Below are positions 1 to 39,668 of a stretch of 39,668 bases of DNA, one piece after another. The first letter of the stretch is position 1. Each line of letters opens with the position of its first letter. Position numbers and translations under genes: made by a program. The DNA comes from a virus. The stretch is from IMG/VR virus record IMGVR_UViG_3300042465_002707, positions 1 to 39,668 of that record; one strand, given 5' to 3'. The notes under the pieces were generated by a model. It was not told the DNA's origin, searched no databases, and saw only the letters and a program-made list of their open reading frames with translations.

Positions 1-152
1 AGTCAGTTCACAGCCATAAACATCAAACGTTGAGCCGTTACACGCTATCCTGTAAATTACCGTTCCACCAACAAATTCAGTTCTTGCAACTATGATGTTC
101 TCGTGCTGTTCGGGATCGGTCTTTAAAAATACTGATTCGCCCAGTTTAAAAC
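1..152. repeat. Terminal direct repeat, left copy (circular overlap)
   Basis: Bases 1-152 are repeated at 39517-39668 with a single difference (A at 127, G at 39643). The repeat interrupts one small gene whose halves lie at the two ends, so the window is best read as a circular or circularly permuted genome with an assembly overlap. The mismatch is synonymous in that gene. A true short terminal repeat is possible but less likely because the repeat lies inside a coding region. Confidence 0.9.
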
Positions 153-156
153 TCAT
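1..156 (-). CDS. Small hypothetical protein, N-terminal part (split by window ends)
   Basis: The ATG lies at 154-156 and the reading frame runs off base 1. It begins MSFKLGESVF and continues in the copy at 39463-39668. On the circular map the whole gene would encode about 69 residues with no membrane segment and no motif I recognise. Its start overlaps the stop of the gene at 153-542 (ATGA), and the tail-chaperone-like gene at 38771-39451 follows. Position suggests a small tail-region or head-tail protein; that is inference only. The partial appearance is an effect of the window cut, not a broken gene. Confidence 0.75.
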   Translation of the reverse strand, partial: MSFKLGESVFLKTDPEQHENIIVARTEFVGGTVIYRIACNGSTFDVYGCELT

Positions 157-542
157 TTGTCCAGTTTTTCAAGAGACATAACGTATTGTTTGTGTACCGC
201 GAGAAGATTCCGTATTTCTGAATCAACGTCCAATCCGAGGCTTTGAAGTTCATCGTTTGTCAATGGTTCGATCAGCGTATCGCATACCGATTTGTCAACC
301 GTGATATGGTTGTACATCAGCTTCATTACGGACATTGCCTCAGTTTGCAGCTTTACTGCCCGTATCACGTCCTTATCGAATTGGTCGTATAGTTTGTTCA
401 TCTTCCAGTGTTGGTAAAATCTGTCGTAGTATATCCGCTTTTTTACCTCGCTTACTTTGGGTTTCGGTTTCTCATTGAATGAGATTCTGTTTACCCAATT
501 GGTTGAGAAGCCTAAACGAAGTACGTTAAGAAAGTTTTTCAA
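153..542 (-). CDS. Hypothetical protein (129 aa), tail region
   Basis: The frame opens with a TTG codon at 540-542 just inside the end of the upstream membrane-protein gene (17-base overlap) and encodes 129 residues; the next ATG would remove 47 residues. The product is helical and charged, rich in Lys, Asp and Leu, with no signal peptide or membrane segment. It lies between the terminase and the tail-chaperone/tape-measure genes, a place where siphoviruses often carry small tail or head-completion proteins. I do not recognise the family. The TTG start is uncertain, but the ATGA overlap at its 3' end supports the gene. Confidence 0.7.
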   Translation of the reverse strand: MKNFLNVLRLGFSTNWVNRISFNEKPKPKVSEVKKRIYYDRFYQHWKMNKLYDQFDKDVIRAVKLQTEAMSVMKLMYNHITVDKSVCDTLIEPLTNDELQSLGLDVDSEIRNLLAVHKQYVMSLEKLDK

Positions 543-822
543 TCACTCTATTGATTATGTGAATCAAGGCGGCAACTACGAAAACGAACATCGCCCATTG
601 AATGATGTTGGGGCTTCCGAAGTGGTATATGTAGCTTAGTGTAGCCCAAACGGACGGCATACAGTAAACGCAAAAGATGAGCGGTTTAAGCGCGTTCCGA
701 TACCAACGCCCCTCCATCATATCCCAATACTCATCCAATCCGTTACCCGTGAATGAGTGAAGTATCATGTCAACGCTTCGATTCATTCCGATAATGAACA
801 ACGCGGTATAGAGTTCTATCAT
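526..822 (-). CDS. Small two-TM membrane protein (98 aa)
   Basis: A 98-residue protein with two hydrophobic helices at about residues 44-65 and 71-92, separated by a short polar turn, and a more polar N-terminal third. No catalytic motif is visible. ATG start with an ATGA overlap with the upstream gene; its 3' end overlaps the next gene by 17 bases. It sits just ahead of the tail genes. A small two-helix phage membrane protein could be a holin-like or superinfection-related factor, but a better-placed holin candidate lies at 17562-17819, so no function is assigned. Confidence 0.75.
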   Translation of the reverse strand: MIELYTALFIIGMNRSVDMILHSFTGNGLDEYWDMMEGRWYRNALKPLIFCVYCMPSVWATLSYIYHFGSPNIIQWAMFVFVVAALIHIINRVIEKLS

Positions 823-1181
823 GCCGCGCTTACTTTGCTTTCAGCTACCGTTAGGTCAGTAACCCTTTCAAAAGAGACAAGGATACAATCAACAAGCGTA
901 GATGTCGAAGGCAGTTTGAACTGTGACTTTAGCATCATTTGGGCAACACTTGCGTTCATCCAAAGTTCGTAGGTATTGCCCTCCATCTTATTGGAGAACT
1001 CAATTGATACCTTGCCACTTGCACCGCTTGTAACGGCCTCATGTCCTATCAGACCGTTGGACGTGTTCATCCACCAAACTTGAAGGGCGACATTTGCACC
1101 CGCAGGCCAGTCACCTACCCAAACATCGTCCGAACAATATAGGACGGGCAATACCTTAGTACATGGATCGCAAACGCTCAT
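819..1181 (-). CDS. Hypothetical, probably virion-associated protein (120 aa)
   Basis: I place the start at the ATG at 1179-1181 rather than 60 bases upstream. That ATG overlaps the stop of the 56-aa gene at 1178-1348 (ATGA), and the upstream extension merely reads that gene in another frame. The 120-residue product begins MSVCDPCTKV and then looks beta-rich (many V, W, T, S and G residues in alternating patterns). A Cys-rich start is also seen in the structural-type proteins starting at 24799 and 28925. This suggests a small virion or tail component; evidence is positional and compositional only. Confidence 0.7.
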   Translation of the reverse strand: MSVCDPCTKVLPVLYCSDDVWVGDWPAGANVALQVWWMNTSNGLIGHEAVTSGASGKVSIEFSNKMEGNTYELWMNASVAQMMLKSQFKLPSTSTLVDCILVSFERVTDLTVAESKVSAA

Positions 1182-1348
1182 GGTTTCAATAGTTTCAGTT
1201 CCCCTGTTTTCGGATTGACGGAATACCCGACCTTCTGACACATCTTGACAAAGCTATTGAAGTTCGCGTTGATCTCGTTCTTCGCCTTGGTCAAAGCGTT
1301 GGCATTATGCCTTAGGTTGTCCAGTTGTTGTTGCTCCTTGGTTGTCAC
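1178..1348 (-). CDS. Small helical protein (56 aa)
   Basis: A GTG-started frame of 56 residues fills the gap between terminase and the next gene. It begins MTTKEQQQLD and ends LKLLKP, its stop overlapping the next ATG (ATGA), which argues for translational coupling. The N-terminal 40 residues form a charged helix; the tail GYSVNPKTGELKL resembles the small turn seen at the ends of other phage accessory proteins. A -7-like box TATATTTG ends four bases before the GTG, so the mRNA could be nearly leaderless. No function recognised. Confidence 0.65.
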   Translation of the reverse strand: MTTKEQQQLDNLRHNANALTKAKNEINANFNSFVKMCQKVGYSVNPKTGELKLLKP

Positions 1349-1352
1349 GTGG

Positions 1353-1379
1353 CAAATATACGATTAATCACTAATCAAA
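1353..1379 (-). promoter_or_regulatory. Possible -7/-33 promoter before the 56-aa gene
   Basis: On the minus strand a perfect TAnnTTTG box (TATATTTG, 1353-1360) follows a TTTG with a 15-base spacer, shorter than the 19 bases of the better promoters in this window. It lies just downstream of the terminase stop and four bases before a GTG start. Plausible start of the tail operon, but the spacer is unusual. Confidence 0.35.
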
Positions 1380-2691
1380 GATTCAGCTTCTGTCGGTAAC
1401 GGATGTAACGCTGCACCGCATCATGGTTCACCAAGTACCTCACCGCGTCCAAGTGGTCGGCCTTTTCATGTGCGTGTTTACGATTGGTCTTAACTATACC
1501 ACCCTCGCCATCAGCCTCAACAAATTTCATGTCACGGATAGTATTCGGGCAACGCGGGTCTATCCTGAAATCAATGTCATGCGGTAATCCGCGTGAATGG
1601 AATAGCACAAAGTTAAGGTCGTTACGGCTATTGGAGTGCTTAGGGTTCGGGCTTGTTTGTATCTGTCGTGCCGATAGCCCCAACTCACGCCTTATCTGTT
1701 CAAAGTTTGAAGCGTTGTCGGATTGGTTTAACTCCTTTTTATTCCCGTTGTAATCGCCTGTGATAACGCAATTCCAAAGGAAGTGGTGGAACTTTTGCCG
1801 AATGTTCGTCACCGCTTGATGAACCGATCCCTTCTCAATTGTTTCTTCCATGAAGATGTGACAATGGAAACCGTCCTTATCCTGCCAAACGTGCGAATAG
1901 ATGAACGCGAAAGGCTCGATGTTAAAGTCCATCGAAATGATAAGCTGCCTGCTCTCGTTGTGGTAACACGGTTTGATGTGGTGTTCGTCTGACCAGTTGA
2001 ATGCGAACTCATTACCCGCAGCCCTATCAATGAACTCCCCGTAAATCTCTTGCCTTACTTGGTGCTTATCCATCATGGACATATCCAACTCTAACTGGTC
2101 AATGTCCTCTTTTTTCAGTAGCGGATTATCGTAGCTTGAGTATTCCAACACCCGATACCCGTCCTGTCCTTTCTTCTTGCATAGCGTGTAGAACGGGTGT
2201 TCTGACCCGTCCTTTAAAACCTTTCCCTTTGGAACGCCAAGAGCAAACAGAACCGCGTCCGAATGGTCAAGCATCATAGGTCTGACCGCGTTGGTGTACA
2301 GGTAGGGATTGGATAGGATTATACCCGCCTCGTTCAGTATAATGCGACTATAACCGAATCCCTCCCAATTCTCAGGGTTATCGGCTGAACGAAAGTCGAT
2401 GTGGCCGCTACCTACCTTTAGCGTTCGTTCCTGTTTAGCCCACTCATAATCAATCTTGTTGGCCTTTAGTTCAGGTAGGAAATACCGTTCAAAGTACTTG
2501 TTGATATTACTGTGGATGGTGTCGCCCCAAAGAATGTGTTGGCCCTCCATGAGCCACTCGATGCAAGCGTTCGCAGCCCCTTTAGTAGCCCCGAACCTTC
2601 GCCCCTTCTGAACCATGACGTGCCTCGCCTTGTCCTCTGAAAAGAATATGTCAAGTTGCGGTTGAGTGTACCTAAGTTGAATCTCTTTCAC
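1375..2691 (-). CDS. terL: Terminase large subunit
   Basis: The packaging motor ATPase and nuclease that cuts and pumps phage DNA into the prohead. The 438-residue length is usual. An N-terminal ATPase domain carries a Walker-A-like GRRFGATKG at residues 30-38 and a Walker-B-like IILNE at 117-121. The C-terminal RNase-H-fold nuclease shows acidic residues D255 (ISMDFN), D313 (ITGDYNG) and D412/D415 (ADHLDAV). Start is GTG, 20 bases inside the terminase small subunit gene, typical of a terS-terL pair. Odd points: the P-loop lacks the usual GKT and Walker B has Asn in place of the first Asp. The family assignment is firm. Confidence 0.95.
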   Translation of the reverse strand: MKEIQLRYTQPQLDIFFSEDKARHVMVQKGRRFGATKGAANACIEWLMEGQHILWGDTIHSNINKYFERYFLPELKANKIDYEWAKQERTLKVGSGHIDFRSADNPENWEGFGYSRIILNEAGIILSNPYLYTNAVRPMMLDHSDAVLFALGVPKGKVLKDGSEHPFYTLCKKKGQDGYRVLEYSSYDNPLLKKEDIDQLELDMSMMDKHQVRQEIYGEFIDRAAGNEFAFNWSDEHHIKPCYHNESRQLIISMDFNIEPFAFIYSHVWQDKDGFHCHIFMEETIEKGSVHQAVTNIRQKFHHFLWNCVITGDYNGNKKELNQSDNASNFEQIRRELGLSARQIQTSPNPKHSNSRNDLNFVLFHSRGLPHDIDFRIDPRCPNTIRDMKFVEADGEGGIVKTNRKHAHEKADHLDAVRYLVNHDAVQRYIRYRQKLNL

Positions 2692-2983
2692 TTATTACCT
2701 TTCGGGTGATGGTGATGTCGCGTTGGTCGTTTATGGTTGTGTCTATAACCTGTTTCGCCCTACCATAAGCGCGGTCAAGCATCACCTCAATCGCCCTAAC
2801 GTCACCCTTCGCGGCCTTTAACCTCAACGCTTTAAGTATCGCCTCGGCTGCTGTGATACCGTCCTTTTCTTCGCCCAATACATCGGCTAAGAGTTTGTCC
2901 AGTTCGGGCAATTTCCGAGGTCGACCGTTAGGGTTTCCCGTTTGGCCTTTCTTAAATCTGCTGTGTTCGGGTGTTACTCCCAT
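2672..2983 (-). CDS. terS: Terminase small subunit (DUF5681-like)
   Basis: A 103-residue protein whose N-terminus carries the FKKGQTGNPNGRPRK signature (about residues 10-24) of DUF5681-like phage proteins, commonly found as terminase small subunits. The motif is AT-hook-like (GRPRK) and likely contacts DNA; a helical region follows (residues 27-75). It lies directly upstream of terL with a 20-base overlap. Expected role: recognise the packaging site on phage DNA and load the large subunit. The ATG start follows a 21-base gap after the methyltransferase gene. Family identification is by motif and context. Confidence 0.85.
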   Translation of the reverse strand: MGVTPEHSRFKKGQTGNPNGRPRKLPELDKLLADVLGEEKDGITAAEAILKALRLKAAKGDVRAIEVMLDRAYGRAKQVIDTTINDQRDITITRKVISERDST

Positions 2984-3004
2984 CGCTTCCCTGTTTAATC
3001 CCTG

Positions 3005-4201
3005 TTAAGGCAAAGGTACGCCATTGCACTTTACCACCAATGTCGGGTCGAGTTTTCGCATTCTGTCGATGATAACTTGGCAGTACTTTGGGTCAAATTC
3101 TACAAGATATGCCTTGCGTTGCATTTGGTGACAAGCAACCATTGTTGTTCCACTTCCTCCGAACCCATCAGCCACAATATCACCTTGCTTTGAACTGTTA
3201 CCTATCTGATAAGCAAACAGAGGTATAGGCTTCATTGTGGGGTGTTCTGCGTTTCGTTGCGGCCTGTCAAAGTTAAGAACGGTCGTTTGCTTCCTATCTG
3301 AATACCATCCATGCGCTGCACCTTCCTTCCATCCGTACAGGCAAGGTTCGTGCTTCCATTGATAGTCTTGCCTTCCCATAACCATTGTTTGCTTAACCCA
3401 AATCAGGCATTGCTTAACCATGATGCCAGCGTTCTTCATTGCTGACCTAAAGTTCGCGCCCTCGGAATCTGCATGCCATACATACCATGCCCCTCCCGCC
3501 TTTGTATAGCTTCCAAGTGCGGTGTAAAAATCATAGAGGAACTGATAAAAGTCGCCATCACTCTGCTTGTCGTTGTCAATGGTAAGCTTCTCTTTTGTCT
3601 TGCCTTCATACGCCACGTTGTAAGGCGGGTCGGTAACAACCAAGTCAGCCATCTGCCCCGCAAAGAGCTTCTCGAACGTATCTGTTTGAGTGCTGTCTCC
3701 GCAAAGTAACCTATGCTCCCCAATCTCGAACAAATCACCAAGAACTATGTCTGTTTCAATTGTGTCGGGCATTTCGTAATCGTCCTCCTCCGCTTCAAGT
3801 TCGGTTTGAAACTCAATTGGCACATCCAACCCCCATGCATCCAACTCCTCCGCGTTCCACTCATTCGCAAGCATATCCCAATCCCACTCGCCCCCGCTTA
3901 CGTTGTCCTTGATTATGAACTCGCGTTCTTGTTCGGGCGTTAATTGGTCGGCCTTGATAATGGGTATTTCCTTTAAACCCGCATCTTTGCAAGCGCGTAA
4001 CCGCATATTACCGCCAAGCACGACCATGTCGCTATTGACGACAATCGGACGGATTGAAAGCATTTCTGGAAACGACCTAACCGATTCGACCAGCTTCTTA
4101 AACTTGTCGTCCTTGATGATTCGTGGGTTGTTTGGGTTCGGCTTTACTGAAGCTATCGGAACGACCGTTAAACCTACCTTATTTGCTTTCTCTTTATCCA
4201 T
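3005..4201 (-). CDS. ParB-like domain fused to DNA methyltransferase
   Basis: A 398-residue two-domain protein. Residues 10-100 match the ParB/Srx N-terminal fold (RPIVVNSDMVVLGGNMRL region, GG-N-R motif). Residues 150-398 are an N4/N6 amino-methyltransferase with the catalytic DPPY at 191-194 ahead of the SAM-binding GFGGSGTT at 346-353, the order of beta-class enzymes. Such fusions are common in phages and modify adenine or cytosine amino groups, probably to protect phage DNA from host restriction. No cognate nuclease is adjacent, so it looks like an orphan. It lies between small membrane genes and the terminase pair, a place that would allow DNA modification before packaging. Target sequence cannot be read from the protein. 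Confidence 0.9.
   Translation of the reverse strand: MDKEKANKVGLTVVPIASVKPNPNNPRIIKDDKFKKLVESVRSFPEMLSIRPIVVNSDMVVLGGNMRLRACKDAGLKEIPIIKADQLTPEQEREFIIKDNVSGGEWDWDMLANEWNAEELDAWGLDVPIEFQTELEAEEDDYEMPDTIETDIVLGDLFEIGEHRLLCGDSTQTDTFEKLFAGQMADLVVTDPPYNVAYEGKTKEKLTIDNDKQSDGDFYQFLYDFYTALGSYTKAGGAWYVWHADSEGANFRSAMKNAGIMVKQCLIWVKQTMVMGRQDYQWKHEPCLYGWKEGAAHGWYSDRKQTTVLNFDRPQRNAEHPTMKPIPLFAYQIGNSSKQGDIVADGFGGSGTTMVACHQMQRKAYLVEFDPKYCQVIIDRMRKLDPTLVVKCNGVPLP
3011..3041 (-). promoter_or_regulatory. Weak promoter candidate before terminase genes
   Basis: Minus-strand ATTG-N19-TACCTTTG, lying in the last codons of the methyltransferase gene, 27 bases before the terS ATG. The -7 box fits TAnnTTTG and the spacing is right, but the -33 element keeps only TTG. 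It could raise terminase transcription; it may be chance. Confidence 0.3.
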
Positions 4202-4222
4202 ACGCTTAATTCACAAAGGTAG

Positions 4223-4516
4223 TCATTTCCCAACCTTCTTACTCACTGCCTGCATCTGCCCCTTCTCATTCCTGAAATACAGGCCAGCGCGGTCGGATTG
4301 GAGTTGTTCGACCTGAGCCTTCATCCGTTCGTTTGATTCCTTTAGTAGTGCTTTGGCTGTTTTGCAGATGGCTAACTCCGTTCGGTTGCTCGCGTGGTCT
4401 TTCGATGCTTGTTCAATGACACCATCGTAGTCGGCCTTGAGCGAATCAATCCGAAGTTTCATAAACCCGATGAATCCGAGTAGCGCGATGATTATTATTA
4501 TCAGAAGCGGTGTCAT
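4223..4516 (-). CDS. Single-TM coiled-coil protein (97 aa)
   Basis: Residues 4-19 are a strongly hydrophobic helix (a run of Ile and Leu), followed by a charged coiled coil to about residue 75 and a basic C-terminus. This N-anchor plus coiled-coil plan is that of inner-membrane spanins (Rz type), yet a better placed spanin pair sits beside the endolysin at 14304-15021. The gene starts with ATG overlapping the stop of the upstream gene (4513-4516). It could be a second membrane-anchored factor with an envelope role; function unassigned. Confidence 0.75.
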   Translation of the reverse strand: MTPLLIIIIIALLGFIGFMKLRIDSLKADYDGVIEQASKDHASNRTELAICKTAKALLKESNERMKAQVEQLQSDRAGLYFRNEKGQMQAVSKKVGK

Positions 4517-4749
4517 CCTACTATCTCTTTTTTGGTTACTGATTCAACTATTCTTCTGCGCTCAAACTTAACGCCCTTATGAGTGAAGCTGCATTTGCTC
4601 TTCGCGAGTGTCGCGTACTTTATGCCAAGTTCGGTAGGCAACCCGTCCACAAACCTTTGAAGCGAGCAGACTTTGGTAATCTTCGTGCCGTCCTCAAGAA
4701 TGGCGGTGTATCTGAATCTTTGCGGCTCAACGCCTAATCGTGTTCCCAT
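4513..4749 (-). CDS. Hypothetical protein (78 aa)
   Basis: A 78-residue basic, beta-rich protein without membrane segment or recognised motif; the N-terminal half (RYTAILEDGTKI) looks like a small strand-turn-strand unit. Its ATG (4747-4749) lies only five bases after the -7 box of a strong promoter (4755-4785), so it is probably the first gene of a transcript with almost no leader. It overlaps the next gene by the ATGA arrangement. Unknown function. Confidence 0.7.
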   Translation of the reverse strand: MGTRLGVEPQRFRYTAILEDGTKITKVCSLQRFVDGLPTELGIKYATLAKSKCSFTHKGVKFERRRIVESVTKKEIVG

Positions 4750-4754
4750 GTTTG

Positions 4755-4785
4755 CAAATGTAATTATTTATTTTGATTGCCCAAA
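4755..4785 (-). promoter_or_regulatory. Bacteroidota-type promoter, leaderless
   Basis: Minus strand TTTG (4782-4785), 19-base spacer, TACATTTG (4755-4762): a full match to the -33/-7 pattern. It lies in the end of the upstream gene, and its -7 box ends five bases before the ATG at 4749, which predicts transcription starting at or next to the start codon. It would feed 4749 through the methyltransferase and terminase genes. Confidence 0.75.
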
Positions 4786-5070
4786 GAAATTGCCCTGAGC
4801 CGTGTCACCTGCATTGAACCTATCAGCTTCGGCCTTGAAGTGAACTAGGCTACCGTGTCGGCAAGTGTCCAGTAGGACAGCGTCATAGATAGCAGAATCT
4901 CCGTCCGTTGATACTTCAATTATACGGCAGTTGTGGAAGTCTCCGCACGGGGGTATTGGTGTTGGGTCGATTTGGAATAGCATAATTAACTGATACCATC
5001 CGAGTAATGCCCCGACCAATAACGCTGCCAATACAGCGACCGATAATGATGTGAATGTTTCTGTTTTCAT
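4768..5070 (-). CDS. Membrane-anchored exported protein (100 aa)
   Basis: A 100-residue protein with one N-terminal hydrophobic helix (about residues 8-32) and a soluble C-terminal region with three cysteines (in PPCGDFHNC and LLDTC contexts) that could form disulfides in the periplasm. No lipobox is evident. ATG overlaps the stop of the upstream gene. The last codons contain the promoter for the next gene. Function unknown; envelope association is inferred from the anchor and the cysteines. Confidence 0.7.
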   Translation of the reverse strand: MKTETFTSLSVAVLAALLVGALLGWYQLIMLFQIDPTPIPPCGDFHNCRIIEVSTDGDSAIYDAVLLDTCRHGSLVHFKAEADRFNAGDTAQGNFFGQSK

Positions 5071-5477
5071 CCCATCAATTCGATTAAGGTTAGTAATTGG
5101 GTGTAGGTTTTGATTCCTGCAAATTTGATAGAAGCATTTTCCGAATCTTCTACGTGAACCGTCATTTCAGATATGGTGTCAATTGTGACCCAAGCATCTT
5201 TAACCTTGATTGAAACATATCCGTACTCATGCGATTCAAACCCATCCTCTTTAAGCCTCCACCCAACGATTGAATCATTGAGTAGGTCTTGGAAGTGCTG
5301 GACGGGGATTTTGGATCTGTTACTTTCAGCCCAATCATTATCCGTTAGCTGTATATGCCCACTGATAGATGATATGTATAAACAGTAGATACTTGGAAAA
5401 TACCCAAATTGCTCCCACTCCTCCTCCGTTGTCGGCCTACAATATGCCTCGGACAGTCTTTGTGCTGTTGTTTTCAT
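5067..5477 (-). CDS. Hypothetical protein (136 aa)
   Basis: A soluble 136-residue acidic protein with mixed alpha/beta character and no motif I can name; it has several aromatic residues in the first third (EEWEQFGYFPSIYCLYIS). Both ends overlap neighbours by ATGA, placing it in the replication-to-packaging operon. No function assigned. Confidence 0.7.
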   Translation of the reverse strand: MKTTAQRLSEAYCRPTTEEEWEQFGYFPSIYCLYISSISGHIQLTDNDWAESNRSKIPVQHFQDLLNDSIVGWRLKEDGFESHEYGYVSIKVKDAWVTIDTISEMTVHVEDSENASIKFAGIKTYTQLLTLIELMG

Positions 5478-5635
5478 TTCATTGCTTTAACCACCCATGA
5501 ATCGGGCTTTCGTTTAACCTCTCTTGTTTCAATATCCTGAACATCATGCTCCCATCCGTTGGCCGTTCTGAAAGTTCCAACGCATCGGAAAGTTCGGCCT
5601 TGATAGGTGAAAGAAGGCGTGGTCTTATGCTGCAT
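5474..5635 (-). CDS. Small hypothetical protein (53 aa)
   Basis: An ATG-started 53-residue frame (MQHKTTPSFT...) fills the gap between the DnaA-like gene and the next gene. It starts 11 bases inside the end of the DnaA-like gene and ends with an ATGA overlap with the gene at 5067-5477, the pattern of real coupled genes here. The product is basic with a short beta-rich N-terminus (FTYQGRTFRC). Function unknown. Confidence 0.65.
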   Translation of the reverse strand: MQHKTTPSFTYQGRTFRCVGTFRTANGWEHDVQDIETREVKRKPDSWVVKAMK

Positions 5636-6053
5636 TTCTTTCTAACCTGTTGATTATCCTATCAACCTTCGCCTTGAACGATAAGTCTGTTCGCATCCAG
5701 TTATCAACTTGTTTGGTCGAGTGAATTACCGTAGCGTGGTTGACTGAGTTGGTGACCTTTGCCGTTAGGTGTCCAGTCAATTCAAGCCGCCTAGTAAGAT
5801 ACCATCTAATGACGTGGCGCGGTGTGGTTGCGTATGGTATCCGCGTCTTTGCCAATGCTATCTCAGGTGTAACGGTGAACTCTCGGCACACTTCAAGAAA
5901 CACATCCTTTACAGGCGGCTTGAATCTGTCCTCCTTCATTCGGCCTTCGAACATCGTTACCATCAACTCTTGATGTAACTCAGCTACGGCTAGGTCAATG
6001 TTGTCATTGTGCCTGTACATTAGTTCTCTGAATTGGTCATTGTTCTTTGTCAT
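5625..6053 (-). CDS. DnaA domain IV-like DNA-binding protein
   Basis: A 142-residue protein without an AAA+ ATPase domain. Residues 48-115 resemble the C-terminal DNA-binding domain of DnaA: a helix-turn-helix region with TTPRHVIRWYLTRRL followed by NHATVIHS (105-112), the counterpart of the DnaA signature DHTTVIHA. DnaA domain IV reads 9-mer DnaA boxes, so this is probably a DNA-binding factor in replication. The acidic residue of the signature is Asn here, so the preferred box may differ. It sits downstream of the OB-fold, exonuclease and primase genes with ATGA coupling. It may act at the iteron region 12025-12274 or interfere with the host origin. Confidence 0.8.
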   Translation of the reverse strand: MTKNNDQFRELMYRHNDNIDLAVAELHQELMVTMFEGRMKEDRFKPPVKDVFLEVCREFTVTPEIALAKTRIPYATTPRHVIRWYLTRRLELTGHLTAKVTNSVNHATVIHSTKQVDNWMRTDLSFKAKVDRIINRLERNAA

Positions 6054-6328
6054 GGCAACTCATCCGTTTGAACTTCAACCTTCCATCCGCTTACTTCGGT
6101 GAACCATTTGCCGTTGTATTCTCGGCTGCCGATGTTCACGTCAATCGTAACGTCCTGCCCCACTCGGAGGTTAGCCGCCTTGTCAATTGACTTGCCCATA
6201 AATGTCACCGCAACGTGCGGATTGTATTGGTCACCCGTGGTCAGCACAACCATCCGCTTTTGAGTTCCGTTAGCCCCGACCGTTTCAATCGGGGTGATGC
6301 TGTGAATAGTACCTTTTAACTGCTTCAT
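6050..6328 (-). CDS. DUF3127-like OB-fold protein (SSB-like)
   Basis: The 92-residue protein has the pattern of DUF3127: KR-VVLTTGDQYN, a V-F-GKS-D turn, a VGQDVTIDVNIGSREYNGKWF segment and a WKVEV ending. This is a small OB-fold family frequent in Bacteroidota phages and probably takes a single-stranded DNA-binding place in replication or recombination. It is coupled by ATGA to the YqaJ exonuclease upstream and to the DnaA-like gene downstream, which fits DNA metabolism. DNA binding itself is inferred from fold and context. Confidence 0.75.
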   Translation of the reverse strand: MKQLKGTIHSITPIETVGANGTQKRMVVLTTGDQYNPHVAVTFMGKSIDKAANLRVGQDVTIDVNIGSREYNGKWFTEVSGWKVEVQTDELP

Positions 6329-6975
6329 ATTTCGTTTAGTTTATTGATTTCTTCTTTTAATCTGACCGTCAATGATTGGGCAAGTGTCACCTTCTCTTTA
6401 GCGTAGTCACCTACTGATAGCATGACTGGCCTCGCTTTAGTTCCTACATTCAATTCGGTGTCACGGGTCACGGTCTTAACAAACAGCGGCTTGATGCACT
6501 CAGGCCGATACGAAGCGAAGTGAACCTTCTGTAATTCAGGATGAATCGCAAAGTAATGCACTACTTGATCAACGTGGTCTATTGGAACTATCCCTGCACG
6601 AAGGTAGCTGATATGCGTCTTGGCGTTCGGGCATTTGACCTCAACTATCTCTGTCATGTCCTCGGTTATCGCGTCTGGACTTGCGCCTATCAATTCGCAC
6701 TCATCTGACTGCATCCACCCGACCGACCTAAATGACAGACCCGTGTATTTAGCAACCTCGGCAACGGCCAACGGCTCTAGGTCTTTTCCGCGTTGCATAT
6801 CGAAGGACACGTAGTTGTCAGGTACTTGGAACGGTTCAGCCATTTCTGAAAGTAGCTGCTCCAGTAGCGTGTCTGATTTAACGTGAAGCTGACTTGATGT
6901 TGAGCCGCCTACCTTTCCGTGTCGGATCAAATGCCATTCGTCCGAACCTTGCTCTATGTTGAAGTGTGGTTTCAT
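6325..6975 (-). CDS. YqaJ/lambda-exonuclease family nuclease
   Basis: A 216-residue nuclease of the PD-(D/E)XK superfamily. Motifs: GSDEWHLIRHGKVGGS (residues 10-25, the typical W--R--K-GGS start), MQRGKDLEPLA (60-70), GASPDAI (97-103) and IVEVKCPNAKTH (110-121). D101, E112 and K114 form the metal-binding catalytic centre. Enzymes of this type digest one strand of double-stranded DNA 5' to 3' and work with an annealing protein in phage recombination. It lies next to a conserved partner protein (6972-7484) and the OB-fold protein. Confident family call. Confidence 0.9.
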   Translation of the reverse strand: MKPHFNIEQGSDEWHLIRHGKVGGSTSSQLHVKSDTLLEQLLSEMAEPFQVPDNYVSFDMQRGKDLEPLAVAEVAKYTGLSFRSVGWMQSDECELIGASPDAITEDMTEIVEVKCPNAKTHISYLRAGIVPIDHVDQVVHYFAIHPELQKVHFASYRPECIKPLFVKTVTRDTELNVGTKARPVMLSVGDYAKEKVTLAQSLTVRLKEEINKLNEI

Positions 6976-7484
6976 TTCTCAGCTAGTTTAGCTTTAATGT
7001 CCTGTGCCACTTTGATCACGGTAGCTAGTTTCTTTTCGTCTGCGCTCAGGCCTTTCCATATTGCGTTAAGCTGTCCGAGGTCAGTTGCCGCGCATAATGC
7101 AGCGATGGCCGTCACGTCCGATACCTCGACCCGTGGCGCAGGGCTTGTTGTCCTTATCCGAACACCACCGACCACTTGACCCTTCATCTTTACCGAAGCA
7201 TCAATGTACAGTTCAACGGCCAAATTCAGCCAAGTGTCAACGTCTGTTCCGAAACCGCCAAGCCTTCTTATGGTATTGGCGTTGGTAGCGTTGAGTACCA
7301 ACGGCTTAATGCCCTCTTTGAAGTAGGCGATGTTGAAGTTGCCCTTCGACCCTGCGACCATCGCGCCTTCTTCTTGTTTGACTTTCGTCACGGTGAACAC
7401 AAGCGGCTTACCTTGTTCGACCAATTCCTCCAAGTCAACAACCCCTAGGTGGTCGGACTTATACACGTTTCTGTAATTTGGCAT
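6972..7484 (-). CDS. Conserved phage protein of the recombination cassette
   Basis: A 170-residue protein beginning MPNYRNVYKSDHLGVVDLEEL, a pattern I recognise from many phage genes next to exonuclease or RecT-type loci: an initial strand-rich domain (residues 1-115) with LVLNATNANTI and a closing VRIR strand, then a separate helical tail (120-168). Function in the family is not clear to me; a role with the YqaJ exonuclease, perhaps as single-strand annealing or DNA-binding partner, is inferred from order and the ATGA overlap. It is the first gene after a 19-bp palindrome, with a 67-base gap that could hold a promoter I could not identify. Confidence 0.7.
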   Translation of the reverse strand: MPNYRNVYKSDHLGVVDLEELVEQGKPLVFTVTKVKQEEGAMVAGSKGNFNIAYFKEGIKPLVLNATNANTIRRLGGFGTDVDTWLNLAVELYIDASVKMKGQVVGGVRIRTTSPAPRVEVSDVTAIAALCAATDLGQLNAIWKGLSADEKKLATVIKVAQDIKAKLAEK

Positions 7485-7551
7485 TTGTTCTCTGTTTAAT
7501 TGTTTCGGTAAAAATAATTATTCTTTTGTTCTGTTGTATGCGTGTCGGCTA

Positions 7552-7570
7552 ATTTAGAATGATTCTAAAT
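7552..7570. promoter_or_regulatory. 19-bp palindrome, copy 1
   Basis: ATTTAGAAT-G-ATTCTAAAT, perfect 9-base arms around one central base. It covers the last codons and stop of the VRR-NUC gene and precedes the recombination module starting at 7484. Three further copies lie at 13237, 14281 and 16204, each at a module boundary. Likely an operator for a dimeric regulator. Confidence 0.6.
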
Positions 7571-7829
7571 AAGCTACGGTTTGCGCATAATCTTCGGGAC
7601 AACTTACCAATGCAATAAACCCAAGTTCGTTTAGTTCCTTAATCCTGTACTCTTGAACTGGTGATAATTTGCCGCCTGTATTTTTTACCTCTATAAATAT
7701 GGTTGGTCTATTCGGGTGCAATAGTATCAAGTCAGGATAGCCGTTTACTGTTGCCCGTATTATCTTAATTACTAGCCAGCCCTTACCCTCAAAGTATTTC
7801 TTTAGCCTTCGCTGGTAGGTGCTTTCCAT
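7554..7829 (-). CDS. VRR-NUC domain nuclease
   Basis: A 91-residue stand-alone VRR-NUC protein, the usual size in phages. The PD-(D/E)XK-type core is visible: GYPDLILL (D33), IFIEVKN (E47, K49), then KLSPVQEYRIKELNELGF (Q59) and a final ALV strand. These nucleases act on branched DNA or replication intermediates and often stand next to SNF2-like helicases, as here. It overlaps the helicase gene by 28 bases. Its last residues LESF and stop codon are encoded by the 19-bp palindrome. Confidence 0.9.
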   Translation of the reverse strand: MESTYQRRLKKYFEGKGWLVIKIIRATVNGYPDLILLHPNRPTIFIEVKNTGGKLSPVQEYRIKELNELGFIALVSCPEDYAQTVAYLESF

Positions 7830-9034
7830 TTCTTAAAATGTTTTAGAGTGTAATCCTGTTTCTTAATTACGGTGTTGTAAATATCCAATTCAATACCACC
7901 CTCCGACATGATGAACCAAACTTCGGGCGGTGTTTTACGGTCTTTAGTAGTTGCCCTGTCACGCCCTTGGATATAAGATAAGCTGCTAAACTCGATATTC
8001 AAGTACACTAAGCAGTCAGCACTCGATAAGTTAACCCCTTCGCGGCTACTGCGAATTTGCCCAACAAATGTAGCGGTCGGATCTGCATTAAACGCTTCGG
8101 GTGTAATTACGCAGTTGGGGATTAACTCTTTCACCATGTCCATCTCTGCTTGGTACACGGTAAAGATGGCAATTTTGCGGCCTGTGAATTTGCGAATGAT
8201 AGCCCTTACCTTAGTATTATCTACAAGGTGAACCCCGTTTTCAGCAATCACCGTTCCACTGCATAGCTGGTGAACCTTTGATTGCTGTTTAACTCCCGTG
8301 TCGGCAAGTATCGCATCTGTTTTACCTACATAAATCCCATGTTCTTTTACCGCTTTTATCAACTTATAGGTTGACTTTTGCAAAGGAACAATTAGAATGT
8401 CCTCAATAATCTTTTGAGTAAACCCAGCTTGCTGTTGGGTATAGGTTAGCATAATCGGCTTGACATACATTGATATATCCTTCCAACGGGCATCGGAGTA
8501 ATCATTTGTAGTTTGCCCAGTCCCTATGTATTTCACTTTGACATTCACAAAAACTTTAGCCCACTTGTAGAAGTTGCCGTATTGTGCGAATGGACTTAAT
8601 GGATGCACCCAAAATTGATGGAATAGTTGACTAAAACTTTCAGGGCTTGGCGTTCCACTAAGCATAATGACGTATGTATTTTGGTCTATAATCGCACGTA
8701 ATTGTTTAGCCCTTAATGATGGCTTTGGAAACGCTCCAATGCAATGTGCTTCATCTATTACAATGTACTTAAAGCGTTCTTTTACCTTGTGCAAACTTTC
8801 ATAGTTCACCACCTCCGCATCGAACCCGATTAACTCCGCATCGTTTTGGATGCTTGGTATTGCTTTCTTCTTGGTTACAAATAGGCATCTATTCGCGCCT
8901 ATCTTTTGGAGCGTTGCAAAGGCGGTTAAGGTCTTTCCGCAACGTACCTCCCATGCCAAATACACTATTTTCCTTTTCAGTAGTATAGCGGCTGCATCTT
9001 CGCTACCTTTTACTTGGTAATCTCTAAGCTGCAT
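7802..9034 (-). CDS. SF2 (SNF2/DEAH-type) helicase
   Basis: I start the protein at the ATG at 9032-9034 (MQLRDYQVKG, 410 aa), which overlaps the stop of the primase-helicase gene; the frame extends 16 codons further up but only into that gene's end. Motifs: Q-motif-like RDYQ (4-7), Walker A EVRCGKTLTA (29-38), DEAH (94-97), SGTPSP motif III (126-131), and a C-terminal motif VI with QGRDRA. An ATP-driven DNA translocase for replication or repair. It pairs with the VRR-NUC nuclease downstream, an arrangement common in phages. Confident class; exact substrate unknown. Confidence 0.9.
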   Translation of the reverse strand: MQLRDYQVKGSEDAAAILLKRKIVYLAWEVRCGKTLTAFATLQKIGANRCLFVTKKKAIPSIQNDAELIGFDAEVVNYESLHKVKERFKYIVIDEAHCIGAFPKPSLRAKQLRAIIDQNTYVIMLSGTPSPESFSQLFHQFWVHPLSPFAQYGNFYKWAKVFVNVKVKYIGTGQTTNDYSDARWKDISMYVKPIMLTYTQQQAGFTQKIIEDILIVPLQKSTYKLIKAVKEHGIYVGKTDAILADTGVKQQSKVHQLCSGTVIAENGVHLVDNTKVRAIIRKFTGRKIAIFTVYQAEMDMVKELIPNCVITPEAFNADPTATFVGQIRSSREGVNLSSADCLVYLNIEFSSLSYIQGRDRATTKDRKTPPEVWFIMSEGGIELDIYNTVIKKQDYTLKHFKKWKAPTSEG

Positions 9035-11294
9035 TCTCAAACTCTTTAATCCAGTTGATAATCGTTTGGCGCGATACCGCAAGCAACTCCGCAGCGGAGG
9101 TTCTATTCAAATCCGTGTCAGTCCTCCACATTTGTTTACATCGTTCTTTTGGTGTTGCCGCCCCTTTAATGTTTGCGGCTTCGCGAATTACGTTGTATGC
9201 CATGCTATCTACTTTTACCTTTTTACTCATGGTAATAAAGTAGTCAGATAATCGCTCGGCTTTTATCATTGTTTCAGCATCAATAGGACGCTTCAAATCT
9301 TCGCCATTTGCATAGGCATCAATGACAGATAATAGCAATGCGAAACGTGGTACGTAGGTCTTTTGCTTTGGTAGCATTGACTTAGTAAACTCACTTTCAT
9401 TATCGCTATTCTGCATAATAGTTATCTTATCATTTATGCGTTTCCACTCCACCTTTGCCGCCTTGTTCATAGGTATTAAGTGCGGTTTTATTTCGCGTTC
9501 CTCATCAAATTCTATCATTTCACTTTTAATGTAAGCGTGTAATTCGCCTACATAATTATGATACCATTCAATTAAATCGGGGTTTAATTCATTCTCATTA
9601 TACATTTCTACTTGAATGTCGGGGTAACACAATAGCATCCTATCGCTAAAACCATTATCCCTATACTCATCGGTAAAAATTTGATTCAATACTGCAGGTT
9701 GTATTCCACCAAGTACAGGAATGATAGGACTGTGAACGTATGTATTCTTAACCGTTTTTCTGTTTAGTGCTGCAGGTTGGTTACTAAAAGTTGAAAGCCA
9801 AAACTCCAAGTCAGAACCCGCCCGATACTTATTCATGTCCTTAATCCATCCTGCAAGTTCGTCCTTAAATACTCCAACCGCGTTTGGATTTTCTTCATGC
9901 AATTCTACCAATGCCTCAAGCGTTACATCGTTAACTATAAACTGCTTTTTGATTGGGCATGGTATTTCGGGGCGTTGCTCTTTTTCTTTTTTACTTAATT
10001 TATCGTACTCATCCCACTCCCTAAAACGCTTTTGGTATTCTCTTATTTCTCGGCTGTTTGCTTGAATAAGCGGTCTTATTACGTTGTTTATTGATGGTGA
10101 TTTACCAACACCAGCTTTACCAACAACCGTTACCCAAATAGTGCAACACTCATCCCACCCGCTTTTGACTTGTATCTTCATTGAGTTACCAACCAAAATT
10201 GATAGCATCCAAAGTAGCCCAGCGCCCATGTAGTCAATAGAACTATCTAACGTCCTATTGCATTCTAATAGGTAGTTTTGTATTTCGACTGGATAAATAT
10301 CCAAAGGAAAAGATAGCTTTTCAATTACTGGCTTATCTACTTTCGCTATTTCGGGTTGTGGTTGTTTAACCCTATCACCGTAACCGCTTGCGTATAACTC
10401 TTTAGCTGCACTACTCATATCGCCCCTGTGGTGCTTGTATGCAAACAAGGCAAACGGGCTTAATAGCTTTTCGTTAGGGTATGCCGTTCCTGTACTAAAT
10501 AGATACATACAACCGCTATCCTTAAACACGTAGCCGCTATGCGCAGAAGTTGCCCCGTGTCGTTTAATAACAGTCTTTGAGGATAGTTGCCGTATTACTT
10601 TGAACTCATCACCAACCACATCAAAAACCGTATGCCTTTGGTTGTAATCTTGCCACGGGCTTACTCCTGTTGCCTTTTCTTTTTTAGGATGCTCAATCTC
10701 TTGCACCTCCACCCGTTCATCATACATCCTACAAATCGCAAGGATAGTATTGTGTTCTTCATCGCTTAGGTATTGGATAGCTGTATAGTCTAATCCGTTT
10801 GCGCATTCATCGTATAATAACGCATATCCCCCAGTTCCACGGCTTTCAATTAGTGCCTGTGTTTTGCCGCTACTTTCAGATTTTAACCCCGTTAATACAG
10901 GTACTGCAATCTTTTCGTTACCCATCATTAACCGTGTTCGATAGGTCAAATGATACCCAAAATTCATAGTCTTATGTACCGCCACCTTTTTATCAAACCC
11001 ATCCACGTTATCGCGTACAAAAGCAATAAACTCATCAAAGAAAGTAGCCCGTAATTCCATAGGCAGTACCTTCAAATCAATGTCGATAACTAGAATATCA
11101 TTGTAGCCAGTTGGATAGCCATATCGAAAAGCTTTGGGATTCTGTATATTCTTTTCAAGTTCTGCAGTTGTCCACGGGGTTGTCATTAACGCCTTCCAAC
11201 CGTGGCATGGTAGCTTATCTTCACCTGCTACGAGTAAGGAATACCCTGCAGCAAGTAGTGACTTGCCGCGTTCTAATTTGATGTACTTGCTCAT
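9024..11294 (-). CDS. Primase-polymerase / DUF3987 helicase
   Basis: A 756-residue replication protein. The N-terminus (about 1-200) is prim-pol-like with LVIDIDLK supplying metal-binding D71 and D73. Around 250-310 is the connector seen in such proteins (ALFAYKHHRGDMSSAAKELY). From 330 on comes a DUF3987-type ATPase with Walker A GKAGVGKS (392-399) and Walker B-like VGVFKDE. The C-terminus ends in a helix-turn-helix (SAAELLAVSRQTIINWI). Expected to make primers and unwind DNA at the fork. It lies just downstream of the AT-rich iteron region, in keeping with origin-proximal replication genes. ATGA overlap with the gene upstream. Confidence 0.9.
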   Translation of the reverse strand: MSKYIKLERGKSLLAAGYSLLVAGEDKLPCHGWKALMTTPWTTAELEKNIQNPKAFRYGYPTGYNDILVIDIDLKVLPMELRATFFDEFIAFVRDNVDGFDKKVAVHKTMNFGYHLTYRTRLMMGNEKIAVPVLTGLKSESSGKTQALIESRGTGGYALLYDECANGLDYTAIQYLSDEEHNTILAICRMYDERVEVQEIEHPKKEKATGVSPWQDYNQRHTVFDVVGDEFKVIRQLSSKTVIKRHGATSAHSGYVFKDSGCMYLFSTGTAYPNEKLLSPFALFAYKHHRGDMSSAAKELYASGYGDRVKQPQPEIAKVDKPVIEKLSFPLDIYPVEIQNYLLECNRTLDSSIDYMGAGLLWMLSILVGNSMKIQVKSGWDECCTIWVTVVGKAGVGKSPSINNVIRPLIQANSREIREYQKRFREWDEYDKLSKKEKEQRPEIPCPIKKQFIVNDVTLEALVELHEENPNAVGVFKDELAGWIKDMNKYRAGSDLEFWLSTFSNQPAALNRKTVKNTYVHSPIIPVLGGIQPAVLNQIFTDEYRDNGFSDRMLLCYPDIQVEMYNENELNPDLIEWYHNYVGELHAYIKSEMIEFDEEREIKPHLIPMNKAAKVEWKRINDKITIMQNSDNESEFTKSMLPKQKTYVPRFALLLSVIDAYANGEDLKRPIDAETMIKAERLSDYFITMSKKVKVDSMAYNVIREAANIKGAATPKERCKQMWRTDTDLNRTSAAELLAVSRQTIINWIKEFENAA

Positions 11295-11836
11295 TTGTTG
11301 TTTGTTTCGATTATGTCTACCGCAAACTTTAACGCATCTAAAAAAGTACGCCTTTCAGAATCACCACGTAATTCAAGTTCAAAAAAACTTGCTTCCATAC
11401 CATTAACATACATACAGGTCGCGGCAACGTCTGTAATTGAAAATTTTACTACGCAACCATGTCCAGCATCACCGCCTTTAAATCCCGTATCGGTTACATC
11501 TACCGTAATGATATTGCAATCGGTAAATGTTTGAGTAGTTATTTGAGTAGAGTTGTACGCACGATTCCATATTTCAATCGGCTTTAATTTTTCGCGCCAT
11601 AGTCCAGTAATTAACTGAATCAGTAAAAGATTATTAAACCTTTTTATTTCTTTAGGCTCTTTATCTAATTCTGTTGCAAAACTTTCGTAATACTCATAAT
11701 CGCGTGGGCTTTTAGATAGTTCATCTACTAGCTTCATTAAAGCATTAAAGCTGGCTTTTGCTTGTTCCTTATCCTCAAACCAAATAGAATCCGAAAATAA
11801 AGCATCCAATTCTTCATTAATTGTTTTCTTGTTCAT
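11291..11836 (-). CDS. Hypothetical protein (181 aa) before the primase
   Basis: A 181-residue protein: acidic helical N-terminal half (1-90) and a beta-rich C-terminal half (105-170) with a Gly-rich turn (DTGFKGGDAGHG). No motif recognised. It is the first gene of the replication module; its ATG stands 13 bases after a branched RNA-like fold (11850-11919) and it couples to the primase-helicase by ATGA. This context suggests a replication accessory or initiator role, but sequence alone does not show it. Confidence 0.75.
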   Translation of the reverse strand: MNKKTINEELDALFSDSIWFEDKEQAKASFNALMKLVDELSKSPRDYEYYESFATELDKEPKEIKRFNNLLLIQLITGLWREKLKPIEIWNRAYNSTQITTQTFTDCNIITVDVTDTGFKGGDAGHGCVVKFSITDVAATCMYVNGMEASFFELELRGDSERRTFLDALKFAVDIIETNNK

Positions 11837-11849
11837 GACAAAATACCGT

Positions 11850-11919
11850 CACGGAGCATCGGTTGACAGCCGACCCAGCGAAAGCCACATGAAGACGGCT
11901 TTTCGGAGGTTGCTCCGTG
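11850..11919. ncRNA. Candidate structured RNA (three-way junction)
   Basis: A 9-bp closing stem (11850-11858 with 11911-11919) encloses two inner hairpins: TCGG/CCGA (859-873) and GAAAGCC/GGCTTT with a bulge (880-904). On the minus strand it forms the leader of the 181-aa gene, ending 13 bases before its ATG. On the plus strand it is followed by GGATTTTTT and contains a competing hairpin (CGGAG 904-908 with CTCCG 913-917), as in terminator/antiterminator switches. Class not recognised; strand unresolved. It could also be a DNA structure next to the origin. Confidence 0.5.
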
Positions 11920-12024
11920 AAGGATTTTTTAGTAAGGTTTGTTTTTTGGCTTCATGTATTTGTTTCGGGTGTCATTCCGAATGGGTGTAAATATAAACAT
12001 AATTTTGATTCAAACAAAAAAATC

Positions 12025-12274
12025 TACTGTAAACCTACTGTAAAGCAATTTTACACCTACTTTACATTAAAAAACCAATGTTTATGCGGACTGTAGAAGG
12101 TTTTACTGTAAAATTTTACACCTGAGCAAAAATTTTAGAATTTGGTTTTTGACTTTTTTATTTTAATAATCAAGCTTTACAGTAAAATTTTACAGTAAAC
12201 CTTTAGCAAAACCGCGCTACTGCTATAAAGTTACTGTAAAGTGCTGACAAAATCTACTGTAAAGACTTTACACC
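12025..12274. repeat. Iteron cluster, candidate replication origin
   Basis: Exact TACTGTAAA occurs at 12025, 12036, 12104, 12232 and 12255, and its complement TTTACAGTA at 12176 and 12189. Three copies are followed within 0-4 bases by an inverted DnaA-box-like TTTTACACC or CTTTACACC (12049, 12114, 12266), so the unit is a near-palindrome. The first two copies are 11 bases apart, one helical turn. The surroundings are very AT-rich and the primase module begins 190 bases away. Alternative: operators of an early repressor. Confidence 0.65.
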
Positions 12275-12280
12275 CACCAA

Positions 12281-12309
12281 ACGAAAAAGCCCCCAGTTAC
12301 GGAGGCTTT
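12281..12309 (-). terminator. Intrinsic terminator
   Basis: Minus-strand stem AAAGCCTCC/GGGGGCTTT (9 bp, one G-U) with a 6-base loop, then TTTTTCG. The G-U pair would be a mismatch on the plus strand, supporting minus orientation. It ends the transcript carrying the Dam-like methylase and isolates the iteron region from it. Confidence 0.75.
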
Positions 12310-12333
12310 CACTTTCAGAAATGGTTCAACTGT

Positions 12334-12420
12334 TCACCCGATTTCAATCAGCCGCGTCACCTTGCCTCCGTTGTTGAAGTGGTCTTTAAGCCTTTCGAGT
12401 TGGGTTGATGTGTGTTGCAT
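12334..12420 (-). CDS. Possible 28-aa microprotein or remnant
   Basis: A 28-residue ATG frame starting MQHTSTQLERLKDHFNNGG and ending RLIEIG. The opening recalls the start of small phage helix-turn-helix proteins (T-LE-LK-HF--GG), but stops where the recognition helices should follow. It stands just before the terminator and after two half-sites of the 19-bp palindrome. It may be a real microprotein, a decayed HTH gene, or chance. Confidence 0.35.
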   Translation of the reverse strand: MQHTSTQLERLKDHFNNGGKVTRLIEIG

Positions 12421-12422
12421 GG

Positions 12423-12476
12423 TTAGAATAGGGTTAGTTGTTGGTTTGTGATTTAGAATAGGGTTGTTTGTGATTT
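12423..12476. repeat. 30-base tandem repeat with palindrome half-sites
   Basis: TTAGAATAGGGTT occurs at 12423-12435 and 12453-12465, period 30, each followed by a TTTGTGATTT-like segment. The second copy contains the exact half-site ATTTAGAAT (12451-12459) of the 19-bp palindromes, the first one 8 of 9 bases. It lies between the Dam-like gene and the micro-ORF. Confidence 0.55.
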
Positions 12477-12503
12477 GAATTAAGCCCAAAATCAGCAATT
12501 TTT

Positions 12504-13208
12504 TCAAAATTGTAAAAGTTGTTGTTGTGCATCATAATTAGTTCTTTGGTTACTCCATATTGCTTCTACTGTATCTGTGTTTCTTGCTCCTTGTATTTGT
12601 ATTACAGGTTTAAAATCCATCCAATCGGCTTTTGTGTTTTCGCAAACTATTGCTTGTCCGTTCCTTGTTTTGCACCATTCAGCCAATTTAGCAAAGTCAA
12701 TATTTTTACTGCTTTCCTTATAATACTTTCCTCCGAATTGATAAGGTGGGTCAATAAACCAAGTTGCATCTACGTTTTCAATTTCATCATAACTACCTTT
12801 CTTTATTTCCCAATGCCTTATCTTGTCAATATTTTCAACTATTCTGTTAATGTTTTGCTTGTGTATCCCTCTTAAATAATATTGCGATGAAGGTGTATTT
12901 TGTCCAGATGCAGACCCTTGCACTATACAAAATCTCATTAATGCTTTTTCGTCATCTGATAAGTTAAAGTCGTTTATATTATCACCTTGTTTCAATTCTG
13001 GTAATCCAAGTATATCTTTTTTAGTTGCTTGTTGTAAGTATTTCCATACTTGTATTACAACCTCATATTTATCTACAAGCAAAACATCATTCTGCCAATA
13101 TTTCAAACTGTATCTTGCACTTCCAGCAAAAGGTTCAATTATCCTTTTGTGTTTCGGTGGTGGGTAATAGTCCACTATTTTTGATTTGCTTCCGTAATAG
13201 CTAAACAT
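12504..13208 (-). CDS. Dam-like N6-adenine DNA methyltransferase (D12 class)
   Basis: A 234-residue enzyme of the D12 class. The N-terminal YYGSKSKI and SAM-binding EPFAGSA (25-31) come first and the catalytic DPPY (153-156) later, the alpha-class order of Dam enzymes. It would methylate adenine in a short DNA site, probably for protection from restriction or to mark replication. It is the second methyltransferase of this genome. The gene is visibly richer in A and T than the late genes, which suggests separate acquisition. It begins 29 bases after a degenerate copy of the 19-bp palindrome and is followed by a terminator. Family call is firm. Confidence 0.9.
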   Translation of the reverse strand: MFSYYGSKSKIVDYYPPPKHKRIIEPFAGSARYSLKYWQNDVLLVDKYEVVIQVWKYLQQATKKDILGLPELKQGDNINDFNLSDDEKALMRFCIVQGSASGQNTPSSQYYLRGIHKQNINRIVENIDKIRHWEIKKGSYDEIENVDATWFIDPPYQFGGKYYKESSKNIDFAKLAEWCKTRNGQAIVCENTKADWMDFKPVIQIQGARNTDTVEAIWSNQRTNYDAQQQLLQF

Positions 13209-13236
13209 TTATTTTGTCCGTTTGCAGCAATCCGTA

Positions 13237-13255
13237 ATTTGGAATGGTTCTAAAT
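13237..13255. promoter_or_regulatory. 19-bp palindrome, copy 2 (degenerate)
   Basis: ATTTGGAAT-G-GTTCTAAAT, 7 of 9 arm positions paired. It lies three bases after the stop of the 94-aa gene and 28 bases before the Dam-like start. I see no TAnnTTTG box between it and the methylase, so the promoter of that gene is unresolved. Confidence 0.5.
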
Positions 13256-13258
13256 AGG

Positions 13259-13543
13259 CTACTGCTCATCACCTTGCCCAAAGATGAAAAAAGTGCCATT
13301 GTCGTACTGAATATCCACAGCGTTTTGAAGTTCATCGAATACGCGAATGAATGTGTAACGGCCTGACTTTATCGGCTTAACGCCTATTGCTTCGGCCAGT
13401 AGATGTAACGTCTTACGGTCTGTGATTATCGGCTCAAGCACGTCCATCTTTAGCCTAACAACCGCCTTGATGCCCTCGTTGCGTACAAAGGTCGGTATCT
13501 TCGTGTTGGAGAGTTTTAATTCTAGTTCTGTCGCTGTGATCAT
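13259..13543 (-). CDS. Hypothetical protein (94 aa)
   Basis: A soluble 94-residue protein: helical N-terminal part with a basic VVRLKMDVL segment, a helix IITDRKTLHLLAEAIGVKP and a closing beta hairpin (YTFIRVFDEL, DIQYDNGTFFIFG). Not recognised. ATGA-coupled to the 91-aa gene upstream; last gene of the module that starts at 14214. Small size and placement point to an accessory, perhaps anti-host protein; that is inference. Confidence 0.65.
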   Translation of the reverse strand: MITATELELKLSNTKIPTFVRNEGIKAVVRLKMDVLEPIITDRKTLHLLAEAIGVKPIKSGRYTFIRVFDELQNAVDIQYDNGTFFIFGQGDEQ

Positions 13544-13815
13544 TCCGCTATGGTATAAGGCTCTGTTTTTAACTCGCTTGGAAATTCATTTACCGTGAAG
13601 CTCGTGTCGTTGCATAGGTCGGCTTCATCGAAGTGGCTAAGTAGCCAATCCGTAACCTCGTCCTCAATGTAGGTGTAGATTGACACAACTCTGTCGGGTA
13701 TATCCTCGGCTATTGAATCGCGGGTGTATCGAGTGCTGCCCTGCTCAAATTGAACCGCAGCGTGAAACTGATAACACCCGTCTAATGTGGTGACTGTGAT
13801 GTGGTTGGTTTGCAT
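13540..13815 (-). CDS. Hypothetical acidic protein (91 aa)
   Basis: A 91-residue acidic, soluble protein with a beta-rich first half (HITVTTLDGCYQFHAAVQF) and a helical stretch EDEVTDWLLSHFDEADL. Acidic composition recalls DNA-mimic or anti-restriction proteins, but no specific signature is visible. Its ATG stands three bases after the stop of the 131-aa gene, and its end overlaps the next ATG, so it belongs to the 14214-13259 module. Confidence 0.65.
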   Translation of the reverse strand: MQTNHITVTTLDGCYQFHAAVQFEQGSTRYTRDSIAEDIPDRVVSIYTYIEDEVTDWLLSHFDEADLCNDTSFTVNEFPSELKTEPYTIAE

Positions 13816-13818
13816 GGG

Positions 13819-14214
13819 TTAGTTCTTTTTGAGAACGACCTCCGTAATGCCATCAACGCGGCTAACTGATACATACTTGATTTCATAATTCCCGACATAA
13901 GGAGTTAAAACCTTCCCTTGGGTCTTGGTGTTCAAGGATATTCGACACTCACGGTCTGACTTCTTTGGGAAGTACATCTTGTATAAATTACGATGGTTAG
14001 TGAAGGACACATAAAGGCAAAGATTGCCCTCCTCATTAATACCGATGCTTGACCAAACGCCCTGATTTTTCTGAACTATTCGGTCAAACGCAGTACCCTT
14101 TATTGATATTGACGTTTTGCCAATTCCGATACCATCGGAACAAGTTCTGCCCCTTTTTGCTGATTTTGTAAGTAGTAGTTTCATTGTCTCTTGTTTTTTA
14201 GTGTCGTGCTTCAT
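13819..14214 (-). CDS. Hypothetical protein (131 aa), first gene of module
   Basis: A basic, largely beta-type protein of 131 residues; a second ATG ten codons in (14184) would give MKLLLTKSAKRGRT. The upstream ATG lies 14 bases after the -7 box of a strong promoter, the inner one 44 bases; I keep the longer form but cannot decide. The promoter region shares a 16-base identity with that of the gene at 15911-16105. Function unknown; the module's three small genes look like accessory genes. Confidence 0.65.
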   Translation of the reverse strand: MKHDTKKQETMKLLLTKSAKRGRTCSDGIGIGKTSISIKGTAFDRIVQKNQGVWSSIGINEEGNLCLYVSFTNHRNLYKMYFPKKSDRECRISLNTKTQGKVLTPYVGNYEIKYVSVSRVDGITEVVLKKN

Positions 14215-14228
14215 TGCTTACGACCTGA

Positions 14229-14259
14229 CAAATGTACGGATGATTTCCATACTACCAAA
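14229..14259 (-). promoter_or_regulatory. Bacteroidota-type promoter
   Basis: Minus strand TTTG (14256-14259), N19, TACATTTG (14229-14236). The 16 bases 14221-14236 and the ATTTGGTAGT around the -33 element are identical in the promoter at 16141-16171. The 19-bp palindrome copy 3 lies 21 bases upstream of the -33 element. Confidence 0.8.
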
Positions 14260-14280
14260 TTAATCTTTGATTTTGCGCTA

Positions 14281-14299
14281 ATTTAGAATCATTCTAAAT
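14281..14299. promoter_or_regulatory. 19-bp palindrome, copy 3
   Basis: ATTTAGAAT-C-ATTCTAAAT, perfect arms. It stands four bases after the stop of the spanin-like gene (14304) and 21 bases upstream of a -33 element, a place suited to an activator or an upstream operator. Confidence 0.7.
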
Positions 14300-14303
14300 A
14301 AGG

Positions 14304-14732
14304 TCACTTAGCTATTATTAGTCCTGCGCCTATGCCGACACCAAGACCCGCCACCCCAGTAGCAACCATTCCAATCGTTGACTTGAACCACTTGGCAACG
14401 GCCTGCCGCTTCAATCGTTTAACCTCTTTTTCTGTGAGTTCGGTCACGTCATCCGCAACTTCGATAACCTCATCCTTTGCCGCGACAATTAACTCCAATT
14501 GCTCGATGTTCAATTCAAGCAGTTCGGATCGGGTCTGCCAATGCGTGACCTGAGTTTCCAGTTCGATAACCTTGTCGCGTGACTTCCACGCGCCTATCAA
14601 AGCAATTGTCACGGGTTCGGAGTTGCAGTAATAAGGTTGCCCGTCAATCCTGACCAACTTCTGAGCGGATACGCCCAAGCTGTTCAAGGATAGCAGAAGT
14701 GTCACCACGGAGTAGAATAAGATTCGGTTCAT
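14304..14732 (-). CDS. Exported spanin-like protein with C-terminal TM (142 aa)
   Basis: I choose the ATG at 14730-14732 (MNRILFYSVV...), which yields a good Sec signal sequence ending near GVSAQ; the 22 codons upstream are only a second reading of the neighbouring gene. After the signal comes a long coiled coil (about 50-115) and a Gly-rich hydrophobic C-terminal segment (117-141), a membrane span. No lipobox Cys. It starts 89 bases inside the anchored coiled-coil gene 14644-15021 in another frame, the Rz/Rz1 layout, next to the endolysin. It may be the outer partner or a two-anchor spanin variant. Confidence 0.7.
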   Translation of the reverse strand: MNRILFYSVVTLLLSLNSLGVSAQKLVRIDGQPYYCNSEPVTIALIGAWKSRDKVIELETQVTHWQTRSELLELNIEQLELIVAAKDEVIEVADDVTELTEKEVKRLKRQAVAKWFKSTIGMVATGVAGLGVGIGAGLIIAK

Positions 14733-15021
14733 GTTGTTTAAGTCGGTTGTAACGTGAAATTGATTCGGATAGTTTGGCTTGATTCGATTGCAGTTCAATG
14801 TGAATTATACTGACAGAATCAACGGCCTGTTGTACCTTATATTCAGCATCTTGCCGCGTTTGGAGCAGTTGGTTTATCTGTGCTTTGTTAATGGCCTTTT
14901 CTCTTTGGTTGCTCATCCATAGTTGAATGGATAGGAATATGATGAGAGCGATAAGAATAGCGGCTAACGTGACGGCTGCAATGAGAATGTAGCGGTAAGG
15001 ATTTGGGTCTAGGGCTGTCAT
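14644..15021 (-). CDS. Inner-membrane spanin-like protein (Rz-like, 125 aa)
   Basis: A 125-residue protein with a short cytoplasmic N-terminus, one strong membrane helix (about 11-34) and a long coiled coil to residue 100, the plan of i-spanins that bridge the periplasm in Gram-negative hosts and fuse membranes in the last lysis step. It overlaps the endolysin by ATGA, and its end contains the start of the partner gene. Spanins share little sequence, so the call rests on topology and order. Confidence 0.75.
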   Translation of the reverse strand: MTALDPNPYRYILIAAVTLAAILIALIIFLSIQLWMSNQREKAINKAQINQLLQTRQDAEYKVQQAVDSVSIIHIELQSNQAKLSESISRYNRLKQHEPNLILLRGDTSAILEQLGRIRSEVGQD

Positions 15022-15437
15022 GGTCTTAACAGTTGAAGGTGAGGTAAATCTTTGATAGACTTGAAATCACCGCCCCATTCCAACTCAACACCCTTAGACT
15101 TCGCCACAGATTGCAAGTGTCGGGCTATCGCTGTCAGGTGTCCAATATCCCATGAAGCCTTGCCGTCAACGTAGGCGTAAATGTCGAACGCTTCACCCGA
15201 TTGGTGTCGGCTCAGTTTCTTAAAGCCGTCCGCGTTGGTAATGATGGGCTTGCTCTTGTCTGTTCGGCCTTGGGCGTACATTGCGTTCTGTCTATGTGCC
15301 GTTCTCAGTCCACCGTCCTGGGGTATCCCGAAGTCGATCGGGCTTGTTTTAATCGCATCCTCGATTATCTCGATGAGTATAGGCTTGATGCCAATTAGCC
15401 GTTCGCGGCTTGTCTTGGATAGTTTGTAGGGTTTCAT
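15018..15437 (-). CDS. Endolysin, M15-family L-Ala-D-Glu-type peptidase
   Basis: A 139-residue peptidoglycan peptidase of the VanY/M15 type, like the T5 endolysin. Motifs: DGGLRTAHRQ (41-50), SRHQSGEAFDIYAYV (77-90) with zinc ligands H78 and D85, and WGGDF...DLPHLQL with D130 and H133. It cleaves stem peptides to break the cell wall at lysis. No signal peptide, so it needs a holin; candidates lie at 17562-17819. It is ATGA-coupled to the small gene upstream and to the spanin-like gene. Length and motifs are those of an intact enzyme. Confidence 0.9.
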   Translation of the reverse strand: MKPYKLSKTSRERLIGIKPILIEIIEDAIKTSPIDFGIPQDGGLRTAHRQNAMYAQGRTDKSKPIITNADGFKKLSRHQSGEAFDIYAYVDGKASWDIGHLTAIARHLQSVAKSKGVELEWGGDFKSIKDLPHLQLLRP

Positions 15438-15586
15438 ATCTCGTTTATTAGTTGGTGCATTATCTCGTACTGCGCTTGAATCTGCGCCTTGATGTCGGCC
15501 TTAGTTGAGGCTTTCTTTTTCGGCTTAAAGAACTCCGCGAAGTTAGCATCTGCGGTCATGTTGAAGTCGTAGGTCTTTTTCATCAT
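15434..15586 (-). CDS. Small hypothetical protein (50 aa) before endolysin
   Basis: A 50-residue ATG frame (MMKKTYDFNM...) whose stop overlaps the endolysin ATG (ATGA). It has a short N-terminal part, a basic KPKKKASTK centre and a helical C-terminal half. No membrane helix, so it is not an obvious holin. Coupling to the endolysin argues for expression with lysis genes; function unknown. A second ATG one codon later is an equal start. Confidence 0.65.
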   Translation of the reverse strand: MMKKTYDFNMTADANFAEFFKPKKKASTKADIKAQIQAQYEIMHQLINEI

Positions 15587-15647
15587 TCTCGTTTTAGTGC
15601 GGTAACGGGTTCATGGCAAGTGCCAATCCCCCGACCTACCACGGTGA

Positions 15648-15914
15648 CTATTTTGGCTTGTGAATTACAATGTATTCTCTCATACGAATCTTGCCCTGCG
15701 CCCAACACACTATTCTACTATGGTTTCCGCTTGCCCGATAATCAGCAACCTTTTCTTTTGCATGAATCACCGACATGGTCGGATTATCGAATAAATAACC
15801 CCTTCGCTCCAAGTCTGCGTGTGTCTCGTTGTTCAGGTATTGAAAATTATTTCCGCGCCTCTCCTCAAGGCTGCGTTGGTATTGATAGGCGCGAAGGTCG
15901 AATGGCTTTTTCAT
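15648..15914 (-). CDS. Hypothetical protein (88 aa)
   Basis: A basic soluble 88-residue protein rich in Arg (RSLEERRGNNF, ADLERRGYLF) with a C-terminal RMREYIVIHKPK strand. No motif recognised. ATGA overlap with the 64-aa gene upstream; a 61-base gap follows before the next gene. Second gene of the module that starts at the 16141 promoter. Confidence 0.65.
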   Translation of the reverse strand: MKKPFDLRAYQYQRSLEERRGNNFQYLNNETHADLERRGYLFDNPTMSVIHAKEKVADYRASGNHSRIVCWAQGKIRMREYIVIHKPK

Positions 15915-16105
15915 TTCAGCGGCTCTATAAATGGATACCTTGATACCTGCTTAACAGTTTCTGCCTTTTGACCTCCGCTTACGGAAATGAATTGCTTGAT
16001 AGCATTGGTTGGCGTGGTGGCTATAATCATCCATTTACCATTTACTGTGAATTGGTAATTACAACCCCTCATTCTTGGAAAATCTATTATTTGTACTGCG
16101 TTCAT
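15911..16105 (-). CDS. Hypothetical protein (64 aa), first gene of module
   Basis: The start is the ATG at 16103-16105 (MNAVQIIDFPRMRG): the frame opens 17 codons further up, but that part covers the -7 box of a promoter. The 64-residue product reads as a small beta hairpin (NYQFTVNGKWMIIATT) followed by a helix TNAIKQFISVSG. The pattern resembles small phage proteins with a strand-strand-helix fold; function unknown. It leads the module that also carries lysis genes. Confidence 0.65.
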   Translation of the reverse strand: MNAVQIIDFPRMRGCNYQFTVNGKWMIIATTPTNAIKQFISVSGGQKAETVKQVSRYPFIEPLK

Positions 16106-16140
16106 CGTGGTAGTTTTATTGCCGAACCGTTTCGACCTGA

Positions 16141-16171
16141 CAAATGTACACAACAATTCTGAACTACCAAA
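16141..16171 (-). promoter_or_regulatory. Bacteroidota-type promoter for the lysis module
   Basis: Minus strand TTTG (16168-16171), N19, TACATTTG (16141-16148). Shares 16 identical bases at 16133-16148 and the sequence around -33 with the 14229 promoter. Palindrome copy 4 lies 32 bases upstream of the -33 element. Confidence 0.8.
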
Positions 16172-16203
16172 TAAATAATTCGTTTGCCCCTAAAATAGTT
16201 GTA

Positions 16204-16222
16204 ATTTGGAATGATTCTAAAT
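16204..16222. promoter_or_regulatory. 19-bp palindrome, copy 4
   Basis: ATTTGGAAT-G-ATTCTAAAT, 8 of 9 arm positions paired. It is 32 bases from the -33 element, against 21 for copy 3: the difference is 11 bases, one helical turn, so a bound protein would face the polymerase from the same side. Confidence 0.65.
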
Positions 16223-16232
16223 AAGGTTGATT

Positions 16233-16263
16233 CACCATATTAGTTGACTAAACCACCATATTA
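16233..16263. repeat. Direct repeat CACCATATTA, 21-base spacing
   Basis: CACCATATTA occurs at 16233-16242 and 16254-16263, two helical turns apart, with a partial third copy (CCACCATAA) near 16298. Located upstream of the palindrome and promoter of the lysis module, so possible binding sites of a second regulator. Confidence 0.45.
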
Positions 16264-16302
16264 TTTGAAATCGTGCTTATGGTTGGTAGAATTGATCCAC
16301 CA

Positions 16303-16342
16303 TAAAAAAGGAAACCCGTGCAACTTTCGCCACACGGGCTTC
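16303..16342 (-). terminator. Strong intrinsic terminator with GAAA loop
   Basis: On the minus strand a 13-bp stem (16329-16341 with 16312-16324, several G-U pairs) closed by a GAAA loop and followed by TTTCCTTTTTT. It ends the late operon after the metallophosphoesterase gene. Confidence 0.85.
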
Positions 16343-16367
16343 AAACAGAACAAGAAAACAGAGGTTG

Positions 16368-16395
16368 CAAATGTAGTATCTAATTTGATTCACAA
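16368..16395 (-). promoter_or_regulatory. Weak promoter-like site ahead of terminator
   Basis: Minus strand TTG-N17-TACATTTG (-7 box 16368-16375). Transcription from here would meet the terminator after about 60 bases, giving at most a very short RNA. May be chance. Confidence 0.3.
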
Positions 16396-16433
16396 CGCGG
16401 CTAATCAACGGCTAACGATACTTTTTTGATGCG

Positions 16434-17450
16434 TTAGCGGATTTTACCCTTAATGATCGTGTGGTTATGAACCGTGAAACCATTGTCGGCTTCTCGTTCA
16501 GCGTAGGCAAAACCAAGATTCCATTTGTTGATAGGCATATAGGACGGGTGCAACTCACAAAGGCAACCCGTTGACCATGTGTTCACCACGTGACCGTTCA
16601 TACTTGGTTCAACGTGGCTACTCGTTTGGTGGTTGTGACCCGCAATGCAGTTTTCCTTTCCTCTCATGTATAGACCACGCGCGGGGTTAACTGGCGAGAA
16701 AACAGACTTGCCGAACTCGTGGCCGTGCATTATATTGAGATTGCCGAACTTGGTTATCCGCTTATCGTCAATCAACTCAATGCCCAATTCCCCGAACTTC
16801 AATAGCACATCCATTCTGAACTCCGAAACGTCCAATAGTTCGGGTGCTTTGATACGCAAATAACGCTCATACCTTTCCTCATGATTTCCTAATTTGTAGT
16901 AAATAGGAACGCCATCGAACTCTTTTCTTATCACAGAAAGAAACTGCCGACCCATTTCCAACTCCTCCGAGAACCGTCTTTTGCGCGGGTCTTTTTCAAA
17001 CGTTGACAGGCCGTAAAAGTCAAGGATGTCACCGTTGAGCATAATACCGTTTGCGTTCTTGTCCTTGCCGTACTGGATAGCCAAAGTCAAAGCGTTGACG
17101 TTATGGTATGGGATATGAATATCGGATAGGATAAGCAACCTAGTGACCGATGGAGGTATGATGTAAGCCTCCCATTCGACCTCATCCGATTCGGGTAAAT
17201 AGAACGGGTTAGGTATTCCCATCGCGTTTGCGTGTAATCCGTTTTCAGGCTTTTCCATGTTTCTTGTTTGTCTATTGTATGTTCCGATTGTGCCGCGATA
17301 ATAGCGGATCATTGACCGTGTTGATTCAATGGTCGCGAATAGTGTAGGGTTCTCGGTGTATAACTTTTTAGCAAGCGTCAAGGTTGCTAAGTTCGGCCAC
17401 TCTTTTAGCGCGGCAAGTACCACATTTCCCGATACTTCCGCCTTTCTCAT
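16434..17450 (-). CDS. Calcineurin-like metallophosphoesterase (338 aa)
   Basis: Residues 103-335 carry all metallophosphoesterase motifs: LSDIH (D110, H112), NGDILD (140-144), GNHE (188-191), HGHE (242-245) and GHNH (271-274), so a two-metal active site is complete. The first 100 residues are a separate helical domain with a helix-turn-helix-like region (ALKEWPNLATLTLAKKLY), unusual for simple phosphatases and suggesting DNA or RNA binding. Possible roles include DNA end processing, or removing phosphate or cyclic phosphate from nucleic acid or second messengers; the substrate is not readable. Last gene of the late operon, one-base overlap with the small basic gene upstream, terminator behind. 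Confidence 0.88.
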   Translation of the reverse strand: MRKAEVSGNVVLAALKEWPNLATLTLAKKLYTENPTLFATIESTRSMIRYYRGTIGTYNRQTRNMEKPENGLHANAMGIPNPFYLPESDEVEWEAYIIPPSVTRLLILSDIHIPYHNVNALTLAIQYGKDKNANGIMLNGDILDFYGLSTFEKDPRKRRFSEELEMGRQFLSVIRKEFDGVPIYYKLGNHEERYERYLRIKAPELLDVSEFRMDVLLKFGELGIELIDDKRITKFGNLNIMHGHEFGKSVFSPVNPARGLYMRGKENCIAGHNHQTSSHVEPSMNGHVVNTWSTGCLCELHPSYMPINKWNLGFAYAEREADNGFTVHNHTIIKGKIR

Positions 17451-17575
17451 TACCTACCCTGCCCCCGATACGCTTTCTTTGACCTGTGCTTGTTGGCAGA
17501 CTTAACGTGCCGCCCTAACTTGATCCGTGTCTTTGGCCTGAACGTGACCGCGCTTGCTTGCTTAACCTTTGCCAT
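17450..17575 (-). CDS. Small basic protein (41 aa)
   Basis: A 41-residue, strongly basic frame (MAKVKQASAV...) ending KKAYRGQGR. Short Lys/Arg/His-rich phage proteins with a final YRGQG are known to me from Bacteroidota phages, without known function. The start overlaps the end of the holin-like gene by 14 bases and its stop shares one base with the next ATG. Its charge suggests nucleic acid binding, perhaps with the phosphoesterase next door. Confidence 0.7.
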   Translation of the reverse strand: MAKVKQASAVTFRPKTRIKLGRHVKSANKHRSKKAYRGQGR

Positions 17576-17819
17576 CTTTTTCAATTTGCTTTTGTGCCGC
17601 CTTGCCCGTGAATGATAGACCTATCAACGCGATAGGCTGCATCCATTCAATATGCGTCAGTTCTTCCATTCCCTTTGCCGTAAAGAACACTACGGCACAC
17701 GCGGTCAATAGCTGAATGAAGATGGCAAGAACGCCCGTTAGCAACGCAGCCGAACAGGCCACGCGCATCCATGATAGGTTGCCTTTGCCGTCATCGTGAA
17801 TCTTTTCGAGTTGGTTCAT
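17562..17819 (-). CDS. Small membrane protein, holin candidate (85 aa)
   Basis: An 85-residue protein with a long hydrophobic helix (about 20-47) and a second weaker one (59-72), a charged N-terminus and a tail GKAAQKQIEKDGKG. The ending 'G-K-AQK--E' occurs in small membrane proteins that Bacteroidota phages carry at their late/lysis end. Size, two helices and the need of the endolysin for a holin make this the best holin candidate, though it lies 2 kb from the endolysin and in another transcript. Neighbouring genes overlap on both sides. Confidence 0.65.
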   Translation of the reverse strand: MNQLEKIHDDGKGNLSWMRVACSAALLTGVLAIFIQLLTACAVVFFTAKGMEELTHIEWMQPIALIGLSFTGKAAQKQIEKDGKG

Positions 17820-18154
17820 GAGTTCGGGTTCAATGGTTTGCGCTTGGCCTTTGGTGTTTCAATTACATTGTGCATCGCCATTGATAGCTGATTTACCGAC
17901 ACTTTTAGCCCATCAATCTCGCACTTCATCTTCTCATTTTCCTTCAAACATTCCTTACGATCATCGCGGCTTCTGTCCAATTCTTCGCGGGTGTAATCCG
18001 CAAACTCCTTGTACTCAGTTTTCAGCATTCGCAGTTCCTGAACCGCCTCTGATTTAGCCGCCCGTCTTTCGGCTGCAACGCCTCCGAGTAACCCGCCCGC
18101 GCCACCTAGCAACGCAGACATTCCATGTGATATTGTGTCCATGATGTCAATCAT
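17816..18154 (-). CDS. Gly-rich anchor plus coiled-coil protein (112 aa)
   Basis: The first 28 residues (GMSALLGGAGGLLGGVAA) form a Gly-rich hydrophobic helix; residues 30-100 are a charged coiled coil (LKTEYKEFADYTREELDRSRDD), and the tail is basic. The plan resembles membrane-anchored periplasmic or cytoplasmic rods, and it is placed next to the holin candidate with ATGA overlaps. A spanin-like or holin-modulating role is possible; no sequence signature decides. Confidence 0.7.
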   Translation of the reverse strand: MIDIMDTISHGMSALLGGAGGLLGGVAAERRAAKSEAVQELRMLKTEYKEFADYTREELDRSRDDRKECLKENEKMKCEIDGLKVSVNQLSMAMHNVIETPKAKRKPLNPNS

Positions 18155-18381
18155 CGTTCAAAGTAAACAGATTCCTTATTCAATTCAGATTCGACACGCC
18201 CCTGAACATCGCAGACAATGTAGAACACCCCGTCAACCTCAACCCACTCTGTGAACGGTTTGGGTTTGGGTTGAATAGCTGATTCACCGATCAACACAAC
18301 CTCACCGTTATCGGGTAGATTGACCACGTTGGCAAAGTCGGCCAACATCAACGCCTCATCTGTGTATCTTATGCCTCTCAT
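18151..18381 (-). CDS. Hypothetical protein (76 aa)
   Basis: A 76-residue acidic protein, beta-rich in its second half (EWVEVDGVFYIVCDVQGRV) after a Pro-rich KPKPKP linker. Couples by ATGA to the receptor-binding candidate upstream and the coiled-coil gene downstream. Could be a tail-fibre accessory; not recognised. Confidence 0.65.
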   Translation of the reverse strand: MRGIRYTDEALMLADFANVVNLPDNGEVVLIGESAIQPKPKPFTEWVEVDGVFYIVCDVQGRVESELNKESVYFER

Positions 18382-20435
18382 CGTATGTGAATTTGGGTTA
18401 GTCTTGCGCTCAATGCCGCTATCTGAGTAGGTGTTAACAATCCATCCATCATGCCGAGTGTGTGCATTGACCCGTTGTAAGATGAACCTGCGAAGCTGTT
18501 GAACAGTCGGACACCCGCCCCCGAACCGATGGAAGCAGGCCCACCATTACCGACCGTTGAAGCGGGTGCAAGTGCGACCCCGCCTGAGTATAGGACAGTT
18601 CGATTTGATCCAAGCGTTCCATCATACGTGAATATGATGACCCGACCATTACCGACCCCCGTAGTTGCCGAGACATATTGCGAAAAGTTGTTGTAACCGA
18701 TCATGAGGTCGCCACCGACCACGCTACTGACCCCAATAGTTAACATTGCACCCGCTCCAAATTCCGCAAATCGCAAATTTGACGCTACGCTTGCCGTCTT
18801 TTGGGTTATGAAGAAACCAGTTAACTGGGTCTTGCCGTTGTACGGGTTGCCTGTTGACTTGTTCAGGTAAAGAGTGTTTTCAGCCGAAAGGTATCCAAGT
18901 TGCGAGTTATAGAATGTTCGGTGTGTAGATAGCTGGGCTGTCAATGTGTCTCCGCTTGTTCCTTGGTCGGCCAATGAGTCAACCAAACCGCTTACCAACG
19001 TCACACCCGTGTCACCCCTCCAATGGTTTATGCGTGTCAGGTAGTCCAACGGGTCTGTGACCGTTACCGATGCCGTGCCGCCTACCGTGCTTGCCCCATC
19101 CGTTGCGGTCACTCTTATGGTATCCGTTCCTACTCCTGTGACCGTCCATAGATAGGTGTTGCCGACCTGAGTGACAATATCAAACCCGCGTTCTTCATCG
19201 GGCAATATGAACGTGTAAGATGTCGGTGTGATGTTTGAAGCTGTGGCCGTAATTAGAACCGTGCCGTTGTATGTAGGTGTTCCGCTTGCAACCGATACGG
19301 CCAAAGATGGAACGGATGGACACGTTGGAATGATCCAAGCCGAACCGTTCCAACTACCTGCTGCTACTCCGCCCTGCAATACGTCCAAATCCTCAGAACC
19401 TCCGCTTGGAATGTCTCCAGTTGCGCCCAATGAAGCCCCGTTGATAGTGACCGTTGCATCGGCTGCGGGCGTACAGGTGAACATAAACCCGTCCGTGGTC
19501 GGAATGTAGTTGGCTAATAGAGTAGTAGCCCCGTCACTATCTAACGCCTTGCCCTGTGCTAAGGTCTTTGTAACGCCCGAAACAACCGAATCAGTCCAAG
19601 TTGGTGCAGCCGAGTTTCTGAGTGTGGTGTTGGCTACTATCGAAGGATTGGCCGAAGTGCCTACTGCCGTTCCTGCCGTGTTGCGGATAAGTTGGTTATT
19701 CGTGCCACCGCTTGCGGTTGTGCCGATGGTTGTGCCGTTTACCTGTTGGGTGACGTCTGCGCAGGGGGTACATATTTCAGTCTCCAAACACGTCAATTGT
19801 GCGGGTGTCAATTGAGCAACTACCGAAGGTTTGCAGAAGTCAAAGGCGTGTAATATGTTCGGGTCGATGTCATCGCATTCCGTAGGTAGGCATGAACCCG
19901 CGTAGATGACAGAGACCTCAATGTCAATCGACCCGTAAACCATTGCATACGTAGGCTCAAATGTTCCCGTTTCCGATGTTTCCTCATCCCATACCTCTTT
20001 GGCATCACCGTTCGATGTTGGAACGCTTACCATTACCTTATCAGCCCCAAGCGTTGTCTTTAGAATGCCATCGTCAAAGTTGAACTGAGCGACTACCGTC
20101 TGTCGTATCCTATCGAAAGCGTAGGCATCGTCTGTGGTCAGTTTGTCACGCCTCACGGAAAAGACCAACCGCAAAGGAATCTTAACCTCAACCCGCTTAC
20201 CCGCCTGATATTTGGTTTCAAGTACGTCCTGAGTGGGCTTGTCCCGAAGCCTCCAATAGCTTACACCGTCAAAAGCATCATGGCTTACTACCGTGTAATT
20301 GGCATCGCCAACGTACTCAACGGGCGAAACCTTGCCCTCGTTATCTGATTTCAACTCACAAAGACAATGCTGTTGCTCAAAGTAATTGAGTAGCCCTAAC
20401 TTTAGATTCAGGTATGTGATTATTGCTTCAAGCAT
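18378..20435 (-). CDS. Putative receptor-binding / adhesin protein (685 aa)
   Basis: A large modular structural protein. Residues 1-205 are a distinct N-terminal domain, probably virion attachment (beta-rich, with charged strand pairs). A low-complexity Thr/Ala/Gly stretch (about 210-370) follows. Residues 375-470 resemble an Ig-like/PKD repeat (ASGTPTYNGTVLITATASN ... VTVTD). Residues 471-685 look like a concanavalin/LamG-type lectin domain (RINHWRGDTG..., SYNGSMHTLGMMDGLLT). The architecture suits host glycan binding. It follows portal and Mu-F-like genes, outside the tail cluster, so it may be a head fibre or a tail spike. Confidence 0.7.
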   Translation of the reverse strand: MLEAIITYLNLKLGLLNYFEQQHCLCELKSDNEGKVSPVEYVGDANYTVVSHDAFDGVSYWRLRDKPTQDVLETKYQAGKRVEVKIPLRLVFSVRRDKLTTDDAYAFDRIRQTVVAQFNFDDGILKTTLGADKVMVSVPTSNGDAKEVWDEETSETGTFEPTYAMVYGSIDIEVSVIYAGSCLPTECDDIDPNILHAFDFCKPSVVAQLTPAQLTCLETEICTPCADVTQQVNGTTIGTTASGGTNNQLIRNTAGTAVGTSANPSIVANTTLRNSAAPTWTDSVVSGVTKTLAQGKALDSDGATTLLANYIPTTDGFMFTCTPAADATVTINGASLGATGDIPSGGSEDLDVLQGGVAAGSWNGSAWIIPTCPSVPSLAVSVASGTPTYNGTVLITATASNITPTSYTFILPDEERGFDIVTQVGNTYLWTVTGVGTDTIRVTATDGASTVGGTASVTVTDPLDYLTRINHWRGDTGVTLVSGLVDSLADQGTSGDTLTAQLSTHRTFYNSQLGYLSAENTLYLNKSTGNPYNGKTQLTGFFITQKTASVASNLRFAEFGAGAMLTIGVSSVVGGDLMIGYNNFSQYVSATTGVGNGRVIIFTYDGTLGSNRTVLYSGGVALAPASTVGNGGPASIGSGAGVRLFNSFAGSSYNGSMHTLGMMDGLLTPTQIAALSARLTQIHIR

Positions 20436-21288
20436 TTTTCAATTGCGCTTTAGGTACTACGGCCTCGGAGACTGGTAATATTGAGTGTTGGCAATTGTAA
20501 CCGCCTGCCGTTACGAAGATAGTAGTTGGATCAGTACCCGCCATTGCACCATCCCAATCGGGTGACGCACCCCAACTTTCAACCTCTTTACGGCTAAAGA
20601 ATTTGCCGTTACGCGCTTTGCAGAATGGTCGGGTTGTCTTCATCAATCCACCCGTGTAAAGAAACCAATCAGCACGTAGTTGCTTGCTGACCTCGTTGGT
20701 TATCGCCCTATCACTTAATGCGAAGGTGTCAGATACTACTTGACGGGTCGCCCGTTCCAATCTTCCAACGGTTTCGGGATCGCCCTCGATAAGCAACTTG
20801 AAAACGTCAATCACATCATTACGTGACGCGCCCGAAACAACCGCATTGCTTAACGCCTGTCGCATGGGATTGGTCAGATATTGGTCTGTGCTGTTGAGTA
20901 GGTCAACTACCATTTCGCGCTTCTTCTGTGCGAGTATGTCGGTAGCTATTGCGGGTATTTCAAAGGCATCAAATGACTGTTCAAAGTATCGGTAGGTGAT
21001 CGAAGCCTGTGCATCCATTTCGCCCAATAGTTTACCGACAACGGTTTCAAATTCGCCCTCAGTTAATAGTTCCTTGATCTGGTCGATAATGGGTTCAATC
21101 TTCAAGAGATTGGAGCGGCTTACAACGACCGAACCATTTGAATAATCCAACCCGTTGAGCAACTCCAATACCGTAGCGAACTTTCGCTGCTGAATCTGTG
21201 TCATACGCGAAGCAAAGGCATCGGGTATGGATTCAAGCCGACCTACCTTTTCGTCAACCAGTCGTTGTATGGCCTCGGAGAATGCCAT
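20428..21288 (-). CDS. Mu F-like minor head protein
   Basis: A 286-residue protein. Residues 190-272 match the phage Mu gpF-type head morphogenesis domain: WFLYTGGLMKTTRPFC (C223), RNGKFFSRKEVESWG, a W-GA-G region and GGYNCQH (C266, H268), with the Cys/His pattern intact. The N-terminal 180 residues are helical. Such proteins are minor head components made right after the portal, as here (one-base overlap with the portal stop). Family call by motif is good. Confidence 0.85.
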   Translation of the reverse strand: MAFSEAIQRLVDEKVGRLESIPDAFASRMTQIQQRKFATVLELLNGLDYSNGSVVVSRSNLLKIEPIIDQIKELLTEGEFETVVGKLLGEMDAQASITYRYFEQSFDAFEIPAIATDILAQKKREMVVDLLNSTDQYLTNPMRQALSNAVVSGASRNDVIDVFKLLIEGDPETVGRLERATRQVVSDTFALSDRAITNEVSKQLRADWFLYTGGLMKTTRPFCKARNGKFFSRKEVESWGASPDWDGAMAGTDPTTIFVTAGGYNCQHSILPVSEAVVPKAQLKNA

Positions 21289-23123
21289 TACGCCCCGATA
21301 TTAAGAAGTCTATCCCTTGCGCTTATCGCGTCAATCTTGGGTGCTTTTTCCTTTGCCAATGCGGTCAACGCGGCAACCTGTGCATCAAGTTCCGAATCCA
21401 AGAAATCGCGGTTGCTTCCAATCAGTTCATTGATCAATTGGAACGCGCTGTCATGCAACACCACTTCCCAAGCCTGAACCAATCCTTGTGCCTTTCGTTC
21501 GGTCACTTCGGAGTTGGTCAATGTCAAGAGCCTATCCGCGTTCATGACAATTTCAGATACTTTTGCCGTTGCCTTATCCGAATAGAAGCGGTTTGAAATG
21601 TACTGATAGATCAACGCTGAAATGATATGCGAAGGCGCGTTGCTTTCCCTTGCGATACGAATGTCATCAAGTATATCCGCATCCGTTCGGTAATCGAAAG
21701 TGGTCGGGTATTGAAGTTCCGCGCCCTCAAATTCAGAACCCTCACGAACTTTACCGATAACGTCCAAAAGGAATTGGAACACATCGAATGTTTCGTCACT
21801 ATCGGGCTGAACAAATGCGTACATCGCTTTAACGTCAATCGCGGCAACCGTTGCAGTCATATCCTCCTTGCCTTTAACATCCGCGTTAGACGTGTGGATA
21901 TGAAGCATTGACTTTGAATCCTGAACGTATTGGTCGGCCATCTTACGAGTGAACTCCAAAGTATCCGTTTGCGGTGAAACGAATCCCATCGGGGTAGGAA
22001 AGGATGTGTCGCCCTTATCCTGACCCTTTTCGGACTTCAATAGATAGGTCTTCATCGGACTTGTCCTAACCTTCATTCCTGATCCATCGCATCTTGGACA
22101 ATTTGAGAAGATGCCATCATGTGCTATTTTCCCTTCATGGCATGACGTACCGTGTGAATCCGTGAAATCACATTCGTCACCGACCATCCAACGGAAAGGA
22201 AAGCAAACATTCGCCATACTTGCGTTCAGGTAATTGGAGTAGAGGAGTGACCAGTCCAACAGATCGACCGCGTAATAGAACCTTGACGTGTAATAAACTT
22301 CACCACTTTCAAGCATTGACGGTACGCCCTTCATTTTGTGGCACGGGAACATATCCAATTGGTGATTGAATGTCAGCGTGTAGGTGAAGGTGTTGTCTCT
22401 GAAATCGCCCGATTGCTCAATCTTCCAGATATTCGCATCATCGTAAAAATAGAACACCCTTCCAACTTTCAAAGGTCGGTTTCCGTAGTTCACGGTTGAC
22501 CTTTCGTGACTTTCAAATAGAGCGTATTCATTCCATTTCCAAGCAACCACTCTATCACATGAGTAATACTTAGGCTGAGGTTCAAACCGTTCGTTATCAA
22601 CCACCACCATTTCACCGTCAACCTCTTTGGTCTTTGGCGGATTGATAGTGAATGTCATGACCCCGTTAGCATCCTTTTCTTTCAGCGGGTGAACGATGCG
22701 CTTAACATAGTTCTCAACGCTTCCAAAAACGTCAATGCCATATTCCACATATTCCTTGTAATCTTCGCCCTCGGCTGAATCTTCGGGATAGGTTATCTGC
22801 CAGTTGTTGTCGGACAATCCGCGACCCGTAACCCCAAGCATATCCATGAATACGGGGTGCGTGGTGTTCTTGTAATTCTCTTTGATGTATTCAGCCTCCT
22901 CGTCTGTTTGATTCGGGGCGCGTTTCTTGAATAGATTTTCGGGGTATTTGTCAACTTCTGCATGGGTCAATATGCGGTCACGTTGACGCACAGCATCCTT
23001 GTACCCTTCGTAGTAATCGGGTATGCCTTTCCATATACCCTTGCTATCCTTGATAACATAGAGGTCTTTGGACGCGGCTATTACGCCCTGAACGATGGCC
23101 GATATTTCCCTTTGATCTTTCAT
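21288..23123 (-). CDS. Portal protein (611 aa)
   Basis: Size, the helical core region and the position directly before a Mu F-like gene and after connector and capsid genes identify the portal, the dodecameric ring through which DNA enters the head. Segments like YYAVDLLDWSLLYSNYLNAS and MADQYVQDSKSMLHIHTS recall the portal stem and crown. An inserted zinc-ribbon is visible: C318, C328, C342 and C345 (CPRC), a variation seen in Bacteroidota phage portals. ATG start overlaps the stop of a 19-residue CxxC microprotein. Confidence 0.8.
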   Translation of the reverse strand: MKDQREISAIVQGVIAASKDLYVIKDSKGIWKGIPDYYEGYKDAVRQRDRILTHAEVDKYPENLFKKRAPNQTDEEAEYIKENYKNTTHPVFMDMLGVTGRGLSDNNWQITYPEDSAEGEDYKEYVEYGIDVFGSVENYVKRIVHPLKEKDANGVMTFTINPPKTKEVDGEMVVVDNERFEPQPKYYSCDRVVAWKWNEYALFESHERSTVNYGNRPLKVGRVFYFYDDANIWKIEQSGDFRDNTFTYTLTFNHQLDMFPCHKMKGVPSMLESGEVYYTSRFYYAVDLLDWSLLYSNYLNASMANVCFPFRWMVGDECDFTDSHGTSCHEGKIAHDGIFSNCPRCDGSGMKVRTSPMKTYLLKSEKGQDKGDTSFPTPMGFVSPQTDTLEFTRKMADQYVQDSKSMLHIHTSNADVKGKEDMTATVAAIDVKAMYAFVQPDSDETFDVFQFLLDVIGKVREGSEFEGAELQYPTTFDYRTDADILDDIRIARESNAPSHIISALIYQYISNRFYSDKATAKVSEIVMNADRLLTLTNSEVTERKAQGLVQAWEVVLHDSAFQLINELIGSNRDFLDSELDAQVAALTALAKEKAPKIDAISARDRLLNIGA

Positions 23124-23179
23124 CTGTTTTTACCGCCTCGTTTCTTGGAACAAGAGGGACACACTTTTCTATTTTTCAT
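23120..23179 (-). CDS. CxxC microprotein (19 aa)
   Basis: A 19-residue ATG frame, MKNRKVCPSC then KKRGGKNR. Both its ends use ATGA overlaps: its ATG overlaps the stop of the gene upstream (23176-23178) and its stop overlaps the portal ATG. Double coupling is unlikely by chance. A basic peptide with one CxxC knuckle could bind zinc as a dimer or with the portal's own zinc ribbon. It may simply serve as a coupling reading frame. Confidence 0.5.
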   Translation of the reverse strand: MKNRKVCPSCSKKRGGKNR

Positions 23180-23742
23180 GATTGTAGAATTTTAGTAGCT
23201 TCAAAGTTATACACCTCGTTGAATTTCTTTCGTTCGCCTTTCGTGAATCCGAAGACGTTTCCATACTTCGCCTCAATGCCTCGCAGCTTATCAACGTTGT
23301 CCACACGTTCAACGTAAAGATTAGCGTTTACACGTTCAGGTGCTGCATTCGGCACGGCATCTGACCCGCTTGGAATGTTCACGTTGGCAAACTCGGATTG
23401 AAGGTTGTTGGTCATGCGGAGGTTAACGCGGTCACTTCTGAACCCCTGTTGTTGCTTCAAAGCCTTGTAGCTTTTGTAGTAACTGGTCTTGATGGGTTTT
23501 CCCGTCTTGCCCCTATGCGTTCCAGCCCGTCTTAACTCATTGTCCGAAGCCCAAAGTTCATTTGCGCTGTTGTACGTTCCGATACGCCCTGCCGAAGCAT
23601 TAAGACCTACATGGAATATCCGCCTAATACGCAATGCGTGAATTGTCTGAGCCGCCATCTTTAGAGGATAGTTATCCTTTGCCAACGCTTGCGCCTTCGC
23701 CCGAATCTTCTCTGCAAATTGTGGTGCGGTCAGTTGAGCCAT
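23176..23742 (-). CDS. Putative head-tail connector / morphogenesis protein (188 aa)
   Basis: A basic 188-residue protein with helical N-terminus, a middle region GTYNSANELWASDNELRRAGTHRGKTGKPI and a C-terminal part IEAKYGNVFGFTKGERKKFNEVYNFE. These features occur in phage virion-morphogenesis or tail-completion type proteins (a basic loop, then NLQSEFANV and a terminal 'E-KYG-VF'). Located between connector-like and portal genes. The specific role (neck, stopper or tail completion) is inferred from position. Confidence 0.6.
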   Translation of the reverse strand: MAQLTAPQFAEKIRAKAQALAKDNYPLKMAAQTIHALRIRRIFHVGLNASAGRIGTYNSANELWASDNELRRAGTHRGKTGKPIKTSYYKSYKALKQQQGFRSDRVNLRMTNNLQSEFANVNIPSGSDAVPNAAPERVNANLYVERVDNVDKLRGIEAKYGNVFGFTKGERKKFNEVYNFEATKILQS

Positions 23743-23803
23743 ATCATGAATTGCTTGATACCATCCATTGAGAATGATGTCATAAGTTCCATTGACCTGA
23801 CCC

Positions 23804-24799
23804 TTATGGAAGTGTGACTATGCTCTTTGTCCTTGGTTTGCATGAGTAGCAGATTCCATCGTTAGGGGTGACCATATTCTGAACAACCGACTTCAATTGA
23901 GTGGTGTAATCTTCGTGGTATTTCATCATGCGTTCGTTCAATTCCTTGCGGTTTATGGCCGTCTTATTGTTGAACCGTTCCGAATTATAGTAAGCGTATT
24001 CCATGATAGCCTCTGCCGTTCGGTACATGATAGGCAATGCTAATACGTTACGGTGTGCGCATAGCCAACTTTCGTTATCACAAACAAGTGAGAAGTTAAG
24101 GCTTAACCCTGCCGTGTCGGTGTGGCCGTCAATGTTTGCAAGGATAGGTGTTGAACCTGTGGCGTATTTGATGCTTCGGCCTGTGATAAAACCGTTCAGG
24201 TTGTACATTCCACCGTTGCAAGTGGTGCATCCTTCGCCTATCAATGATGTAAGGTAATTGGCCTTTGATGTGCAATCGTAAACGAAAGCAATTCGCCTCT
24301 GTCTCTTTTCAGCGTTGTAGGTCTTGTCAACGTAAGTGGTTACGACCTGACCCGCTACCGATGTGACTGCAATGGTGTCAAGTGTTTGACCTGTCATGGT
24401 ATCAATGACAAGTATATTCATTGCACCCGTGTAATTCAGGTAGGTGTCAATGCTTGAAACGTAAAGCGATAGGTAGCTTTGGGTATTGCAGATCTTTAAT
24501 TCAATCCCTCGGAAGTAAGCGGCTGCGGCATTCAATGTCTGCGTTTCCGCAATGAATCCTGCGCGTTTGTTCTCAAGAATGGTACGGGGAATGAATGATG
24601 CGGTGTACATATCGTTGACCTCTCGGACAACGTTACGAACCGCGAAATCAATCTTATCTTCAATCAGTTCAGGCGCATCCGCATAGTCGGCACTTACGTA
24701 CTTTTCGGCTTCACGGATAGGTATCAACTGATCCAACAGTAGCCCGCTTACCGAAGTACAACCTCCTTTGTAGCTTATGATGTTATCGAAACAGGCCAT
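23804..24799 (-). CDS. Structural protein following major capsid, connector-like (331 aa)
   Basis: A 331-residue protein starting MACFDNIISYKGGC, with eleven or so cysteines (IGEGCTTCNGG and ICYSCKP motifs), a helical N-terminal region (REAEKYVSADYADAPELIEDKIDF) and a C-terminal helix pair. First gene after the major capsid gene and its terminator-like hairpin. Position and size suggest a head-tail adaptor or an abundant minor virion protein. I recall no named domain. A 61-base gap separates it from the next gene. Confidence 0.65.
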   Translation of the reverse strand: MACFDNIISYKGGCTSVSGLLLDQLIPIREAEKYVSADYADAPELIEDKIDFAVRNVVREVNDMYTASFIPRTILENKRAGFIAETQTLNAAAAYFRGIELKICNTQSYLSLYVSSIDTYLNYTGAMNILVIDTMTGQTLDTIAVTSVAGQVVTTYVDKTYNAEKRQRRIAFVYDCTSKANYLTSLIGEGCTTCNGGMYNLNGFITGRSIKYATGSTPILANIDGHTDTAGLSLNFSLVCDNESWLCAHRNVLALPIMYRTAEAIMEYAYYNSERFNNKTAINRKELNERMMKYHEDYTTQLKSVVQNMVTPNDGICYSCKPRTKSIVTLP

Positions 24800-24808
24800 T
24801 TTATCAGT

Positions 24809-24844
24809 TTAAAGAATAGGGGGTCGGGAATACACCCAACCCCC
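24809..24844 (-). terminator. Hairpin after major capsid gene
   Basis: Minus-strand 10-bp stem GGGGGTTGGG/CCCGACCCCC (one G-U) with a 6-base loop, followed by TATTCTTTAAAC. The U tract is poor, so it may be a leaky terminator that lets capsid mRNA exceed that of the genes behind it, or an mRNA 3' stabiliser. Confidence 0.6.
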
Positions 24845-24858
24845 TTAATTCAATTGGT

Positions 24859-25911
24859 TTACGAGTTGACCACGTTGATCTCCGCGAAGCCTTTGACACC
24901 GTCCAAATGGTCACCCGTTTGGTACATATCGTCAGGCAATGCTACGAGTTTCGTAGTGGCCGTAATGGTCACGTCAATCACTCCGCAATCGTGTTTTATC
25001 ACAATGTCGTAAGGGATTCCCAACGCGCCCATGATCTGACCGTATGATTGGTTTGCATCTTGCGCGCCAAAAAGACCTGACCAACGATTGTAGTACAGAA
25101 CTTGAAGCGCACCGTTTGCAACCGCCCATGTGGTCGTTTGGTTTCCTTGCGCAGCCGCTACGAAACGGTCACGGATTGAAGCCATTCCATACTCGCGTTG
25201 GATAGCCGCAATGTCAAGACCGTAATCGGTGCAACATCCAAGTTGCATCAATCGCAGGTAGTTGTGAAGGGTGAACCCACCGACCAAAGTAGCTTGGCCA
25301 AAACTTGAAGCCTCAAGTGCCGACTGAACCGCTTGCATTGTTGCCGCGAAAGGCTCATCAGCCGATCCCGTGCGAAGGGTCTTAACCTCGATCACATCAC
25401 CGTTGACGGTCAGGAATGGAATCCCTGAAACATCGGTTGACCATCCACCCAAAAGAGCGTTGGCCTGTGATGCGTTCTTGTTGTTCACCGCTACGTCCAT
25501 CGCAGCTACCAGCTTACCGATCTGATCCTGAAACCAAAACTCGTTACTGTCGCAAGAGGCTTTCAGATCTTCCACATCGAACTGCTGATCGAAGAACAGG
25601 TTCTGAGTGGTGTCGATTGAGTACTCCGTTGACGTGTTGCCGCGTTCGGTTGTGGCAGCACAATAGTTCGTGACGTTGGTCTGAACTGTGCTTGTAAGTA
25701 TTCGCGGCTGATAGGTAAGTTCAACCGTTCTGATCTTTGATCCCCCAGGACTTACGCGCATTCCCAAATCATTACGATTGAGTGGCGACATAAGGAACTC
25801 CGAAAAAGGAATCTTGTCCGTGAAAAACTTGGCGTTTTCATTCTCGAAAACATTATCCAAGCGGTCTTGTAGGTTCGGACACGCTACAAGAGTTGAAGGT
25901 GTGTATGACAT
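24859..25911 (-). CDS. Major capsid protein
   Basis: A 350-residue protein in the correct size range and position (behind a scaffold-like gene, before connector and portal). Sequence shows an N-terminal helix, beta-rich E-loop-like region (RTVELTYQPRILTSTVQTNV), helix WFQDQIGKLVAAMDVAVN and a P-domain/A-domain type C-terminus (GALGIPYDIVIKHDCGVIDVTI). It is flanked by a terminator on each side and has a leader of about 100 bases with a promoter candidate, as expected for the most expressed virion gene. HK97 fold is inferred. Confidence 0.8.
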   Translation of the reverse strand: MSYTPSTLVACPNLQDRLDNVFENENAKFFTDKIPFSEFLMSPLNRNDLGMRVSPGGSKIRTVELTYQPRILTSTVQTNVTNYCAATTERGNTSTEYSIDTTQNLFFDQQFDVEDLKASCDSNEFWFQDQIGKLVAAMDVAVNNKNASQANALLGGWSTDVSGIPFLTVNGDVIEVKTLRTGSADEPFAATMQAVQSALEASSFGQATLVGGFTLHNYLRLMQLGCCTDYGLDIAAIQREYGMASIRDRFVAAAQGNQTTTWAVANGALQVLYYNRWSGLFGAQDANQSYGQIMGALGIPYDIVIKHDCGVIDVTITATTKLVALPDDMYQTGDHLDGVKGFAEINVVNS

Positions 25912-26011
25912 TTTGTAAAGGTTTACTGTTTGTTTCGCCCCTATGTATGGTCGGGCAATTGAACCACGTAAACCTCCTATGTCAGGCGAGGTGACCTGTG
26001 TGATCGCGTGA

Positions 26012-26042
26012 CAAACTTACTGAATTATTCGGATATAAAAAA
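26012..26042 (-). promoter_or_regulatory. Promoter candidate for capsid gene
   Basis: Minus strand TTTT-N19-TAAGTTTG (-7 box 26012-26019). The -7 box fits TAnnTTTG; the -33 element lies in the T run of the preceding terminator and lacks the G. Gives a leader of about 97 bases to the capsid ATG. Confidence 0.5.
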
Positions 26043-26064
26043 GCCTCACATTTCTGCAAGGCTG
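26035..26064 (-). terminator. Intrinsic terminator before capsid gene
   Basis: On the minus strand a 9-bp stem (AGCCTTGCA/TGTGAGGCT, two G-U pairs) closed by GAAA and followed by TTTTTTATA. The G-U pairs fix the minus orientation. Ends the transcript that includes the scaffold-like gene. Confidence 0.85.
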
Positions 26065-26086
26065 ATTTAATCGGGTTGGGGTCGGT

Positions 26087-26905
26087 TTACGCCTTATGTC
26101 TTACAAGCCTACTTGAACGAACACCGTCCGAATTTGAAGCGGGTGCAGGTGGCGTGTATTGCTTTTGCTCAGTACGTTTCGGGTCGGCAAGTTTCAATAT
26201 CTTGTTCTTTTCAGCCTCCATACGGATAGCCGTCAACGGATCAAGGAACTCACCCGCTTTCTTTGGGTCGGGTATCCTGTGGCCGTCCTTCAAAATAACT
26301 GGCTTGTCTCCGTCAAGTTCAATCTTGTATGTCTCATTGATGGCCGTAATGAATCCCTTTCTCTCCAGTTGCGTTGCGGTGTCCGAAAGGAACTCATTAG
26401 CCTTTGACCATATTTCAGTCACGGCCTGATCCTTCTTGAAGTTCTGCGTGAATTGGGTAAACTCCGCTTCTTTGGCCTTTAGCTGTTCAGCAACTTCCAA
26501 ACGTAACTTGTCAACGTCTGAAAACTTGACGTTTAGTTGGTTGTACTTGTCCTCCCATTCCTTAACCGCCTCCGAAGGTTTCCCTGCCGTCTTTTGAAGT
26601 TCAGCTATTTTGGCCGTGTAGCTTTCATCCTTTTTTGCCGTAAGCAATCGGGCAAGGTCGCCAACTGGCAACTTGGTTTCATCCTCTGAAAGTTCAATCC
26701 CGCTTTCCTTTGCAGCCCGTTTCAATTCCTTGGCGAAGTATCGGGTGCTTTCACCGCTTATCGTTGCCTTGATCGTTTCGTCCTCAACCGCCCGATCCCT
26801 ACGGATGAAGGTCTTGTCGAATGATTCTTTAAAGGTGTCCTCTGTCGCTTTCTCATCAAGCGTTATGCCTATGTAGGCAAGGATATTGTCTTTTTCTACT
26901 GCCAT
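26087..26905 (-). CDS. Capsid scaffold-like protein (272 aa)
   Basis: A highly charged, mostly helical protein with a long coiled coil (about 90-170: AKIAELQKTAGKPSEAVKEWEDKYNQL...), a globular C-terminal part and a basic tail (RSSRLVRHKA), the usual anatomy of phage scaffolds, which guide capsid assembly and leave or are degraded. Stands directly upstream of the major capsid gene, the canonical place. No protease motif is evident. Starts one base after the stop of the preceding gene. Confidence 0.75.
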   Translation of the reverse strand: MAVEKDNILAYIGITLDEKATEDTFKESFDKTFIRRDRAVEDETIKATISGESTRYFAKELKRAAKESGIELSEDETKLPVGDLARLLTAKKDESYTAKIAELQKTAGKPSEAVKEWEDKYNQLNVKFSDVDKLRLEVAEQLKAKEAEFTQFTQNFKKDQAVTEIWSKANEFLSDTATQLERKGFITAINETYKIELDGDKPVILKDGHRIPDPKKAGEFLDPLTAIRMEAEKNKILKLADPKRTEQKQYTPPAPASNSDGVRSSRLVRHKA

Positions 26906-26906
26906 G

Positions 26907-27425
26907 TTATTTACTGTTTTCGATTTCGTTTACCATTGATCTCAGCTTTTCAATCTTCTTGACCGTGCCGTGCTTCTTACCATGTGAATCCAAGATGTTT
27001 CGGAGTTTGTCCTCCTCGGATAGTTCAGGAATAGTGGGCGCATCTATCGCAGCCTCAATTGACTTAATTGTTTCTGTAACGACCTCAATCGCCTCTTGTT
27101 TATGCTCATGTAAACCTACTTGCCCCGTATTGTCAACGCTTGGTGTTTCGGGTTCATCTTCGGTTTCGGTGCTGAGATGTTCAAAGATGTCGGTCGCATT
27201 GAATATCGTTTTAAGGTAGTTGTAACGCGCAATTAGATGGTCTTTAGCGGGTTGCCCGTTGAATGTTTCGCCCTCAACTTTTTTAGGAAGGTTCACATCC
27301 TGAATGATGAACGGGTTGGCATCATAAGCCCATTGTGCCGACTGGCTCATAAGCCAAGAGATCAACACTTGCTTCTTACGTCCGTTGCCCTGAAATACTA
27401 TTGTTGTCTTGTCAATTAGTGCCAT
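26907..27425 (-). CDS. Hypothetical protein upstream of scaffold (172 aa)
   Basis: A 172-residue protein: a folded N-terminal part (1-75), an acidic Thr/Glu/Pro-rich linker (80-130) and a C-terminal helix resembling a SAP/LEM-like short module (LSEEDKLRNILDSHGKKHGTVKKIEKLRSMVNEI). Lies between a glycosyltransferase and the scaffold with 1-base gaps. Possibly a head assembly factor; not recognised. Confidence 0.65.
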   Translation of the reverse strand: MALIDKTTIVFQGNGRKKQVLISWLMSQSAQWAYDANPFIIQDVNLPKKVEGETFNGQPAKDHLIARYNYLKTIFNATDIFEHLSTETEDEPETPSVDNTGQVGLHEHKQEAIEVVTETIKSIEAAIDAPTIPELSEEDKLRNILDSHGKKHGTVKKIEKLRSMVNEIENSK

Positions 27426-27426
27426 A

Positions 27427-28296
27427 TTAGCCTATCATTTTATCGCGCATTACCACGCTGTTCTTATACTTTACTTGGTGTCCGAATACTTCATTGCGAA
27501 GAAACCGATCATAGAACTCTTTGAAGTCGGCCTTGACCATTGTGTTAGCCCCCCGTCCGTTTCCAAACATTGAAAGCACATAGTAACCCGACCGTAGTTC
27601 GGATATTGAAAGGTGCTTGTTTGGAAAGTAGATAGGTTCATAGGCGAATTTCACATCCATCTTAGCCCGTGAAATTGCACCGCCCATTACTAACTCATCG
27701 GGTAGGTTCTTGCCCCACTTGATAAGTAGTTTAGTTCGGTCAACGAAAGCCGAACCGTTCAGGCTGATAGCGTCTCGGATCAACGCTGTGGCATCTTTGG
27801 ATTTACGGGCAAAATGCCAACTGGATTGAATCGCTTGGAACGTGTCCGAATCCTTCAATTTGAACTGATCCCAAATGTCGTCATTCGTTGCCCATACAGA
27901 GTAATTGATAACGTCCGCTTTGCCACCTTTGCCGTGAACATCTGTCAGGAAATTGCGCCCGTCACCTTTAGCATCCGCGTACCACTTTGTAAGGTCTTTC
28001 AATGAAAGTGCGTCAACGTCCATGAAAAGATACTCCTTGAAGTACTTTGTGGCGATAGGATAGACGCATAGTTTAGCATAGCCCGCATCAAGCATTCCGT
28101 TAGGGTGTGTAATGCTTTCGTCAATCGGGTGTAAGATGTCGAAGACTTTCAACTCATCAGCCGCCAAGTATTTCAACCCTGAATCATGGATCAAAAGTAT
28201 CTTGGCGTCGGGTGTGAATTTCTTAATTGACGCGGCTAAATTATACGCGGCATAGAAGTAACCACGTTTGCCGAATACAGTTAAAGCAATGTTCAT
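27427..28296 (-). CDS. GT-A type glycosyltransferase (289 aa)
   Basis: A 289-residue enzyme with a Rossmann-like start (MNIALTVFGKRGYFYAAYNLAASI) and the metal-binding DxD motif in YLFMDVDAL (D93, D95), as in GT8-like nucleotide-sugar transferases. It would pass a sugar from a UDP- or GDP-sugar to an acceptor in the cytoplasm. It has its own promoter with an almost leaderless start and lies between the tail-tube candidate and the scaffold genes. Third glycosyltransferase of the virion region; acceptor unknown (virion protein, host glycan or lipid). Confidence 0.75.
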   Translation of the reverse strand: MNIALTVFGKRGYFYAAYNLAASIKKFTPDAKILLIHDSGLKYLAADELKVFDILHPIDESITHPNGMLDAGYAKLCVYPIATKYFKEYLFMDVDALSLKDLTKWYADAKGDGRNFLTDVHGKGGKADVINYSVWATNDDIWDQFKLKDSDTFQAIQSSWHFARKSKDATALIRDAISLNGSAFVDRTKLLIKWGKNLPDELVMGGAISRAKMDVKFAYEPIYFPNKHLSISELRSGYYVLSMFGNGRGANTMVKADFKEFYDRFLRNEVFGHQVKYKNSVVMRDKMIG

Positions 28297-28301
28297 CGCG
28301 T

Positions 28302-28331
28302 CAAATATACAATTAATTTAGTATAAACAAG
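28302..28331 (-). promoter_or_regulatory. Promoter before the GT-A gene, leaderless
   Basis: Minus strand TTG-N18-TATATTTG (-7 box 28302-28309), directly behind the terminator of the tail-tube candidate. The box ends five bases before the ATG at 28296, the same geometry as the 4755 promoter. Would drive the glycosyltransferase and scaffold genes. Confidence 0.6.
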
Positions 28332-28356
28332 AAAGCCCATCGAATGACGGGCTTTC
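28331..28356 (-). terminator. Terminator after tail-tube candidate
   Basis: Perfect 8-bp stem GAAAGCCC/GGGCTTTC around a 10-base loop, followed on the minus strand by TTGTTTATAC. Located 23 bases after the stop of 28380-28925 and merging into the next promoter. Confidence 0.7.
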
Positions 28357-28379
28357 AAATGATAAACGAGAATAGACCG

Positions 28380-28925
28380 TTAGGTGAACACGCCCGCAGG
28401 AGTGGCAACCACCCTCGCGTTGAGTTTGTTCTTCCAACCTCCTGTATAAACGTATCTGAGTGCTTCCGTGTCTGAACCAGTCAAAGAGCCTTTGAACGCA
28501 ATACCCGCGTTATTAGGTGTGATGTAAAGCGTTACATCTTCTTCGTAAAGTCTCAACAGAAGCGCACCGACCGTCTGACCGTTAGCGTAATCCATTGAAT
28601 CGTAGGCCGCGTGTGAAGATTCATTGACGTTAGCGTCAACCCATGTTACAGTCCTTTCAACGGTTGATACCCGTGTCTGACCGCCCGCTATGTAACTCGC
28701 AGCTTCTGCGGGTGAACCTTCGGGAAGTTCAACAAGGACATTTTTGAAAAGGACTGCATCACCTGCCGTTATCAAGGCTAGAACTTCCGTTCCGTCCGTA
28801 ATGTCAGTAGGTAGGTTACCGCAACTGAATACAACCACTTGGTCTGCCGATCCGTTGAGAATGTCGCCACAATCGTTTAGGACTTGTGGAGATAGCGGGT
28901 CGCAATTATATGTAGTGCAAGCCAT
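28380..28925 (-). CDS. Putative major tail tube protein (181 aa)
   Basis: A 181-residue beta-rich protein that begins MACTTYNCDPLSPQ and ends with a strand set (ALRYVYTGGWKNKLNARVVATP) resembling tail tube or major virion subunits. It is a single-gene transcript with its own promoter (29001) and terminator (28331), an arrangement otherwise seen here only for the capsid gene, so high expression is likely. A leader of about 70 bases precedes it. Main alternative: a capsid decoration protein. The glycosyltransferase genes on both sides make it a candidate acceptor. Confidence 0.6.
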   Translation of the reverse strand: MACTTYNCDPLSPQVLNDCGDILNGSADQVVVFSCGNLPTDITDGTEVLALITAGDAVLFKNVLVELPEGSPAEAASYIAGGQTRVSTVERTVTWVDANVNESSHAAYDSMDYANGQTVGALLLRLYEEDVTLYITPNNAGIAFKGSLTGSDTEALRYVYTGGWKNKLNARVVATPAGVFT

Positions 28926-29000
28926 TGTGAATAGAATTTGAATATAATATCCGAATATGATTAGCCTCGGACTTAGCTACGTAGTGACTTGCGATCGGTG

Positions 29001-29028
29001 CAAATGTACGGAATAATCAGTTACCAAC
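29001..29028 (-). promoter_or_regulatory. Promoter of the tail-tube candidate
   Basis: Minus strand GTTG-N16-TACATTTG (-7 box 29001-29008) with the TTGGTA sequence near -33 that also marks the 14229 and 16141 promoters. Shorter spacer, but the box is identical. Gives a 70-base leader to the ATG at 28925. Confidence 0.6.
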
Positions 29029-29656
29029 CGATAGCGTCATCAATACGCCTATGTTCGTGGCCGATAGTACTGAACCGTCCGATGTGTTGCATAAGACTTG
29101 GGGTGTGGAAAAACTGCAAATATCCAATTTGATGTATCGCTTCGGGGATAGCGTGGTCAATCTGTTGGTTCTTGGCGTAGTTATCCCTGTGGTTAAGAAT
29201 GTACGGGTGTTTCAATATCTTCTTGGCAACCTCACGCCTGAACAGATAACCACCGCCCCAACTTGAAGCCCAACCGCCTTTAACTTCGTGCCATCCTTTC
29301 GTATTCGGAAACTTGCTCGACATTCCTTTAGGCGTGTATAGTGCCAAGTACCCCACGTAGGGATTGATATTGAATTGACGTTCTACGATGTTCTGCCATC
29401 CTTGCATAAGTTTAACATCGTCTGGAAATATACCAACTATGTCAGCGTCTGTTTTTACAAGGTCTTCCAAAACGCGGTAATAATGTTTGAAGCACCCCGC
29501 ATGATCGCCCAATTCCTTTACTTGAAAATCCGTTCGATGTGGGAATGTATGACCGTCAGGATAGACCGTACAATCAGGGTGAAATACATTGTGCTGCATG
29601 GTGTGGAATGTCTCAACCTTGCGCGGAAACCAAGTAACGCCTATTGCTATCTTCAT
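29021..29656 (-). CDS. Glycosyltransferase-like protein (211 aa)
   Basis: I start at the ATG at 29654-29656 (MKIAIGVTWF), which overlaps the stop of the acyltransferase gene (ATGA). The 211 residues show a GT-A-like fold: N-terminal strand, VGIFPDDVKLMQGW with the acidic PDD at 78-80 as metal site, then GGWASSWGGGYLFRREVAKKIL, the usual acceptor-side loop, and a His-rich end. Likely a small family-2/25-like sugar transferase. Part of the amidotransferase-acyltransferase operon. Acceptor unknown. Confidence 0.7.
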   Translation of the reverse strand: MKIAIGVTWFPRKVETFHTMQHNVFHPDCTVYPDGHTFPHRTDFQVKELGDHAGCFKHYYRVLEDLVKTDADIVGIFPDDVKLMQGWQNIVERQFNINPYVGYLALYTPKGMSSKFPNTKGWHEVKGGWASSWGGGYLFRREVAKKILKHPYILNHRDNYAKNQQIDHAIPEAIHQIGYLQFFHTPSLMQHIGRFSTIGHEHRRIDDAIGW

Positions 29657-30171
29657 TCCTTTGACCTTGCGGGGTTGCCGTAAACTACACAATCGGCAGG
29701 TACATCTTTGACCACTACCGAACCAAGACCGACCAATGCACCGTTGTTTATGACTATCCTATTACGAACGGTCACGCCCAACTTCAATTTAACCCCGTCC
29801 TTAATCATAGCATAACCGCCTATGATAGTTCCCGTACATACCTCGCAGCCGTTGCCTATAAAAACATCATGCCCGATATGTGAGTGAGCCATTATGATAT
29901 TGTTCGACCCGATAGAAGTACAATCACCCTCTTTGAACGGCCTTTGAATCGTGACAAGTTCGCTGATAACGTTGTCATCGCCTATGATAACATGACCCTT
30001 GAAATCATCCTGTGACACGCCACGCATTTCACCGTTCGACCCGATAACGCAGTAAGCTCCTATCCAGTTACCCGTACCAAGTTTCACATTCGGGTGAACT
30101 ATCGCGGTACGGTGGATGTAGTTACCGTCTATGTTGATCCAATCGCTGTTATACAAGTCCTGATTTGACAT
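29653..30171 (-). CDS. LpxA-like hexapeptide acyltransferase (172 aa)
   Basis: A left-handed beta-helix protein: hexapeptide repeats run through most of the chain (IHRTAIVHPNVKLGTGNWIG, GDDNVISE, IGSNNIIMAHSHIGHDVFIGNGC, IGGYAMIKDG). The MAHSHIGHD segment matches the LpxA signature in which a His acts as general base. Members transfer acyl or acetyl groups to amino-sugars. The protein is shorter than LpxA (about 260 aa) and lacks its C-terminal helical domain, closer to sugar O/N-acetyltransferases. It ends YGNPARSKE, typical of sugar acetyltransferases. In the cassette it likely modifies a sugar before or after transfer. Confidence 0.85.
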   Translation of the reverse strand: MSNQDLYNSDWINIDGNYIHRTAIVHPNVKLGTGNWIGAYCVIGSNGEMRGVSQDDFKGHVIIGDDNVISELVTIQRPFKEGDCTSIGSNNIIMAHSHIGHDVFIGNGCEVCTGTIIGGYAMIKDGVKLKLGVTVRNRIVINNGALVGLGSVVVKDVPADCVVYGNPARSKE

Positions 30172-31468
30172 GGGCTGTCCATTCTTTATTGGTGAAGTGA
30201 GGGTTACTGAATCCTCTTTTCTTGGCTACGAGTATTTCATCAGGTAGGCCGCTTATGTCCTTCAATATCCGTTTACCGAATAGGTATTTTTTGGGCAATG
30301 ACAACGCGAAGTCAACCAGTTCGTTGTCAAGAAATGGGTAGCGTGTTTCCATCGTATGCCACCCGCCCATCCTATCCTCAACGACCAATATACCACGAAG
30401 GTACGCCCAATCATACGCATCGTGGGTAATGTCGTAACGCTTGCCATACACGCCCGTTCTGTTAATCACAGCATGAATGTCCTTGTCATATCGGTGTGTG
30501 TAACCTTTGAAAACCTCGTCACCTCCCGCGCCTGAATAGACCACTTTACAGAACTTTGATGCAAGTTCAGCCAAGGCGAAATTGGTGTAGCAACTACCCA
30601 CCTTCGGGTCGTCCAATGCCTGTAGTACCCGGTCCTTATACTTGGCCGCCATATCGTCATTGCAGATCATGGTGTAATGGTTGCCCGTTGTATTGGTCTT
30701 GATGCCTTCAATCTCACTTGATGCGTTCAGGTAGTCCATTGAAAAGCAATAGTCTGGGCTGAACCATTTGGCTATCATTCCAGAATCAATGCCTCCACTA
30801 AGGTAGCAACCCGCGCCCTCGTATCGGTTACGTTCAACAACCCGTGACCATATTCGTTTGAGTTCGTCCTTCGCTGCTTGATAGCTTATATCAATCTTGT
30901 CAGGCTTTGGAAACGGTAAACATTGCACCCGTGTCACGCCTAAATAAATAGTGTCTGGAGTCATTACACCTAGCGAATACTCCCAATCTTCCAACGCATG
31001 AAAGTCAATGTCAAGGTCAACTACCGCTTTGATTCCTTTGACCTCCGAACAGATGTATGTCGTTTTGAATCGCTTGTAAATGTAAAGCTGTTTAATTCCG
31101 TATCTATCCGTGAAGTAATGAATACCGTTGGCATCATGATACAACACGGCAAAGAAACCGTTGAGCCTATCGAGTGGCATATCATGCGATACCCACCAAG
31201 CTAATAGTTCGGTATCGCTCTCAGCAATTAAACTATTTTCGCTTGCTAGTTCCTTCCAGTTACTTATGTAACCATTAAGCCAAAGCGTTACATCCTTATA
31301 TCTGCATGGCTGTGAATACACATCATTTGTAATCGGTAAATGAGTGAAGTAAACGTCTAGGTTCTCAATCTTTGTAAGAGTCGATGTTATACCGCGTCTG
31401 CGAATAGCCACGCCCATTGTAGATGCAATATACCTGTCACCGTTAATTACGGCCGCTATCCCGCACAT
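30149..31468 (-). CDS. Asparagine synthase-like glutamine amidotransferase (439 aa)
   Basis: A class II glutamine amidotransferase fused to an ATP-pyrophosphatase synthetase domain, as in AsnB. N-terminal nucleophile C2 (MCGIAAV), glutamine-site segments RRRG (23-26), NGYISN (65-70) and ESDTE (83-87); synthetase P-loop LSGGIDSG (223-230), SGAGGDE (312-318) and the ETRYPFLD element. All key residues for ATP-dependent amidation are present; E. coli AsnB has about 554 residues, so this is a compact form. AsnB relatives in glycan loci amidate sugar acids. Finding one in a phage virion operon, between glycosyltransferases, is unusual. Overlaps both neighbours by 23-26 bases. Confidence 0.9.
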   Translation of the reverse strand: MCGIAAVINGDRYIASTMGVAIRRRGITSTLTKIENLDVYFTHLPITNDVYSQPCRYKDVTLWLNGYISNWKELASENSLIAESDTELLAWWVSHDMPLDRLNGFFAVLYHDANGIHYFTDRYGIKQLYIYKRFKTTYICSEVKGIKAVVDLDIDFHALEDWEYSLGVMTPDTIYLGVTRVQCLPFPKPDKIDISYQAAKDELKRIWSRVVERNRYEGAGCYLSGGIDSGMIAKWFSPDYCFSMDYLNASSEIEGIKTNTTGNHYTMICNDDMAAKYKDRVLQALDDPKVGSCYTNFALAELASKFCKVVYSGAGGDEVFKGYTHRYDKDIHAVINRTGVYGKRYDITHDAYDWAYLRGILVVEDRMGGWHTMETRYPFLDNELVDFALSLPKKYLFGKRILKDISGLPDEILVAKKRGFSNPHFTNKEWTAHVKSGLV

Positions 31469-32294
31469 TGAATCTTGATGTTATTACAGATTGGTCAATG
31501 TAAGAAGTATTCGGCCAAAGTTCAAACGGTGTCATGTTCGTTGAACTCTTAACGTCAACCGCGAACAATCCGCTATCTTTTAACCTGAATGTCTTAACGT
31601 GCCTGTTGGCCTTTAACAATTTACCCTGCATGGAATTGTCCAAAAAGTCCGAGTGTTGAACTTCCCACGGTCTGCACTTCCATTCTTTCAATAGTGATGC
31701 GCTTATTACACGACCAGCCCCGCACGTATGGCCTTTACGTTGCCTGTCGATGTAGCCGCCCCAATAGCTTGCCCTTCCTGTTGTGGTGTCATAGAAGTAC
31801 CAATCCAACACACCGATGAAGTCGTAACCCTTTTTCATAAGGCGTATGAACTCGTTCAACAGTTCCTTTGAAATAAGATCGTCCGAGCCTAAACAGATAA
31901 CGTGGGAATAACCATCCTCAACCGCTTTAATGGTCGTGGCGTTCATCTTCGTTGCAAGTGGTTGGTTCTCAATTTCAATGTACTTGAAACCGTACTTTTC
32001 CGCTTGTCGTTGGCTTACTTTTCCCTCACTCCCCGCAACTATCACATCTATTCCAAGCGTGGCCGTATGTTTGGCGAATATGTCAAAGATGTCGGGTCGC
32101 TTCCACATTCCCGTAACAATGACTGGATTGACCTTTGATGTTTGGATGAGCGGTGTCGGAATCTGCCTTTCCGCGTGGCCGCTTCCAATTATTCTATCAA
32201 CGTAATTAGGTTTGAACCTGTTTTCAGAAACAACCTCGCCTACCTTATAGACGTTGCCGTTGTGGTCAAATAGTTGCTTTAGGATTACAAGCAT
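31443..32294 (-). CDS. GT-A glycosyltransferase with N-terminal small domain (283 aa)
   Basis: Residues 55-250 form a GT-A-like enzyme: NPVIVTGMWKRPDIF at the start, VICLGSDDLIS with the acidic SDD at 137-139, and GVLDWYFYDTTTG...CGAGRVIS further on. The first 45 residues (HNGNVYKVGEVVSENRF) look like a small SH3-type beta domain often found as a phage add-on, suggesting anchoring to a virion or partner. First gene of the sugar cassette, 48 bases after the fibre-like gene. Sugar and acceptor unknown. Confidence 0.75.
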   Translation of the reverse strand: MLVILKQLFDHNGNVYKVGEVVSENRFKPNYVDRIIGSGHAERQIPTPLIQTSKVNPVIVTGMWKRPDIFDIFAKHTATLGIDVIVAGSEGKVSQRQAEKYGFKYIEIENQPLATKMNATTIKAVEDGYSHVICLGSDDLISKELLNEFIRLMKKGYDFIGVLDWYFYDTTTGRASYWGGYIDRQRKGHTCGAGRVISASLLKEWKCRPWEVQHSDFLDNSMQGKLLKANRHVKTFRLKDSGLFAVDVKSSTNMTPFELWPNTSYIDQSVITSRFNVRDSGRN

Positions 32295-32342
32295 AAATCA
32301 GTTTTCAATGTGACATTCCAAGTCCTCAGAGTATTCGTTTCA

Positions 32343-32867
32343 TCAGTCGATAACTATTCGGTAAGTAATGCCAACCGCGATATTCGAATCTCCCGTTATC
32401 GGTTCGCCTGTTGTGTTGGTAACGAATACATCCGTTGCCGTAAGCACTTGCGTCTGCCCTGCCGTTGGGTTGGTCTGGGAATATGATGTGGTTGTCTTGC
32501 TAACGGTTGAAGCTAGAAAGTTATTGCCTATCGTTCCAAGTGCTGCCGCGCCTCCGTTGGTCAATTGTAGCTGAGTGTTTGTGGCATAGGCCGCGCTTCC
32601 GTATTGAATGGTGGCCGAAGCCCCAAGTATCTCAACGTGGTAACCCGTTGGAACGGTCAACCCGAACGCTTTAGGAACGCTGTTAAGTGTCAATACTTCG
32701 GATGTTGGAATGGTCACGGTTGCAAACCGAATCCCGCCAAAGTAGTTATCATTCAGCCCTTCCAACGTGGCCTGTTTGACCGTGCCATCAGGTGCAAGGA
32801 TAAGGAATGTAACGTCATCCGTGTAATCGGTTGAAGATGCTGCGGGGTATTGTGAGAATCGTGCCAT
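32343..32867 (-). CDS. Fibre/decoration-like virion protein (174 aa)
   Basis: A 174-residue protein with the start MARFSQYPAASSTDYTDDVTFLIL, typical of short N-terminal anchor segments of head-fibre or tail-fibre-like proteins in Bacteroidota phages, followed by a Thr/Ala-rich beta-structured domain (TIPTSEVLTLNSVPKAFGLTVPTGYHVEILG). Rich in Ser/Thr, so a potential target for O-glycosylation by the adjacent cassette (inference). Placed between tail-tip and glycosyltransferase genes; starts two bases after the stop of the 516-aa gene. Confidence 0.65.
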   Translation of the reverse strand: MARFSQYPAASSTDYTDDVTFLILAPDGTVKQATLEGLNDNYFGGIRFATVTIPTSEVLTLNSVPKAFGLTVPTGYHVEILGASATIQYGSAAYATNTQLQLTNGGAAALGTIGNNFLASTVSKTTTSYSQTNPTAGQTQVLTATDVFVTNTTGEPITGDSNIAVGITYRIVID

Positions 32868-32869
32868 TT

Positions 32870-34420
32870 TTAAGGTGTTGTTATTGCTGAATCTGCTTGA
32901 TCGTTAATCGTTTCTAATTTCTGGTCAAATATAGGTGAACCGCCAACAGCGCATCCTACTGACGCACTTGATAACCTCCTGTTCTCAATCAATTGAGTCT
33001 TGATGCTTACGTTGATCGTAACGCCTCCGCTATCTTCGTTACCATCCCAACTAATAGATGGGTATTCGTCATCCTCAACGAAGTATTCAACGTCATCAAT
33101 ATAGAAGTGGTCGGCCTGTCCGAAAAGCATAGCGAAGTCATGCATGAACTCCTTGCCGTCAAAGCCAAGTTCCCTCGCCTTGCGTGAACGTGCGTAGTAG
33201 GTCGCCTTTGTGCCGCGTGAATTATCGTAGGCCATTCGTTCCATTGGATAGTTGGAACGGTTAAGGCTTGCGGGTATTCTCATCAACGGCCTGAATCCCG
33301 TGTTAGCGAACCCGAAGCCAAGAGCATCCGAATCATTGCACAATGCCAACGCCAATGTCTTGCAGTCAAATGACGACCTGACATTTATCACATTGCTTAG
33401 ATAGTATTCCTGAGTTGTTCGGTCAATCGACATATCCGTTACCTCGAATGTCTGAGTGCCTGACGATGAATTGCCTATCATTATGAATGACGTGCCGTTT
33501 GAGACAATGGTTTCCGTAAACGTGCCATTTGTGCTTCTGACAACCCCGTTAGTTGTACCTAATCGAACATTGAACAGGTCGTTCCCGCCCATACCCGAAA
33601 GAGTGTAGGTTAAATTGTAAGAAACCTCATCACACACCACATGGTTCAATATCGCTTGGCCTGCGGTTGATCCGTTGTAAGTAGCTATTCCGTTTGCTAT
33701 TGTCCAACTTCCAGCAAGTGACCAATTGAATAGACCCGTTTCAAAGTCTAAAGGAATGATACCGCGATTGGCACACGGGCAAGGATCAACAACCGCTATA
33801 TGATAACATCCGTCAGGTATTGACAACGTTTCCCAATCGATCGTAGCCGTAAAATAGCCGTCCTCGAAATTGAAGTAACCGTCTGCCGTTAATAGCACCT
33901 CAACGGGTGTGAGATTCTCGTCAACGATCGCAACTGAAAAGTTTGTGTTGATCGTCATCACTTGGATGTTCGACACGCAAACCGCGAAGCTAGAACCTAC
34001 TGAGAATATGGCCGCAGAATCCGCAACTATCCAACGGGTGTAACTTCCGCTTACTGTGAATGATTCTAAGTAAGTGCCGTATTGAACCACGCAGCCCGAT
34101 TCAGAAACCGAAAGGTCGAATGTCAGGCGGATGAGAACGTCATCAGCAACGGGTGCTATCTGAGACAACACCCCGTATATTCCTGAAGTGTGGCAAGCGT
34201 TACCATCGAACACATCCCAATTAACCCCGACCGTCCAATTGGTCGAGCCGTCAAAGTTTCCGTTACGGATAACATTCACGTCAGTACCGCACGGCTCAAG
34301 CTGCATCTGGAATTGAGTAATGTCACCATACTCAGCAAGGACTTTCAATCCGCTATCTTCCAGCCAACAGTCATCCTCTTGGTCGAATACTATCGGTTGA
34401 TTTGGAATGAGATTAGCCAT
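32870..34420 (-). CDS. Tail-tip protein with carbohydrate-binding-like domains (516 aa)
   Basis: A 516-residue structural protein. Two jelly-roll-like segments recur: residues about 49-165 (NVIRNGNFDGSTNWTVGVNWDV...) and 225-335 (LFNWSLAGSWTIANGIATYNG...), both with the 'N-W' openings seen in carbohydrate-binding modules. The last 150 residues are a different, more compact part ending in a strand-rich VTINVSIKTQLIENRR. Follows the 635-aa tail protein with an 8-base overlap. Likely a tail-tip or receptor-contact protein; binding partner unknown. Confidence 0.65.
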   Translation of the reverse strand: MANLIPNQPIVFDQEDDCWLEDSGLKVLAEYGDITQFQMQLEPCGTDVNVIRNGNFDGSTNWTVGVNWDVFDGNACHTSGIYGVLSQIAPVADDVLIRLTFDLSVSESGCVVQYGTYLESFTVSGSYTRWIVADSAAIFSVGSSFAVCVSNIQVMTINTNFSVAIVDENLTPVEVLLTADGYFNFEDGYFTATIDWETLSIPDGCYHIAVVDPCPCANRGIIPLDFETGLFNWSLAGSWTIANGIATYNGSTAGQAILNHVVCDEVSYNLTYTLSGMGGNDLFNVRLGTTNGVVRSTNGTFTETIVSNGTSFIMIGNSSSGTQTFEVTDMSIDRTTQEYYLSNVINVRSSFDCKTLALALCNDSDALGFGFANTGFRPLMRIPASLNRSNYPMERMAYDNSRGTKATYYARSRKARELGFDGKEFMHDFAMLFGQADHFYIDDVEYFVEDDEYPSISWDGNEDSGGVTINVSIKTQLIENRRLSSASVGCAVGGSPIFDQKLETINDQADSAITTP

Positions 34421-36320
34421 TTTTACCTAACATTTCTAGTTGCGCTCCTCCTGTTAACTTTCGCTCAATATCTTGCAGCCACACGTTCGTTGAACCACTT
34501 AGATAGCTAACTGGAATCCTATCAAATGGATTACTCTTAATTGCCTTCCAATCGCTTAACGATATAGGAAACTCAAAGTTATTCTTTATTTGAAAGACGT
34601 TAGATGAATCATAAGTTTGCCAAGCACCGCCCAAAGGGTCGAAGCATCGGAAGGTAGAACCCGTGTAAACATCACCCATTGCGCCAATCGTTCTAGCACC
34701 TACGTATTCACCCGCGTTAAGGTAGAATGTTGCGCCTCCTGTTATTCTGAATAGACCACCTCCGATTGGTACTCCTAATGGCAGATAATAACCACCACCG
34801 CCACCGCCTAAAGTGTTTGAAATCATCTTAGCAATAAACCAATTGTTTGAGTTGGTTATTACGTCAATCTCAAATGAATAGACTGCGTTATTCGGTGCAG
34901 TATAAATGCCAATATCCATTACCTGATTATACAGCGTACCGCCCGTTGGGTCGAATTGGTCGTAAGGAACAAATGGAAAGTAAACGCTTGAAGCAATTGA
35001 GAAGTTAGCATTGACATCATTCCAAGGCAACGGGCTTGATTGGTCGGGTTGAAATCCATTCAATGAAGACGTAGGAAAGTAATTGAACGACTGGTTTATA
35101 AGGCATCCATCGTTACCACTTCCGAGAAAGTTGTATATCGTTTGCGGTATTTGACCAAACCACCTAATCGCTACGTTCCTATTACTGAAATAATCATTGA
35201 AGTAGAAATCAGTTACAGAGCCAGGCTTTGCGGTCACTTGCGATTGATTAGCTACGTTAAGATTGAGAATAAAAACGCTATCATCGTAGTCTGCATTATC
35301 AGTGCCTCCCATACTTCCAGCACTTGGTAGAACGTCCTGAATGATATTGGTATCTGGTATCAATGCTGATAACTTCAAATCTAGGTAGGTGTCAATATTG
35401 CATTGACCACCCAAGTGATATTCCTCTTCGCGTGTTCCATTGAACCGTATGTCTTGAAGATAGTTCGTTTGTGTGCTATCCTCCGAACTACCGAACTTAA
35501 CCCTAGCATAAAGCGTGTTGGTATCTAGTTCTTGGCTTAAATCTCGTACGTTGTCAAATGATACCGTTGTGCTATCCTTTTTAAAGTAGTCCTTATCTTC
35601 TATGCGAATGTTTCCATTCTCAAATGACATAGCTAAATTGTGCAGCTTATTAAGGTCACCGAACAAATCAACGAACGATATAACGGGTTCATTACTTCCG
35701 CCCGTTCTTATACTAAGCCCCGTCATTATAACGCTGTAAACGTGCGGTTCTGAATTGGTGTTATAATCAAAGTAGTCAGAAACAAAGCCAATCGATCCGT
35801 CAGAAACGAAAGTTATAATAGAACTAAGCGCATCGAATATTCTAATCCCTGCGCGACTTGTAACGCTATTTGCAGTCGTTGGACTGAATATTTCTATATC
35901 CGTTTGGCTTGTCACCGTGTATGCGATGCCGTTCTTTGTTTTACCTACGCTCAATGAACACTCAATCGAACGATTATTAACCACCAATGAAGTGATTGAA
36001 TCGTCTTGTATTTCACATACCGCCCATTTCTTATCAGGCCACCAAACCACATCGGACAACTTAATGAATCCAGTAAAATCAATACCGTCAGGGCTGTCTA
36101 AGTCCTTGATATTAATAACGGCATCATCACAAACGCTTGCAAGCCATTTGTTCCTTAGATAGTCGTATTCGCTACCAATGAAAGTAATAGTCCCGTTAAT
36201 CTCTAAAAGGTAAGTAGATAGGTCGTAAGAATAGTAAAGATGTTCTGATATTTCAGTAACGCCTATCGGTTCGGCTACGACTGTATTCCCATCAAGTGTA
36301 ACTCTAAGCATATCCGCCAC
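34413..36320 (-). CDS. Distal tail / tail-tip protein (635 aa)
   Basis: A 635-residue, strongly beta-type protein right after the tape measure gene, the place of distal-tail and tail-associated proteins in siphoviruses. The first 300 residues look like a Dit/Tal-type platform (TGFIKLSDVVWWPDKKWAVCEIQDDS); the C-terminal part has a poly-Gly loop (LGGGGGGYYLPLG) inside a jelly-roll-like domain. Overlaps the tape measure gene by 17 bases. More AT-rich than its neighbours, as receptor-side genes that recombine often are. No catalytic motif seen. Confidence 0.65.
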   Translation of the reverse strand: MADMLRVTLDGNTVVAEPIGVTEISEHLYYSYDLSTYLLEINGTITFIGSEYDYLRNKWLASVCDDAVINIKDLDSPDGIDFTGFIKLSDVVWWPDKKWAVCEIQDDSITSLVVNNRSIECSLSVGKTKNGIAYTVTSQTDIEIFSPTTANSVTSRAGIRIFDALSSIITFVSDGSIGFVSDYFDYNTNSEPHVYSVIMTGLSIRTGGSNEPVISFVDLFGDLNKLHNLAMSFENGNIRIEDKDYFKKDSTTVSFDNVRDLSQELDTNTLYARVKFGSSEDSTQTNYLQDIRFNGTREEEYHLGGQCNIDTYLDLKLSALIPDTNIIQDVLPSAGSMGGTDNADYDDSVFILNLNVANQSQVTAKPGSVTDFYFNDYFSNRNVAIRWFGQIPQTIYNFLGSGNDGCLINQSFNYFPTSSLNGFQPDQSSPLPWNDVNANFSIASSVYFPFVPYDQFDPTGGTLYNQVMDIGIYTAPNNAVYSFEIDVITNSNNWFIAKMISNTLGGGGGGYYLPLGVPIGGGLFRITGGATFYLNAGEYVGARTIGAMGDVYTGSTFRCFDPLGGAWQTYDSSNVFQIKNNFEFPISLSDWKAIKSNPFDRIPVSYLSGSTNVWLQDIERKLTGGAQLEMLGKNG

Positions 36321-38565
36321 GTTTACGAGGTTTAAGAACTTGTCTTAGTTCCTGTACAATGAATCTAGCACTATCCTTTTCAGATGTTCGCATCCTATCT
36401 AAACCCCTTATCAGATTCTTATCGTTAAAGTTATTTTGTAGCATGAATGAAGCACCCATCCCCTCAAATCCGCCCGCTAATACTTGATCAATCGCTGGAG
36501 TGATTATGTTCTCAAACTTGTAAGATTCCCACCCTCCTTTACGAATGGCTGTAAACATTGCTTTGTGTTTCTTTGTTTCTTCGGCTGTCATTACACTTTC
36601 ACCTTTTGACAACTTAGCATCAATACTATCACTTGTTCCTGTTCCTTTTCCTTTTAGGTCAATAACACCTTTGGCGAATTGTGGCGTAGGTGTCGCGGCT
36701 ATGATAGCTACCTCCGCAGCTACTGAAGCGGCTACAATTGCAGCTAATGCTGGGCCTCCTTGATTGAAAGCATTAATAACAGCGGAAGCACCGTTTACTA
36801 TTGCATTGAATATGTTAAAAGTCTTTTGGTCTTCCGCTTGTTGCGTTAATATCTCACGTCTTTTTTGGTCGTATTTATCCCTAGTTATTAACCCTTGCTG
36901 AAGTTGGTACTCTAAATTTGCTAACTCCTCATCGGCTAAAGCCCTGTTCAATGCCGCCAAATTATTCATTAAGTCAGTTATGGCAGAAGCATACATGTTC
37001 CATTGCTGTAATGATTGCTCTTGTTGTGCTAATTCCGCATCAGACATCCCGTCAAACCAAGGCTTTCCACTTGAATTAGTTGGATCACCAACACCCATCG
37101 CGCTTATGTCAGGATAGCCAGCCGAAGGGTCTATTTGATTATCGTTGAAGTTCTTAATCTTCTGCTCAAGTTCATCAACCGCAATAGACGCATCTTTGTA
37201 TTGTTGCGAGAACTCAGGACTTGTTTCGAGTATTTTCCTTTGCTTACTTAGCATCTTGTTCAGACCTGCAATGCTTGAACTCATGGCTTGCACAACTGGA
37301 ATACCTGTTGACTGCATCATGGTATATTCCATAAGTCTTAACTTGGCTATTTTTTCAAGTTGTTCGCGTAGTTCTTTCTGTTCCTTAGTTTCCTCCCCAA
37401 GCAATGCCGCAAGTTCTGCCCTTAGTTGCTTTTCCTTTTCGCGGAGTGGTCTTATTGCGTTGACTGCCGTTGCCTCGTTTTTGATAGCGTCAACTACGTC
37501 CTGTATTGCTTTCTCATAGTAGGCTACGTTTTTGATTTCTTCTTTTTGAGCCTCTGTCGCTGTTTCGGTAGCCGCCTTAACTTCTACGGTTGCCTTTTGT
37601 TGCTTATGCAGCTTATCTATGTTTTCATCAATAACACCGTTAGTCAGCCCTAGTATTTCCCTAAGTAACTGATAAGCCCCAACATTTCCTTGAATTAGCG
37701 AATTAAGTACTTTGAATGGTTCTAAGACACCTTCAACCGCATTAGAAATACCTTTCATTACGATACTAAGCCCGTCAAATCCTTCTAAGTTTAGTAGTTG
37801 CCCTGTCTTAGAAATCTCTGCATTGAGTTCTGAAAATTGGCTTATCAATTCCTTGCCAAGTGATACCTTGAAGTTATCAAATGCAACACCTATCTGCGCA
37901 ATCTTATCAGCCGTAGTATCGGCCTGATCGCCCATCTTAGCCATCTCCTCCGTAGCAATGTCACCTACTGCCTGTGCAATGTCACCGACCGAAGCTGTTT
38001 CAGTTCCTACGCCTTTCAGCTTGTCACGCAATGCAACCGCGCTGATACCAAGGTTGTCAAGGATCAAAGGAGACTTTCGCCCGATACCAAGTATGATCGA
38101 ATCAACAAGGTAATCCACGCTTTCACCCGTTTCCCTCGCCCGTGCCTGTGCGAATTTGAACAACGATGCAAGGTTCTCAAGTGGTATCTTGAAGTTAGAA
38201 GCCTTGACCGCGTTCTGCATCAGTACCAAGTCCGTTACAGTTCCCCGTGTCGCATCCCTCAATCCTTGAAGATACTGACCGCCTCCGATACGTTTGAACG
38301 CCCTTTCAACACCTTCGGCCTGTGCTGCCAACTTGACCGTTTCCGCACCGAAAGCAATGAGTTCACGCGCACCGAAAGCAACACCGATGGCCGCGCCTAC
38401 TTTGGATAGGCTGCTTACCATGCTCGATGACATATCCTTGAAATCCTGTTCTGTCTTTTTGGTTGCCTGATCGACCTTATTGACCTTGCCAGCCAAAGCG
38501 TCCAATTGCTTCAACGCTTGGTCAACCTTTACAGTATATTCGGCTACGATCTTATCAGTTGCCAC
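36304..38565 (-). CDS. Tape measure protein (753 aa)
   Basis: A 753-residue, helical protein with an N-terminal coiled coil (VDQALKQLDALAGKVNKVDQATKKTEQDF), a hydrophobic middle (INAFNQGGPALAAIVAASVAAEVAIIAATP) and a basic end. This architecture and its place behind the chaperone-like pair mark the tape measure, which sets tail length and takes part in DNA ejection. At about 0.15 nm per residue it predicts a tail near 110 nm. No lytic-transglycosylase or peptidase motif is visible. Confidence 0.88.
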   Translation of the reverse strand: MATDKIVAEYTVKVDQALKQLDALAGKVNKVDQATKKTEQDFKDMSSSMVSSLSKVGAAIGVAFGARELIAFGAETVKLAAQAEGVERAFKRIGGGQYLQGLRDATRGTVTDLVLMQNAVKASNFKIPLENLASLFKFAQARARETGESVDYLVDSIILGIGRKSPLILDNLGISAVALRDKLKGVGTETASVGDIAQAVGDIATEEMAKMGDQADTTADKIAQIGVAFDNFKVSLGKELISQFSELNAEISKTGQLLNLEGFDGLSIVMKGISNAVEGVLEPFKVLNSLIQGNVGAYQLLREILGLTNGVIDENIDKLHKQQKATVEVKAATETATEAQKEEIKNVAYYEKAIQDVVDAIKNEATAVNAIRPLREKEKQLRAELAALLGEETKEQKELREQLEKIAKLRLMEYTMMQSTGIPVVQAMSSSIAGLNKMLSKQRKILETSPEFSQQYKDASIAVDELEQKIKNFNDNQIDPSAGYPDISAMGVGDPTNSSGKPWFDGMSDAELAQQEQSLQQWNMYASAITDLMNNLAALNRALADEELANLEYQLQQGLITRDKYDQKRREILTQQAEDQKTFNIFNAIVNGASAVINAFNQGGPALAAIVAASVAAEVAIIAATPTPQFAKGVIDLKGKGTGTSDSIDAKLSKGESVMTAEETKKHKAMFTAIRKGGWESYKFENIITPAIDQVLAGGFEGMGASFMLQNNFNDKNLIRGLDRMRTSEKDSARFIVQELRQVLKPRKRGGYA

Positions 38566-38594
38566 GCGAACACGGATAGAATGGTGTTAGAAGG

Positions 38595-38864
38595 TTATCG
38601 TGAAGCCGCCTTCTTATCGCGCTCGTTACGTGCTTTCTCAAGCCGTTGGGCAAATATACGTAATTCAAAGATGAAACGCTTACCATCCAACGCCATAAGG
38701 TAATCGAATCGCTCAGGCGTGTCGCTCAATACATTACGGACGAACTCAATGAACTTGTAAGAGTTGGTTGCTACCCCTTGTCTGAGTTCATCGAAAGAAG
38801 AATATTCCTTTCGTTTCTTGCCTCCTTTAGTGCCTCTTGCCACCCTGTTAAGAGCATCTTCCAT
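38595..38864 (-). CDS. Tail assembly chaperone, frameshift extension (89+ aa)
   Basis: This frame lies -1 relative to the 226-aa gene and overlaps it by 94 bases; it is open upstream of its ATG up to 38939, just ahead of the T9 run at 38918-38926. The product is basic and helical (RFDYLMALDGKRFIFELRIFAQRLEKARNERDKK). The order 'short gene + overlapping -1 frame + tape measure' is the lambda G/GT arrangement, so it is probably made mainly as a fusion, though the ATG at 38862-38864 might also be used. Confidence 0.7.
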   Translation of the reverse strand: MEDALNRVARGTKGGKKRKEYSSFDELRQGVATNSYKFIEFVRNVLSDTPERFDYLMALDGKRFIFELRIFAQRLEKARNERDKKAASR

Positions 38865-39451
38865 GAGTCGTTGGAAATCTTGAACCGTTCTGAGAGGTCT
38901 TTCACAACGGACAGTTGAAAAAAAAACACGTTTCCCGTTTCAATCAGGTGCTTGATGTGGTCGCACTTCTCTTTGTGAATGTCATCGTTGACGGTGTGTG
39001 GATCTTCATCCTCACGAACAAGGTCGGTAGCTATTAGGTTGATAAGCACGTCCAACGGTATCACTTCATCCTTAATGGTCTTTAGGCGTGTCAGGATAGC
39101 CCCCGCTTCAATCAGTTTGCCTTTAGCCAAAGCGGTATTCACATCCTCAACCGTCTGGTCGAATAGTTCAGGGCTTATACGGGCTGTCAGGTATTCATAC
39201 GCTTGCATATTTGCCGCAATGCGTTTCATCGGGTTTCCCATGCCTTCGGGGAACTCATACCACGCTTTGCCCGTATGGTCAGCGAACATGAACCGAAGGT
39301 CTTTCTTGTCAACTGGCTTAACCCACCGTTTGGAAATGAAAGCTAATTGTTCCTGCTCAGTCCAAAAGGAATCAAGCCCTTTGTTCCTAACGAAATCGGC
39401 TACCGCGTCATCGTCAAGTCTCTGGAGTATCTTACTTGTTAATCCCTTCAA
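38771..39451 (-). CDS. Tail assembly chaperone-like protein (226 aa)
   Basis: A 226-residue helical protein that starts with TTG (39449-39451), 11 bases after the preceding stop; no ATG is available before residue 55. It contains YEYLTARISPELFDQTVEDVNTALAKGK and ends after NVFFFQL...NSDKG. It lies before the tape measure gene and overlaps the -1 frame at 38595, so it fits the G-type tail assembly chaperone, larger than lambda G. The FFF codons (176-178) form a T9 slippery run. Function inferred from order and frame layout. Confidence 0.7.
   Translation of the reverse strand: MKGLTSKILQRLDDDAVADFVRNKGLDSFWTEQEQLAFISKRWVKPVDKKDLRFMFADHTGKAWYEFPEGMGNPMKRIAANMQAYEYLTARISPELFDQTVEDVNTALAKGKLIEAGAILTRLKTIKDEVIPLDVLINLIATDLVREDEDPHTVNDDIHKEKCDHIKHLIETGNVFFFQLSVVKDLSERFKISNDSWKMLLTGWQEALKEARNERNILLSMNSDKG
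38918..38926 (-). other. Candidate -1 frameshift site (T9 run)
   Basis: Nine T in a row on the mRNA strand, read GTG TTT TTT TTT CAA in the zero frame. The -1 frame opens only four codons earlier (stop at 38940-38942) and continues into 38595-38864. A ribosomal -1 slip, or slippage of RNA polymerase, would give a fused protein of about 285 residues. Confidence 0.6.
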
Positions 39452-39462
39452 TTTGTTCTTGT

Positions 39463-39668
39463 TTATTCTACTTTCTCAGCCCTAATATTCAGTAGCTTCA
39501 ATTGGTCGGGTTCATCAGTCAGTTCACAGCCATAAACATCAAACGTTGAGCCGTTACACGCTATCCTGTAAATTACCGTTCCACCAACAAATTCAGTTCT
39601 TGCAACTATGATGTTCTCGTGCTGTTCGGGATCGGTCTTTAAGAATACTGATTCGCCCAGTTTAAAAC
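39463..39668 (-). CDS. Small hypothetical protein, remaining part (window edge)
   Basis: This is the same gene as at 1-156, here cut after the second codon at the window end; it supplies the C-terminal end (TDEPDQLKLLNIRAEKVE, stop at 39463). On the circular map the full protein has about 69 residues. The part shared with 1-152 differs by one synonymous base. No motif recognised; it precedes the tail-chaperone-like gene by 11 bases. Confidence 0.75.
   Translation of the reverse strand, partial: FKLGESVFLKTDPEQHENIIVARTEFVGGTVIYRIACNGSTFDVYGCELTDEPDQLKLLNIRAEKVE
39517..39668. repeat. Terminal direct repeat, right copy
   Basis: This is the second copy of the 152-base repeat found at bases 1-152, identical except at 39643. 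The match is exact for the first 126 bases, then one mismatch and 25 more matching bases. The overlap closes the genome at about 39,516 bp. Confidence 0.9.

Follow-up and report, generated by a model that had tools for sequence, protein, structure and literature searches.

Between its tail and capsid genes, the uncultured phage genome analysed here (the window, 39,668 nucleotides) carries genes for enzymes that appear capable of making a chemically modified sugar chain. This set is one of two alternative cassettes occupying an exchangeable site, and in close relatives it is replaced as a whole by another set of sugar-making genes; our findings suggest that these phages have interchangeable glycan coats, most likely on the virion itself. 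We consider the unit to be, with a probability of about 60%, an exchangeable phage glycan-synthesis locus that probably decorates the virion, with the tail tube as the likeliest part, and in which amidation and acylation are optional steps.

The cassette and the flanking tail-tube and GTc genes lie on the minus strand between 27427 and 32294 (Table 1), in the order GTa, AsnB-like enzyme, LpxA-like hexapeptide enzyme and GTb, which overlap, followed by the tail-tube gene and then GTc. The overlaps are 26 bases between the AsnB-like gene and GTa, 23 bases between the AsnB-like and hexapeptide genes, and 4 bases between the hexapeptide gene and GTb, for which the ATG at 29656, as in L004, is most likely the start, rather than the TTG at 29692. 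Coordinates, strand and motif counts bear out the five enzyme genes that had been noticed by a sequence-only reading of this DNA, all of them with intact motifs. The start sites of the window phage have no clear Shine-Dalgarno signal, which is compatible with Bacteroidota but is no proof of the host.

Table 1. Genes and domains of the exchangeable site and its surroundings in the window.
Feature	Position	Strand	Remark
GTa N-terminal domain, ~52 residues	32139..32294	-	also present in one relative, joined to a different, unrelated glycosyltransferase
GTa catalytic domain, GT2-like glycosyltransferase, GT-A fold	31443..32138	-	whole GTa gene 31443-32294
AsnB-like glutamine amidotransferase/ATP-dependent amide ligase	30149..31468	-	
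LpxA-like left-handed beta-helix (hexapeptide) acyltransferase	29653..30171	-	
GTb, putative glycosyltransferase	29021..29656	-	weak GT25 similarity
p181, tail-tube protein, candidate acceptor	28380..28925	-	assigned by fold
GTc, GT8-like glycosyltransferase	27427..28296	-	paired with the tail-tube gene
p174, conserved virion-region gene	32343..32867	-	upstream boundary of the variable site
p516, conserved tail-region gene	32870..34420	-	defines the siphophage group
p350, probable major capsid protein	24859..25911	-	lies downstream of the site; assigned from its location and conservation

The AlphaFold2 model of GTa (pLDDT 92) has a GT-A fold, with the fucosyltransferase WrtF as the best structural match (9omh; Z 18.6, 2.6 Å over 181 residues), and the acidic metal-binding pair (DD) is present in 33 of 34 relatives. 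Against Pfam Glycos_transf_2 the window protein scores 18.6 bits, compared with a gathering threshold of 23.3, and 21 of the 34 relatives match (best E-value 8.7e-08). In GTc the D-V-D motif is invariant (15/15), and its profile matches are weak (E 0.007-0.5), the best ones all being GT8-type enzymes. Of the three enzymes, GTb is the one assigned with least certainty, having only weak family matches (GT25, E 0.045). The initial description of three GT-A-like enzymes with acidic metal sites holds for GTa by fold and metal pair; the motif and weak GT8 profile of GTc are compatible with it, and GTb is weakly typed.

The first 50 residues of GTa are 66% identical to the glycosyltransferase of L194, the rest of which is unrelated to GTa and shows 52% identity to another glycosyltransferase. 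Among the fetched loci, this N-terminal domain was seen only in GTa proteins and in the L194 enzyme, where it remains joined to an unrelated glycosyltransferase in a phage relative whose capsid protein is 94% identical. GTe-GTa fusion proteins also exist; the GTe profile was built without them.

The hexapeptide enzyme matches Pfam Hexapep (6.3e-13; 48.3 bits, threshold 27), and both histidines of the LpxA-type HxxH motif are kept in 26 of 26 relatives, confirming its assignment as an LpxA-like transferase. An LpxA NCBIfam profile matches at 3.3e-29, under the cut-off of the profile, and the LpxA equivalogs TIGR01852 and NF003657 are not reached (96.3 bits against a cut-off of 231 and 101.8 against 226, respectively). 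A match in the "Pseudomonas phage Y1" record was set aside, as it sits in bacterial-looking DNA.

The AsnB-like protein matches Pfam Asn_synthase (4.2e-30) and GATase_7 (4.7e-11). Its C2 nucleophile and SGGIDS loop, already pointed out from the sequence, are found throughout the family, Cys2, SGGxDS and the catalytic Lys each being kept in 33 of 33 relatives, whereas the canonical Arg and Glu348 residues are mostly replaced. The Arg that binds the glutamine carboxylate is His in the window protein and is retained in 5 of the 33 relatives, and the equivalent of Glu348 of the synthetase site, assigned by alignment through human ASNS, is Ala in 31, Ser in one and Thr in one, which leaves both the donor and the acceptor in doubt. 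In the rumen virome, viral asparagine synthase genes have been interpreted as AMGs (PMC10465536), and the window gene could likewise be a metabolic gene for making asparagine that stands beside unrelated sugar genes. We regard this as very improbable and reject it on residues and linkage: the Glu348 position is altered in every relative, the protein falls well below the asparagine synthetase equivalog (AsnB, TIGR01536; 143.6 bits, cut-off 267.1), and AsnB is almost always linked to GTa and the hexapeptide gene. Although PHROG 16728 and the viral asparagine synthase AMG are also AsnB-family proteins in viruses, the enzyme described here differs in its association with a defined glycan cassette and in its altered key acceptor and donor residues.

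The search for the same gene set in other phages revealed a recurrent module, present in dozens of contigs, many of them from unrelated uncultured phages. Among the 41 independent hexapeptide loci whose flanking sequence is complete, GTa lies nearby in 37 and AsnB, which is an optional member of the cassette, in 28; conversely, among 21 AsnB groups, GTa is present in 20 and the hexapeptide gene in 19. The genes are thus not scattered but co-occur systematically, in line with the glycan-building cassette first proposed, and further partners are also sugar-chain enzymes, namely GTd, GTe, GTf, a sulfotransferase (PF13469) and a methyltransferase. Recurrence and selection rule out a chance gathering of genes. 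A fixed block inherited whole was also discarded, as gene distances correlate weakly (Spearman 0.18, p 0.09, for GTa/AsnB; 0.40, p 0.003, for GTa/hexapeptide), meaning either that the parts reassort or that the distances are saturated.

None of the cultured phage records searched in the phage collection contains the module, and neither GTa nor GTc gave a tblastn match in this collection. GTa matches none of 50,697 phage records and one of 84,980 prokaryote genomes. The absence of the module from cultured phage records agrees with the claim that this is not a described phage system. The few AsnB matches in the phage collection were rejected as carriers, being mostly in unannotated, bacterial-looking DNA where neither GTa nor a member of the hexapeptide family lies close by, as was Streptomyces phage TurkishDelight, in which AsnB lies between two methyltransferases, without GTa. 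That the cassette consists of recently acquired host genes with no phage role can hardly be entertained. Related cassettes have been gained and lost, and L030 holds an AsnB-like remnant of 76 residues; however, all five enzyme genes are under purifying selection (dN/dS 0.04-0.19), and the near absence of GTa from prokaryote genomes and the recurrence in dozens of phages also argue against it.

Besides siphophages like the window phage, the carriers also include myophages with a tail sheath, which is similar to the one in Flavobacterium phages. In the tail-sheath relatives FCV-1 and FCOV-S2, a cassette beside the sheath gene was sought and not found. Since cultured Flavobacterium columnare phages are relatives of one of the carrier groups, laboratory tests are feasible. 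In the myophages the sheath and terminase genes lie on one strand and the cassette on the other, so that the cassette need not serve the virion there; the location inside the virion operon applies to the window phage, but not as a general rule.

Among the siphophages that share the tail-tip gene, the site holds a GTa-type cassette in 12 groups and an alternative (type-B) cassette in four, with both or neither in none. The alternative cassette comprises two glycosyltransferases, an FkbM methyltransferase, a GDP-mannose 4,6-dehydratase (2.4e-114) and an Epimerase-family gene that looks like a GDP-fucose synthase.

The p181 protein has a tail-tube fold, in a model of moderate confidence (pLDDT 66.6). 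Of 26 distinct GTc copies, 18 directly follow p181, and for five more the upstream DNA is absent; L198, L230 and L025 have GTc but no p181, and GTc and the tail-tube gene move together between two genome positions. Because this GT8-like enzyme is tied to the tail-tube gene, we consider the tail tube the best acceptor candidate. The cassettes contain no membrane-type proteins (apart from a few cases that stem from extended ORF starts), a flippase, lipid-linked glycosyltransferase, polymerase and membrane acyltransferase are also absent nearby, and an integrase is present in 3 of 38 carrier records. Between the two targets initially suggested, virion or host surface, the GTc/tail-tube pairing, the lack of membrane proteins and the scarcity of integrases favour the virion, although none is decisive. 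A cassette that alters host surface polysaccharide (e.g. LPS core or a nucleotide-sugar-borne glycan), and thereby blocks re-adsorption of progeny or superinfection, is possible but rather doubtful: enzymes of the AsnB and hexapeptide kinds characteristically belong to bacterial loci for surface glycans, the closest structural matches of GTa (WrtF, TarP and TarS) work on surface glycans, and the separately oriented myophage cassette is moron-like, but besides the three observations above, the siphophage site is always occupied by one of the two cassettes.

Multi-glycosyltransferase clusters that glycosylate hydroxymethylated phage bases are known from metavirome mining (Pyle et al. 2024, cited in PMC12619734), and, as far as that citation describes them, share with the present locus the clustering of several such genes. 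The cassette glycosyltransferases might likewise hypermodify phage DNA, with the AsnB-like and hexapeptide enzymes decorating the sugar, which we judge highly improbable: base-hydroxymethylating partners were not found in the 38 carrier records, where a thymidylate-synthase-like base-modifying gene (PF00303) is present in none and C5 cytosine methyltransferases in only five, and the methyltransferases of the window are of the D12 and N6/N4 types. A search for TET/JBP (PF12851) was blank in all 38 records, as were the controls of the same search.

In the virion-directed synthesis that we favour, soluble phage-encoded glycosyltransferases would use host nucleotide-sugar pools for the cytoplasmic assembly of a short glycan, the AsnB-like enzyme would turn a sugar carboxylate into an amide and the hexapeptide enzyme would acylate a sugar, with sulfo- or methyltransferases possibly filling such decorating roles in relatives. 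The acceptor would most likely be a virion protein, the tail tube being the best candidate, and whole-cassette exchange between relatives would alter the sugar type, as in a serotype locus. The benefit could be shielding from host or environmental recognition, or changed adsorption. More tentatively, several unrelated phage structural types might share a mobile virion-glycan system with cassettes exchanged like serotype loci, where the target-side part (the tail tube and its glycosyltransferase) would be constant, the GTa N-terminal domain may dock to the constant acceptor, and the sugar-building enzymes would be swapped to give glycans that are amidated, acylated, sulfated or deoxy/methylated; the AsnB genes that phages carry at these sites would be glycan amidotransferases and not asparagine-making enzymes. 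If true, coat glycans would be a general and variable phage trait, with a gene signature to search for, and caution would be due in annotating viral AsnB genes as asparagine metabolism.

Bacterial O-antigen and capsule loci hold AsnB-type amidotransferases, such as Pseudomonas WbpS, and hexapeptide acyltransferases. The phage cassette resembles them in its kinds of enzyme (glycosyltransferase, AsnB family and hexapeptide) and in whole-cassette exchange at one site, but has no flippase, polymerase or lipid-carrier step, and lies among the virion genes of integrase-less phages. Phage serotype conversion (gtrABC, oac) also relies on phage-borne glycan modification genes; in the present cassettes, in contrast, all proteins are soluble, integrases are few, and the membrane flippase, polytopic glycosyltransferase and membrane acyltransferase were not found. 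To our knowledge, virion glycosylation is documented chiefly in mycobacteriophages. Glycosylation of capsid and tail tube has been reported for clusters F1 and O (Freeman et al. 2023, via PMC11256854, PMC12619734 and PMC11600133), with three tandem glycosyltransferase genes downstream of an O-methyltransferase gene in the cluster O phages, which have no lysogeny genes. Judging by these gene descriptions, both systems have several tandem phage glycosyltransferase genes, and the cluster O methyltransferase is a feature shared with the type-B cassettes of the relatives. The mycobacteriophage modification is reported on virion proteins, whereas here it is predicted from gene content; and whereas those accounts, as far as cited here, name glycosyltransferases and an O-methyltransferase only, the cassettes described here have AsnB-like and hexapeptide enzymes, a different glycosyltransferase family and exchange of the whole cassette.

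The genes between p174 and the capsid region form, with high confidence, a genuine phage glycan locus that recurs and can be exchanged. In the window, an IMG/VR virus record of 39,668 bases, nearly all genes lie on the minus strand, and within the cassette GTa and AsnB overlap by 26 bases, AsnB and the hexapeptide enzyme LbH by 23, and LbH and GTb by 4. The dN/dS values of all five cassette genes, 0.04-0.19 against the relatives L002 and L004, show that the cassette is maintained by selection.

Features of the window, with genes around the cassette in transcription order
Feature	Position	Strand	Placement or remark
Tape measure	36304-38565	-	first in order
p635	34413-36320	-	tail region; between tape measure and p516
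p516, then p174		-	between p635 and GTa
GTa	31443-32294	-	directly after p174
AsnB	30149-31468	-	after GTa
LbH	29653-30171	-	after AsnB
GTb	29021-29656	-	after LbH
p181	28380-28925	-	after GTb
GTc	27427-28296	-	after p181
p172, then p272 (scaffold-like), then p350 (probable capsid protein)		-	downstream of GTc
Portal		-	further downstream than p350
p286	20428-21288		adjoins portal
Terminase	1375-2691
ParB-N6/N4 methyltransferase fusion	3005-4201
D12 adenine methyltransferase	12504-13208
Terminal direct repeat (152 bases)	1-152 and 39517-39668		99.3% identity

Although the record is listed as linear, L002 runs unbroken across the terminal joint; the genome, of about 39.5 kb, is therefore probably complete, and the record probably a circular permutation of it. 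Over 57% of its length the terminase shares 42% identity with two Campylobacter phages, other matches among those listed being at most 24% identical.

Every motif that the sequence-only reading had named is present in the cassette proteins. The AsnB-like protein matches Asn_synthase (4.2e-30), and in 33 relatives Cys2 and the catalytic Lys, like the SGGxDS loop and the GxGxDE motif, vary little or not at all. E. coli AsnB Glu348, aligned through human ASNS, corresponds to Ala in 31 of the 33, the Arg holding the glutamine carboxylate is kept in only five, and the protein scores far under the asparagine synthase cut-off. These altered residues and the low score mark it as an amide ligase of the AsnB family that probably acts on an acceptor other than aspartate. 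A rumen virome study read viral asparagine synthase as asparagine metabolism (PMC10465536), but an asparagine-making role here fits neither the AsnB residues nor the gene neighbours. LbH is LpxA-like, with a score under the LpxA cut-off and both active-site His present in 26/26. Amidation plus acylation would be the likely chemistry of the cassette. The predicted GTa structure (pLDDT 92) has a GT-A fold, closest to the fucosyltransferase WrtF (Z 18.6, 2.6 Å, 181 residues) and also similar to TarP and TarS. In GTc a DVD motif is invariant and the resemblance to GT8 enzymes (glycogenin, a Skp1 galactosyltransferase) is weak; the family assignment of GTb is weak. Such glycosyltransferases might instead hypermodify phage DNA, but the usual partner genes of that process were not found among 38 carrier records.

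Viral-contig scans with AsnB, GTa or LbH each recovered the other two. The 187 loci fell into 69 groups, different groups having no identical 60-residue stretch in common. Among the 41 LbH groups with a full-length gene and 2.5 kb on each side, GTa lay within 3 kb in 37, AsnB in 28 and any cassette-type glycosyltransferase in 39; AsnB groups had GTa in 20/21 and LbH in 19/21. GTa, AsnB and LbH thus occur together repeatedly in other phages, which bears out their earlier treatment as one set. Carriers are of several structural types, including window-like siphophages as well as myophages that carry a phrog_165 tail sheath, a phrog_4699 tube and a terminase of the GpA type. Partners vary (sulfotransferase, methyltransferase), fusions occur (GTe-GTa, with a further glycosyltransferase type, AsnB-LbH and GTa-LbH), and some loci have no AsnB; AsnB is therefore an optional decoration added to a GTa-LbH core. 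In L030 (2238-2468) a 76-residue AsnB remnant lies between intact GTa and hexapeptide genes, and likewise in L050, so that AsnB is being lost there with the core retained. A tblastn search of 50,697 phage records with GTa gave zero matches, and 84,980 prokaryote genomes gave one locus, which holds the module (L065, 9959-12587), in a contig filed as a Candidatus Peregrinibacteria MAG, with a DNA cytosine methyltransferase-like ORF alongside; this contig may be viral or misbinned. The unannotated phage records L062, L063 and L237 (OQ572415, LT985590, OQ572403) have bacterial-looking ORFs around the match.

The site also accepts other gene sets. The L194/L205 phage is 94% identical to the window in p350 and 89% in the portal, and differs in the genes between p174 and p181. 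Its glycosyltransferase is 66% identical to the GTa N-terminus over the first 50 residues, and the rest is a 52% match to an unrelated glycosyltransferase; next come a DUF6492 protein and one with a weak match to sulfotransferases, and after these an FkbM methyltransferase and a GDP-mannose 4,6-dehydratase. This second type (GT-GT-FkbM-Gmd) occupies the corresponding site in other p516 siphophages, and in L208 adds a GDP-fucose synthase-like Epimerase-family protein and another methyltransferase. Among 16 p516 siphophage groups, partial contigs included, 12 have GTa, four the second type, and none both or neither. We treat docking by the GTa N-terminal domain as hypothetical, because the domain boundary could be a recombination point inside GTa. 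Elsewhere in the virion module, p635 is only 28% identical to its L002 counterpart, next to a p516 at 98.6%, and is likely a swapped host-recognition gene; p286 is another gene that changes place, lying directly after p174 in L003 (7905-8792) and many siphophages.

As to the target, the predicted p181 structure (pLDDT 66.6, moderate confidence) retrieves nearly exclusively tail-tube or Hcp proteins in its top rows (Z up to 9.2, 4.0 Å, 131 residues), with named tail-tube proteins among the viral matches. p181 is directly upstream of GTc in 18 of 26 distinct GTc copies, and five of the other eight have no upstream sequence. The pair is distant from the terminase gene in the window group but next to that gene, or less than 1 kb away, in the L208, L212 and L217 groups; p181 and GTc have thus moved jointly. 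No membrane proteins were found in the cassettes, extended ORF calls aside, and tyrosine integrases occur in 3/38 carrier records, which may be fragments. Owing to the p181 fold, the GTc pairing, and the scarcity of integrases and lack of membrane proteins just described, we favour a cytoplasmic, phage-made acceptor, with the tail tube as first candidate. The cassette could instead alter host surface glycans. The myophage cassettes agree with this: they sit between the sheath and terminase genes but on the other strand, flanked on both sides by extra glycosyltransferases. Overall, we put the virion as target at a probability of about 0.6, and the tail tube in particular is a tentative assignment.

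We found no description of an AsnB/hexapeptide/glycosyltransferase phage module in open-access papers. Published accounts connect glycosyltransferase genes of mycobacteriophage clusters F1 and O with glycans carried by the capsid and tail-tube proteins, and place an O-methyltransferase gene upstream of three glycosyltransferases in cluster O (PMC11256854, PMC12619734, PMC11600133). The present cassette would work similarly, but differs from the mycobacteriophage system in its other enzymes and in cassette exchange.
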